This document shows positions 1 to 37,935 of a DNA stretch of 37,935 nt, one piece after another (position 1 is the first letter of the stretch; the number at the start of each line of letters is the position of its first letter). Where the stretch lies: IMG/VR virus record IMGVR_UViG_3300036766_000605, positions 1 to 37,935 of that record; one strand, given 5' to 3'. The notes below the pieces were generated by a model. It saw nothing but the letters and a program-made list of their open reading frames with translations. It did not search any database and was not told the DNA's origin. The position numbers and the translations under genes are program-made. Source of the stretch: a virus.

Positions 1-136
1 ATCTGGGTTAGCTGCTGGGATTCTAACGAATGATGGGTGGGAGATGAATCCGGCTACCTATAAAAATTTATCGTTTAAAATAGGGCTTGTTCTGTTCGTT
101 TTTTGCCCATTTAAAATGTATGGTTATAACCTTTAG
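1..136 (+). CDS. 3' end of a truncated upstream gene, possibly major capsid protein
   Basis: An open frame enters from the left edge (codons begin at base 2) and stops at TAG 134-136, leaving 44 residues that end in an aromatic, hydrophobic tail (LVLFVFCPFKMYGYNL). The next gene starts 14 bases later on the same strand. A gene directly before a head-tail adaptor is often the major capsid protein in podovirus-like genomes, and a hydrophobic beta-strand-like C-terminus would fit. That identity is inference from position only; no capsid motif is visible in 44 residues. Confidence 0.5.
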   Translation, partial: SGLAAGILTNDGWEMNPATYKNLSFKIGLVLFVFCPFKMYGYNL

Positions 137-150
137 GAAGGGCTACCAAA

Positions 151-777
151 ATGATTTTTAAGGAAATGATAGACGAAGTTGATCTTATTGTTAAGGATGA
201 TAGTCTGACTTCTCAGATTCCCTTTGTCATTAACGATATTCTTCAACTTGCTATAAATGAGCATAAGATTCCATCATTAAAACTACCGATGGTGGTACCT
301 ACAGTTGTAGGACAGTCTTGGGCTAATTTTCCTTCTGGGTTTTTTGGTAGCCTTCTTTATGCAGCTACACCAAATGGAGAAGTAACCATTGCTAAGAGCG
401 GTCTTATTGAGCTTATGGGAGATGAACCAGAGCTTGATGATGAGGGTGATGTTGAGAAGGTTGCTCAGGAAGGGTCTGTTCTTTGGTATAGAAAACGCCC
501 TTCTGGAGCTACCAACATCATTATTCTTGGATATAAATCTCCAAATCCTTTAGTTACTCCAAATGATACTCCATCATATGTCCCAGATTATCTTCATAGA
601 TGGATTCTTGTTTATGGGGCATCAGCGCATCTTTGGGGAATAAAGGAAGAAGGAGTTGAAGGATCAAAGCCTAATACAGTAAACTACCTTAACCTATTTA
701 CCCAAGGATTAAATATGCTTGGTACTTGGGTTGGCTCTCAAAAGAAACATTCAGCACGGAGTGTTTGGAATCGCTAA
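151..777 (+). CDS. head-tail adaptor-like protein
   Basis: This 208-aa protein starts at ATG 151 behind a purine-rich stretch (AGGAAGGG). The N-terminal third is helical (residues 1-45), followed by short beta segments (PTVVGQSWANFPSGFFGSLL) and a C-terminal helical part. This helix-strand-helix plan and the position after the probable capsid gene resemble the short adaptor/connector proteins of podoviruses (SU10-type and P22 gp4-like), which join the portal ring to the tail. No catalytic motif is present. The stop overlaps the next start (TAATG). The adaptor identity rests on architecture and synteny. Confidence 0.45.
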   Translation: MIFKEMIDEVDLIVKDDSLTSQIPFVINDILQLAINEHKIPSLKLPMVVPTVVGQSWANFPSGFFGSLLYAATPNGEVTIAKSGLIELMGDEPELDDEGDVEKVAQEGSVLWYRKRPSGATNIIILGYKSPNPLVTPNDTPSYVPDYLHRWILVYGASAHLWGIKEEGVEGSKPNTVNYLNLFTQGLNMLGTWVGSQKKHSARSVWNR

Positions 778-1058
778 TGCCAATAGATCCTATTAAAATA
801 ACTGAATTTGGGGGAATGAATAATACCAAGGAAAGGAGTCAAACTCCTAATGAGCCTCATGTTATTCTTAATGCGATTGTTGGAAATGATAAGAATGTAG
901 AGAAGAGACCTGGATATACAAGAAAGATGATTCTGATCAACGCTCATAGTGGATGGTCGGATGGAGACTTTATTATCTTTGTTGGAGAAAGTCCAGATCC
1001 TGTGACACAAACAGAGTCTGTAAGTTTTCAAGAATCTGTGGATGCAGAGGTACTCTAA
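777..1058 (+). CDS. N-terminal part of a split nozzle/stabilisation-type tail protein
   Basis: 93 aa, starting at ATG 777 (overlapping the previous stop) and ending at TAA 1056-1058, where the next ATG overlaps. The N-terminus has the pattern ITEFGGMNN followed by HVILNAIVGNDKNVEKRPGYT. This resembles the opening of P22 gp10-type stabilisation and podoviral nozzle proteins (FGG-(M/L)-(D/N)-N, then R(R/K)PGY). Such proteins are normally several hundred residues long; here the frame stops after 93 residues and the rest seems to continue in the next gene. Probably a subunit of the tail tip under the portal. Confidence 0.45.
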   Translation: MPIDPIKITEFGGMNNTKERSQTPNEPHVILNAIVGNDKNVEKRPGYTRKMILINAHSGWSDGDFIIFVGESPDPVTQTESVSFQESVDAEVL

Positions 1059-2143
1059 TGCAGAAGTTGTTTGTATCCTTTGATGGTGTAAGTAGGATTC
1101 CTCTTACTGATATTCCATATCCTGCAGAACCACTTTCTTATCAACGAGTAGGCAGTCTCGTCTATATCTCGAACAAGTATTGGAGAGGCGTCTATGACAC
1201 AAAATCGAACACAGTCAGAGAATGCGGTCTTACTCCTCCTGCGATTCCTTCATTGGTATACTCTGCCGTTGGGAGCCTCGTACCAGGAATATATTCCGTC
1301 TGTCTTACTACAGAAGCATCAGATGGACGACTCAGTGGAAACAGTGAAATTGCGGTTATTGAACTTACTATTACAGGTGGGATAACAATCTCCAATTTTG
1401 TTACAGGTATGGTGGTGTGGATAACAGATCCTTCTGGTTCTACTTTTTATTTTGCTGGAAGATCAGCATCTATACAGGCTTTGCCTGGAGTAACAGAACT
1501 TCCCTCCCTTTGGGCTTCTCCACCATTTAATTTCTCTGTAATAGCACTTCATGGTGGAAGAATGTGGGGAGCAAACGAAGGACTTCTGTATTATAGCTTT
1601 CCATTTGGCTATGAGTGGTTTAATCTTTACTCAGATGTTTTTGTTTTTACAGAAGATATCTGGATGCTTGCTCCAACAAGTTATGGACTCTTTGTTGGCT
1701 TTGAAGATGAGGTTATTTTCTTAGTTGGAACAGACCCAAAGAAGATGAAACCAACAAGAGTCGGAGATGGTGTTATAAAAGGTTCCCTTGTATATGGAGA
1801 TAGGATGGGGGATCTTGGAGATAACGTTCCTGTTTGGTTGACAAAGAGTGGATTCGTTGCCGCTCAACGTCCTACATTTGGCACCTTCGAAGAAGGAAGG
1901 GTAACTCCTTTAAGCCAAAATAAAGTGAAGTTTGATGTTGGAAGTAGAGCAGCTTCTCTATTTAGGTTAGTAGAAGGTGAACCACAGATTATATCTGCAT
2001 TTCCTAGTAGAAGTAAAGTGGCATTTGGTGACTCTGTTACAGCTGAAGTTATTAGGATGGGCAGAGTTTTTGTTAATGAATTTGAGAAAGTACAGGATGA
2101 CTTCGTTGGACTAAGTGAAGTTGTTACTGCAGAAATAACTTAG
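1058..2143 (+). CDS. C-terminal part of nozzle/stabilisation-type tail protein
   Basis: 361 aa from ATG 1058; the longer open frame upstream in this phase only shadows the preceding gene. It is mostly beta-rich with propeller-like repeats: an FN3-like segment around residues 70-110 (GIYSVCLTTEASDGRLSGNS), then several W/Y/F-rich blades (FSVIALHGGRMWGANEGLLYY, WMLAPTSYGLFVGFEDEVIFLVG). This matches the general make-up of nozzle-type tail proteins. With the preceding 93-aa protein it would form a protein of about 450 aa, the usual size of a single gene product in relatives. The family call is by pattern, not by a diagnostic motif. Confidence 0.45.
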   Translation: MQKLFVSFDGVSRIPLTDIPYPAEPLSYQRVGSLVYISNKYWRGVYDTKSNTVRECGLTPPAIPSLVYSAVGSLVPGIYSVCLTTEASDGRLSGNSEIAVIELTITGGITISNFVTGMVVWITDPSGSTFYFAGRSASIQALPGVTELPSLWASPPFNFSVIALHGGRMWGANEGLLYYSFPFGYEWFNLYSDVFVFTEDIWMLAPTSYGLFVGFEDEVIFLVGTDPKKMKPTRVGDGVIKGSLVYGDRMGDLGDNVPVWLTKSGFVAAQRPTFGTFEEGRVTPLSQNKVKFDVGSRAASLFRLVEGEPQIISAFPSRSKVAFGDSVTAEVIRMGRVFVNEFEKVQDDFVGLSEVVTAEIT

Positions 2144-2161
2144 AGAAGAAGGGAGAACAAA

Positions 2162-2752
2162 ATGCTTCAATTTTTAAGAGACTTTAAAGGGATCATGTAT
2201 GCCATCAAGCATTCTAAGGATGATGTTCGTTTGACTGGTAACGTGAGGTTGGAACACTTTCGAGATGGAGAGTGCTTGTATGACCACTGGATGAACAAAC
2301 CTAATATCTTCACAACTGAGGGGATGGCCTTCCTTAATAATGTTATGTTCCATGACATTGCTAAGCCTTCTATTGTTACTGTGTCTCCGTGGAGAGTCGG
2401 GATTTTTAAGAACAACGTGACCCCGGCTTTAGGCGATACCGCAGCTGCGAAACTTGGTTCTGGTGGAACCTATGGAGAATGTCAGGATGCTGACTATGAC
2501 TCTCCCGCCACCAATAAACCTGAACACGTAACTGTGGACACAGCCACGGCAGTTATTACAAATGCTGCTGCCAAAGCCGAGTTCACTATTGCTGCTACCA
2601 TCACAGTTTATGGAGCATTCCTTGGACTGACAGCGGCAAAGGTTACAGCCTCTGGAACTTTAATGTGTGCCAAGAAGTTTGACACTGCTCGACCTGTTGT
2701 GGATAATGATGTTTTGGCAGTAACCTATCAAATAACCTGTTCGAGTTCATAA
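2162..2752 (+). CDS. hypothetical virion-associated protein (tail/fibre region)
   Basis: 196 aa, ATG behind a good ribosome site (AAGGGAG, 8 bases upstream). The N-terminus is charged (residues 1-50); the middle has VGIFKNNVTPALGDTAA and a tyrosine/aspartate-rich stretch (GECQDADYDSPA); the rest is Ala/Thr/Val-rich beta. Proteins with an 'xGLFxNNxTP' segment are common in phage tail-fibre neighbourhoods, but I know no defined function. It is co-transcribed between the nozzle pair and the next virion gene and is followed by one of the four dispersed palindromes. Confidence 0.4.
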   Translation: MLQFLRDFKGIMYAIKHSKDDVRLTGNVRLEHFRDGECLYDHWMNKPNIFTTEGMAFLNNVMFHDIAKPSIVTVSPWRVGIFKNNVTPALGDTAAAKLGSGGTYGECQDADYDSPATNKPEHVTVDTATAVITNAAAKAEFTIAATITVYGAFLGLTAAKVTASGTLMCAKKFDTARPVVDNDVLAVTYQITCSSS

Positions 2753-2778
2753 GAAGATTCAATTATTGAATGTTCTGG
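2752..2778. repeat. dispersed imperfect palindrome, copy A
   Basis: The sequence reads AGAAgATTCAAT-t-ATTGAATgTTCT and sits in the 40-bp gap after the stop of the 2162-2752 gene. It is one of four related palindromes (others at 20741, 28815 and 35350) and the only one in the rightward late region. The core TTCAATtATTGAA is a perfect dyad. There is no T-run after it, so it is not an obvious intrinsic terminator; an operator or RNA processing hairpin is possible. Confidence 0.6.
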
Positions 2779-2792
2779 GATGAATTGAGATA

Positions 2793-3833
2793 ATGGCTGA
2801 CAAAAAAACTTTCATTAAGCATTCAACCCTCGGCAGTTTACTGTCTCCAGTTTACTGCCGGGGAATTATTAAAAAAATAGATTACAAGAAAGACACCTGT
2901 GATGTTGAGGTAGAGATTATACTGGATGCAAACGGGCTAACAAAGAAGCTCTATGAAAAAGTACCTTTTTATTATCACTGTGATAATGATGTGGAAGAGA
3001 GAGAAGTTGAGGGAGATCCTGAAAACAAAGCTTTGTATGGAGGGGCAACAGCTTTTGATATTGACGATAGAGTTATTATTGTAGCTATTAGAAAGGATAA
3101 TGGGTCAGGTAAAAAATGGGACTATAAATTGTTGAAGGTTGTTGGGTTCCAGGATAAAGATAAAGATAAAAAAGATCAAGACAAAAAAGGCTGTGTGTAT
3201 TGTAAAGGAGCAATATTTAATGAGAAGTACTATGCATATAACTCTAATTCTTCAGTAGAAGCACGAAGTAAGATGAGATATACAGTAATCCCTCCAAGAT
3301 ATGACATCATAGAAGACGCAGTTACTACTATTACTCCTGGAGACTACCCAAGTCACTATACTACTTTTAATTTTAATAAAAGTTTTAAGTTTAGTAGAAT
3401 TATTATTCCTACTGATTTAGTTGAAATTGTATGCACTGTTGATATTAGTAAGGCTTCTATGGAGTTGTGGACTCTGTTTGTAGCAATAAGTAATATACCA
3501 AATATATATCTCATTGCTGACACGATGTGGCTAACTGGGCCATATGTTTATGGTATAACAGACACTGGTAGGCCTTATGTACCAGATCTTACTTTTGGAA
3601 GTAAATTTAAAATAGTAAATTGCCTTCCCTATGGAACGTGGATGACTCCAAGTGATGTTATAACTGTCTTCTTAGGTCAAGCATATACCAGATATTCACA
3701 TGATATATCAGCTGGTATAACTATCACACTTGATTCAGTAGCAGTTTATGGTATAACAGATAATCCCTCTAATCCTTGGATAACAGAAGTTGTTGGTATA
3801 CTCCCTATACCTAAGAAAGATGGAGTAGCTTAA
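2793..3833 (+). CDS. hypothetical virion protein
   Basis: 346 aa. The N-terminal 120 residues look like a small beta-domain (GIIKKIDYKKDTCDVEVEI, DDRVIIVAI) as seen in phage baseplate/hub spike-type OB folds. A very charged lysine/aspartate linker follows (KDKDKDKKDQDKKGC, about residues 122-136). The C-terminal half is beta-rich and contains VYGITD twice. The OB-like start is only suggestive, and I cannot assign a function. It starts just after palindrome copy A, with a weak ribosome site (TTGAGATA). Confidence 0.4.
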   Translation: MADKKTFIKHSTLGSLLSPVYCRGIIKKIDYKKDTCDVEVEIILDANGLTKKLYEKVPFYYHCDNDVEEREVEGDPENKALYGGATAFDIDDRVIIVAIRKDNGSGKKWDYKLLKVVGFQDKDKDKKDQDKKGCVYCKGAIFNEKYYAYNSNSSVEARSKMRYTVIPPRYDIIEDAVTTITPGDYPSHYTTFNFNKSFKFSRIIIPTDLVEIVCTVDISKASMELWTLFVAISNIPNIYLIADTMWLTGPYVYGITDTGRPYVPDLTFGSKFKIVNCLPYGTWMTPSDVITVFLGQAYTRYSHDISAGITITLDSVAVYGITDNPSNPWITEVVGILPIPKKDGVA

Positions 3834-3905
3834 ATGGCAGTTGATGACAGTTATACTAAATCATTACTTCATTTCATTGAGTTAAATTTTATGGATCTTA
3901 TTTAA
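3834..3905 (+). pseudogene. vestigial 23-codon start of a concanavalin/LamG-type phage protein
   Basis: ATG directly follows the stop at 3831-3833 and the frame runs 23 codons to TAA 3903-3905; ATG of the next gene follows at once. The peptide MAVDDSYTKSLLHF matches the opening commonly seen in phage proteins with a LamG/concanavalin fold ('DSYTKLLLHFDG...'). After LLHF the sequence drifts and stops. It could be a decayed gene start left by recombination, or a tiny real gene that couples translation of the next one. Confidence 0.4.
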
Positions 3906-5771
3906 ATGTCCTCTTTAGCTGACGATATCTTTACTGGAACTAATGGTGACTCCCCAAGAAGCTGGTTATGGTCAGTTATAACTGGCACTCCAAGTATATA
4001 TAATAATACTTTAAGGTTGTTAACTGCTAATGGAGATGCTCTAAGGAGTACTTTCTGGTTTATAGGAGATTTTGAAGTACAAATAGATTTTGATTGCACG
4101 ACTGATCTAGCTACTAATAGTTGGGGTCTTGACTTAGTAGTTAGAATAGATGAGACTCATCGAGGGTACTTTCGTGCTGGTTATACAGGGTCAGCAAAGA
4201 TATATCAAATAGGATATGTTAATGGTGGAAGTTGGAGTTATTCAAATTATACTCGTACACAAACTCCAACTGGTAAATTAAAAATTAGTAGAAGTAGTAA
4301 TGTATTTACTGCATCATTTTGGAATGGGTCTTCATGGACAGCAGAACCAACTTTCAATATTGGAAGTGCAGGAAATGTAGTTCATATTGATTTGATTGCC
4401 GCAAAGTGGGATGGAAACCCAAGTATAACAGGGTATTTTGATAACTTTCTTGTTAACAGTGGCACTCCTATTTTTCCATCAGCAGACCTATCAGAGTCAC
4501 TACAGTCCTTAGACTCAGTTATTGAGAACATGAAGTTTTGGTCTGCTAATATTGAAGATGTACTTAATGTAATAGATATTAATGGATTTTGGTTTGATAA
4601 TCTTATAGAAGAAATATTAAGTTTTTCAGATGTTAAAGCTGATGATAACTTACTTACGACCTTTCCTCTTTCATTAGATTCTGTAAGTATAATTGAAGCT
4701 CTATTAATAGATGTTACTCCTATATTAATTATATTAGAGTCTTTAAATATAGACGATTGGCCTTTAGTAGGATGGGTAAAGACTATTGCAGAAGCAATAA
4801 CCACAACTGATCTTGTATCAGTACTTACTGCCATACTTGCAGATGAACATCTAAACCTATCATCAACCTTGCTTTCGCAATGGACAGGATCAAGAACAAT
4901 AGCAGAAACAATTCTATTTGAAGATATCTCAGTTCAGATAAAAATATTATCTGATCTCATTGCTGATGTTTTAACAACTGTAGATGCATCACCCGTTACT
5001 TTAGCTATTGAAGTAATAGAGTATCTTATCCTTGTAGATACTTTACTTAGTCCTATTCTTGCAACTATAGCAGAATTAATCGCCTTAACAGATGAGGCTA
5101 CAAAGGGTTGGCATTTTCTTATTGAAGAAGCAATTAGTGTTGTTGATGCTTTACTTCATAAGCTCACAACCAAACCAATAATTACTGATGTTGTAAGTCC
5201 AATAGATATATCTTCCAACAATCTAATCCTTCGTTTACAGATTAGTGATGTTGTTGCAGCTATTGAGGCTATATCAATCCAACAATACCTTAATGCTCTT
5301 GTTCTGGATAGTTTGGGACTGGAGCTTGGGGTTGTTTTAGATGGAGAGGTATGGCAGTGCTGGGTATTAACAACTAAGACTTTTAATCCGTCTGTATTCT
5401 CTAATTTTAATTTCAATTCATTCTTCAACTTTCTTGGTAAAAGTTGGGGAATAAAAGAAGATGGGTTGTATTCACTTGAAGGTACAACCGACAACGGAGC
5501 AAAGATAACCCCCGGTGTTATACTTGGAAGTTCTAACTTTGGTATTGAGTCAGAGAAATATTTTAGAATGGCCTACTTTGGAATAGTAGGTGGGTCTATT
5601 CCTGCAATCAAAATCACAAACGAAGATGGAACTTATAAAATATATGCTATTAATACTAAGGGAGAAGCAAAGTTATCTCGAGATATTCGAGGGAGATATT
5701 TAACTATTAGTATAAGTGACTTTGATTCCCTCGATTTTACTGAACTTATTCCTGTTGTTTTAACAAGGTAA
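3906..5771 (+). CDS. modular adhesin-like virion protein with N-terminal LamG-like domain
   Basis: 621 aa. Residues 1-190 form a beta-sandwich-like domain resembling LamG/concanavalin modules (DDIFTGTNGD, then NTLRLLTANGDALRS, FEVQIDFD, HIDLIAAKWDGN), a glycan-binding fold frequent in phage tails. Residues 200-460 contain irregular ~20-residue acidic/hydrophobic units of the form I-x-E-x-L-x-x-x-D (EEILSFSDVK, AEAITTTDLV, AETILFEDIS). From about residue 480 a third domain begins with CWVLTTKTFNPSVFSNFNFN and continues through SLEGTTDNGAKI, a C-terminal segment I recognise as recurring in phage tail proteins. Probable role: surface attachment or tail decoration. Confidence 0.5.
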   Translation: MSSLADDIFTGTNGDSPRSWLWSVITGTPSIYNNTLRLLTANGDALRSTFWFIGDFEVQIDFDCTTDLATNSWGLDLVVRIDETHRGYFRAGYTGSAKIYQIGYVNGGSWSYSNYTRTQTPTGKLKISRSSNVFTASFWNGSSWTAEPTFNIGSAGNVVHIDLIAAKWDGNPSITGYFDNFLVNSGTPIFPSADLSESLQSLDSVIENMKFWSANIEDVLNVIDINGFWFDNLIEEILSFSDVKADDNLLTTFPLSLDSVSIIEALLIDVTPILIILESLNIDDWPLVGWVKTIAEAITTTDLVSVLTAILADEHLNLSSTLLSQWTGSRTIAETILFEDISVQIKILSDLIADVLTTVDASPVTLAIEVIEYLILVDTLLSPILATIAELIALTDEATKGWHFLIEEAISVVDALLHKLTTKPIITDVVSPIDISSNNLILRLQISDVVAAIEAISIQQYLNALVLDSLGLELGVVLDGEVWQCWVLTTKTFNPSVFSNFNFNSFFNFLGKSWGIKEDGLYSLEGTTDNGAKITPGVILGSSNFGIESEKYFRMAYFGIVGGSIPAIKITNEDGTYKIYAINTKGEAKLSRDIRGRYLTISISDFDSLDFTELIPVVLTR

Positions 5772-5775
5772 AGAG

Positions 5776-6987
5776 ATGGCTATAAACCTTACCGCAGAAA
5801 CATATAAGTTTATTATCCGAAAACGAGAAGTTGAGGATAAAACTAAGGATATATTAAAGAAAATACTTCATGATACAGCTGAAGTTGGTCATGTACTTCC
5901 GTCTGGTACACTTAACGAAGCGATCTCTGACTTCAATATTTTAAAAAGAATTGCCATTACAGAGAAAGATGTTGAACTTGTAAAGGAGCAGTTAGAACAG
6001 GAATTAACTGAACTTGATCTTGCTTATAGACAACAAATTTCTACTGCTCAATGGTCTTTAGAGCAAGAAGAACAACAACTTCTTGCTGACTTAGAAGAGG
6101 AAATTGCTGGTCTCGAGAATTTCTATGATATGGCAGAACAAGATCTTGCTTATACTCTCCTTCAAGTAGAGGAAAGACAGGTTGCTGTCAACAACGCTAT
6201 CACTGCTTTTGGTATTGAAAAGGTTCAACTTGAAAGACAGATGATGGATCAAGATGTGTTAGTTATGCCTTATCAAACTCAGTTAATAAATGCAAGGATA
6301 TTGGTTATTGTAAAGAAACTGGAAATGTTGCCATATCTTCAAAGTATTATAGATAAGGAAAGAGAACTACTTATTTACATGGCAACTACAATGGGGTATG
6401 AGCAGCAGTTAGTTGAAGCTAAGAAACAACTTCAATCTGCACAACAACCTTTACTTAGCATGATGTATGATCTTGCGAGTAAGAAAATTGAATATGCTTA
6501 TGCTCATAGAGTTGAAACAAATGTTCTTATTGATGCTGCCATCTTCGATAAAACAAAAGTTGATGCTGATAGTAAAAGAACAGATGCTGTTATTAACGTA
6601 ATGAAAAATGAATATCTGTCTGATCAAGTAAAAAAGAGAGTTGCCAGAATAAAAAACAGTACAGAGTTAAGACGTTTAACAGATGCAAAGGACTTACTCT
6701 TTAATAAGATACAGACTGATATGTCGATTGCTAATGAAAATATGAGTGTTGATCGTCAGGTATTATCTCAAAAGGATCTTATTCACTCTACACGTAATGA
6801 GAGTGGATTAACAAATGAGCAGTTACTTTCTGGACTTAGGATGGTAATAGCAGAAAGTCTTACTGATAGTGCTATTGACGTATCAAGGTTTGATGCTCAG
6901 GAATATGCTCGTCACCTGTTTGAAAGAATTAAGATTATGTCTCAGGCGGAATTAACTTCTACCTTTAATCACTACGTTGAGAGTTAG
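5776..6987 (+). CDS. long coiled-coil virion protein 1
   Basis: 403 aa, almost entirely heptad-rich helix. Clusters such as VKEQLEQELTELDLAYRQQI and EEQQLLADLEEEIAGLE occupy residues 70-240; no cysteine, signal peptide or enzymatic motif is visible. It starts 5 bases after the adhesin stop with AAGGTAAAGAG as ribosome site. It precedes a second coiled-coil protein of nearly the same length, suggesting a partnered assembly. Possible roles are fibre shaft, scaffold or ejection component; the sequence does not decide between them. Confidence 0.45.
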   Translation: MAINLTAETYKFIIRKREVEDKTKDILKKILHDTAEVGHVLPSGTLNEAISDFNILKRIAITEKDVELVKEQLEQELTELDLAYRQQISTAQWSLEQEEQQLLADLEEEIAGLENFYDMAEQDLAYTLLQVEERQVAVNNAITAFGIEKVQLERQMMDQDVLVMPYQTQLINARILVIVKKLEMLPYLQSIIDKERELLIYMATTMGYEQQLVEAKKQLQSAQQPLLSMMYDLASKKIEYAYAHRVETNVLIDAAIFDKTKVDADSKRTDAVINVMKNEYLSDQVKKRVARIKNSTELRRLTDAKDLLFNKIQTDMSIANENMSVDRQVLSQKDLIHSTRNESGLTNEQLLSGLRMVIAESLTDSAIDVSRFDAQEYARHLFERIKIMSQAELTSTFNHYVES

Positions 6988-6990
6988 ATA

Positions 6991-8172
6991 ATGTCGACAG
7001 AAGTATTTGAAAGAGCTAAGGCAAGAGAAGCCAAGATATATAGTCATACTGAGGTAGACCTATTAAGAGCTGCTGGTCACCAGTTTGTTGTAAAGGCTAT
7101 TGAGAATACAAGACTTGATCTCGAAGGTAGAAGAATAAGGCAGGATATTTATGTATTAACTGAATATGAATTACTTAAGATGGCTCAACTTGACTATATA
7201 TTATATGTTGGACTTGGCAAGATTAGTTCTGATAGACTCGTTCTTGTTGCTCGAATTGCATCTAAGAGAGTAATAAAGCAATATGATTATGCTTTAAGGC
7301 AGAAGAAACTTACTGTTAAGGAATACTCTAATCTTATTGCAGATGAATTGATGTTAGCAAAAGAGAGTGCCCTTGCTATATATGAGGCAGAAAATGAAAT
7401 CTTAACTTTAAAGGTTCAACTCTATATACAAGAAACAACTCTCAAGATAGAAGAACTTCAGGCAAAGATTCAAGAAGAAGGATTAAATCTCAAGAAGGCT
7501 GAGATGGAAGTTGTTGAAGCTGAACTTGAAGTTCAAAAGACTGCTCTTAAGATTACAAGGGAAATTCTAAGAGTACTGGAAATTCAAGTAGAAATCTTCA
7601 ATGTACTATATGAGATTACCTATATTGGAGTAAAAGTTGCTGGAGTTAGAGCTGACATTGCTGAGTTAACTTCTTCCATTGAACGAACTAAGGTATCTAA
7701 ATACAAACTTGATGCTGAAAAGGAGCAGTTTAGAGTAGAAATCGAGGGTATAGCAAAGAAGTTAGCACAAGACATTCTGTCGATAGGATTAAAAACTGAA
7801 ATGTTAGCAGAAGAAGAGGTTGCTTCTCAAAGATACTATGATACAATATCTGTTCTAATAACAGCAGAATTAGCAGAACAGATTGGTAGGATACAAATAA
7901 AAAGACTTCTTAACCAAGTTATATTAGAGGGGTCGAGTCAGGATGTTGCATTTGCTATTAAAGATAGTCAACTCAGCAGTGAACTTACCACCATGAAGCA
8001 AACAGAGATGGAGACTGACCAGCAAAATACTTTATTAATTGACGATGAAAAGGAGAATAATATGACAACAAGGGCAGATATAATTATTCAAGCTGCTGAA
8101 GCAGAAGCAGCAGAGGCACTAACTGCTACTGTACAGCATAAACTTTTATTTGGTACTATGCCTAGACCATAA
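6991..8172 (+). CDS. long coiled-coil virion protein 2
   Basis: 393 aa, 3 bases after the first coiled-coil gene. Dense heptads run from about residue 120 to 260 (TLKIEELQAKIQEEGLNLKK, AEMEVVEAELEVQKTALKIT) and an Ala/Glu-rich helix lies near the C-terminus (AEAEAAEALTA). No cysteine and no catalytic motif are seen. Similar size, composition and adjacency to the 5776-6987 product suggest a pair arising by duplication or working together, though residue-level similarity is not obvious by eye. Confidence 0.45.
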   Translation: MSTEVFERAKAREAKIYSHTEVDLLRAAGHQFVVKAIENTRLDLEGRRIRQDIYVLTEYELLKMAQLDYILYVGLGKISSDRLVLVARIASKRVIKQYDYALRQKKLTVKEYSNLIADELMLAKESALAIYEAENEILTLKVQLYIQETTLKIEELQAKIQEEGLNLKKAEMEVVEAELEVQKTALKITREILRVLEIQVEIFNVLYEITYIGVKVAGVRADIAELTSSIERTKVSKYKLDAEKEQFRVEIEGIAKKLAQDILSIGLKTEMLAEEEVASQRYYDTISVLITAELAEQIGRIQIKRLLNQVILEGSSQDVAFAIKDSQLSSELTTMKQTEMETDQQNTLLIDDEKENNMTTRADIIIQAAEAEAAEALTATVQHKLLFGTMPRP

Positions 8173-8178
8173 TAAGCT

Positions 8179-8550
8179 ATGCCTAAGTCTGTACGAGAAA
8201 TACTTAAAGATGTACAGCATGGCGCAGTTAGTCATATTTATCCCTTCGATAGAAATGAGATAGTTGAGAACTCTCCTTTTAGATTTGTAGGTAAATGGTT
8301 TGAGACAACTTTTTATATTGGCGGAAAGATTGATACTGTTGGCGAACAGGAAATCTTAACTCGAACCTATACAGTGTTAACAAGGTTCGGCAAGATAGAA
8401 AATATAAAGTCTACTGATTTATACGAATATGCTGTAGAAGAACAAGTAACTTTAATAAAGAGGTGGGATGGGAAGAAGGGAATGTTCTTCTTTAAAGATA
8501 TTTCAAATTATAAAAACTGGACAATTATTCCAGTAGATTTTGTGAGGTAA
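8179..8550 (+). CDS. hypothetical protein
   Basis: 123 aa, mixed alpha/beta, with aromatic and charged residues alternating in strand-like runs (KWFETTFYIGGKIDTVGEQE, TRTYTVLTRFGKIENI). No family recognised. It lies 6 bases after coiled-coil protein 2 with little ribosome-site sequence, so translational coupling is likely. Gene order suggests a minor virion or assembly protein. Confidence 0.4.
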   Translation: MPKSVREILKDVQHGAVSHIYPFDRNEIVENSPFRFVGKWFETTFYIGGKIDTVGEQEILTRTYTVLTRFGKIENIKSTDLYEYAVEEQVTLIKRWDGKKGMFFFKDISNYKNWTIIPVDFVR

Positions 8551-8552
8551 AG

Positions 8553-9170
8553 ATGGCTGTTGACTTAAGTAATTTCTATAGTTGGATGGATAAGATGCTT
8601 GGAATGAGTAAAGAGGCCGGTATTACTCAGAGGAAGGAACGAAATGAGCAGGCTCTTAAAATTACTGAACTCCAAAATGCCCCACAACTTGCTCAGATTG
8701 CAGAGAATGAAAGGCAATTTAATATAGCTAATCCTCCGGGATTTGCTGCTGCTCTTGGCAAGACCCAAGAGAATAAGTTACTTGGTCAACTTGCCGATGA
8801 AGCTCTTGGTAGAACGGAAGAGAAAAGGCTTGCTAAAACTCAAGTTGATCCTTTGCTTTCTTCACTAAGAAAAAGTTCTGTGGCACAACAAGCATCTGCG
8901 TCTATAAGATCCACAACACCTTTTGGTTTATTACATGATATAGTATCTGGATTTAAACCACAAAACATATTTGGATTTAGTACTCCAAGTGGAATAGCCA
9001 GAGAAAATGCTGCTTTCAAAAAAGCTGGTGTACAGCGATCTGATATTCTAACTGAAGAACAAGAAGCTCCTATGAGGACAAATTTGTCTGGTATACTTAA
9101 TGCTATGAGACTAAGAAAAAAGAAAGAAGAGTTAATAGCTAATCCAAGTAGTTTATTAGGTGGAAACTAA
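8553..9170 (+). CDS. hypothetical protein preceding ejection-type protein
   Basis: 205 aa, mostly helical and polar, with a glutamine/asparagine-rich N-terminus (QALKITELQNAPQLAQIAEN) and a basic C-terminus (MRLRKKKEELI). Like its neighbours it has no cysteine. Small helical proteins just ahead of a giant ejection protein often co-package or scaffold it (compare T7 gp14/gp15 and P22 gp7/gp20), but no specific resemblance is visible. The stop overlaps the next ATG (TAATG). Confidence 0.4.
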   Translation: MAVDLSNFYSWMDKMLGMSKEAGITQRKERNEQALKITELQNAPQLAQIAENERQFNIANPPGFAAALGKTQENKLLGQLADEALGRTEEKRLAKTQVDPLLSSLRKSSVAQQASASIRSTTPFGLLHDIVSGFKPQNIFGFSTPSGIARENAAFKKAGVQRSDILTEEQEAPMRTNLSGILNAMRLRKKKEELIANPSSLLGGN

Positions 9171-9406
9171 TGGCTGATATATTTGGAATTATAAAAGCAA
9201 TAAAAGGAAGAAAGAAGGTTATAGACTCAACTTTGGAGGAATCAAGTAGTCAGATGAGTCCACCTATAAAAAAGAATCCTGTTGCCTCCCCGGTTCCGAA
9301 ACTTGTATCTCCACCGCCTGTGAAAATGAGTACTGAAGCTTTACTAAAACTGGCTGCAGAGAGTGAAAAGCTTTATAAAGAATCTCAGAAAAAGTATGGC
9401 AGATAG
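9170..9406 (+). CDS. small hypothetical protein
   Basis: 78 aa with a basic start (KAIKGRKK), a proline-rich middle (SPPIKKNPVASPVPKLVSPP, residues 29-48) and a C-terminal helix (ALLKLAAESEKLYKESQKKY). The start overlaps the preceding stop and the giant gene begins 16 bases downstream. The proline-rich linker between two short charged segments suggests an adaptor-like peptide. No family recognised. Confidence 0.4.
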   Translation: MADIFGIIKAIKGRKKVIDSTLEESSSQMSPPIKKNPVASPVPKLVSPPPVKMSTEALLKLAAESEKLYKESQKKYGR

Positions 9407-9421
9407 AAAAGGATTCCTTTC

Positions 9422-12400
9422 ATGCCTCTTTTAGATTTATTTGAATATACTAAAGAACAAGATAGACATCAAGCAAAACTTGATATTGAAAGAGATAAGT
9501 GGGCAGCTGACCCAGCAATAGGAGAAAAGCTTCTTGCCCACGCACAAGCATTGCTTGTTCCTGAAAAGAAAAGGGAAAAGCTTTCATCTGCTTCCAATCT
9601 TGCTAAAGTAGAAAAGGCTATCCCTGGGAGCGACCCACGGAAAGCTCTTGGAACAGAGGCTTTAAATCTTTTTCGTCAAGCCCTCCCCGCTTCTTCTGCT
9701 GATACTGACCCAAGAGAATTAATGGGGACAATCTATAATAAGCTTACATCTTCAAGAAGCGAAGAAACAAACCGATATATTCAAAAGGAAGAGAGTGCTT
9801 TATTTGGTGGGAGAAAAGATCTTGCTAAACCTCCAGGATATGAGGAATGGAAGAAAGGGTTTGTTGCTTCTACTCAACCAGAAGGATATCATACAAATCT
9901 TTTAGCAAGTGCTGCTTTTGGTGCAGGGTTTAGTGCTGCTGGTCAAGGAATAAAGAGACTTCTTTCAAAACCAGGATTAATAAATATTGCTCAACAGGAT
10001 ATAGAACAAAGTCTTTTATCTAAAGTTATTCCAGAACTTACACAAGCTACAGAAGGAAGGATATTAACTAAAGCTGGTAAGTTTATAACTAAACTTCCAT
10101 TTGGGGAGTTTATAGAAAAAAGAGCTTTAAGAACAGGTGCTACAGGAGTCGGCACTAAACTCATTGGAGGGTTGTTAGGAAGAACCCCCGCCGCTGGTCC
10201 ATGGGGAGTAGGATTAAAGATAGCTGGTGCAGCTTTAATGGCTATGCCAGACTTTGCTTTGTTTGATCTTGCTTCTTTTCTTGTTAAGAAAGGTGCTCCA
10301 GAGTGGAGTGCTCAACGTCCTCTGCAAACTGGACTTTTAGCTACTGGACTTTCAGTCCCAGCTATTGGTGCACTTACAAAAGGAATTGGTAAAGCTATTG
10401 CTGCCAAACCTGCTCTCGAAGCAGCAGAGAGAAAAGTTGCCACAACTCCAACAGCATCTAATCTTCTTGAATTAAGTAAGAAGACAGAAGAGTTTGGTAA
10501 GGCATCTGAGCAAGATATTATTGGTTATGATAAGATTCTGTCTCAATTTGATGGATGGTCAGAAGGACAAAGAGTAGTAGCTAAACCAGCACTTTTTACT
10601 ATGCCTATTGGTGCTGGAAGAGCTTTGCCTGCGCCAGCAACTAAGATTTATGGTGAAGGATTTGAAACAGTTTCTTCTATTGGATATAAAGATCTTATTG
10701 CATCCTTTACAAACGAAGGAGTTGCTTCTGGTCTGTCTCGTACAGAAGCTACATCCAATGCAAGAAATACAGCTAAACGTACTATGGGGATGGAACTTAC
10801 AAATCAGATCTCTGAGAACCCACTTCAGAACGTAAAAGGAAGATTACGAAACCTTAATCAAGAACAAATTGAAGGGGTCTTTAAAGCTATCAATGAAGAG
10901 GAGGTTTCTCTGAGTCGAGCATTGGATGACGCTGAATGGTTGAAAGCTAACTACGAAAGAAGGATTCTTGGCCCTGACAAGGTTGACTCTGCTACATATA
11001 CTATATTGAGGAGAGCATTTGGAACCGGGGAAGAAGGTTCGCTTACTGGAGTGGTTAAAGAAAATCCTTACATCACCACAACTCTTTTAAAGAAAGCGAA
11101 CGAACAAGAAGGTGCTATAGCCGTAAGGGAAAAGGCAATAGCTTATACTTTGGGTGTTCAAGAAAGGTCAATAATTGAATCTTCTCCAGATTTAATAACT
11201 CGGTTGAACAGTAGAATGACTGAACGTTTTAAAACTCTACTCACTCCAGAAGATATTAAGATGGAGGAAAAAGCTAAGGAATTAGGAATAACGTATAATG
11301 GTATGCAAGATTTTGGCAAAGGAGTTCAAGTTGCTACCTTTACTGATACAGGAACTTCATCTAAGTCAACCTTTCTTGTAAAGTCTGGAGAAACAATAGA
11401 ATCTAAGTTGACTGAAAGTAGAAAAATTAACAAGGTTAGTACTGTAGGAGATAAGATAATTGCTGAGTCTATTCGTCGAGATGAATTCAATTCTGCTCTT
11501 GATGAAATAAAGACTAAAATAAAAACTATTGTTGGTAAAGAAACAATAACTCCTTTGTCTTTAGAGAACCGTGCTTGGACTGAGGTACAAGCAGCAAAAA
11601 CAATGGAGGAGAGAAGGGCTGTTGGGTTAAAGTGGTATGAGGTATTCTCTAAAACTCCTGAGCAATTAAACGATGAGGAGTTTAAAACTCTTTACCGTGC
11701 ACAGCCAGTAAAGGATCGAATAAAGCTTAGTAAAGCTTACCACCAAAGACATGACGCTTTATCTATAAGAGAGACAGCAGATATTGCTACTAAGGCTGTT
11801 CCAGAAGATTTGAAGCCTTTAGCTCAAGATATAAACACAGAAATAAAGAGAATGACTACAGCAGAGTATATTGCTCAACTTTCTAAAAAAGAAAGAATTC
11901 TCTCCCCAGAAAAGGCAGCAAACAAAGCCGAGCGTGAAAAAGTTCTTGCTATGGATGAAAAGGAATATGATACCTGGAGAAAAAATAATGTTATGTTAGT
12001 GTCCTTGATTGGGACAATAGCTGTTGGAGCTGCTTCTGTTGCAGTTTCTACTTTAATGCCATCTGAGGCTGAAGCTGCTTCCCCCGCTGAATTAGCTGGA
12101 CGGACTGTTTATAAAGCTATTAAGGAAACCGTTGGAGATAGGACTGTTTCTAAGTTTGTGGCACAGACTATTGGTCCTGAAGGTGGAAGTTGGAAAGACT
12201 TCTTACCGCAGTGGTTAAAGGCTGGTATGCTTTCGCCTAAGATTTCTGAGGATGGACTGAAGGTAGAGCAGTATCAGAACCCAATTCTTGTAAATGCAAG
12301 TTTTGAAGATATATCTCGGAAGAAAAGACTTCCTTTTGGCCTTGATAGATTCCTTGGTGTATTTACTCAGGGGCAGATTTATTATGGCGGAAGGACTGGA

Positions 12401-14416
12401 ACTGAAAGTATGACTAATCCAGCTGTTGGATTGGGGTCAGTTCTAATGGCATATATTAATAATACTTTAGCAAGTATGAAGGTGTTTAGAAATATTATGA
12501 AGGAGTATAGGATTAAATCTTCTTGGAAAGAAGTTGCCAAGGAAATGAAACCTATCTCTGATAAATACCATCTTCCAATTGCTGAGTCTGCTGCTCATTA
12601 TCAACAAATAGATGCGTTGAAGAAGGTTATAGAAAAGGAAAAGAAAAGTCTTGCAAAAGCTGTTGGTGATGAAGCAGATGAGATTAGACAGGTTATTACT
12701 AACTCTGAGGAAAGATTAAAGTTTCATGCTAATGGTATTGAAGCAAGAAAAGAGCTCCTCAAAAGTTACCATACTGAATATGATCTGAAGATCAGAGAAC
12801 TTGCTCAGAAACATTCTTCTGTTAGAATATCCTTGCTAATGGAAGATAGAGGAAAAGGTGAGCTTTATCCATGGCTTAAAGGTTTAACTTCAAGAAATGA
12901 AGAAGTTGCTGCAGCAAGAATGACTGATATGATGGAGGATTATGCAGCGAGGATGCTTGCTGTTGGACAAGATCCTATTACGTCTAAAGGGTTTGTTCAT
13001 TACTCCCCACATCCAGATGTAAATTATAACAAGATTGCAAAACATTTAGAGGGATTAGAATCTGGTGCTGCAGCATCCCCCCGTCTTATTCAGTTTTATG
13101 AACGTTCTATTGGCGGTAGGAATATGATGCCAGATATATTCTATTCAATGGAAAGGTATTTACCTGATGCAAACAAGAGAATTGCTATGGGAGATTTCTG
13201 GGGCAAGGGACGTAGAGGAAGTTGGTACGAACATTCCAGGAGTAATATGGTTCAGTCTAATGAAGGACTCCGGATGTTTTGGGAAAGTGTTAATAGGTCT
13301 TTTGATCCCTTTGAATACGGGTCAATCTCAAGATTTGCAAACAGAGTACAAAGTTTTGAAATCTTTAGGCTTTTAAACTTTTCTCCATCAGTCAGTTTCA
13401 AACACGCCATAAAGATGGAAGCTAACTGGAGTAACTTTGGGTGGTTAGAGTCTATGAAAATGATACCTACAACCACAGCTTTGTGGGCAAGGAAGATGAC
13501 TCCGGAAAGTTTAAAGGGTACTCGTACTCTTGAAGATGCGGCAGTAAAAGCTTATATTGGTCAAGGAGCTACAAACAGAATTATTGCTGATATGTCTACC
13601 TTTGATGTCCCAAGAGGATTTTGGGATAGATACATGGATAAGATTAATACTCATGGTTCTGTTTTAATAGATGCTGTAGAAAACTTTGATCGATCTCATT
13701 CGTTTGTAGCCGCAGCTACAATGGCAACTAAAAAAGGAATGACTCCATCTCAGGCAGCATATGGAATAATGGATACCATCCTTAAGACAAACTTTTTGGC
13801 TGGAGCTTTAAACCCTTCATGGTTAAGAGATCCTAAGGTTAGATTACTGTTTCTATTCCAAGGCACTCCATTCAAAATTGCTGAACAACGAGCTATTCAG
13901 TTATGGAAAGCAGGGAAGTCTATAGGAAGAGCTGGAACAGAAACAAAAGAGTTGCTTGGCATGCTAAGAAAAGATGTTAAGGAAGGAGAATATGCTCTTA
14001 AATATGCAGCGATAAAGGATGCTCTCAATTCGGAGAGGGATATATGGGGAACCTCTATCACCCAACAAGTAATGAGGAAGATGATTATTCTCGGCGGTAT
14101 GACAGCAACAGCTAACTTTGCTTTCAACGCAGATATGTTTGGTCATGTAGTACATGCACCATTTCTGGAGTTTGGAAAGGGAAGGCCATCTATTAGATTA
14201 AATCCTGTAGCTGGTGCAGCATACGAAACTTGGATGAAGAGAGAAGAAGAGGATAGGGGTTTCTGGATGAGTGAATTTCTCAAAGCCTGGATAAGGGAGC
14301 CATTTGTTCAAGCTAATGTTATTAAAGCAATGAGGTTATCAAACGATGATATACCTGAGATTTATAGAGATTCAAGAGTAAGATATTTGCTGGCTGTACC
14401 AGCAACTAAAGAATAA
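9422..14416 (+). CDS. giant internal virion/ejection-type protein (1664 aa)
   Basis: The longest gene in the window. It contains several apolar helical stretches: about residues 258-293 (WGVGLKIAGAALMAMPDFAL and following) and about 861-880 (LVSLIGTIAVGAASVAVSTL), suited to crossing a membrane after ejection. A long charged coiled-coil region lies near residue 1060-1130. The C-terminal third has LLFLFQGTPFKIAEQRAIQL, a pattern seen in 'large polyvalent protein' ends of podoviral giant virion proteins. No lytic transglycosylase or peptidase motif is evident. I found no cysteine in all 1664 residues. By size and position it corresponds to T7 gp16-like ejection proteins; homology is not shown. 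Confidence 0.6.
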   Translation: MPLLDLFEYTKEQDRHQAKLDIERDKWAADPAIGEKLLAHAQALLVPEKKREKLSSASNLAKVEKAIPGSDPRKALGTEALNLFRQALPASSADTDPRELMGTIYNKLTSSRSEETNRYIQKEESALFGGRKDLAKPPGYEEWKKGFVASTQPEGYHTNLLASAAFGAGFSAAGQGIKRLLSKPGLINIAQQDIEQSLLSKVIPELTQATEGRILTKAGKFITKLPFGEFIEKRALRTGATGVGTKLIGGLLGRTPAAGPWGVGLKIAGAALMAMPDFALFDLASFLVKKGAPEWSAQRPLQTGLLATGLSVPAIGALTKGIGKAIAAKPALEAAERKVATTPTASNLLELSKKTEEFGKASEQDIIGYDKILSQFDGWSEGQRVVAKPALFTMPIGAGRALPAPATKIYGEGFETVSSIGYKDLIASFTNEGVASGLSRTEATSNARNTAKRTMGMELTNQISENPLQNVKGRLRNLNQEQIEGVFKAINEEEVSLSRALDDAEWLKANYERRILGPDKVDSATYTILRRAFGTGEEGSLTGVVKENPYITTTLLKKANEQEGAIAVREKAIAYTLGVQERSIIESSPDLITRLNSRMTERFKTLLTPEDIKMEEKAKELGITYNGMQDFGKGVQVATFTDTGTSSKSTFLVKSGETIESKLTESRKINKVSTVGDKIIAESIRRDEFNSALDEIKTKIKTIVGKETITPLSLENRAWTEVQAAKTMEERRAVGLKWYEVFSKTPEQLNDEEFKTLYRAQPVKDRIKLSKAYHQRHDALSIRETADIATKAVPEDLKPLAQDINTEIKRMTTAEYIAQLSKKERILSPEKAANKAEREKVLAMDEKEYDTWRKNNVMLVSLIGTIAVGAASVAVSTLMPSEAEAASPAELAGRTVYKAIKETVGDRTVSKFVAQTIGPEGGSWKDFLPQWLKAGMLSPKISEDGLKVEQYQNPILVNASFEDISRKKRLPFGLDRFLGVFTQGQIYYGGRTGTESMTNPAVGLGSVLMAYINNTLASMKVFRNIMKEYRIKSSWKEVAKEMKPISDKYHLPIAESAAHYQQIDALKKVIEKEKKSLAKAVGDEADEIRQVITNSEERLKFHANGIEARKELLKSYHTEYDLKIRELAQKHSSVRISLLMEDRGKGELYPWLKGLTSRNEEVAAARMTDMMEDYAARMLAVGQDPITSKGFVHYSPHPDVNYNKIAKHLEGLESGAAASPRLIQFYERSIGGRNMMPDIFYSMERYLPDANKRIAMGDFWGKGRRGSWYEHSRSNMVQSNEGLRMFWESVNRSFDPFEYGSISRFANRVQSFEIFRLLNFSPSVSFKHAIKMEANWSNFGWLESMKMIPTTTALWARKMTPESLKGTRTLEDAAVKAYIGQGATNRIIADMSTFDVPRGFWDRYMDKINTHGSVLIDAVENFDRSHSFVAAATMATKKGMTPSQAAYGIMDTILKTNFLAGALNPSWLRDPKVRLLFLFQGTPFKIAEQRAIQLWKAGKSIGRAGTETKELLGMLRKDVKEGEYALKYAAIKDALNSERDIWGTSITQQVMRKMIILGGMTATANFAFNADMFGHVVHAPFLEFGKGRPSIRLNPVAGAAYETWMKREEEDRGFWMSEFLKAWIREPFVQANVIKAMRLSNDDIPEIYRDSRVRYLLAVPATKE

Positions 14417-14436
14417 GAAAGGGAAAGGGGACTAAA

Positions 14437-14784
14437 ATGGAGTATGATGAAAAAGCTAAATTCGATGCTATTGTAGCTGCTGTTGCTAATAACCTTACTC
14501 ACCTTGATGATATCATAGCAGCTATTGAGGCAGCTGCAGCCATAACCATTACTCCTGCTACTTTGAGTAATGCAAACGATGATGTTGCATCTGGATATTA
14601 TGCGGCAACTGAGTTGCATCTTATAGATGCAGATCTTGTGGCTACAAACATCAAAACCGGAGTGACTATCTTTGGTGTTGTAGGAACTTATGATACTGAA
14701 GCAGTTAGTCCTGCAGCTGCTGGAGATATTGCTACCGGTAAAATTGCTTTTGTTAACGGAGCTAAAATAACTGGAACCTTGTAA
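14437..14784 (+). CDS. tail-fibre-associated small protein
   Basis: 115 aa behind AAGGGAAAGGGGA. The N-terminal helix is Ala-rich (AIVAAVANNLTHLDDIIAAI). The second half carries the motifs IKTGVTIFGVVGTY and AAAGDIATGKIAFVNGAKIT, which recur in phage tail-fibre and baseplate-proximal proteins ('GVTIFGVxGTY', 'GKxAxVNGxKxTGT'). It opens the fibre module of four small genes before the big fibre at 15975. Likely structural. Confidence 0.5.
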   Translation: MEYDEKAKFDAIVAAVANNLTHLDDIIAAIEAAAAITITPATLSNANDDVASGYYAATELHLIDADLVATNIKTGVTIFGVVGTYDTEAVSPAAAGDIATGKIAFVNGAKITGTL

Positions 14785-14805
14785 TAAGATAAAAGGAGAA
14801 ACAAA

Positions 14806-15147
14806 ATGAAGATGCTTCATAAAACAAATGTAGTAAGACTTAACTCAGGTCTTATTGCTGTAAGTGGAATCTGGACTTCAGAGGCAGTTGATATTACTGA
14901 CTTCATTAGATATATATCCCTTCAGTGGGGTATTGTTGGTACTGGTGCAGTGAAGATAGAAATATTATCTTCAAATGATGGAGTAAACTTTCTAGATGTT
15001 AATATAGATGTAGCTACAGCACAAGTTGCTGGCTGGAATATGGCATCTGTTTCTTTCATTCCATCTGCACAGATAAAAATACGTGCTACTGAAACTGGTG
15101 CTGCTAATCCCATTACCAACATCAACTTCTTCCTTAAAGGATATTAA
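14806..15147 (+). CDS. beta-sandwich tail protein (discoidin-like pattern)
   Basis: 113 aa, ribosome site AAAAGGAGAA. Alternating strands with the signatures IWTSEAVDIT, KIEILSSNDGVNFLDV and IKIRATETGAANPITNI are typical of small single-domain phage tail proteins with a galactose-binding/discoidin-like fold. Such domains are thought to decorate fibres or bind sugars. There is no enzymatic residue set. It is co-transcribed with the repeat-containing gene downstream. Confidence 0.5.
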   Translation: MKMLHKTNVVRLNSGLIAVSGIWTSEAVDITDFIRYISLQWGIVGTGAVKIEILSSNDGVNFLDVNIDVATAQVAGWNMASVSFIPSAQIKIRATETGAANPITNINFFLKGY

Positions 15148-15149
15148 AA

Positions 15150-15725
15150 TTGGACTACGAAAAAATACTTCGTGGTGGAGTTGTTGATATCCACTCTTAT
15201 ATCTGGGATACAGGCACCTTAAGTTGGGTTCCTGCAACAGGTGGAGGTGCAGCGGGGGATGTTAATGTAACTAATTTTCCTGCATCATATCCTGTAACAG
15301 GTGGATTCTTAACAGATACAGAACTACGAGCTACTGCTGTACCAGTATCAGGACCTCTTACTGACACTCAATTAAGAAATACGGCAGTTCCTGTTTCAGG
15401 TCCTTTGACTGATACACAGATAAGATCAACAGCTTTACCAGTAAGTGGACCATTAACAGACACAGAACTTCGTACTACTGATGTTAAGGTTAGTCTTGAT
15501 GGGGAACAGATTATTGTATCTGACCAGCCATATACTACCCTAATTGATGAAGTATCAGCAACAGTTACTTATATAGGAGAAGCTGTAACTGGAACTGCTG
15601 TTGGTTCTGCAGCTTGGAGGATAAAGAAAATAGATTCATCCTCTGGTATAGTAATAGCTTGGGCTGACGGGGTATCTACTTTTATAAAGATTTGGACATC
15701 AAGGACAGGATATTCTTACAGTTAA
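15150..15725 (+). CDS. tail protein with four 16-aa tandem repeats
   Basis: 191 aa using a TTG start at 15150; the site AAAGGA lies 8 bases upstream and no nearby ATG fits. Residues 54-117 hold four tandem units of the form LTD-T-x-(L/I)-R-x-T-x-(V/L)-P-V-S-G-P, the last degenerating to KVSLD. This repeat is common in phage tail/fibre proteins and may form a beta-helical or flexible spacer. The C-terminal part ends in short beta strands (YIGEAVTGTAVGSAAWRIKK). The context is the host-recognition module. Confidence 0.6.
   Translation: MDYEKILRGGVVDIHSYIWDTGTLSWVPATGGGAAGDVNVTNFPASYPVTGGFLTDTELRATAVPVSGPLTDTQLRNTAVPVSGPLTDTQIRSTALPVSGPLTDTELRTTDVKVSLDGEQIIVSDQPYTTLIDEVSATVTYIGEAVTGTAVGSAAWRIKKIDSSSGIVIAWADGVSTFIKIWTSRTGYSYS
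15309..15500 (+). repeat. coding tandem repeat, four 48-bp units
   Basis: Four consecutive 48-base units encode the 16-aa repeats of the preceding entry. The DNA units differ at many synonymous positions (for example CTA/TTA/CTT/ATA-type choices for Leu/Ile) while the protein pattern is kept, which argues for an old array under protein-level selection and not a recent slippage expansion. Confidence 0.7.
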
Positions 15726-15734
15726 GGAGATTTA

Positions 15735-15974
15735 ATGAAAGAAAAAGAAGTAGTAACTATAATGAAAAAGTGGAATAGTCCAGAAATTAAAATGTGGGTA
15801 AATACTAACGAGATTGCCTTACAAATAAAGTTAGAGGATTATCTCGAAGCTGTTTCTATGGTAAGTAAGAACGTTATGTTTACTTTCACAAAGGATGGAC
15901 TGTTTAAATTACTTAAGATAGCATCAGATGTTGTTGTTGCTGACATTAAAAAGGAATCTGTAAAGGTAGTGTAA
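15735..15974 (+). CDS. hypothetical small protein in fibre module
   Basis: 79 aa, ribosome site AAGGAG 6 bases before the ATG. Mixed alpha/beta with a central hydrophobic strand (NEIALQIKLEDYLEAVSMV) and a lysine-rich end. Its stop is directly followed by the ATG of the large fibre gene, so it is probably translationally coupled to it. No family recognised. It is the last gene with the AT-rich codon style of the left part before the composition changes. Confidence 0.4.
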   Translation: MKEKEVVTIMKKWNSPEIKMWVNTNEIALQIKLEDYLEAVSMVSKNVMFTFTKDGLFKLLKIASDVVVADIKKESVKVV

Positions 15975-17342
15975 ATGCATAAATTTCTCGATTATATTTC
16001 GGGCAAATTAAGCCTTGGGAAATTGTCCTTCGGGGTCAAGTCCGCCAATACCGTTCTGGCTGGTCCTACGTCTGGGACTGCGGCAGAACCGGATTTCAGG
16101 GGTTTGGTTGGTGCCGATATTCCCTGGTCCGATATCAAACTCACAACCAATCCAGTGGTGGGGAAAATTTGGCAGTGCACTAATGTGGATGGTAGTGGGG
16201 CCTGGGAAACAGCAGCAGCGGGGGGGGATATCCTGACTGATGGGGCCTGGGCTGCTGCCGGGGACCTGATTGTCGGATCAGGAGTCGATACGGCAGTTAT
16301 CCTAACCAAAGGGTCCGAGGGAAGGATATTAAGGGCAGGGGCAACCACTCTTTCCTGGGAATTACCTGCATCACAGGTCTCGGACACAGCCTACACCGCA
16401 TCCTGGGACACAGTAACCACTATTGCTCCCAGTAAAAATGCTGTCTATGATGAGATGGAGTTGAGGGCACCCAAAGCCAATCCGCAATTAACAGGGCCCA
16501 ATATCACCATAGCTGGCCTTTCCAGTTGTATACTCATGGCAACAGACATAACTGGATATATACGTAACCTTGTTCTTGGTGCCGGTCTTGAATTAAATCT
16601 AACTACCTCTACCTTGTCAGGGGTACTCCCGACTAATTATATCTCTGGCCTCACCATGACCCATGCTACCGATGCTGACCATGACATTACCATAGCCCCA
16701 GGGAAGTCACGAGACTCAACGGATGCAGCGGATATGGTTTCCGCTTCTGCCATTACCAAACAGGCCGATGCAGCCTGGGCCGCAGGAACCAATGCCGGAG
16801 GTATGGATACTGGGTCAATCCCAGCCAGTGGTACCCTCCATGTTTGGCAGATTAAAAGTGCCAGTACTGGGGTTGTCGATTACCTGTTTAGTATTTCCGC
16901 CACGGCCCCTACCCTGCCAGCCAATTATAATTACAAGAGGTTGATTGGTAGTTATAGGACTAACTCTTCGAGTAATATTATTCCTGGGGACTGGTGGGGG
17001 ACAAGTAATAGGCGGCGTTTTATCCTTGATACTCCAATATTGGATGTAAATACGGCAAGTCCAGGGACAAGCGCAGTTACGGCGGCATTAAGTGTGCCAG
17101 GAGGGGTAAATGTAATAGCACTTGTCGTATGGAAGGGGACGACTTACGATTGTCGTATATCGTCCTTGTATTCTGCCGATATTGCCCCTGACTTTTACCC
17201 CGAGACAACAAATATGGGAGGGGCATCTAACTCCAAAGATATTGTCAGTGTCCTGACAAATACATCTTCACAGATTAGATATAGAATGCGGGTTGATGAG
17301 CCCGTAAGAATAGCAACTTATGAATGGGAACAATACTTATAA
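15975..17342 (+). CDS. tail fibre/spike protein
   Basis: 455 aa. The N-terminal part carries the motif LAGPTSGTAAEPDFRGLVGADIPW, shown here as separate pieces AGPTSGTAAEPDFR and GLVGADIPW. It is typical of phage fibres ('...GTPAAPSFRxLVxADIP'). The middle has an assembly-like stretch (TIAPSKNAVYDEMELRAPKA) and the C-terminal half is beta-rich (residues 210-455), as in receptor-binding heads. Codon use is much richer in G and C than in the gene just upstream (runs such as GGGGGGG near 16220). A chaperone-like gene follows 12 bases after its stop, as usual for fibres. The receptor cannot be predicted. Confidence 0.65.
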   Translation: MHKFLDYISGKLSLGKLSFGVKSANTVLAGPTSGTAAEPDFRGLVGADIPWSDIKLTTNPVVGKIWQCTNVDGSGAWETAAAGGDILTDGAWAAAGDLIVGSGVDTAVILTKGSEGRILRAGATTLSWELPASQVSDTAYTASWDTVTTIAPSKNAVYDEMELRAPKANPQLTGPNITIAGLSSCILMATDITGYIRNLVLGAGLELNLTTSTLSGVLPTNYISGLTMTHATDADHDITIAPGKSRDSTDAADMVSASAITKQADAAWAAGTNAGGMDTGSIPASGTLHVWQIKSASTGVVDYLFSISATAPTLPANYNYKRLIGSYRTNSSSNIIPGDWWGTSNRRRFILDTPILDVNTASPGTSAVTAALSVPGGVNVIALVVWKGTTYDCRISSLYSADIAPDFYPETTNMGGASNSKDIVSVLTNTSSQIRYRMRVDEPVRIATYEWEQYL

Positions 17343-17354
17343 GGAGGAGATAGT

Positions 17355-17675
17355 GTGCGATACTATGACTTAGACATAACCGGCAGAGTGAAAGGAAGCT
17401 ACGCAGTTCCGCAACCGGGCAAGACCCTCCACCTTCTGGAGGATGCCCCGGATGATAAAAGCAAGAGGGACGCAGTACCTGGTGTGAAATGGGAACCGGA
17501 CCTTGAAATTATCAGTGCCGAAGCTGTGACAACTGCCAGACTTGCAACCAGGGTAAAAGCTATAGTGGACCTTAAGACCCTCATTGCCCTACATGATGCC
17601 GACAAGAGTAAGGTCAAGATAGAGGATATACTCAATCGTCTTGAAAAGATTGAGATATTAATAGAAGTGAGGTAA
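17355..17675 (+). CDS. tail-fibre-associated / chaperone-like protein
   Basis: 106 aa starting at GTG 17355 with a strong site (AAGGAGGAGATA). The N-terminal 50 residues are beta-like (YYDLDITGRVKGSYAV, then a proline-rich turn) and the C-terminus is a long helix (VDLKTLIALHDADKSKVKIE, then LNRLEKIEILIEVR). This two-part plan and the place right after the fibre gene resemble fibre-assembly chaperones, but no specific family motif is evident. It shares the GC-richer codon style of the fibre gene. Confidence 0.45.
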   Translation: MRYYDLDITGRVKGSYAVPQPGKTLHLLEDAPDDKSKRDAVPGVKWEPDLEIISAEAVTTARLATRVKAIVDLKTLIALHDADKSKVKIEDILNRLEKIEILIEVR

Positions 17676-17681
17676 TTTAAA

Positions 17682-18065
17682 ATGAAGAAGATACTTTTAT
17701 CTTTACTGTTGGTACTGATAATTACTTTACCTGCTATTGCTGGTCAGGATATCAAGTTTGTCTGGGACCCATACACTGCTGATACCATCAATGGTTTTAA
17801 TTTGTACATGGCAGGCGCCCCTGGTGTAACGATAACCCCAGTCAACCTGGTGGCCACAATCCCATTGCAAAATACAACTGCCTACACACAGAAAAACGTC
17901 CCGGCTGGTATCCATTACTGGATTTTGACAGCCTTTACCGTTGGACAGGAGAGTGGACCCAGTAATGAGGTAAGCTATATGGTTAAACTCAAACCTCCAA
18001 GTGGGTTGGGCAGCACCGTGGTCCTGTCTTTTGGAAACGTCACGGTTACCGTGGCGGCAAAATAG
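17682..18065 (+). CDS. secreted fibronectin type III-domain protein
   Basis: 127 aa. A classical signal peptide occupies residues 1-20 (MKKILLSLLLVLIITLPAIA, cleavage after AIA). One FN3 domain follows: KFVWDPYTADTINGFNLYMA, then PAGIHYWILTAFTVGQESGP and SNEVSY. That is the usual bacterial FN3 pattern (xxWDP...GYxxY...Y.V.A....GxES..SNEV). The product should be exported to the periplasm or cell surface of an infected cell. The position between fibre and lysis genes could indicate cell-envelope modification or superinfection exclusion; this is inference. Confidence 0.65.
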   Translation: MKKILLSLLLVLIITLPAIAGQDIKFVWDPYTADTINGFNLYMAGAPGVTITPVNLVATIPLQNTTAYTQKNVPAGIHYWILTAFTVGQESGPSNEVSYMVKLKPPSGLGSTVVLSFGNVTVTVAAK

Positions 18066-18075
18066 GAGCAAGTGT

Positions 18076-18507
18076 GTGAGTACATTTCTGACCGAACTCA
18101 ATTTGATCGAGATAGGGGATAAACTGTGGCGGGTCCATGAATCCCTGGTTTATGAAAGTGATCTCCTGACGAGGATTATTACGGATAGTTTTGGGTATAA
18201 GTTTAATGTACCTGGACGGATTACTGTTCCAGAGGGATTCGTGACTGATCTGGCCAGCGTGCCCCGTGTCCCTATTATTTATTATTTTTGGGGAGGGCGG
18301 TGTCACCGGGAGGCGGTGATTCATGACTACTTATACCGAATTGACTCTGACCCCGTGGTCTCCTTCTCTATGGCCAATAAAGTGTTCCTGGAAGCAGCAA
18401 AGTCCAGAGGAAAGAGTCTGTTTATCCGCTACCCTATGTTTTGGGGAGTGTGTCTTGGTGGGATATTTTCCTACCATAAAAAATCAGTAAAGGAAGGTGT
18501 TATATGA
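18076..18507 (+). CDS. DUF1353 family protein
   Basis: 143 aa from GTG 18076, chosen because AGGAG lies 7 bases upstream; upstream codons in this frame shadow the FN3 gene. The DUF1353 signature is clear: VPEGFVTDLASVPR (about residues 55-68) followed by CHREAVIHDYLYRI (about 78-92). DUF1353 proteins are common near phage lysis or tail genes and their role is unknown; the conserved H/D residues suggest metal binding. The C-terminus has an aromatic hydrophobic stretch (FWGVCLGGIFSYH). The stop overlaps the next start (ATGA). Confidence 0.75.
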   Translation: MSTFLTELNLIEIGDKLWRVHESLVYESDLLTRIITDSFGYKFNVPGRITVPEGFVTDLASVPRVPIIYYFWGGRCHREAVIHDYLYRIDSDPVVSFSMANKVFLEAAKSRGKSLFIRYPMFWGVCLGGIFSYHKKSVKEGVI

Positions 18508-18662
18508 ATAAAATTGTATTAGCAGGTTTGGTCTTGGTAGTCATATTCCTGGGGGCTTGTGGAAGTACAACTGTGAATGTCACTAATAGTGGTGGTGGGG
18601 GGACAGGAACTGTTACTCCGAGTCCTGTACCGACTCCTGAACCAACCCCGACTCCGGCATAG
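18504..18662 (+). CDS. small proline-rich lipoprotein (o-spanin-like)
   Basis: 52 aa, ATG 18504 overlapping the previous stop, ribosome site AAGGAAGG. The signal sequence ends in the lipobox LGAC (Cys19), so the mature lipid-anchored peptide is about 34 residues. It is Gly-rich (SGGGG) and then proline/threonine-rich (TPSPVPTPEPTPTPA). Small proline-rich lipoproteins in lysis cassettes are typical outer-membrane spanins (Rz1-like), but no overlapping i-spanin is seen, so this is tentative. Confidence 0.55.
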   Translation: MNKIVLAGLVLVVIFLGACGSTTVNVTNSGGGGTGTVTPSPVPTPEPTPTPA

Positions 18663-18673
18663 AGAGGTGATTT

Positions 18674-18925
18674 ATGAAAAGATATTCAATAATCATATTA
18701 TGCTTAATATTCTTGACAGGGTGCTCCTCTACCCTCACCTATAATCACATAACCAAAGATTGGACAGCCAAGGACTATACCGTGCAGATTGATAAGGATG
18801 GTCTTATCAAAGCTGCTCCCAATCGTTGGTTTACTACGAGTTTCCTGGGACAGTTCTTTACCGGCTTGTTTTCCACTGCACAAAGTATAGTACCTTTGGT
18901 TACACCTGTGGTGACAGGGAAATGA
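18674..18925 (+). CDS. lipoprotein
   Basis: 83 aa, ribosome site GAGAGGTGA. Signal peptide with lipobox LTGC (Cys17). The mature part has a short polar region and an apolar C-terminal stretch (LGQFFTGLFSTAQSIVPLVT). It belongs to the envelope/lysis group and may be a second spanin or a membrane-modifying lipoprotein. Its stop overlaps the next gene's ATG (ATGA). Confidence 0.55.
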   Translation: MKRYSIIILCLIFLTGCSSTLTYNHITKDWTAKDYTVQIDKDGLIKAAPNRWFTTSFLGQFFTGLFSTAQSIVPLVTPVVTGK

Positions 18926-19011
18926 TTCGCTTAGAGTTAATCTTCTGGATCTTGGGAGGGGCAGTGGCAGTGGTGATTTGCTACTATTACCTCCCAAGGT
19001 GCATAGGGTAG
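18922..19011 (+). CDS. very small membrane protein (holin/spanin-type candidate)
   Basis: 29 aa: one transmembrane segment (ELIFWILGGAVAVVICYYYL) followed by a short basic tail (PRCIG). It starts at the ATGA overlap with the lipoprotein gene and is translationally coupled to it. A single-span peptide in a lysis cassette could be a pinholin-like or regulatory peptide; it is short enough that it may instead only couple translation. Confidence 0.4.
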   Translation: MIRLELIFWILGGAVAVVICYYYLPRCIG

Positions 19012-19023
19012 AGAGGGACATAC

Positions 19024-19329
19024 ATGACTGCATTTCTGGAAGGACTTCTTATTGCAGTAGCTGCCACTTTCCTTACTGTTATTGTAGCTTGGGTTGCAAC
19101 AAGAGTAAGTAGAAAGGACTGTATCACAAGTCAAAAACTATGTCAAGAGGGTTTTCAAAATAAGATATGTGCCCAGGGTTTACGGCTTGACGATGGAGAT
19201 GACACCTTCAAGTCAACAAGACATATTCAAAGAGCAGTTCTTCTAACCTTACTTTTTATGTGTAAGAAGTTAGATATTGACTGTGATGAGTTGACCAGAA
19301 CTTTTGTCAAAGAGGATATACTGGAATGA
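19024..19329 (+). CDS. membrane-anchored lysis-cassette protein (holin or i-spanin candidate)
   Basis: 101 aa, site GAGAGGGA. One N-terminal transmembrane helix (residues 5-26: LEGLLIAVAATFLTVIVAWV) followed by a soluble, cysteine-containing domain (four Cys around residues 33-49 and 80-88). This N-in single-span topology fits an i-spanin or a class III holin-like protein. It overlaps the endolysin gene by 4 bases (ATGA), which supports a role in lysis. Confidence 0.5.
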   Translation: MTAFLEGLLIAVAATFLTVIVAWVATRVSRKDCITSQKLCQEGFQNKICAQGLRLDDGDDTFKSTRHIQRAVLLTLLFMCKKLDIDCDELTRTFVKEDILE

Positions 19330-19631
19330 GCGAACTACTCAGAAAAAGAGCACTCTTCTCTCGATTAATACCTAAGTTATTGGATCGGATGTTTGCAGAA
19401 GGATATATAGCTTTAATAGGTAAGGATGGTTTGAAACATATGAAGAACTCCTTGCACTTTGATGGTTTGGCTATGGATATTGATCTCTTCAAGGACGGTT
19501 GGTATCTGGAGAATACCGAAGACCACCGACAGTTCGGGGAATGGTGGGAAGCACTGCACCCAGACTGCCGGTGGGGTGGGAGGTTTGAGGATGGTAATCA
19601 CTACAGTATCACCTACCAGGGGAAGAAGTAG
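19326..19631 (+). CDS. endolysin, M15 (VanY-like) L-alanyl-D-glutamate/D-Ala-D-Ala peptidase type
   Basis: 101 aa. The metallopeptidase M15 zinc signature is present: S-x-H-x-x-G-x-A-x-D (NSLHFDGLAMDIDLF, with H44 and D51 as ligands). RWGGRFEDGNHY follows, where H92 supplies the third ligand. The WGG...DGNHY ending matches short phage endolysins of the T5 Lys type, which cut peptide cross-links in peptidoglycan. There is no cell-wall-binding domain, as expected for a Gram-negative host. It is the last gene of the rightward unit, 12 bases from the end of the converging leftward unit. Confidence 0.8.
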   Translation: MSELLRKRALFSRLIPKLLDRMFAEGYIALIGKDGLKHMKNSLHFDGLAMDIDLFKDGWYLENTEDHRQFGEWWEALHPDCRWGGRFEDGNHYSITYQGKK

Positions 19632-19641
19632 CCCACTCCTT

Positions 19642-19661
19642 ATTCATCTAAATAAATCCTT
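19642..19661. repeat. 20-bp direct repeat, copy 1
   Basis: ATTCATCTAAATAAATCCTT occurs identically here and at 20092-20111. On the minus strand it is the sequence AAGGATTTATTTAGATGAAT: a ribosome site, a stop and a start. Here it lies at the end of the Acb2-like gene and opens an abortive 12-codon frame; at copy 2 it launches a real gene. Confidence 0.7.
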
Positions 19662-19880
19662 CTCGTTAATTGCAATACTTGCATTAGCCCACATTACCGC
19701 CTCCTGCACCTTGGTCAGGGCCATACTCCGTTCCTGGCTATATGGACACTCACGTCCGATAAGGAGAGCCAGTCTACACCCCAAGTCCCGGAGGTTCTCA
19801 TAACGCACTGCCTGATCCCCCTTAGGTGCATGGTATGTGAAGATATGCTCCAACTTATCTTTATCTGCATCAGTTATCAT
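19644..19880 (-). CDS. acb2-like: Acb2/Tad1-hairpin family protein, probable anti-CBASS nucleotide sponge
   Basis: 78 aa from ATG 19880, preceded by GGAGGTGAGAGAAAT; earlier codons in the frame lack a site. The family pattern is well preserved: IFTYHAPKGDQAVRY (residues 13-27), then ECPYSQERSMALTKVQEAVM (44-63) and WANASIAINE. This matches the small helical-hairpin domain known from Acb2, which sequesters cyclic di-/trinucleotides to block CBASS, and shared with Tad1-type anti-Thoeris proteins. The exact ligand cannot be read from sequence. Last gene of the leftward unit. Confidence 0.72.
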   Translation of the reverse strand: MITDADKDKLEHIFTYHAPKGDQAVRYENLRDLGCRLALLIGRECPYSQERSMALTKVQEAVMWANASIAINEKDLFR

Positions 19881-19887
19881 ATTTCTC

Positions 19888-20097
19888 TCACCTCCTTTTA
19901 AGAGTTTCGCACAAAGGTTCACAATCGTCTGGTGGAAGTTCAGGTTTTTCGGCCCAATGAGTAACAGGAAATCCTTTCCAAGAATCTATAGAAGAATAGT
20001 TATAAATAATTGTTCTTCTATTAGAAAGATCTTTTACTACCATAAGATACTCTCCAGGTTTTTCAGGTAGTCCATCACTAACCTTATTCCAATTCAT
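19888..20097 (-). CDS. DUF551-like protein
   Basis: 69 aa. The pattern NWNKVSDGLPEKPGEYLMVV, followed near the end by VTHWAEKPELPP, matches the DUF551 layout (M-x-W-x-x-V-x-(D/E)-x-L-P-x-x-G-x-Y-x-V ... H-W-x-x-L/P-x-x-P). This is a common small phage protein of unknown function. It starts directly at the stop of the upstream gene (TAGATG) with AAAGGA 8 bases before, and lies 7 bases upstream of the Acb2-like gene, so the two are probably co-translated. Confidence 0.65.
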   Translation of the reverse strand: MNWNKVSDGLPEKPGEYLMVVKDLSNRRTIIYNYSSIDSWKGFPVTHWAEKPELPPDDCEPLCETLKRR

Positions 20098-20111
20098 CTA
20101 AATAAATCCTT
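20092..20111. repeat. 20-bp direct repeat, copy 2
   Basis: Second identical copy of the 20-base sequence found at 19642-19661. Here it contains the end of the 20098-20430 gene and the ribosome site, stop and start junction of the DUF551-like gene. The distance between copies is 450 bp and spans the two small genes. Confidence 0.7.
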
Positions 20112-20430
20112 TCTGCTTCGCAATCCACATAGACATATTTATGGATTCTATTTCTTTTAAAGGTTGGTCATCGTCAAAGTCTACAAGTTGACTCTTTGGA
20201 ATCCAGTATTCATCTCCATCTTCAGTCTCAACAAAAATAGCTGCGTCAGTTTTCCTTTTCACCACACACTCCAGTTCAAAAGAATCTTGTTCTGCAGGAA
20301 GATTATTACGTTCTATGGATTTATAAGATCCCTTTCCTTCCTCTATTAAAACAAGTCTCTTACGCATAGCTATAGCATCTAAGACTAATATAGCTCCACA
20401 ACGAGGGCAGATTTCTTCATATGGCGGCAT
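20098..20430 (-). CDS. hypothetical zinc-knuckle-start protein
   Basis: 110 aa, site AAAGGAGAT. A CPRCG knuckle opens the protein (residues 8-12), but no second Cys pair follows. The C-terminal half has EYWIPKSQLVDFDDDQPLKE and ends MSMWIAKQKGFI, a pattern shared by small phage proteins of unknown role ('VWIPKSxI...W.A.KKG'). It is acidic overall. The N-terminal and C-terminal parts look like separate modules. Confidence 0.5.
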   Translation of the reverse strand: MPPYEEICPRCGAILVLDAIAMRKRLVLIEEGKGSYKSIERNNLPAEQDSFELECVVKRKTDAAIFVETEDGDEYWIPKSQLVDFDDDQPLKEIESINMSMWIAKQKGFI

Positions 20431-20444
20431 TTTTATCTCCTTTC

Positions 20445-20726
20445 TTAGTATCTATACCTTGCAAAGGCTTCATCATCACAAGGAATTATTCTTTTAATGT
20501 GATCTGGTAACTTGACTTTATCTCCATATCTCTCAACATTAAGAACAGTATTGTCTTCAGCAAAATTAATGTAGATTGCCCAATCATCTACGTCACCTCG
20601 CTTTGCAACCCAGCGAAGTACTCTATCTGTATCTGACATATTTATCCCTGTATAATTGTCTATAGTAAGTCCAGTAGCAAATATCTTTCCTGGTATCATA
20701 TTATTTAACATCTGTAGTGTTAACAT
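20445..20726 (-). CDS. hypothetical phage protein
   Basis: 93 aa with a strong ribosome site (GAGGAGGA). The N-terminus (MLTLQMLNNMIPGKIFATGL) and the segment RWVAKRGDVDDWAIYINFAE, followed by GDKV and the ending IIPCDDEAFARYRY, form a pattern I recognise as recurring in phage early regions. Function unknown. It begins directly after palindrome copy B, so its translation or transcription may be governed by that element. Confidence 0.5.
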   Translation of the reverse strand: MLTLQMLNNMIPGKIFATGLTIDNYTGINMSDTDRVLRWVAKRGDVDDWAIYINFAEDNTVLNVERYGDKVKLPDHIKRIIPCDDEAFARYRY

Positions 20727-20740
20727 ACTTTGGTCCTCCT

Positions 20741-20769
20741 CAGAAAGTTCAATTGTTGACGTTTCTTGG
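20741..20769. repeat. dispersed imperfect palindrome, copy B
   Basis: Related to copies at 2752, 28815 and 35350: CAGAAA-gTTCAATtgTTGACg-TTTCTtGG. It spans the stop codon of the DUF3987 gene (20749-20751) and ends 15 bases before the start of the next gene. The dyad is less perfect than in copies C and D. Confidence 0.6.
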
Positions 20770-21981
20770 CTTCATTCCAGTTGCCCAATAATACCAGATT
20801 CCCCCGATTCTACCATCTGGGTTTCTATAATCTCTTTTAACTTTACCTGTTCTTATCGCTGTCTCTATAACATTATCGAACTTATCCGAGTCCATATCTT
20901 TCCATGTAAGAGCCATTATTTGTTTCTCTTCAATAGCTCCACGGACTTGTATAAGAGATAGAACTGTATCAACCTCGGATGCAATTAAACTCTTTCCAAC
21001 AGCCCTAAAAGAATTAGACATTCCTTTTTCAGCTACTTCAATATACTTAATTGCAGTAGTTATGTCCTCCCATTCTATAATCAAGTCCTGTCTTTTAGCA
21101 GCTGCGATATTAATAGATGTTTTTAAGATAGTATCAGGTTTTCTTGAATACCAAGAGTTAAATATAGGTTCCTGACATATCCTCTTAGGAGATAACATTT
21201 CATACTGATTATACCACTCAATCCAATTACTCCTTACCTTCAGCGGTAGTTTATATTCTCCACTAATTTGGCTGATCTCGAACAGGTCTGAGATAAGCTG
21301 TTTCCTAATTGATCTTTCACGTTCTGTAAGTTCAGGGATTGCTTCCTTTTTGTATGGAGCATCTGCCCAGATGAATAAGATTCTGGACGTAAGACCACCA
21401 CCAATGGCTGTAGATGGGAGAGAAGAAGCAAGGGAGTCTGGGGTAGTAGCAGCTTGCAGGTTGAAGAATACATTTTCAAGGATGTTAACTCCGGAGTGCT
21501 TTGTTTTTTTCTCGAAGCTGTCTGGGCAGTCGTAGAGATCTGTGAGAAGTACCAGCATTTTGGTATTCTCTTTTTTCTGTCCCAAAAAAGATTCAAACTC
21601 CTTAGATATAACTGATAGTGAGCAATGAAAGAATGGCCCATCAGTCCCAGGAATAACAGACTCGTTTCTTGAGATTTCGAGATCATCTATTAAAGCCTCC
21701 TTTGTGATGGAGTCAGCAGAGATTGTTATTCCTGGGACCTGTTTTAGTATCTCTAAGGCAAACTTAATAGCCTGAGTCTTACGAGCAATCCCAGGTTGGG
21801 CTACTAATACTATGTATATGTTAGGAAAATAGGTTAATCTACCCAAAGAGAGCCAGGTCTTTCTCCTTAAGACTGAGGCTATAGTAGAAATAGCACACCA
21901 AAGATGAAATTGCTTAGCAGATTCAGTGTTCTCTGTAAATTCAAGGTATGCCTCAATCCAGTTAGACAAGGTTCTCTTCAT
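20749..21981 (-). CDS. DUF3987-type helicase/primase-like ATPase
   Basis: 410 aa. N-terminal region typical of DUF3987: LSNWIEAYLEFTENTESAKQ, then FHLWCAISTIASVLRRKTWL. A variant P-loop AQPGIARKT lies at residues 61-69, with Lys68-Thr69 retained but a glycine replaced. VLLTDLYDCPDSFEKKT (about 141-157) and a long helical ATPase core follow, then a C-terminal winged-helix-like stretch (IQVRGAIEEKQIMALTWKDM). DUF3987 proteins accompany phage replication genes and are thought to act as primase/helicase ATPases. Here it lies just downstream of the polymerase, which supports that role. Confidence 0.65.
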   Translation of the reverse strand: MKRTLSNWIEAYLEFTENTESAKQFHLWCAISTIASVLRRKTWLSLGRLTYFPNIYIVLVAQPGIARKTQAIKFALEILKQVPGITISADSITKEALIDDLEISRNESVIPGTDGPFFHCSLSVISKEFESFLGQKKENTKMLVLLTDLYDCPDSFEKKTKHSGVNILENVFFNLQAATTPDSLASSLPSTAIGGGLTSRILFIWADAPYKKEAIPELTERERSIRKQLISDLFEISQISGEYKLPLKVRSNWIEWYNQYEMLSPKRICQEPIFNSWYSRKPDTILKTSINIAAAKRQDLIIEWEDITTAIKYIEVAEKGMSNSFRAVGKSLIASEVDTVLSLIQVRGAIEEKQIMALTWKDMDSDKFDNVIETAIRTGKVKRDYRNPDGRIGGIWYYWATGMKPRNVNN

Positions 21982-22150
21982 TTTTTCTCTCTATGTTTGC
22001 CCACTCTAATAAGTCTTGCGCAAGTGTATGATCAGTTTCTTCAATTTCTTCAGCATATGTACGCATAGCCATACGAGAAGCGTATGCATACATATCACAT
22101 TTAAACTTAGACTTAGGTTTGAGAACGAAGTACTTCAATTCGAGAGCCAA
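21962..22150 (-). CDS. small hypothetical protein with TTG start
   Basis: 62 aa. The start is TTG 22150, decided by the strong site AAGGAGGTGAAAGA just upstream; no ATG is placed as well. It overlaps the end of the polymerase gene by 38 bases and the start of the DUF3987 gene by 20. Basic N-terminus (FVLKPKSKFK) and acidic helical C-terminus (EEIEETDHTLAQDLLEWANI). The setting between polymerase and DUF3987 protein suggests a replication accessory peptide; no family recognised. Confidence 0.5.
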   Translation of the reverse strand: MALELKYFVLKPKSKFKCDMYAYASRMAMRTYAEEIEETDHTLAQDLLEWANIERKNEENLV

Positions 22151-24545
22151 TATCTTTCACCTCCTTTTTACCCCATTCATAAGGTAAGTCATTTTGTTCT
22201 TCCCATGAGGATCCAGCTTTAAAATCAGTTTCTATGACCATAATATCATGGTTTACTACAATTGGTCGAAGCATATGTTTGAGACAAAGCTTTTGTACGT
22301 CTCCAATTATTTTCTCAGGAATATGAAAGTAAATTGCATCATGTAATTGTAGTAAGATCTCAATATCTTTCCCAGCTTCTTCATATATATCCACAAGATC
22401 CATGTTTAATAAATCTCCAACAGATGATTGAGGTTTAAAAGCATAAGCAGATCGAAGTAAATCCTCCCCCCACCTTCCAAGGAATTTATGACTCCTTCCT
22501 ACAACATTAGTTAACACACGAGATGAACGAAGCTCAGCTTCTGTACTCCTATGCCATATAACAAGGGACGGGTTAGAATTAAAATATGTTTGGAGAAGGA
22601 GTTTAGCTTGCGCCATTTTAACTCCAAGTTTGGTAGATACAACACCTGGACCAGCAAAATATGAAACGGCATGGCGGAGGGTCTTACCAATTTTTCTGTG
22701 GTTTGGAGTTACTTCTTCTTCTATTATATGAAACATTCCTGCAGCAGTAAGATTATGAACATCAAATTTATGTTTGTCTTTATAAGAAGCATTCAAACGA
22801 TTCTTAAAAAGATTCTTTTCTTTCTGGTTATTAGACAGAAATGCTACAACAACTGCCTCAGCTTGTACTTTATCAGCTTGCATAATAACCCACTCTTTTT
22901 TAGCTCGATACATTTTTCTGGCTTCGGGCGGGATATTCTGTAGGTTTCCACTTCCATATGGAAGGATAATAGATTTAGATGAACTCCATCTACCAAAGGA
23001 TTTCTTCCCCTTCTGCTGAGATTTAGAATCATCTTCATCTATAACTGAGCCAGCAATGTTATAGCTGGTATGAACACGATTAGTAGGAGAGAGGTTTATA
23101 TCTAAAAAATCTAAAAGTTTATTATATTTTTTGTATATAAGTAATAAATTAAACAGAGGATTGTTTGGAGAAAGAGTTGCAAGCTTTTTAATAGCTTCCT
23201 CTCCAGCAGTTATTTTACGGGGGTCTGTTATTTTCTTTCTTCTTTTGTATTGAATAGGAAGCTTCATGTCCTCATATAAAAGAATCCTCACCTGCTTTGG
23301 AGAGTTGTAGTTTATCTTTCTTCCTATAAGTTTATTAAGATCTGCTTCAGCTTTGTTAGCCTTTTCTGTAGTTTGGAATATTAATTCTTTTTGGATAACA
23401 GGATCAACCTCAATTCCCTGTAATTGCATCATTAAAGATGGAGCTACTTCGCTCATTTCAAATCTAAATAAGTCCATAAGCTTAGTCTTTTCAAGTTCTT
23501 TTGCCATAAATTCTTTTATGCCAAAAGTGTTAGCAGCATCAGTAGCATTATACATAACTGCGTTTTCCTTAGAGGTGTGCTTCCATGCTGGAACATCTAA
23601 GCAAATCGAAGCAAGATAACCAAGATCCCTTGGTGTCTCAGGCCATAGAATATGAGCTGCAAGAAGGGTATCAAAGGATAGCTTATCACAATGAATATGA
23701 TGGTTAAGTAGAAGAACTCCTGTATCATATGGAGCATTTTGAAAAATGGTAGGACATTCTTGGCATAGACGAGCAAATATGTGCCATAGTTTTGTTTCTT
23801 TAACTTTATTAAAGGTTGGTACAGGTCCAGATATAAGTCTTATAGACATAGCAAAGGTAGGACTGGATGCTACACCTAAGATTGAAATGTGACTTCCAGG
23901 TTGGACTGTTTCTATGTCTATAGAAGCTTCACCTTTAGTTTCTATAATGGATTCACAGAATGAAATAAATTCAGATGGACTGCGTGCTTCGACAAGAATC
24001 CTTTTATCTTGGGGGAGAGATCGAAAGGTAGAATGGTATTTAGCTTTTCTTAAATCCATTACAACCGTCCAATATAACTCCCATTGATAGTTCACAGCTG
24101 AGGGATGATAAGTTGCAAGAACCTTTTGGCCTGGAACCAATGTAGAGTCCATAATAGTGCCTCTGAACTCAGAGATTTTCTTTTGATTGGTTAATGCCCA
24201 TAAAGCTATGTTGCCTAAGGCTACAATGATGTTAGGCTGATGGAATTCTATTTCTTTTTTAAGTTCTACAAGCCACCCCACCAAAATAGGCTTAGGAATA
24301 GTACACTTAGAGTCTTCAAAGTAATACGAAATCCTATTAGCGGGGGGTCTTTCTCGGGCTACATTTCCTATTAAGCATTCTGCTCTTGATATACCTACAC
24401 TTAGGAGTAGGTTAGTAAAGGTTTTTCCTGCTGGGGCATCTACGCAGAAAGGAGTTCCTTTTTTATCTTCCTGTTCATCGGGAGCTTCGCCGAGAAAAAA
24501 TATCTTAGCTCCAATGGAGCCTATAGTTCTGACGTAAATAAGCAC
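22113..24545 (-). CDS. uracil-DNA glycosylase / 3'-5' exonuclease / family A DNA polymerase fusion
   Basis: 810 aa from GTG 24545; the codon before it is TAG, so nothing can be added upstream. Residues 1-170: family 4-like UDG (FLGEAPDEQED at 17-27, RPPANR at 66-71, HPSA at 147-150) lacking the usual N-terminal CxxC iron-sulphur ligands. Residues 180-350: DnaQ-like exonuclease with D210-x-E212, N270...D274 and Y332...D336, so probably proofreading-competent. Residues 370-810: PolA palm and fingers: motif A D558-x-x-Q561-x-E563; motif B R617, K621, Y629, with His625 at the place of E. coli Phe762; motif C H735-D736-A737 where HDE is usual. Replicative polymerase of this phage. Confidence 0.85.
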   Translation of the reverse strand: MLIYVRTIGSIGAKIFFLGEAPDEQEDKKGTPFCVDAPAGKTFTNLLLSVGISRAECLIGNVARERPPANRISYYFEDSKCTIPKPILVGWLVELKKEIEFHQPNIIVALGNIALWALTNQKKISEFRGTIMDSTLVPGQKVLATYHPSAVNYQWELYWTVVMDLRKAKYHSTFRSLPQDKRILVEARSPSEFISFCESIIETKGEASIDIETVQPGSHISILGVASSPTFAMSIRLISGPVPTFNKVKETKLWHIFARLCQECPTIFQNAPYDTGVLLLNHHIHCDKLSFDTLLAAHILWPETPRDLGYLASICLDVPAWKHTSKENAVMYNATDAANTFGIKEFMAKELEKTKLMDLFRFEMSEVAPSLMMQLQGIEVDPVIQKELIFQTTEKANKAEADLNKLIGRKINYNSPKQVRILLYEDMKLPIQYKRRKKITDPRKITAGEEAIKKLATLSPNNPLFNLLLIYKKYNKLLDFLDINLSPTNRVHTSYNIAGSVIDEDDSKSQQKGKKSFGRWSSSKSIILPYGSGNLQNIPPEARKMYRAKKEWVIMQADKVQAEAVVVAFLSNNQKEKNLFKNRLNASYKDKHKFDVHNLTAAGMFHIIEEEVTPNHRKIGKTLRHAVSYFAGPGVVSTKLGVKMAQAKLLLQTYFNSNPSLVIWHRSTEAELRSSRVLTNVVGRSHKFLGRWGEDLLRSAYAFKPQSSVGDLLNMDLVDIYEEAGKDIEILLQLHDAIYFHIPEKIIGDVQKLCLKHMLRPIVVNHDIMVIETDFKAGSSWEEQNDLPYEWGKKEVKDIGSRIEVLRSQT

Positions 24546-24610
24546 CTACCTTTCTTCTGCTTCTAACTTCTTAAGTATGAAGTCTGTTGCAGCTTCTTTG
24601 GAAGAGCATC
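24546..24610 (-). other. possible frameshifted tail of the upstream gene (coding-like, no start codon)
   Basis: The minus strand has an open frame without start codon that reads KIRCSSKEAATDFILKKL followed by EAEER, then TAG directly against the polymerase GTG. It lies in the -1 phase relative to the end of the 24611-24895 gene and continues it if one base is slipped at ACAAAATAA. The composition looks like genuine coding sequence. A sequencing error, a recent mutation or recoding would all produce this. Confidence 0.35.
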
Positions 24611-24895
24611 TTATTTTGTAGCCACAATAATCTTAGCTTTTTCTGACTTTTCTTTGTTGCCTACAAACTCCAGAATTTGTTTAACAGTCCAAAGCTTATT
24701 ACACTTTACACATATCCTTGCAACAGAATGCTCAAGAAATCCAGTCTTTCCATCCGGGGATAGAAGAGAAGGGAGGACTTTTAACGCCTTAACTTCGATA
24801 AATAGATTACTTTCAGGACTGCAATCACAGGAAAGATTGTCAAGTTGATTTATGTCAATATTCATTTTAGGTTGTTGTGGTTGTTGCTGGTTCAT
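24611..24895 (-). CDS. hypothetical protein with two CxC/CxxC pairs
   Basis: 94 aa from ATG 24895 behind GGAGGGAAACATCTA; the longer frame upstream is a shadow of the 24867 gene. A Gln-rich N-terminus (MNQQQPQQP) precedes MNIDINQLDNLSCDCSPESN, then ALKVLPSLLSPDG and ICVKCNKLWTVKQILEF. The pairs CDC and CVKC suggest a small zinc ribbon. Similar proteins with a 'xxLSKLLSPxGK...CxxCG' layout occur near phage replication genes; function unknown. It overlaps the upstream gene by 29 bases. Confidence 0.5.
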   Translation of the reverse strand: MNQQQPQQPKMNIDINQLDNLSCDCSPESNLFIEVKALKVLPSLLSPDGKTGFLEHSVARICVKCNKLWTVKQILEFVGNKEKSEKAKIIVATK

Positions 24896-25076
24896 TAGAT
24901 GTTTCCCTCCATTCTGGTAGTGGACATTCTTTAGGAATAATGTCTCCATTAGGTTGATAGATTGGGTTAGTAGGATTAGCAAAGCAAAATATACCATATC
25001 TATTATCTATAATTCTTACTCTATAAGCATAACAATCGAGACATCTATGTATTTCATGTTTAGCTTCCTTTGACAT
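24867..25076 (-). CDS. hypothetical small cysteine-containing protein
   Basis: 69 aa with a very good ribosome site (AAAGGAGAAGG). CLDC at residues 13-16, a lone Cys near 31 and ECPLPEW near residue 53 give a pattern (CxxC...CxxP...(W/E)CPLP(D/E)W) common in small phage proteins that probably bind zinc. A threonine run ends the chain. No function known. It shares the replication-cluster operon. Confidence 0.5.
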   Translation of the reverse strand: MSKEAKHEIHRCLDCYAYRVRIIDNRYGIFCFANPTNPIYQPNGDIIPKECPLPEWRETSNEPATTTTT

Positions 25077-25268
25077 TTACCTTCTCCTTTGTAAGCAACA
25101 GTTTTTATACTTCATCCCTGACCCGCAAGGACAGACTTCATTCCTTCCAATTTTACCTTCAATAATAATAGTCTCTCCATTTGAAAGAGAAAATGATTGT
25201 TTATTACAGATAGGCTTAGTCGATCTCCGGACTGTAACCATTCGACTCTTCTCTAGCCTTCGCCCCAT
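25077..25268 (-). CDS. SEC-C motif protein
   Basis: 63 aa from ATG 25268 (AAGGA upstream); a shorter start at 25241 is also possible. The C-terminus carries a complete SEC-C motif: [20 protein letters not shown] (CxC...CC zinc site). SEC-C motifs are the zinc-binding tails of SecA and of many proteins that use them as interaction or DNA/RNA-binding modules; a stand-alone version in a phage is small but plausible. The gene overlaps the 3' end of the ParB-methyltransferase gene by about 50 bases, so the two are co-translated. Confidence 0.6.
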
Positions 25269-26634
25269 TAAATCCTTCTTCACTGGAACTACTTGCATTA
25301 ATTCTTGTCTCCATTTCTTTTTCTCTTTTAATAGCTTTAGCCATTCTTTCACAAGCAGAAGCATACGCTTCATCTAAAATTTCTACTCCTATTCCCCTAC
25401 ATCTCATATGAAAAGCCGCTTCAAGTGTTGCAGCTGAACCACAGAATGGATCGTAGACAAGTTTGTTGAAATCTGTACTTCGACCAATGAGCTCCTCAAG
25501 GAGGGAAGTTGGTTTTTCTGTTGGATGAATTTTCTTAGAAGCAAGTACTGGATCACATTGAATCCAGTCAGGCTTGCCTTGTTGGATTAGTCTCGACTCA
25601 GCTTTACGAGCCATAAGAATAAACTCATATGATGCCGAAGGCCAAGCATGCGGAGCGTTGTTCTGACCTGATTCTCGCTTAATCCATACAATAGGCCGGG
25701 GATTAACCAACCAACCAACTGCGATAAACATTTCTCTAACAAGAGGAAAATACTCTGGAGCAACAAAGATGAAAGCATGTGCAGTAGAAGAGCAAAACCT
25801 ATAAGACTCAACAGCAAGATGCGTAAGAAGCTCCAGTGCCATTTCCTTTCCATCTTCAAATTTGAAGCCTGAGGTTGAGAAGTCTCCACCTGTGTTACCT
25901 CCTATTTGGATAGCGTTTTTATCAATATCTATTCCGAACGGGGGATCAGTTAGGAGTAAATCTACTTCCCCGTCTTTCATAGATTTCATATGTTCTCTGG
26001 CATCACCCTTAATAAGTTCTACAGGAATTCCTGATTCCTTTATTACCTCTTCATAAGAAGAAGAATTAGCGAGCCTTGAGATAAGAATTTGTGTAATATA
26101 GGCTACCTTTTTAATTTCCTTTTTTGTTTTGAGCTTTGCCAACTCAGGAAATTGATCCAAGGTTTGAGCAATTTGTTGCTGCTCAATAACATATCCTCTA
26201 GTTTTGCCAAGCATAACTGCTGTCTGCTCAAGAGTCCAACCAGAATCTTTCTTTCCAGAGGTTGCTTCACCATATCTGAGCTGACGAAGTTTGTGGATTT
26301 CTGTCACGGCGCAAGCTTCTTCGGCGGGAGTAAAAGCCTTTCGTTGGATGTTAGCTTCGAGTTCTCGTTCTCTTAATTCAAGGTCTGTTAGATTTTTGAT
26401 ATATACTGCTTTAACTCGTATACCTAACATTATACAAGCAGCTAATCTTCTTCCTCCATCAATAAGCTCGTCGGAGTCAGTTAAAAGAATAGGCTGAAGT
26501 TGACCATAGGTCTTGATAGATTCAGCAAGTCTTTCTAATTCTCCTATGTCTTTTCTATATCTATCAAGACCCTCTCTGACTATTATTGTCTCAGTGCGGG
26601 TGTTAAGTTCTTTTCCTATATCAGATAAGGCCAT
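25216..26634 (-). CDS. ParB-N domain / DNA methyltransferase fusion
   Basis: 472 aa. Residues 15-180 form a ParB/Srx-like domain: [32 protein letters not shown] (the GERRxxA box, here GRRLAA), and a downstream helix-turn-helix region ([20 protein letters not shown]). Residues 205-435 form an amino-methyltransferase: motif IV LTDPPFG (229-234), HPTEKP (370-375) and motif [14 protein letters not shown] (395-407), the beta-class order. DPPF suggests N6-adenine or N4-cytosine methylation. Such fusions occur in phages and may protect DNA or link methylation to a DNA site. No restriction enzyme is nearby. Confidence 0.85.
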
Positions 26635-26904
26635 TTAAGGATTTTTCCTTTCAAGAATTCTAACAACGCCCTCAAGAGCTTGAACTGCTGCAATAGTAGA
26701 TTTCTCCAGTGTAATAATTATTGACTGTATTGTACCAGGGCCATGTATTGCTGTGTTTAACCTTCTTTCGTACTCAAGTTCTGTTTGTATACTTGCATTT
26801 CGACTTCGCCATACATCTCTATCAAGACGTAGTATTCTTACTTCATGTTGATAGGATTTTATAGTTCTTACTTTCTTTTTAGGTTTCTTCAAGTTCGTCT
26901 TCAT
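26635..26904 (-). CDS. hypothetical helical protein
   Basis: 89 aa when started at 26904. Three consecutive ATG codons (26910, 26907, 26904) follow AGGAGA; the third has the best spacing, so the chain probably begins MKTNLKKPKKK. Very basic first 25 residues, then a charged helix and an apolar helix (IIITLEKSTIAAVQALEGVV). Overlaps the acidic end of the upstream gene and abuts the methyltransferase gene. No family recognised. Confidence 0.45.
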   Translation of the reverse strand: MKTNLKKPKKKVRTIKSYQHEVRILRLDRDVWRSRNASIQTELEYERRLNTAIHGPGTIQSIIITLEKSTIAAVQALEGVVRILERKNP

Positions 26905-27166
26905 CATCATTCTCCTCTTCTTCAGCCACAGAATTTTTTAGCTTCAATAAATCTGATGGCCTAAGTTTAAGCCTTTTCATTAGTTCCTTTTCGGCGTCAG
27001 TAAATTTTACTCCCCCGGTAGTTGGTCTTTTGGAATCTTTTTTAATAAATCTTTCTGGCGAAGATATATCAATCAAACGCCTAATAAAATATGACTCCAG
27101 TTTTTGGTGTGCTTCTTCTGGAGTCATATTTAGAAAGTTTGGAAAGAGATCGTCGAGTTTAGCCAT
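26879..27166 (-). CDS. hypothetical protein with acidic tail
   Basis: 95 aa. N-terminal helix (LDDLFPNFLNMTPEEAHQKL), a lysine-rich middle (ERFIKKDSKRPTTGG) and a strongly acidic C-terminus (EEEENDDEDELEE). It overlaps both neighbours by a few bases, typical of coupled early phage genes. The middle pattern FTDAEKELMKRLKLRPSDLL looks like a short DNA-binding or adaptor helix; function unknown. Confidence 0.45.
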   Translation of the reverse strand: MAKLDDLFPNFLNMTPEEAHQKLESYFIRRLIDISSPERFIKKDSKRPTTGGVKFTDAEKELMKRLKLRPSDLLKLKNSVAEEEENDDEDELEET

Positions 27167-27371
27167 TTACATATACCTTTCCATCCTCTTCTAAACAGCA
27201 TAACGGTCTTATAATATTAGGATGTATCCTGCCGTGATGTACTCGTCGACGGTCATATCTTAAGCAGATATGATTTTGTTTTGTAATACTTTGTTCTTCT
27301 TCAGTAGGTACCAAAAACTTACATTCATCGCATATTCCACTAAATCTTAATAAGTTGTAGTTATACATCAT
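27159..27371 (-). CDS. small zinc-binding protein
   Basis: 70 aa. CDECKFLVP (residues 14-22), HICLRYDRRRVHH and PLCC form a Cys/His pattern (C-x2-C...H-x-C...H...C-C) I recognise from small phage proteins of unknown function. Tandem ATGATG at 27371/27368 follows AAGGAGC. It overlaps the end of the 27361 gene by 11 bases. Confidence 0.5.
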   Translation of the reverse strand: MMYNYNLLRFSGICDECKFLVPTEEEQSITKQNHICLRYDRRRVHHGRIHPNIIRPLCCLEEDGKVYVNG

Positions 27372-27558
27372 GCTCCTTCAATAAGTCTAAGCCAGTACCT
27401 GGACCAATAAAATCTGATAGTTTGGGGGGCTCCGCTTTTCTTGGTGGAGCTGGTTTTTCGTTAAGGATAATAGTTAAAGCACATGATATGTCAAGGTATG
27501 AGACCTTGTGCTGTTTCATGAAAATCTTTAAAAGGTGGGATAAGATTTGTGTGTCCAT
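27361..27558 (-). CDS. hypothetical small protein
   Basis: 65 aa. Amphipathic helix first (ILSHLLKIFMKQHKVSYLDI), then a proline-rich basic segment (NEKPAPPRKAEPPKLSDFIG). Ribosome site AAAAAGGA 9 bases upstream. The leader upstream contains copy 1 of the tRNA-3'-end-like repeat (27585-27606). No family recognised. Confidence 0.45.
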   Translation of the reverse strand: MDTQILSHLLKIFMKQHKVSYLDISCALTIILNEKPAPPRKAEPPKLSDFIGPGTGLDLLKEHDV

Positions 27559-27584
27559 AGAAATAAAATCCTTTTTATTTTAAT

Positions 27585-27606
27585 TGCTCCTGACAGGACT
27601 CGAAAC
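27585..27606 (-). repeat. tRNA-3'-end-like 22-bp direct repeat, copy 1
   Basis: On the minus strand it contains TTTCGAGTCCTG-t-CAGGAGCA. It matches 27907-27928 at 21 of 22 bases and keeps the 11-bp palindrome TCCTGnCAGGA. It lies between the DUF3850 stop (27609) and the next gene's ribosome site. The bases that would complete the T-arm-like stem on its 5' side are not conserved here. Confidence 0.7.
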
Positions 27607-27608
27607 TT

Positions 27609-27881
27609 TTAAGGTAAGAGTCTTATAGACATAATACACCACTTGTCTTTGAGGCCATATATAGGACCACGTAAGACATAGTAAACCTCAACAAGGAGTT
27701 GTATGCCCGTATAAAGTAAAGGCTTACCTGCTTTCATTGCCTCTCCAGTATAAACAGTTTCTTTTAATAGTAAGGTATCATTCTCTTTATAATTCCTGTC
27801 GTTCAACCTTATTTCAAACTTTTTAAAACCACTTCTTATGTCTCTAAACATCTTTGGATCTGTTTTTAATTCATGTTCCAT
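27609..27881 (-). CDS. DUF3850 (ASCH-like) protein
   Basis: 90 aa from ATG 27881 (AAAGGAC 10 bases upstream); earlier codons run into the repeat. The DUF3850 pattern is clear: HELKTDPKMFRDIRSGFKKF, then EIRLNDRNYKENDTLLLKE, a YTG segment and a final YGLKDKWCIMSIRL. DUF3850 belongs to the PUA/ASCH-like RNA-binding superfamily, so RNA or modified-base binding is likely. The gene is flanked on both sides by a 22-bp direct repeat and preceded by an unusual structured leader. Confidence 0.75.
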   Translation of the reverse strand: MEHELKTDPKMFRDIRSGFKKFEIRLNDRNYKENDTLLLKETVYTGEAMKAGKPLLYTGIQLLVEVYYVLRGPIYGLKDKWCIMSIRLLP

Positions 27882-27906
27882 TTTGGTGCAGTCCTTTCTT
27901 TTAAAA

Positions 27907-27928
27907 TGCTCCTGGCAGGACTCGAAAC
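27907..27928 (-). repeat. tRNA-3'-end-like 22-bp direct repeat, copy 2
   Basis: Minus-strand sequence TTTCGAGTCCTG-c-CAGGAGCA, the counterpart of 27585-27606. Here the 5' side does form a T-arm-like stem (GCAGG/CCTGC with an 8-base loop). It marks the 3' end of the cloverleaf-like leader and precedes the DUF3850 ribosome site. Confidence 0.7.
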
Positions 27929-28026
27929 CTGCTGTCATAGTACAATTTTAATACCGTCAAAGGTTACCTTAGATAACCACTATGATACTTGATATCCTTG
28001 TTGTGTGTTCTTCCACACCGCAGGAG
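27909..28026 (-). ncRNA. candidate cloverleaf-like structured RNA in the DUF3850 leader
   Basis: On the minus strand, CTCCTG (28026-28021) can pair with CAGGAG (27914-27909) to close a 118-nt domain holding three arms. Arm 1 is GTGTG-GAAGAA-CACAC (28018-28003). Arm 2 is a 7-bp helix TCATAGT/ACTATGA stacked on GGTTA/TAACC with a 7-nt loop and a 20-nt bulge (27985-27935). Arm 3 is a T-arm-like GCAGG/CCTGC with an 8-nt TTTCGAGT loop (27932-27915). All pairings are Watson-Crick by inspection. It is not a canonical tRNA: no 7-bp acceptor, no proper anticodon loop. Confidence 0.4.
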
Positions 28027-28028
28027 TT

Positions 28029-28145
28029 TTTAGTGGTAGGTTGGAATTTATATCCTTGTAGGGCATCTTGTCATTGGCACTAAGTAAAGACGGCCTTTGA
28101 ACTTGAATCCTTGCAGAGGGAAACCAGTTAAACCCTACCACTAAA
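28029..28145 (-). other. 12-bp inverted repeat closing a second leader domain
   Basis: TTTAGTGGTAGG (28029-28040) and CCTACCACTAAA (28134-28145) are perfect complements 93 bases apart, in the untranslated stretch between the SSB-like and DUF3850 genes. Three related direct repeats (CAAGGAT plus AT-rich tail on the minus strand, around 28113, 28058 and 28000) are spaced 55-58 bases across this domain and the next. Confidence 0.5.
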
Positions 28146-28154
28146 GGTTAAATG

Positions 28155-28742
28155 TTAGGCCGCAATCATCTTATCTGCGGAGTTGAAAACCCTTCCTTCG
28201 AAGGTACGAAAGCCGATGGTAACCTTCACTCGGAGACCAAGCCAGTCTTGGTTGGCAATAGCCTCAAGAATCTGCTGACTTGTTCCAGCATTCATAATAC
28301 GCATATCCTTTTTGAAGTCTTGCCACATGTTTACCTTGGCTTGACGCTTGGTCTGTCGACCAGTCTTGGTTAATTCCTTTTCGTCTCCAGGTTTGGGGAG
28401 CCAATTTCTGTAGTTGATGGTAGAACCGTCCAAGGGAGTCTCTCCATCTTGTAGAGTGAACTCTTCCCCGTTACCCTCAAATGCGACATTCCAGTCGATG
28501 GTGACATCCTCTTTGTTGTAGGCTACCTTGGTGACGTTCCCAAAGAACTGACCCTTGGGAATAAGCGGGGTGGGTTTGTATTCAGCTTCGGAATCAAAGT
28601 CTGCCATCCCAGAATCTTCAGCAGAAGCTTCAAATCCGAGATCAGAGTTGTTGTCGGTGATAGGAGTTTCTTCAACGACTGCTGAAGTCTCTTCCTGGAT
28701 AGCGGTTCTTTCATCTACTTCTTGGGTAGGTTTCTTTGCCAT
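28155..28742 (-). CDS. ssDNA-binding-protein-like protein
   Basis: 195 aa, site AAAAGGAG. The first 60 residues are acidic and low-complexity; residues 60-195 look like an OB-type beta domain (KGQFFGNVTKVAYNKEDVTI, DWNVAFEGNGEEF, GLRVKVTIGFRTFEGRVFNS). The pattern resembles the DUF669-like phage proteins that stand in for SSB. It lies two genes after a Sak4-like ATPase, and Sak4 recombinases usually travel with an SSB. It uses more G/C-ending codons than its neighbours, consistent with high expression. The SSB role is inference. Confidence 0.55.
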   Translation of the reverse strand: MAKKPTQEVDERTAIQEETSAVVEETPITDNNSDLGFEASAEDSGMADFDSEAEYKPTPLIPKGQFFGNVTKVAYNKEDVTIDWNVAFEGNGEEFTLQDGETPLDGSTINYRNWLPKPGDEKELTKTGRQTKRQAKVNMWQDFKKDMRIMNAGTSQQILEAIANQDWLGLRVKVTIGFRTFEGRVFNSADKMIAA

Positions 28743-28814
28743 TTTTTCTTTCTCCTTTTAATTTAGCTTTTGTTTAACTTATTTTAGCTTTGTTTAAGGT
28801 TCTGGATTTAGTTT

Positions 28815-28842
28815 CAGAAGAGTCAATTATTGACGTTTCTGG
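28815..28842. repeat. dispersed imperfect palindrome, copy C
   Basis: CAGAAgaGTCAAT-t-ATTGACgtTTCTGG lies between the stop of the 28849 gene and the SSB-like gene. The core GTCAATtATTGAC and outer CAGAA/TTCTG are symmetric. It matches copies B and D in both sequence and gene-junction location. Confidence 0.65.
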
Positions 28843-28848
28843 GTTCCT

Positions 28849-29070
28849 TTAAGTTTGTTTTACCTCCTTCATTTCATTAATAAGTCTATCAAGTTCCTTT
28901 TCAGCTTTTGCAATATCATCAACATCTACACCGTATCTTGGTTCAGCAAACCATCGCCAACTGGAAGATATTATTTTATCTCCTTTCTTTACTTCACAGA
29001 TCCAGTTTGGCGCTGAAAGATAAACTTTATATTCTATTCCATTCTCTGTTCCACTCATCATTTCAGTCAT
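28849..29070 (-). CDS. hypothetical small protein
   Basis: 73 aa with an excellent ribosome site (AAAGGAGGTTAAATAGT). Beta-like first half (IEYKVYLSAPNWICEVKKGD), then WRWFAEPRYGVD and a C-terminal charged helix (AKAEKELDRLINEMKEV). Found one base after the Sak4-like gene, so tightly coupled to it. No family recognised; a recombination accessory role is only guilt by association. Confidence 0.5.
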   Translation of the reverse strand: MTEMMSGTENGIEYKVYLSAPNWICEVKKGDKIISSSWRWFAEPRYGVDVDDIAKAEKELDRLINEMKEVKQT

Positions 29071-29071
29071 A

Positions 29072-29866
29072 CTATTTAACCTCCTTTCCTTTTATAGTAT
29101 TAACAACAGCAACTTTGGCTGGCTTCTTTTTCTTTCCGGTAGCATAGACCATGATTTCCTGAAAATCGTTAGGTAAAAGATCAGGCAGAATGCGTTGCTT
29201 CCCCGACAACCTCGATCTCCCGTTATTAAAGCCTATTGGTATAGTTTGAATGTACCACTTTGTTTCTCCACTTTCTCTCTTTGTAATATGGTAATAGACC
29301 TCATCAAACATACCAGGAATGAGGGTAGATAACTGTCCAACAAGAAGCGGCTCGATTTTCACTATAGCACCGGTCTCAGTATCTTGGATAATGTTTGAAT
29401 GCATTATAAGGAGAACGTTGGCAGATAGATCATATATCTGTTTTAGTTTTCCCTCCATAAGATTTCGCTGCATTTGGTAGTGGACATTCCAAAGGGGACC
29501 GCTTGTCTGACTTCTCTTTGGATCAAGAGCAAGCGCTTGTTCCATAGCAATCATACCCATACCAGTAAGATCATCACAGATAACAGTAGTGTATTGGCCC
29601 TTTTCCCCTCTATTTTCTTCAAACATCTTCCCAGACTTTACCTTAATCAAATCCCTTTCAAATTTAAGCCAGCCTTTATTATCCTGGGTATATTGTTCAT
29701 AGTCAAAGTCAAGACTACGATATGTTAAGATTTGAGTTCCGAAGTCGAATACAAATCCTGGCATAGGGAATGTAGTTCCGAAAACAGATTTTCCAGAACC
29801 AGGAATACCCACAGAACATACTTTAAGCCACTCAGTTGTTACTGCTACATCTTTAGCGTTCGGCAT
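29072..29866 (-). CDS. Sak4-like RecA-core ATPase (phage recombinase)
   Basis: 264 aa, site GAGGTGA. Walker A GIPGSGKS at residues 20-27; a Walker B-like YTTVICDDLTG around 93-103; then QTSGPLWNVHYQMQRNLMEG and an ATPase strand ending in LLIMHSN (about 155), the usual layout of AAA_24/Sak4 proteins. Sak4 proteins promote single-strand annealing in phage recombination together with an SSB. The nuclease at 30110 and the SSB-like gene at 28155 complete a plausible recombination set. Confidence 0.75.
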   Translation of the reverse strand: MPNAKDVAVTTEWLKVCSVGIPGSGKSVFGTTFPMPGFVFDFGTQILTYRSLDFDYEQYTQDNKGWLKFERDLIKVKSGKMFEENRGEKGQYTTVICDDLTGMGMIAMEQALALDPKRSQTSGPLWNVHYQMQRNLMEGKLKQIYDLSANVLLIMHSNIIQDTETGAIVKIEPLLVGQLSTLIPGMFDEVYYHITKRESGETKWYIQTIPIGFNNGRSRLSGKQRILPDLLPNDFQEIMVYATGKKKKPAKVAVVNTIKGKEVK

Positions 29867-30113
29867 CTGCGATCACCTCTCTTCCAAGGTGAGCAAGCTT
29901 TTTAGCATACCATTCAGCTTTTTTAATATCACTCAAATGACCTTTGTAGTTCTCTCTGGCAATATACTTAATAATACTTCCTTTGAGAAAGCCTTTAAAC
30001 TCTATAGGAGAGAGGGTATATTCTATAATACTTATCACCTCTATCTTTCCCTTTGTGTAGTGTTTAGGATGATTGATCTCATCTTCTTTATCTTCTTTTA
30101 TCTCTTCACTCAT
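29853..30113 (-). CDS. DUF3310 protein
   Basis: 86 aa, site GGGAGGTCAACGGA. The DUF3310 signature NHPKHYTKGKIEVISIIEYT followed by FKGFLKGSIIKYIARENYKG and KKAEWYAKKL is complete. DUF3310 proteins are common in phage nucleotide and replication clusters; their activity is not established. The gene overlaps the nuclease stop (ATGA) and the Sak4-like start by 14 bases. Confidence 0.8.
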   Translation of the reverse strand: MSEEIKEDKEDEINHPKHYTKGKIEVISIIEYTLSPIEFKGFLKGSIIKYIARENYKGHLSDIKKAEWYAKKLAHLGREVIADAER

Positions 30114-31102
30114 TCCGTTGACCTCCCTTCTTCTTCTCTGTTACGAACATCCCACTTTTCTTCTATAAATCCTTCTGGAACTTCAAGAATCTTATATTCG
30201 AGAGTATTTTTGTTAAACTTATAAGGGATCTTCTTGTTTATCTCACATAACTGGGCATATGAACACCTTCGGTTATAAGCGAAACAGGAAGAGTGTCGCA
30301 TTGGAAAGTTATCCATAATAGTAGATAGATATATGTCTCTTGCTGTAGATATGAAGGATTTTCTCCATCCAACTAAATCTCCATCAGTAAATATATGAGG
30401 GACTCTTTGAAAATCTGTAGTTAACTTACCGTACACTCCATCCTTGTTTTTACGTGAGGAAAAATGACAGAATGAGATTAATACCCCCTCTACATTAATA
30501 CCTCTAACACGTTGAGCATAAGAGTAGCCCATGATTTGGGCTGAGCGATGGAGTCTCTGAGACTGAATAGATAAAGCCTGGCCAGTAGTTTTTGCTTCCC
30601 ATATCCAGGCTACCTCATTCATCTCTACCTGGAGGTCAATCTGACCAGTGAAGACGATCTTTGGGAGGGCTAACTGAAATGGAAATAAGGTTTGCTCCTC
30701 TACAGTAAGTTCAAAAGGAATCTCAAATACCTCTTCTGGAAATATAATCTTTAGTGAACCATCATCATCTCCGAAGTAGTCAAGATACTGGAGGGCACAG
30801 GTATTGAGGTTATCAAGGGTTCTGTAATCATCAATGAACTCAGCTTTCTCTGTTTGAAGCTCGAATTCCTTCTTTGCTTCAAGCAACCCTTTCATGAGGG
30901 CGATGTTTTTCTTTCCCCATCCTTCCTGTCTTATAACCTCATAGAATCCATGAAGGAAAGCGTGCCAAGCACCTCCCCACCGTAAGGCTGTGGAGCCTCT
31001 GATGCCCCGGATGCCTAATACATTTCGTAGAAAGTCCTTTTGGTGACATTGTTCATATAGATCTTTTCTTGAATTATCGAGGGCGAGAATATAATCTTTC
31101 AT
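30110..31102 (-). CDS. PD-(D/E)XK nuclease, Cas4/RecB-like with iron-sulphur cysteines
   Basis: 330 aa. Catalytic core GQIDLQVE ... WIWEAKTTG gives D156, E169 and K171, with an upstream His47 (WHAFLHG). Four cysteines are placed as in Cas4/AddB-type Fe-S nucleases: Cys19 near the N-terminus and Cys273, Cys280 and Cys286 (CFAYNRRCSYAQLC) near the C-terminus. The enzyme is expected to act as an exonuclease on DNA ends, making single strands for the neighbouring Sak4-like annealing protein. Its start overlaps the upstream stop (TAATG). Confidence 0.8.
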   Translation of the reverse strand: MKDYILALDNSRKDLYEQCHQKDFLRNVLGIRGIRGSTALRWGGAWHAFLHGFYEVIRQEGWGKKNIALMKGLLEAKKEFELQTEKAEFIDDYRTLDNLNTCALQYLDYFGDDDGSLKIIFPEEVFEIPFELTVEEQTLFPFQLALPKIVFTGQIDLQVEMNEVAWIWEAKTTGQALSIQSQRLHRSAQIMGYSYAQRVRGINVEGVLISFCHFSSRKNKDGVYGKLTTDFQRVPHIFTDGDLVGWRKSFISTARDIYLSTIMDNFPMRHSSCFAYNRRCSYAQLCEINKKIPYKFNKNTLEYKILEVPEGFIEEKWDVRNREEEGRSTE

Positions 31103-31377
31103 TAGCGATTCTCTCTTTCCTGAGATATAGTCTTTGTGTTTTGTTCTTTTTCATTAGAGGGTTCTTGCCACCACCAAGAAACAGGTGAAGACTGACAGCT
31201 TGCTATGCACTCCAGAATATGAAAAACTTTACCTGGATTTATTATAGCAAGTCTTTCTGCCTCTTCTATTGCTGCCAGTTTTGAATCATGAGCTACTTTT
31301 GGCTGTGGTATTCTATGTATTGAAGGAGAGGATTCATTTTCTCCCTGAACCATCCAGAATTTATATACTTTTGGCAT
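31102..31377 (-). CDS. hypothetical phage protein
   Basis: 91 aa from ATG 31377 (AAGGGGAACT upstream); a TTG six codons earlier is less likely. It has HDSKLAAIEEAERLAIINPG followed by KVFHILECIAS, a pattern (A..EAERLA...PG..F.VLE) seen in many small phage proteins of unknown function, and a Trp-rich VSWWWQ segment. It is the first gene after the 31403-31427 hairpin and overlaps the nuclease gene by one base. Confidence 0.5.
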   Translation of the reverse strand: MPKVYKFWMVQGENESSPSIHRIPQPKVAHDSKLAAIEEAERLAIINPGKVFHILECIASCQSSPVSWWWQEPSNEKEQNTKTISQERENR

Positions 31378-31402
31378 TTTGAGTTCCCCTTTCAAAGGAA
31401 AG

Positions 31403-31427
31403 GGCAGGGGCGGATTAGACCCCTGCC
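31403..31427 (-). terminator. strong hairpin, probable terminator or attenuator
   Basis: GGCAGGGG (31403-31410) and CCCCTGCC (31420-31427) form an 8-bp GC-rich stem with a 9-base loop, in the gap between the 31465-31887 gene and the next leftward gene. The following bases on the minus strand are CTTTCCTTTG, a weak T-tract. It could end or attenuate transcription of the GC-richer upstream gene before the nuclease-recombinase genes. Confidence 0.55.
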
Positions 31428-31464
31428 TGGTCTAAACAACATCGAAAATAATAGGTAGGAAAAG

Positions 31465-31887
31465 TTACTTCGCTTTTTCTTTCGGCGGAGCTTCCTCTTT
31501 CTTGGGTATCCCAAGAAATTGTCCTTCCGGTCCAAACTGCACGTTCAGCTTCTCCAGCAGGCTACGGGCCAGGATTTGGTCTTTGCCCTTAGTTCCTTCA
31601 TACAGATCTTTCAGAGCCTTAACGGAAACCTTCTCCCCTGCCGGAGCCTTCACGGACCAGTCACCTGCCATGAGGCCTGCAAAGACCTTGTCCATAGCAT
31701 CCAAAGCTTCAGCTCCTTCTTTTCCTGCTGCAGAGTCACCTTCCTTATGACCGAGCCCAAAGGGACCAAGCTTGGCTTGTATCTCTTTTGGGAGTTTAGC
31801 GAAGTCGTACTCTCTGGTTTCGCTGGTTTTCCCCTCAGTGATTTTTACTACAGTTCCTTCAATCTCTTTCGTTAACTTCTTACCCAT
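31465..31887 (-). CDS. hypothetical, probably abundant early protein
   Basis: 140 aa from ATG 31887 (AAAAAGGAGAA); codons before it shadow the previous gene. Lysine/glutamate/alanine-rich with a beta-like first 35 residues (GTVVKITEGKTSETREYDFA) and a helical rest; the C-terminus is a Lys/Pro-rich tail (KKEEAPPKEKAK). G/C-ending codons are more frequent than in neighbours. The pattern could suit a small DNA-bound or histone-like protein, but no family is recognised. Confidence 0.5.
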   Translation of the reverse strand: MGKKLTKEIEGTVVKITEGKTSETREYDFAKLPKEIQAKLGPFGLGHKEGDSAAGKEGAEALDAMDKVFAGLMAGDWSVKAPAGEKVSVKALKDLYEGTKGKDQILARSLLEKLNVQFGPEGQFLGIPKKEEAPPKEKAK

Positions 31888-31888
31888 T

Positions 31889-32107
31889 TTAATTCTCCTT
31901 TTTTGGTGGTTTTTGTTTAAGGTCAAGTTTCAATCTGAATACTCTTGTCAACTCTTTATTCGAGATCACCTCCCTTTCTTTTTCTATTTTCTCTTGTATG
32001 GCCAGAACAATAAAGTCCCGCTTTGTTATACCAATAACTGTAGTAACACCCACTAACTCAATATAGATATCGTGAGGTAAAAAAGTCTGAACAAATTTTC
32101 CAGCCAT
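31889..32107 (-). CDS. hypothetical DNA-binding-like small protein
   Basis: 72 aa if started at ATG 32107, which has GGAG six bases upstream; an earlier ATG at 32119 lies so close to the promoter that its leader would be about 10 bases without a site. The order strand (FVQTFLPHDIYIEL) then helices (TKRDFIVLAIQEKIEKEREV) and a basic end would suit a ribbon-helix-helix or similar small regulator. It is the first gene of the promoter at 32136-32164, a usual place for a regulator. Confidence 0.45.
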   Translation of the reverse strand: MAGKFVQTFLPHDIYIELVGVTTVIGITKRDFIVLAIQEKIEKEREVISNKELTRVFRLKLDLKQKPPKKEN

Positions 32108-32135
32108 TAAAGACTCCATTTAGTATGATGAAAAC

Positions 32136-32164
32136 ATTATACCATGAAACATTCCAGTTGTCAA
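32136..32164 (-). promoter_or_regulatory. sigma70 promoter, extended -10 (leftward)
   Basis: On the minus strand TTGACA (32164-32159), a 17-base spacer and TATAAT (32141-32136), with TGG just before the -10 box, all match the consensus. It lies 29 bases upstream of the favoured start of the 31889-32107 gene and drives the nuclease/recombinase/replication half of the leftward unit. Confidence 0.85.
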
Positions 32165-32192
32165 TAGGTTATTTATAGGTTATGAAAATAAT

Positions 32193-32417
32193 TTACAGTA
32201 AAATCGTAATCTTCAAAGTTGCGGGGTCTATCTTCCTAACCTTTGAAGTCCTTCCCCTTCCATTATTAGGACTCCAGATTTTAGGTAGTTTAGAAGGTTT
32301 ATGATAAAAGAAAAGTTTTGGGCAATTCTCTTTAAATATCTCAAGAGCAAAGGAAATCCCCTTTCCATTTACAGTTATTTCCATTAATTCAAAAGGATTA
32401 GATTTCTTTTCACTCAT
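32193..32417 (-). CDS. hypothetical small protein
   Basis: 74 aa, site AAAGGAGATAA. Polar N-terminus (MSEKKSNPFELMEITVNGKG), central aromatic segment (CPKLFFYHKPSKLPKIW) and basic end (GRGRTSKVRKIDPATL). It is the last gene read before the promoter at 32136. It overlaps the upstream gene by 8 bases. No family recognised. Confidence 0.45.
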   Translation of the reverse strand: MSEKKSNPFELMEITVNGKGISFALEIFKENCPKLFFYHKPSKLPKIWSPNNGRGRTSKVRKIDPATLKITILL

Positions 32418-32796
32418 TAAAGTTATCTCCTTTCAAAGCTTTTTCTATTTCTTCTTCATTGAAACCATCTCTCCGCATTAACGTTGTCATGCGTTCTCTT
32501 TCAGATGCTTCAACAGATTTAAGAGATATTTTTGTGAGTTTTCCATCTTCTCCTTTAACAAAAGCAGTTTTTGGAGAATCACCACTTTTATAGGCTCTAA
32601 CAAACACAAACCCCTTTTTAATAGAGACTGTAAAGTCTAAGGGGAATATGTTTATAGGGTCTATATGGAGGGTTTTTTGTTTATAATCTAAAAGTTGATC
32701 CCTCAATCTTCTCGCTGCTGGCTTGCTTCCTGTAGGGAAGAATACTTCCTGTCCGGGGAGTAAGTTCATGGCTTCTATAAAAAGGGAGGGGATCAT
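32410..32796 (-). CDS. hypothetical protein, related at its C-terminus to the 33986-34408 product
   Basis: 128 aa, site AAGGAAGCC. Residues 8-40 read like a small nucleic-acid-binding unit (MNLLPGQEVFFPTGSKPAAR, then RLRDQLLDYKQK). The C-terminal 25 residues, RERMTTLMRRDGFNEEEIEK, closely resemble LKRKLSLMKKDGVNEKEMLK in the 33986-34408 protein, a shared tail suggesting a common partner or common origin. No family recognised. Confidence 0.5.
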   Translation of the reverse strand: MIPSLFIEAMNLLPGQEVFFPTGSKPAARRLRDQLLDYKQKTLHIDPINIFPLDFTVSIKKGFVFVRAYKSGDSPKTAFVKGEDGKLTKISLKSVEASERERMTTLMRRDGFNEEEIEKALKGDNFNE

Positions 32797-32843
32797 TTTA
32801 TTTGGCTTCCTTTTGAATAATAGTATTTAGGCATAATCCCTCC

Positions 32844-33128
32844 TCAAAATATCTTCAGAATTTTTTGGTTTTTTTCTAACCTGTTGTCTACCCAAGCCCA
32901 GTCTTTAAATCTCCTTATCTGAGATTGAAAGATTACAGCAACGAAATCCTGGAATGTTATGTAGTTTAAAATGTTTCCTTCACCCTTTTTTGCTTTTTTA
33001 ACCTTATGGAGCTTTCCCGCTCTTTTAAGTGAAAGATAAAGATCTCCGTATCTATCAAGTTCGTCTTGCCATTGCTGAGATAAATTATCAGCTATTATTT
33101 TATCTCCTTTTTTGGTGGTTTTTATCAT
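32844..33128 (-). CDS. hypothetical protein
   Basis: 94 aa, start overlapping the previous stop (TAATG). Lysine- and aromatic-rich, with a charged helical first half (LSQQWQDELDRYGDLYLSLK) and an aromatic second half (FQDFVAVIFQSQIRRFKDWA). No family recognised. A 46-base gap after it leads to the 32410-32796 gene. Confidence 0.45.
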   Translation of the reverse strand: MIKTTKKGDKIIADNLSQQWQDELDRYGDLYLSLKRAGKLHKVKKAKKGEGNILNYITFQDFVAVIFQSQIRRFKDWAWVDNRLEKNQKILKIF

Positions 33129-33322
33129 TATTCTTGTTCCTCTCCTAATAAAGTAGCTACCAAAACAGGCTGAAAACCCTTTCTGGTTGTCTTGAGGTCA
33201 GTAGAAAATTTAATTGTTTTGACAGTTTCTGATGTTATCTCATTTGGACTACATATCATAACTCTAATAATTGTTTCATCAGGAGCTTTTATTAATACTT
33301 TTAATAACTCTTTCTTTGTCAT
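33128..33322 (-). CDS. hypothetical small protein
   Basis: 64 aa, site AAAGGAAAA. Regular alpha/beta pattern: helix (KKELLKVLIKAPDETIIRVM), a loop, then strands (TVKTIKFSTDLKTTRKGFQP, VLVATLLGEE). Four bases of overlap with the upstream gene. No function can be read. Confidence 0.45.
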   Translation of the reverse strand: MTKKELLKVLIKAPDETIIRVMICSPNEITSETVKTIKFSTDLKTTRKGFQPVLVATLLGEEQE

Positions 33323-33750
33323 TTTATTTTCCTTTCTTTCTTTCCTCTAATTTTAATAGCACATGTAAATATAAGTTTAGTTATTAAATCTTCTTTTTCG
33401 AGCTTTCTTAAATTCCTCTTACACGAAATACATGTATTAACAAATCCCTTCCTTTCTTTAAACTTAACAACCATAGGGTCTTGGATTTTTTCAGCTTCTA
33501 AAATATTCTTTTCTTTATCTTCTTTCATCAAATACCACTCTATCCATTCCTCTCCACAACAGTGACAGGACATATAGTTTTTGAGAAAATATTCCTCAAT
33601 TTTATCTTTGAATCTTATGTAGTAAGGGATAGAAGGAAGCTTAAGTTCCTTTACTTTTAATGATATAATCTTTGTAAAAAGAGCTCTTTCTTCGGGGGAA
33701 AGAAGAGCAAGGACAGATTTAGATATAGGAATTTTACTTTCTGTCAACAT
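33319..33750 (-). CDS. zinc-ribbon protein, HNH-like arrangement without nuclease residues
   Basis: 143 aa. Two pairs of cysteines, CHCC (about residues 62-65) and CISC (about 107-110), sit 42 residues apart around an EEWIEWYLMKEDKEKN segment. The spacing resembles phage zinc-ribbon or HNH-like scaffolds, but the nuclease His-Asn-His is not visible. Basic C-terminus (IRGKKERKIK). Possibly a nucleic-acid-binding early protein. Confidence 0.5.
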   Translation of the reverse strand: MLTESKIPISKSVLALLSPEERALFTKIISLKVKELKLPSIPYYIRFKDKIEEYFLKNYMSCHCCGEEWIEWYLMKEDKEKNILEAEKIQDPMVVKFKERKGFVNTCISCKRNLRKLEKEDLITKLIFTCAIKIRGKKERKIK

Positions 33751-33916
33751 TTTTTTCTATTCTTTCTTTGAGGGTATGAAATTGTTCTAAGATTATAAGA
33801 GCTTGTTTCAAAAATGGAACAGTTTTTGTTACTCTTTTCCCGTTTATTCGACAGGTTATAAGATAGGAGTTGTTAGGTCTAAGAGAAACTCCGCTTGGAA
33901 GCTGTTTATTTTTCAT
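33734..33916 (-). CDS. stand-alone AP2/arm-type DNA-binding-like domain
   Basis: 60 aa. LPSGVSLRPNNSYLITCRIN and GKRVTKTVPFLKQALIILEQ follow the three-strand-plus-helix plan of AP2-like or integrase arm-binding domains ('GVxxxxxxWxAxIxxxGKxxxxGxFxTxEEA'). Such domains usually precede tyrosine recombinases or HNH enzymes; here none follows. It could be a small transcription regulator or a decayed homing-enzyme part. It overlaps the next gene by 17 bases. Confidence 0.45.
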   Translation of the reverse strand: MKNKQLPSGVSLRPNNSYLITCRINGKRVTKTVPFLKQALIILEQFHTLKERIEKNVDRK

Positions 33917-34004
33917 GGTTAGTCTCCTTTGATTTAACTAAAATTGATATCAATACTACTTCAAGAATACAGCCAATAAATAACCCTAAGATAAACCAGC
34001 CCAT
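33906..34004 (-). CDS. tiny single-span membrane protein
   Basis: 32 aa: MGWFILGLFIGCILEVVLISILVK then a short charged tail (SKETNHEK). Start ATG 34004 with GGAGG upstream inside the preceding gene; the end overlaps the ATG of the 33734-33916 gene. One hydrophobic helix of about 22 residues makes a membrane peptide likely. Tiny early membrane peptides of phages often modulate host envelope proteins; no specific role can be read. Confidence 0.5.
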   Translation of the reverse strand: MGWFILGLFIGCILEVVLISILVKSKETNHEK

Positions 34005-34408
34005 ATCTCCAAAGCCTCCTTTCTTTCTTCCTTAGAAATGCTTTTAAGCATTTCTTTTTCATTTACTCCATCTTTTTTCATTAAGGAAAGCTTTCGCTTT
34101 AAACTGTTATCTATAATAGATTTTTGTTCGGGAAGGGGTTCAAATTCTCCCTTTTCATTCTCTTTAAAAATAATCATTGCCAAGGGTTTTCTTATGATTA
34201 TTCCAGAAACAGCAAATTTTAATCCAGTAGCAATCTCTACCTTTTTATCTATATCCTCGAAGGTAGATTTCATTTTTTCCTTTGCTCGGTAAAGCCTTGT
34301 CCGAAGGGATGCTATTGTGGCTTTATCTTCTGCAGGAATGAAACGTGCCATTCCCGTGAGATATACATCTGTTAAGCATTCTTCTAAGATTGATAACTCA
34401 ATGGACAT
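33986..34408 (-). CDS. hypothetical protein with C-terminal tail shared with 32410-32796
   Basis: 140 aa, site AGGAGGT. N-terminal helices (LEECLTDVYLTGMARFIPAE), a beta unit (KVEIATGLKFAVSGIIIRKP) and a helical end (LKRKLSLMKKDGVNEKEMLK). The end resembles the 32410-32796 protein. The gene contains a perfect 10-bp palindrome (34034-34055) in its coding sequence. No family recognised. Confidence 0.5.
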   Translation of the reverse strand: MSIELSILEECLTDVYLTGMARFIPAEDKATIASLRTRLYRAKEKMKSTFEDIDKKVEIATGLKFAVSGIIIRKPLAMIIFKENEKGEFEPLPEQKSIIDNSLKRKLSLMKKDGVNEKEMLKSISKEERKEALEIWAGLS

Positions 34409-34413
34409 TTTTT

Positions 34414-34716
34414 TTACCTCCTATTCATGTTTACTATAGCATCACAGGACGCTTCGTATGCTATCTCTCGAACAAGGTCTTCAAGAGTAAGAGGGATTTG
34501 TTTACTTTCATATCCTTTGGGCTTTTCTTTTAGGCCAGTTTTAATTCTACAGTCAAGACACCATTCCTGGTTAAACTCGACTCTTGGTTTGTCTTGAGGA
34601 CCATATGCATATTCTTTAAGGTATCCTCCAACATGAACACCTACGTTTAAAATGTCTATTTCATTTGTAATATCTTCTTTTCCACATCTATCACATTTAT
34701 AGGTTGTTGTTCTCAT
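34414..34716 (-). CDS. zinc-ribbon-like protein
   Basis: 100 aa, site AAAGGAGG. CDRCG at residues 8-12 and WCLDC near 52-56 form a treble-clef or ribbon-like pair of CxxC knuckles; a helical C-terminus follows (LTLEDLVREIAYEASCDAIV). Proteins of this 'TYKCDRCGKE...WCLDC' type are frequent in phage genomes without known role. Confidence 0.55.
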   Translation of the reverse strand: MRTTTYKCDRCGKEDITNEIDILNVGVHVGGYLKEYAYGPQDKPRVEFNQEWCLDCRIKTGLKEKPKGYESKQIPLTLEDLVREIAYEASCDAIVNMNRR

Positions 34717-34864
34717 TCTTGCCTCCTTTCTTAATCACAGTAATTACATCATTAACTGTGTTAATTACTACTTGACATAACCTTATAAATTCTTCTTTAT
34801 CTTTGTCTATTGCAGCTTTCTTAAGCATTGGTATTACAAACTCAAGATAGTCAGGTAATTCCAT
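34697..34864 (-). CDS. small helical protein
   Basis: 55 aa, too short for simple ORF cut-offs. ATG 34864 with GAGGAGT nine bases upstream; stop TAA 34699-34697, overlapping the next gene by 20 bases. Two helices: LPDYLEFVIPMLKKAAIDKD and EEFIRLCQVVINTVNDVITV. No family recognised, but spacing, ribosome site and codon style fit a real gene. Confidence 0.5.
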   Translation of the reverse strand: MELPDYLEFVIPMLKKAAIDKDKEEFIRLCQVVINTVNDVITVIKKGGKNENNNL

Positions 34865-34870
34865 TTTTTT

Positions 34871-35080
34871 TTACTCCTCTTCTAAAATAGATTTAATCCG
34901 TAAAAGAGAAAGGCCACTCCTAACTGCTACCATTCTGCAGTTTTGAATAGCCTTTCCCACTGCTATTTCCGCTTCCATCACAGTATATAGTGCATGACCT
35001 TCGGGGGTATTAGCTCTGGCATTCTCAAGGAGATCTTTGGCTCTTGCTAAAAATTCCAAAGCTTTTTCAATATCTTTCAT
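34871..35080 (-). CDS. small helical protein
   Basis: 69 aa, entirely helical (KALEFLARAKDLLENARANT; EAEIAVGKAIQNCRMVAVRS). AAAGG is 11 bases upstream. It lies 6 bases before the 34697-34864 gene and may form a pair with it. Unknown function. Confidence 0.45.
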   Translation of the reverse strand: MKDIEKALEFLARAKDLLENARANTPEGHALYTVMEAEIAVGKAIQNCRMVAVRSGLSLLRIKSILEEE

Positions 35081-35086
35081 TTTAGG

Positions 35087-35320
35087 TTATGCCTTTAAAT
35101 TATCCGTTAATGATACATATACTCTTGGATAGTTCTTATAAATTGGATCAGTTAAAATTGTTAGTATTTGCTTATCTGGCAGTTTGATTTTTATTACTGT
35201 GGGGTATTCATCTCCAACTGAGAATACTAAAGTTGGAGGTTGACGGTTAATCTCATCAAATATTTCTTTTTCGCCTAATATTGAAAGTGCAAAGGTTGTT
35301 TTTTCGTTTTTATACTCCAT
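35087..35320 (-). CDS. small beta-rich hypothetical protein
   Basis: 77 aa from ATG 35320 (AAGGAGAATAAAC); the frame is open further upstream but would run into palindrome copy D. Strand-like repeats (TTFALSILGEKEI; DEYPTVIKIKLPDKQILTIL; PRVYVSLTDNLK) suggest a small beta-domain. No family recognised. Directly downstream of palindrome copy D. Confidence 0.5.
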   Translation of the reverse strand: MEYKNEKTTFALSILGEKEIFDEINRQPPTLVFSVGDEYPTVIKIKLPDKQILTILTDPIYKNYPRVYVSLTDNLKA

Positions 35321-35349
35321 GTTTATTCTCCTTTTTTCTTTGAATGAAG

Positions 35350-35378
35350 CCAGAAAAGTCATTTATTGACCTTTCTGG
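35350..35378. repeat. dispersed imperfect palindrome, copy D
   Basis: The most symmetric copy of the family: outer arms CCAGAAA and TTTCTGG, core GTCATttATTGAC. It lies between the stop of the 35394 gene and the start of the 35087-35320 gene. It has no T-tract after it on either strand. Confidence 0.7.
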
Positions 35379-35393
35379 TATCCTTTCTAAGAT

Positions 35394-35591
35394 TTACTCC
35401 TCAATCTCCTCGATGGTGACCTTTATGGTCTTTACTTTCAACAAACCAGTAGCTAACATAGCCAATTTTGAAACATAGATAGATTCAAAAGCATTGGGAA
35501 TGCTAGGATCAAACTGTGTGTCAGCATAGAATCTTATACTATGTTTCTTTGGCTCACTTTTGTGGCAGATTACAACCAACTTCATAGGCAT
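35394..35591 (-). CDS. small hypothetical protein
   Basis: 65 aa with a near-perfect ribosome site (AAAAAGGAGGTGAAAAGAA). It begins MPMKLVVICHKSEPKKHSIR with beta-like alternation and ends in an acidic strand (KTIKVTIEEIEE). No family recognised. The strong site predicts good expression. Confidence 0.5.
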   Translation of the reverse strand: MPMKLVVICHKSEPKKHSIRFYADTQFDPSIPNAFESIYVSKLAMLATGLLKVKTIKVTIEEIEE

Positions 35592-35641
35592 TTCTTTTCA
35601 CCTCCTTTTTATTCCTTTTTTACTTCTTTTCTTTAAGATTT

Positions 35642-35941
35642 TTAGAACGGGGAGGATTCTTTCCGTTCCACTTCTATCCACTTTAGTTTGTTAAGATCAA
35701 ATGAATATCTTTGTCCTCTTCCAACTCCAAATCCTATGCCATGCTTCCGATGACAAAGGAGACACAATATTTCCCAAGGTCCGTACTTTGTCTTTCCATC
35801 AACAAAGGTTTCTTTAATCTCAGTTCCGCATATATCACAGCGGGAAGGATTCGAGCCCATCCAAACCTTTTTTGCGGGGGAATCAACTTTAATCTTGGCA
35901 ATTTCCACTAACATCTCAGATAGTCCATTTCCGTAGGTCAT
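35642..35941 (-). CDS. zinc-finger protein (CxxC...CxxC-H)
   Basis: 99 aa. CDICG at 35-39 and CLLCHRKHG at 60-68, around DGKTKYGPWEIL, then GFGVGRGQRYS. This 'CDICG...F.DG.T..GPW...C..CH..HG.G.G.GxGQ.Y' pattern is a recognisable small phage zinc-finger type of unknown function. Overlaps the upstream gene by 4 bases. Confidence 0.55.
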   Translation of the reverse strand: MTYGNGLSEMLVEIAKIKVDSPAKKVWMGSNPSRCDICGTEIKETFVDGKTKYGPWEILCLLCHRKHGIGFGVGRGQRYSFDLNKLKWIEVERKESSPF

Positions 35942-36180
35942 TTTGTTTCCTCCTCAACCTTAATATTTTCTACTTCTTCAAATCCATAAAGTCTTGCCAT
36001 CCTGCCGATTTGCTGTTCAGCCCAGATTTTGAAGTCCACTCCCCTGGGAGTATAGATCTTTACCCATCTCTCCATCTTCCCGGTAGTGTAATCTCTTTCT
36101 TCTCTAACAAAGCATACTCCGGCATATTTCAGGGTCTCTTCATTCGAGGGTTTAATTTCAATCATTATCCCATTAGCCAT
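35938..36180 (-). CDS. hypothetical protein, first gene behind promoter 36236
   Basis: 80 aa, site GGGAGGAAAAAG. Mixed alpha/beta (IEIKPSNEETLKYAGVCFVR; RWVKIYTPRGVDFKIWAEQQ) with an acidic C-terminus. As the first gene after a strong early promoter and next to the repeat block it is a candidate regulator, but no DNA-binding motif is clear. Confidence 0.5.
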   Translation of the reverse strand: MANGIMIEIKPSNEETLKYAGVCFVREERDYTTGKMERWVKIYTPRGVDFKIWAEQQIGRMARLYGFEEVENIKVEEETK

Positions 36181-36235
36181 TTTCTTTTTCCTCCCTTCCC
36201 TTCAGATTTAATGTTATGTTCCAGTATTTAAACCC

Positions 36236-36264
36236 ATCATAACATATTTCCCCACAGTTGTCAA
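36236..36264 (-). promoter_or_regulatory. sigma70 promoter, extended -10 (leftward)
   Basis: TTGACA (36264-36259), 17-base spacer, TATGAT (36241-36236) with TGT before the -10 box. Its first ten bases (TTGACAACTG) equal those of the promoter at 32136. It stands between the repeat block and the 35938-36180 gene and should drive the small-gene cluster. Confidence 0.82.
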
Positions 36265-36300
36265 CAACTATTTAGAGTGGAATTATATGTTACCTATGAT

Positions 36301-36342
36301 AACATATAACATATAACATATAACATATAACATATAACATTT
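36301..36342. repeat. heptanucleotide tandem repeat, left array (AACATAT type)
   Basis: Five exact AACATAT units and a sixth AACATTT. Immediately to the right is TTATTTATTC, which pairs in opposite orientation with the sequence in front of the right array, so the two arrays are arms of a long imperfect inverted repeat. Confidence 0.75.
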
Positions 36343-36452
36343 TATTTATTCATTTTATTTATAATTGTAGCTCTTTCTCCCTTTTTTCAAGCTTTCTTCT
36401 GGATTAAAGCCAGATCCCAGTTTTCATCCTTTTCCTCTCTTTCTTTTTCTCT

Positions 36453-36486
<34 letters not shown>

Positions 36487-36589
36487 GAAGAAGAGTAGAA
36501 GAGCAAAAATAAAATAGTGGGATCTGGGATAATTCAAGATTACAGAAAAACGTTTCATTTTGAAACACGAAAAAAGAATGAAATAAAAT

Positions 36590-36667
36590 GTTATACGTTA
36601 TACGTTATATGTTACAGGTTACAGGTTATAAAATTATATGTTACATGTTACATGTTATATGTTATAC
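36590..36667. repeat. heptanucleotide tandem repeat, right array (GTTAYAN type)
   Basis: Ten GTTA(T/C)A(C/T/G/A) units with one imperfect 8-base unit (AATTATAT) in the middle: GTTATAC x2, GTTATAT, GTTACAG x2, GTTATAA, then GTTACAT x2, GTTATAT, GTTATAC. Orientation is opposite to the left array. Confidence 0.75.
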
Positions 36668-36722
36668 CACTTAATTCATTTCAGTAATTTTTTTAAGTAA
36701 TTTGTTTTGTTTAGGATAAAGA

Positions 36723-36749
36723 AAACCCTGACCTTTTGAGCCAGGGTTT
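36723..36749 (-). terminator. Rho-independent terminator (leftward)
   Basis: AAACCCTG (36723-36730) and CAGGGTTT (36742-36749) form an 8-bp stem with an 11-base loop; the leftward transcript continues TTTTCTTTAT. It lies 17 bases after the stop of the 53-aa gene and separates it from the repeat block. Confidence 0.75.
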
Positions 36750-36766
36750 AGGATAAGGATATAAGA

Positions 36767-36928
36767 TTATAGCTCTCTAACTAGTTCTCGGATTCTGTTG
36801 ACCTTTCCAAGAATTCCTGCCAGAACTTTCGCCTTACTTTCATCCTTCTGCACTATCATACTCTTGCGAATAATCTGGGCCATTCTTTTAAGAATATTAG
36901 AGACTATTGGAATAAGGTGTCTATACAT
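36767..36928 (-). CDS. small basic helical protein
   Basis: 53 aa, ATG 36928 with a nearly complete anti-SD match (AAGGGAGGTGATTTTC), one of the best ribosome sites in the window. Sequence MYRHLIPIVSNILKRMAQII, then IVQKDESKAKVLAGILGKVN and a charged end. Basic and helical; a nucleic-acid-binding or membrane-associated peptide is possible. It ends at a terminator and follows the 158-aa gene. Confidence 0.6.
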   Translation of the reverse strand: MYRHLIPIVSNILKRMAQIIRKSMIVQKDESKAKVLAGILGKVNRIRELVREL

Positions 36929-37003
36929 GAAAATCACCTCCCTTCATTTAGTTTCTGTTTTTGTGATTCTGTCAAAATGGTCGTCTGTAAAATGTTGGAT
37001 AGA

Positions 37004-37480
37004 TTACTTTTTGGGACTTTTGTGTTCAGCAGTGACTTTTTCAAGCTCGTTCAGCTTAGTCAGCATTTCCGCAGGCATTTCTTTTCCCATCTTCGGGAAG
37101 AAATCCGACCTCATAAACCGGAGGTCGGCCAGACTCCATGCCTTCGAGGTAATGGAGGAAACAGAAATTTGTTCTTCTCGCTTTCCTTTGGCTCGGGCAT
37201 GGGTAGCTGAGGTATAATCTAACAGGTCAGATGCCATACCTTCGAGCTTTTGGTCTGCCGTTAATTCCTTTGCTCCCCATCCGTCAGAAGCACCTTGACG
37301 TACTCCAAATTGCAGGGCTTCTTTTGCGTATTCTGGGAGGGTTTCCCATCCGGGAATCTCGGTTAAATCAACCTTGGCGACAGGTGTATTTTCCTTTTTG
37401 GGGTCATACGTTCTGGCGTCAAATAGAGCCAGGATAGAAGTTACCTCGGTAAAAATCCACTTTGCTATTCTTTTTTTCAT
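37004..37480 (-). CDS. hypothetical early protein
   Basis: 158 aa from ATG 37480 (GAAAGGAGACAACACC); the frame upstream is a shadow. Basic start (MKKRIAKWIF), then WETLPEYAKEALQFGVRQGA, a polar helical middle and a charged C-terminus (KLNELEKVTAEHKSPKK). G/C-ending codons are frequent and the gene is first behind a consensus promoter, so high early expression is likely. No family recognised. Confidence 0.55.
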   Translation of the reverse strand: MKKRIAKWIFTEVTSILALFDARTYDPKKENTPVAKVDLTEIPGWETLPEYAKEALQFGVRQGASDGWGAKELTADQKLEGMASDLLDYTSATHARAKGKREEQISVSSITSKAWSLADLRFMRSDFFPKMGKEMPAEMLTKLNELEKVTAEHKSPKK

Positions 37481-37693
37481 GGTGTTGTCTCCTTTCAAAG
37501 AGCGAAAAAAGACGACCACTTTAAAAGAATCACAATTGAACAAACGATTTATTTGCCAGGATTAAACCGTTAAACCTGTATAGTAATTTCCAATCCGATT
37601 TCCCATATTATGTACCAGGTTGTTATTGACCCCGGTTTCGATGAATGATTCAATATCTGGCTGGTTATTGGTTATTCATTCATTTATGATAGA

Positions 37694-37722
37694 AGTATAC
37701 CACAATATGGTGGGGATGTCAA
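37694..37722 (-). promoter_or_regulatory. sigma70 promoter, extended -10 (leftward), overlapped by a dyad
   Basis: TTGACA (37722-37717), 17-base spacer, TATACT (37699-37694) preceded by TGG. The right half of the inverted repeat at 37708-37743 covers the -35 box and spacer, so a protein or hairpin at the dyad would block the promoter. Drives the 37004-37480 gene. Confidence 0.82.
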
Positions 37723-37743
37723 GCTTTATTTTCATCCCCACCA
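37708..37743. promoter_or_regulatory. 11-bp inverted repeat overlapping the -35 region
   Basis: TGGTGGGGATG (37708-37718) and CATCCCCACCA (37733-37743) are perfect complements separated by 14 bases. The dyad could be an operator over the promoter or a terminator hairpin of the incoming leftward unit, since a small frame ends at 37719-37721 inside it. Confidence 0.6.
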
Positions 37744-37844
37744 ATGGGCATACCTGGCCCAGTCCAATGGTCGAACATAAACGCCTCCACAATGTTCGAG
37801 ACCCCCCCAAGACCCCAGGCTACCCCCCTCGGCGGCATAGACAT
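37719..37844 (-). CDS. small hypothetical protein (low confidence)
   Basis: 41 aa from ATG 37844 (GGTGGAGAG ten bases upstream), ending at TGA inside the -35 box of the next promoter. It reads MSMPPRGVAWGLGGVSNIVE and then AFMFDHWTGPGMPIGGDENK. Gly/Trp-rich, protein-like, but no family recognised; the open frame extends 28 codons further upstream without an ATG. The nearby sequence is much more GC-rich than the rest of the right half. Confidence 0.35.
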   Translation of the reverse strand: MSMPPRGVAWGLGGVSNIVEAFMFDHWTGPGMPIGGDENKA

Positions 37845-37935
37845 AGCACCATTCTCTCCACCCAATAAGTAGATAAATGTTACCAGAGGAGCTCTACCTC
37901 CACCTCAGGAACTAAAGTTTCATCTCCACCTCCCC

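Follow-up and report, generated by a model that had tools for sequence, protein, structure and literature searches.

A phage DNA polymerase with a uracil-DNA glycosylase-like domain belongs to a large lineage carrying histidine at position 762

The polymerase gene and its surroundings

The window, i.e., the whole stretch of DNA analyzed here, is a virus record of 37,935 bases (IMGVR_UViG_3300036766_000605). On its minus strand, positions 22113 to 24545 hold a GTG-initiated open reading frame (ORF) encoding an 810-amino-acid fusion of uracil-DNA glycosylase (UDG), exonuclease, and family A DNA polymerase. An in-frame TAG lies immediately 5' of the GTG, and the ORFs of relatives begin at about the same point, which backs the GTG start independently of the TAG. 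Pfam profiles place UDG at residues 9 to 156 (3.2e-19) and DNA_pol_A at residues 389 to 783 (3.1e-43). A single PHROG profile, PHROG 17, covers residues 11 to 797, so that the three-part chain already falls within a known phage polymerase family. An AlphaFold2 model of the chain built with 40 family members (mean pLDDT 90.9, pTM 0.89) was matched by Foldseek to the Bst and Klenow Pol I large fragments (Bst Pol I, E 2.5e-28). The view of a sequence-only reading that one 810-amino-acid chain combines UDG, exonuclease, and PolA parts is thus borne out by the ORF, the Pfam matches, the motifs, and the model.

The neighboring genes, all on the minus strand, are conserved. Downstream of the polymerase lies a DUF3987 gene (PHROG DNA primase/helicase; 20749 to 21981), and upstream lie a ParB-N/N6_N4 methylase fusion (25216 to 26634), a 195-amino-acid ORF with no family match (28155 to 28742), a gene for a Sak4-like annealing protein/AAA_24 (29072 to 29866), and a PD-(D/E)XK exonuclease gene (30110 to 31102). 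This six-gene module, in the order PD-(D/E)XK nuclease, Sak4-like protein, 195-amino-acid ORF, ParB-methylase, UDG-exonuclease-polymerase, and DUF3987, is conserved in near relatives. Among the 25 relative loci checked, DUF3987 was present in all, distant members with His at position 762 (E. coli Pol I numbering) included, and the ParB-methylase was present in 23 (absent from L002 and L028). No thymidylate synthase or dUTPase was recognized among the ORFs scanned in this possibly incomplete record. Likewise, no gene for a terminase, portal, or capsid protein was recognized among these ORFs; hence, the record may be a fragment, and the phage may have other polymerases or uracil-metabolism genes. 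The host search matched two metagenome-assembled contigs in total.

Two further features of the window were observed. A 1,664-amino-acid protein (9422 to 14416) had no PHROG, Pfam, or NCBIfam match and is kept in the near relatives L108, L111, L114, L116, and L121. The G+C content is 0.45 to 0.48 at positions 16000 to 20000 and roughly 0.33 to 0.41 elsewhere.

The UDG domain

The N-terminal domain (24021 to 24545, minus strand; residues 1 to 175) is family 4-like and was identified with Pfam, phmmer, and Foldseek. Matches to 1vk2 and 1ui0 were obtained with phmmer. Residues 1 to 180 modeled alone reached a pLDDT of 95.7, and the top Foldseek matches of this model were the family 4 UDG crystal structures 1l9g, 1vk2 (TM 0.80, E 4.8e-15), 4zbx, and 1ui0; the modeled N terminus therefore matches solved family 4 UDG structures. 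The domain scored 94.5 bits against the curated NCBIfam family 4 cutoff of 125.3 bits and thus missed it. It is not UdgX, as it reads GEAPD and not GEQPG, has no KRRIH loop, and scored 61 bits against a cutoff of 190.

In Thermus UDGa, the uracil pocket comprises E41, G42, E47, F54, N80, and H155, while N89 positions the water (PMC5387724). In the phmmer alignment with 1ui0, the counterparts in the window are E20 (E41), A21 (G42), E26 (E47), F33 (F54), N61 (N80), N70 (N89), and H147 (H155), i.e., seven of seven, with Ala accepted at the G42 position. Motif 1, LGEAPDEQED, occupies residues 18 to 27 (24465 to 24494, minus strand; alignment to 1ui0), the stretch from N61 to N70, which spans E65, lies at 24336 to 24365 (minus strand), and H147 of the HPSA motif was placed by alignment at 24105 to 24107 (minus strand). 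The earlier assignment to a family 4-like UDG with GEAPDEQED and HPSA motifs therefore agrees with both the alignment and the fold match. At the motif 1 position that is usually Gly, the window has D23 (Gly in 43 of 69 clade rows, Asp in 2), a substitution that may make the uracil pocket weaker.

None of the four iron-sulfur cysteines is present in the window UDG: there is no CxxC upstream, and position 65, the site of an iron-sulfur Cys in family 4, is Glu. The absence of the N-terminal CxxC ligands had been noticed from the sequence, and it extends to all four cysteines. The possibility that the missing iron-sulfur half lies further upstream was ruled out by the TAG before the GTG and by the similar starts of the relatives.

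The exonuclease and polymerase domains

The 3'-5' exonuclease domain (23511 to 24008, minus strand; residues about 180 to 345) was placed by alignment and by the model, and its Pfam profile match was weak and below the cutoff. All five catalytic residues are present, namely D210, E212, D274, Y332, and D336, corresponding to D355, E357, D424, Y497, and D501 of Pol I, in agreement with the earlier description of an intact proofreading exonuclease. Among the 69 clade rows, D210, E212, and D336 are found wherever the alignment has no gap.

The family A polymerase domain (22176 to 23510, minus strand; residues about 346 to 790) was identified with Pfam and Foldseek, and its membership in family A is reflected in the presence of D558, R617, K621, Y629, and D736 along with the Pfam match given above. 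Motif B, RKIGKTLRHAVSYF, spans residues 617 to 630 (22656 to 22697, minus strand). Its landmarks align as R617 with Arg754, K621 with Lys758, H625 with Phe762, and Y629 with Tyr766 (E. coli numbering), and F630 occupies the site where Gly767 is usual. A misaligned 762 position was ruled out, as phmmer (with Bst Pol I) and two MAFFT alignments of up to 86 polymerases concur; none of them gives the window protein Phe, Tyr, or Leu at this position. His at the Phe762 position and Phe for the usual Gly, both proposed from the sequence, are thus confirmed. Every alignment puts the window outside all three published viral PolA classes (Phe762, Tyr762, and Leu762).

Motif C reads HDA at residues 735 to 737 in the alignments (22335 to 22343, minus strand), as had been reported, with no Glu after HD. 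The accompanying description of HDE as invariant-looking did not hold, as HDA and HDS are frequent among phage family A polymerases. In the 70 rows of the His762 clade, motif C is HDS in 43, HDA in 20, HDE in 4, and something else in 3. Outside the clade, N4, Muddy, JacoRen57, AikoCarson, and Shrew have HDA, and PaBG and ctfzr933 have HDS. HDE therefore does not define family A in phages, and HDA is an ordinary form of motif C, found inside and outside the His762 clade. A natural Ser in motif C (HDS) is found in the polymerase of Thermus phage Tt72, which is active (PMC9324360). The S616A mutant of this enzyme keeps 76% of activity, while D384A and D615A keep 4% (PMC9324360). The window protein retains D558 and D736, so that loss of the motif C Glu should be tolerated. 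A polymerase dead through HDA was ruled out, both because HDA and HDS are common and because the Tt72 HDS enzyme and its Ser-to-Ala mutant are active.

The His762 clade

Scanning viral contigs with a single sequence yielded no relative, while an alignment query recovered relatives. The patterns used to scan IMG/VR were short and were taken from the UDG region and exonuclease motif II; as motif B was not used, His was not selected directly. His762 was found in 70 of 86 aligned polymerases, a sample seeded from the window protein: the window, 63 IMG/VR loci, and six named phage records (Caulobacter phage Kuura, Microcystis phage Mel-JY34, Desulfofustis phage LS06-2018-MD01, ctMlz233, Vibrio phage VS-ABTNL-3, and Pseudomonas phage Neko). 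Near relatives found later that span motif B likewise carry His762, and D558, K621, and H625 are invariant across 69 clade rows.

The 762 and motif C columns were taken out of the alignment before trees were built, and the trees held no Leu762 reference. The His762 rows formed one side of a single branch in a quick tree of 86 rows (SH-aLRT 97) and in a more careful tree of 76 rows (bootstrap/SH-aLRT 100/97), where the clade was present in 100% of bootstrap trees. Outside it were the Phe762 polymerases Salmonella Pol I, Bxb1, Muddy, vir526, and ctfzr933 (in the quick tree also N4 and PaBG) and the Tyr762 polymerases T7, SIO1, L064, L068, and L078, the last three of which adjoin the His762 clade in both trees. 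His762 is thus a trait of a large, old phage lineage and not a quirk of the window protein. The domain assignments of the sequence-only reading stand in this light, but the oddities that it treated as features of a single enzyme are lineage traits.

In the His762 rows, position 65 is never Cys and no CxxC occurs upstream, whereas ctfzr933, vir526, L064, L068, and L078, all outside the clade, retain the UDG iron-sulfur cysteines. Loss of the cluster and His762 therefore appear to share a stem.

A published survey of position 762 retained only Phe, Leu, or Tyr (PMC9069017), a filter to which the whole His762 clade is invisible, and related papers describe only these three residues (PMC6302109, PMC13228545). 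No description of a His762 polymerase class was found in the open-licence PubMed Central literature searched.

Conservation of the UDG pocket and fold

All seven pocket residues are kept in 34 of 69 clade rows, and the leaving-group His is absent in 17 of the 69 relatives. In contrast, the fold residues P104, N105, I107, G111, R128, and G129 are kept in 64 to 68 of 69 rows. The UDG fold is therefore conserved more strictly than the uracil pocket within the clade. Close relatives repeat this pattern in miniature: most have GEAPG and HP, but L105 lacks the His.

Outside the clade, Mycobacterium and Gordonia phage polymerases with Phe762 (L008:1869-4256, L010:1800-4187, and L015:1372-3717) begin with a degenerate UDG-like domain that lacks catalytic motifs; they are annotated just as DNA polymerase I.

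Split-gene relatives

The polymerase gene of the window is unsplit. About twenty relatives encode the UDG and exonuclease motifs I and II in one gene and motif III and the polymerase in another; they include Kuura (L002:3971-7375) as well as L025, L039, L066, L070, L073, L075, L077, L080, L082, L085, L088, L091 to L093, and L096. With the split falling between exonuclease motifs II and III, the proofreading site would need two chains. First pieces often end in a similar tail, e.g., TIKRDD, second pieces often have MKIINTS-like starts, and the spacers range from an overlap or TAA-ATG up to about 1 kb. L074 is split separately at the same loop, and its sister L071 is unsplit. A second type of split, between NLQNI and palm motif A, was found in L052:6977-9595, L053:6974-9383, L059:4695-7421, L061:6959-10025, and L006:2956-6090; Vibrio phage VS-ABTNL-3 belongs to this set. 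The AlphaFold2 model of the window protein has lower confidence in both break regions.

ORFs in the spacers of split loci include an HTH gene, DUF1937/DUF4406 genes, and a weak HNH match. The gap of L052 contains an HTH-like ORF. An ORF in the gap of L061 opens with MPMPNI, as does the downstream piece of L052, the sister of L061, and the L061 piece itself starts with MPLPNI. Introns were rejected as the cause of the splits, as none of 13 loci gave an Rfam match over the threshold and several pieces possess start codons of their own as well as conserved ends.

Possible function of the fusion protein

Domains, residues, fold, clade, and conserved gene neighbors were computed, and we infer every activity from them. 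The explanation that we favor, and hold to be somewhat more likely than not, is an active proofreading replicase in which the UDG fold is a DNA-holding or structural module and uracil is probably bound in this particular phage. The gene product would serve a tailed phage as its replicative DNA polymerase, joined in one chain to its proofreading exonuclease, and its N-terminal domain would descend from a family 4 UDG. Polymerization would follow the usual two-aspartate chemistry (D558 and D736), with His625 taking over the role of Phe762 in holding the incoming sugar and the third motif C carboxylate being lost at little cost. Across the clade, the UDG fold would probably hold DNA or serve a structural role. 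In the window phage, the completeness of the pocket makes uracil binding probable, and the domain may also excise uracil in the DNA being copied.

The closest competitor of this explanation is a purely architectural UDG in all members, which would clamp DNA or buttress the exonuclease, the window pocket being a leftover. In its favor, the clade keeps fold residues longer than pocket residues, and degenerate UDG-like N termini also occur in the Phe762 phages Muddy and JacoRen57 and in PaBG. However, all seven pocket residues persist in half of a very diverse clade, above what is expected of a leftover, and we rate this account as a serious one with a little less than an even chance of being correct. 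The same half of the clade, and in the window the leaving-group His and the water-positioning Asn among the seven residues, would instead fit active repair, in which the UDG cuts uracil out of either template or product as replication proceeds, in the manner of a free family 4 UDG. That the polymerase and exonuclease then handle the abasic site would be the next step, and both parts seem rather unlikely to us. Template uracil excised ahead of the fork would leave an abasic block or a break, the iron-sulfur cluster is gone clade-wide and the motif 1 Gly is Asp, and the near relative L105 lacks the His, so that excision is not essential even close by.

Archaeal family B polymerases bind template uracil and stall. 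A comparable read-ahead sensor, in which template uracil is bound uncut and stalls the polymerase, was the idea of the sequence-only reading. A complete pocket, together with the change of the motif 1 Gly and the loss of the cluster, would suit binding without efficient catalysis, and the covalent tether to the polymerase is in keeping with it. Nevertheless, a sensor would presuppose that the pocket lies in front of the active site, and the domain is retained by clade members whose pockets are destroyed, which makes such a sensor quite improbable. As a description of the window protein, a uracil reader fits the seven pocket residues and is possible; as a general function, it is not supported, with only about half of the clade keeping all seven, and it would not extend to the clade. 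It is also doubtful that the change at 762, the iron-sulfur loss, and the DUF3987 and ParB-methylase neighbors arose together, with the UDG pocket controlling the copying of uracil or other noncanonical bases. This joint reading would make His762 polymerases a fourth functional class of phage PolA, a status that we likewise regard as doubtful.

Viral DNA polymerases are classified by their residue at position 762, from which phage lifestyle is also inferred. His762 offers a natural fourth state for tests of dideoxynucleotide (ddNTP) selection, speed, and fidelity. Moreover, as the UDG pockets of the clade run from intact to destroyed, the relatives supply comparisons for a glycosylase fold on a replicase. 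The main value of the locus lies in the His762 clade together with this naturally occurring range from intact to broken UDG pockets.

Comparison with known systems

Divergent phage PolA groups have been recognized by clade before, and divPolA1 and divPolA2 (PMC11348598) resemble the window protein in this respect. They occur alongside a regular polymerase and either lack the exonuclease or have it in inactivated form (PMC11348598), whereas the window exonuclease is intact, which rules out a divPolA1 or divPolA2 identity. The Thermus phage vB_Tt72 polymerase shares family A membership, proofreading, and the absence of Glu after HD with the window protein but has Phe at 762, and its exonuclease begins at residue 1, hence there is no UDG domain (PMC9324360). 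The family 4 UDGs of Thermus (UDGa, 1ui0) and Thermotoga (TM0511, 1vk2) are like the window domain in fold (TM 0.77 to 0.80) and in the seven pocket residues; the window differs in having no iron-sulfur Cys, in Asp for the motif 1 Gly, and in its fusion to a polymerase.

Among whole proteins, the PHROG 17 DNA polymerases are the family that matches the window protein, and its nearest annotated relatives are those of Microcystis phage Mel-JY34 and Desulfofustis phage LS06-2018-MD01. Both share its domain order, His762, an HDS/HDA-type motif C, and neighbor genes, although at an identity of 26 to 29% (tblastn), and the UDG pocket of the Desulfofustis phage is degraded, unlike that of the window. 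The same three-domain order, already implied by the span of PHROG 17, has been published for the DNA polymerase I of Pseudomonas phage PaBG (Lupandier group; PMC7412058), in which an N-terminal UDG, a 3'-5' exonuclease, and a family A polymerase follow each other in one chain. The PaBG protein differs from that of the window in Phe762, an HDS motif C, a length of 1,032 amino acids, and more degenerate UDG motifs, and it falls outside the His762 clade. The UDG-exonuclease-polymerase fusion itself is therefore of an already published kind.
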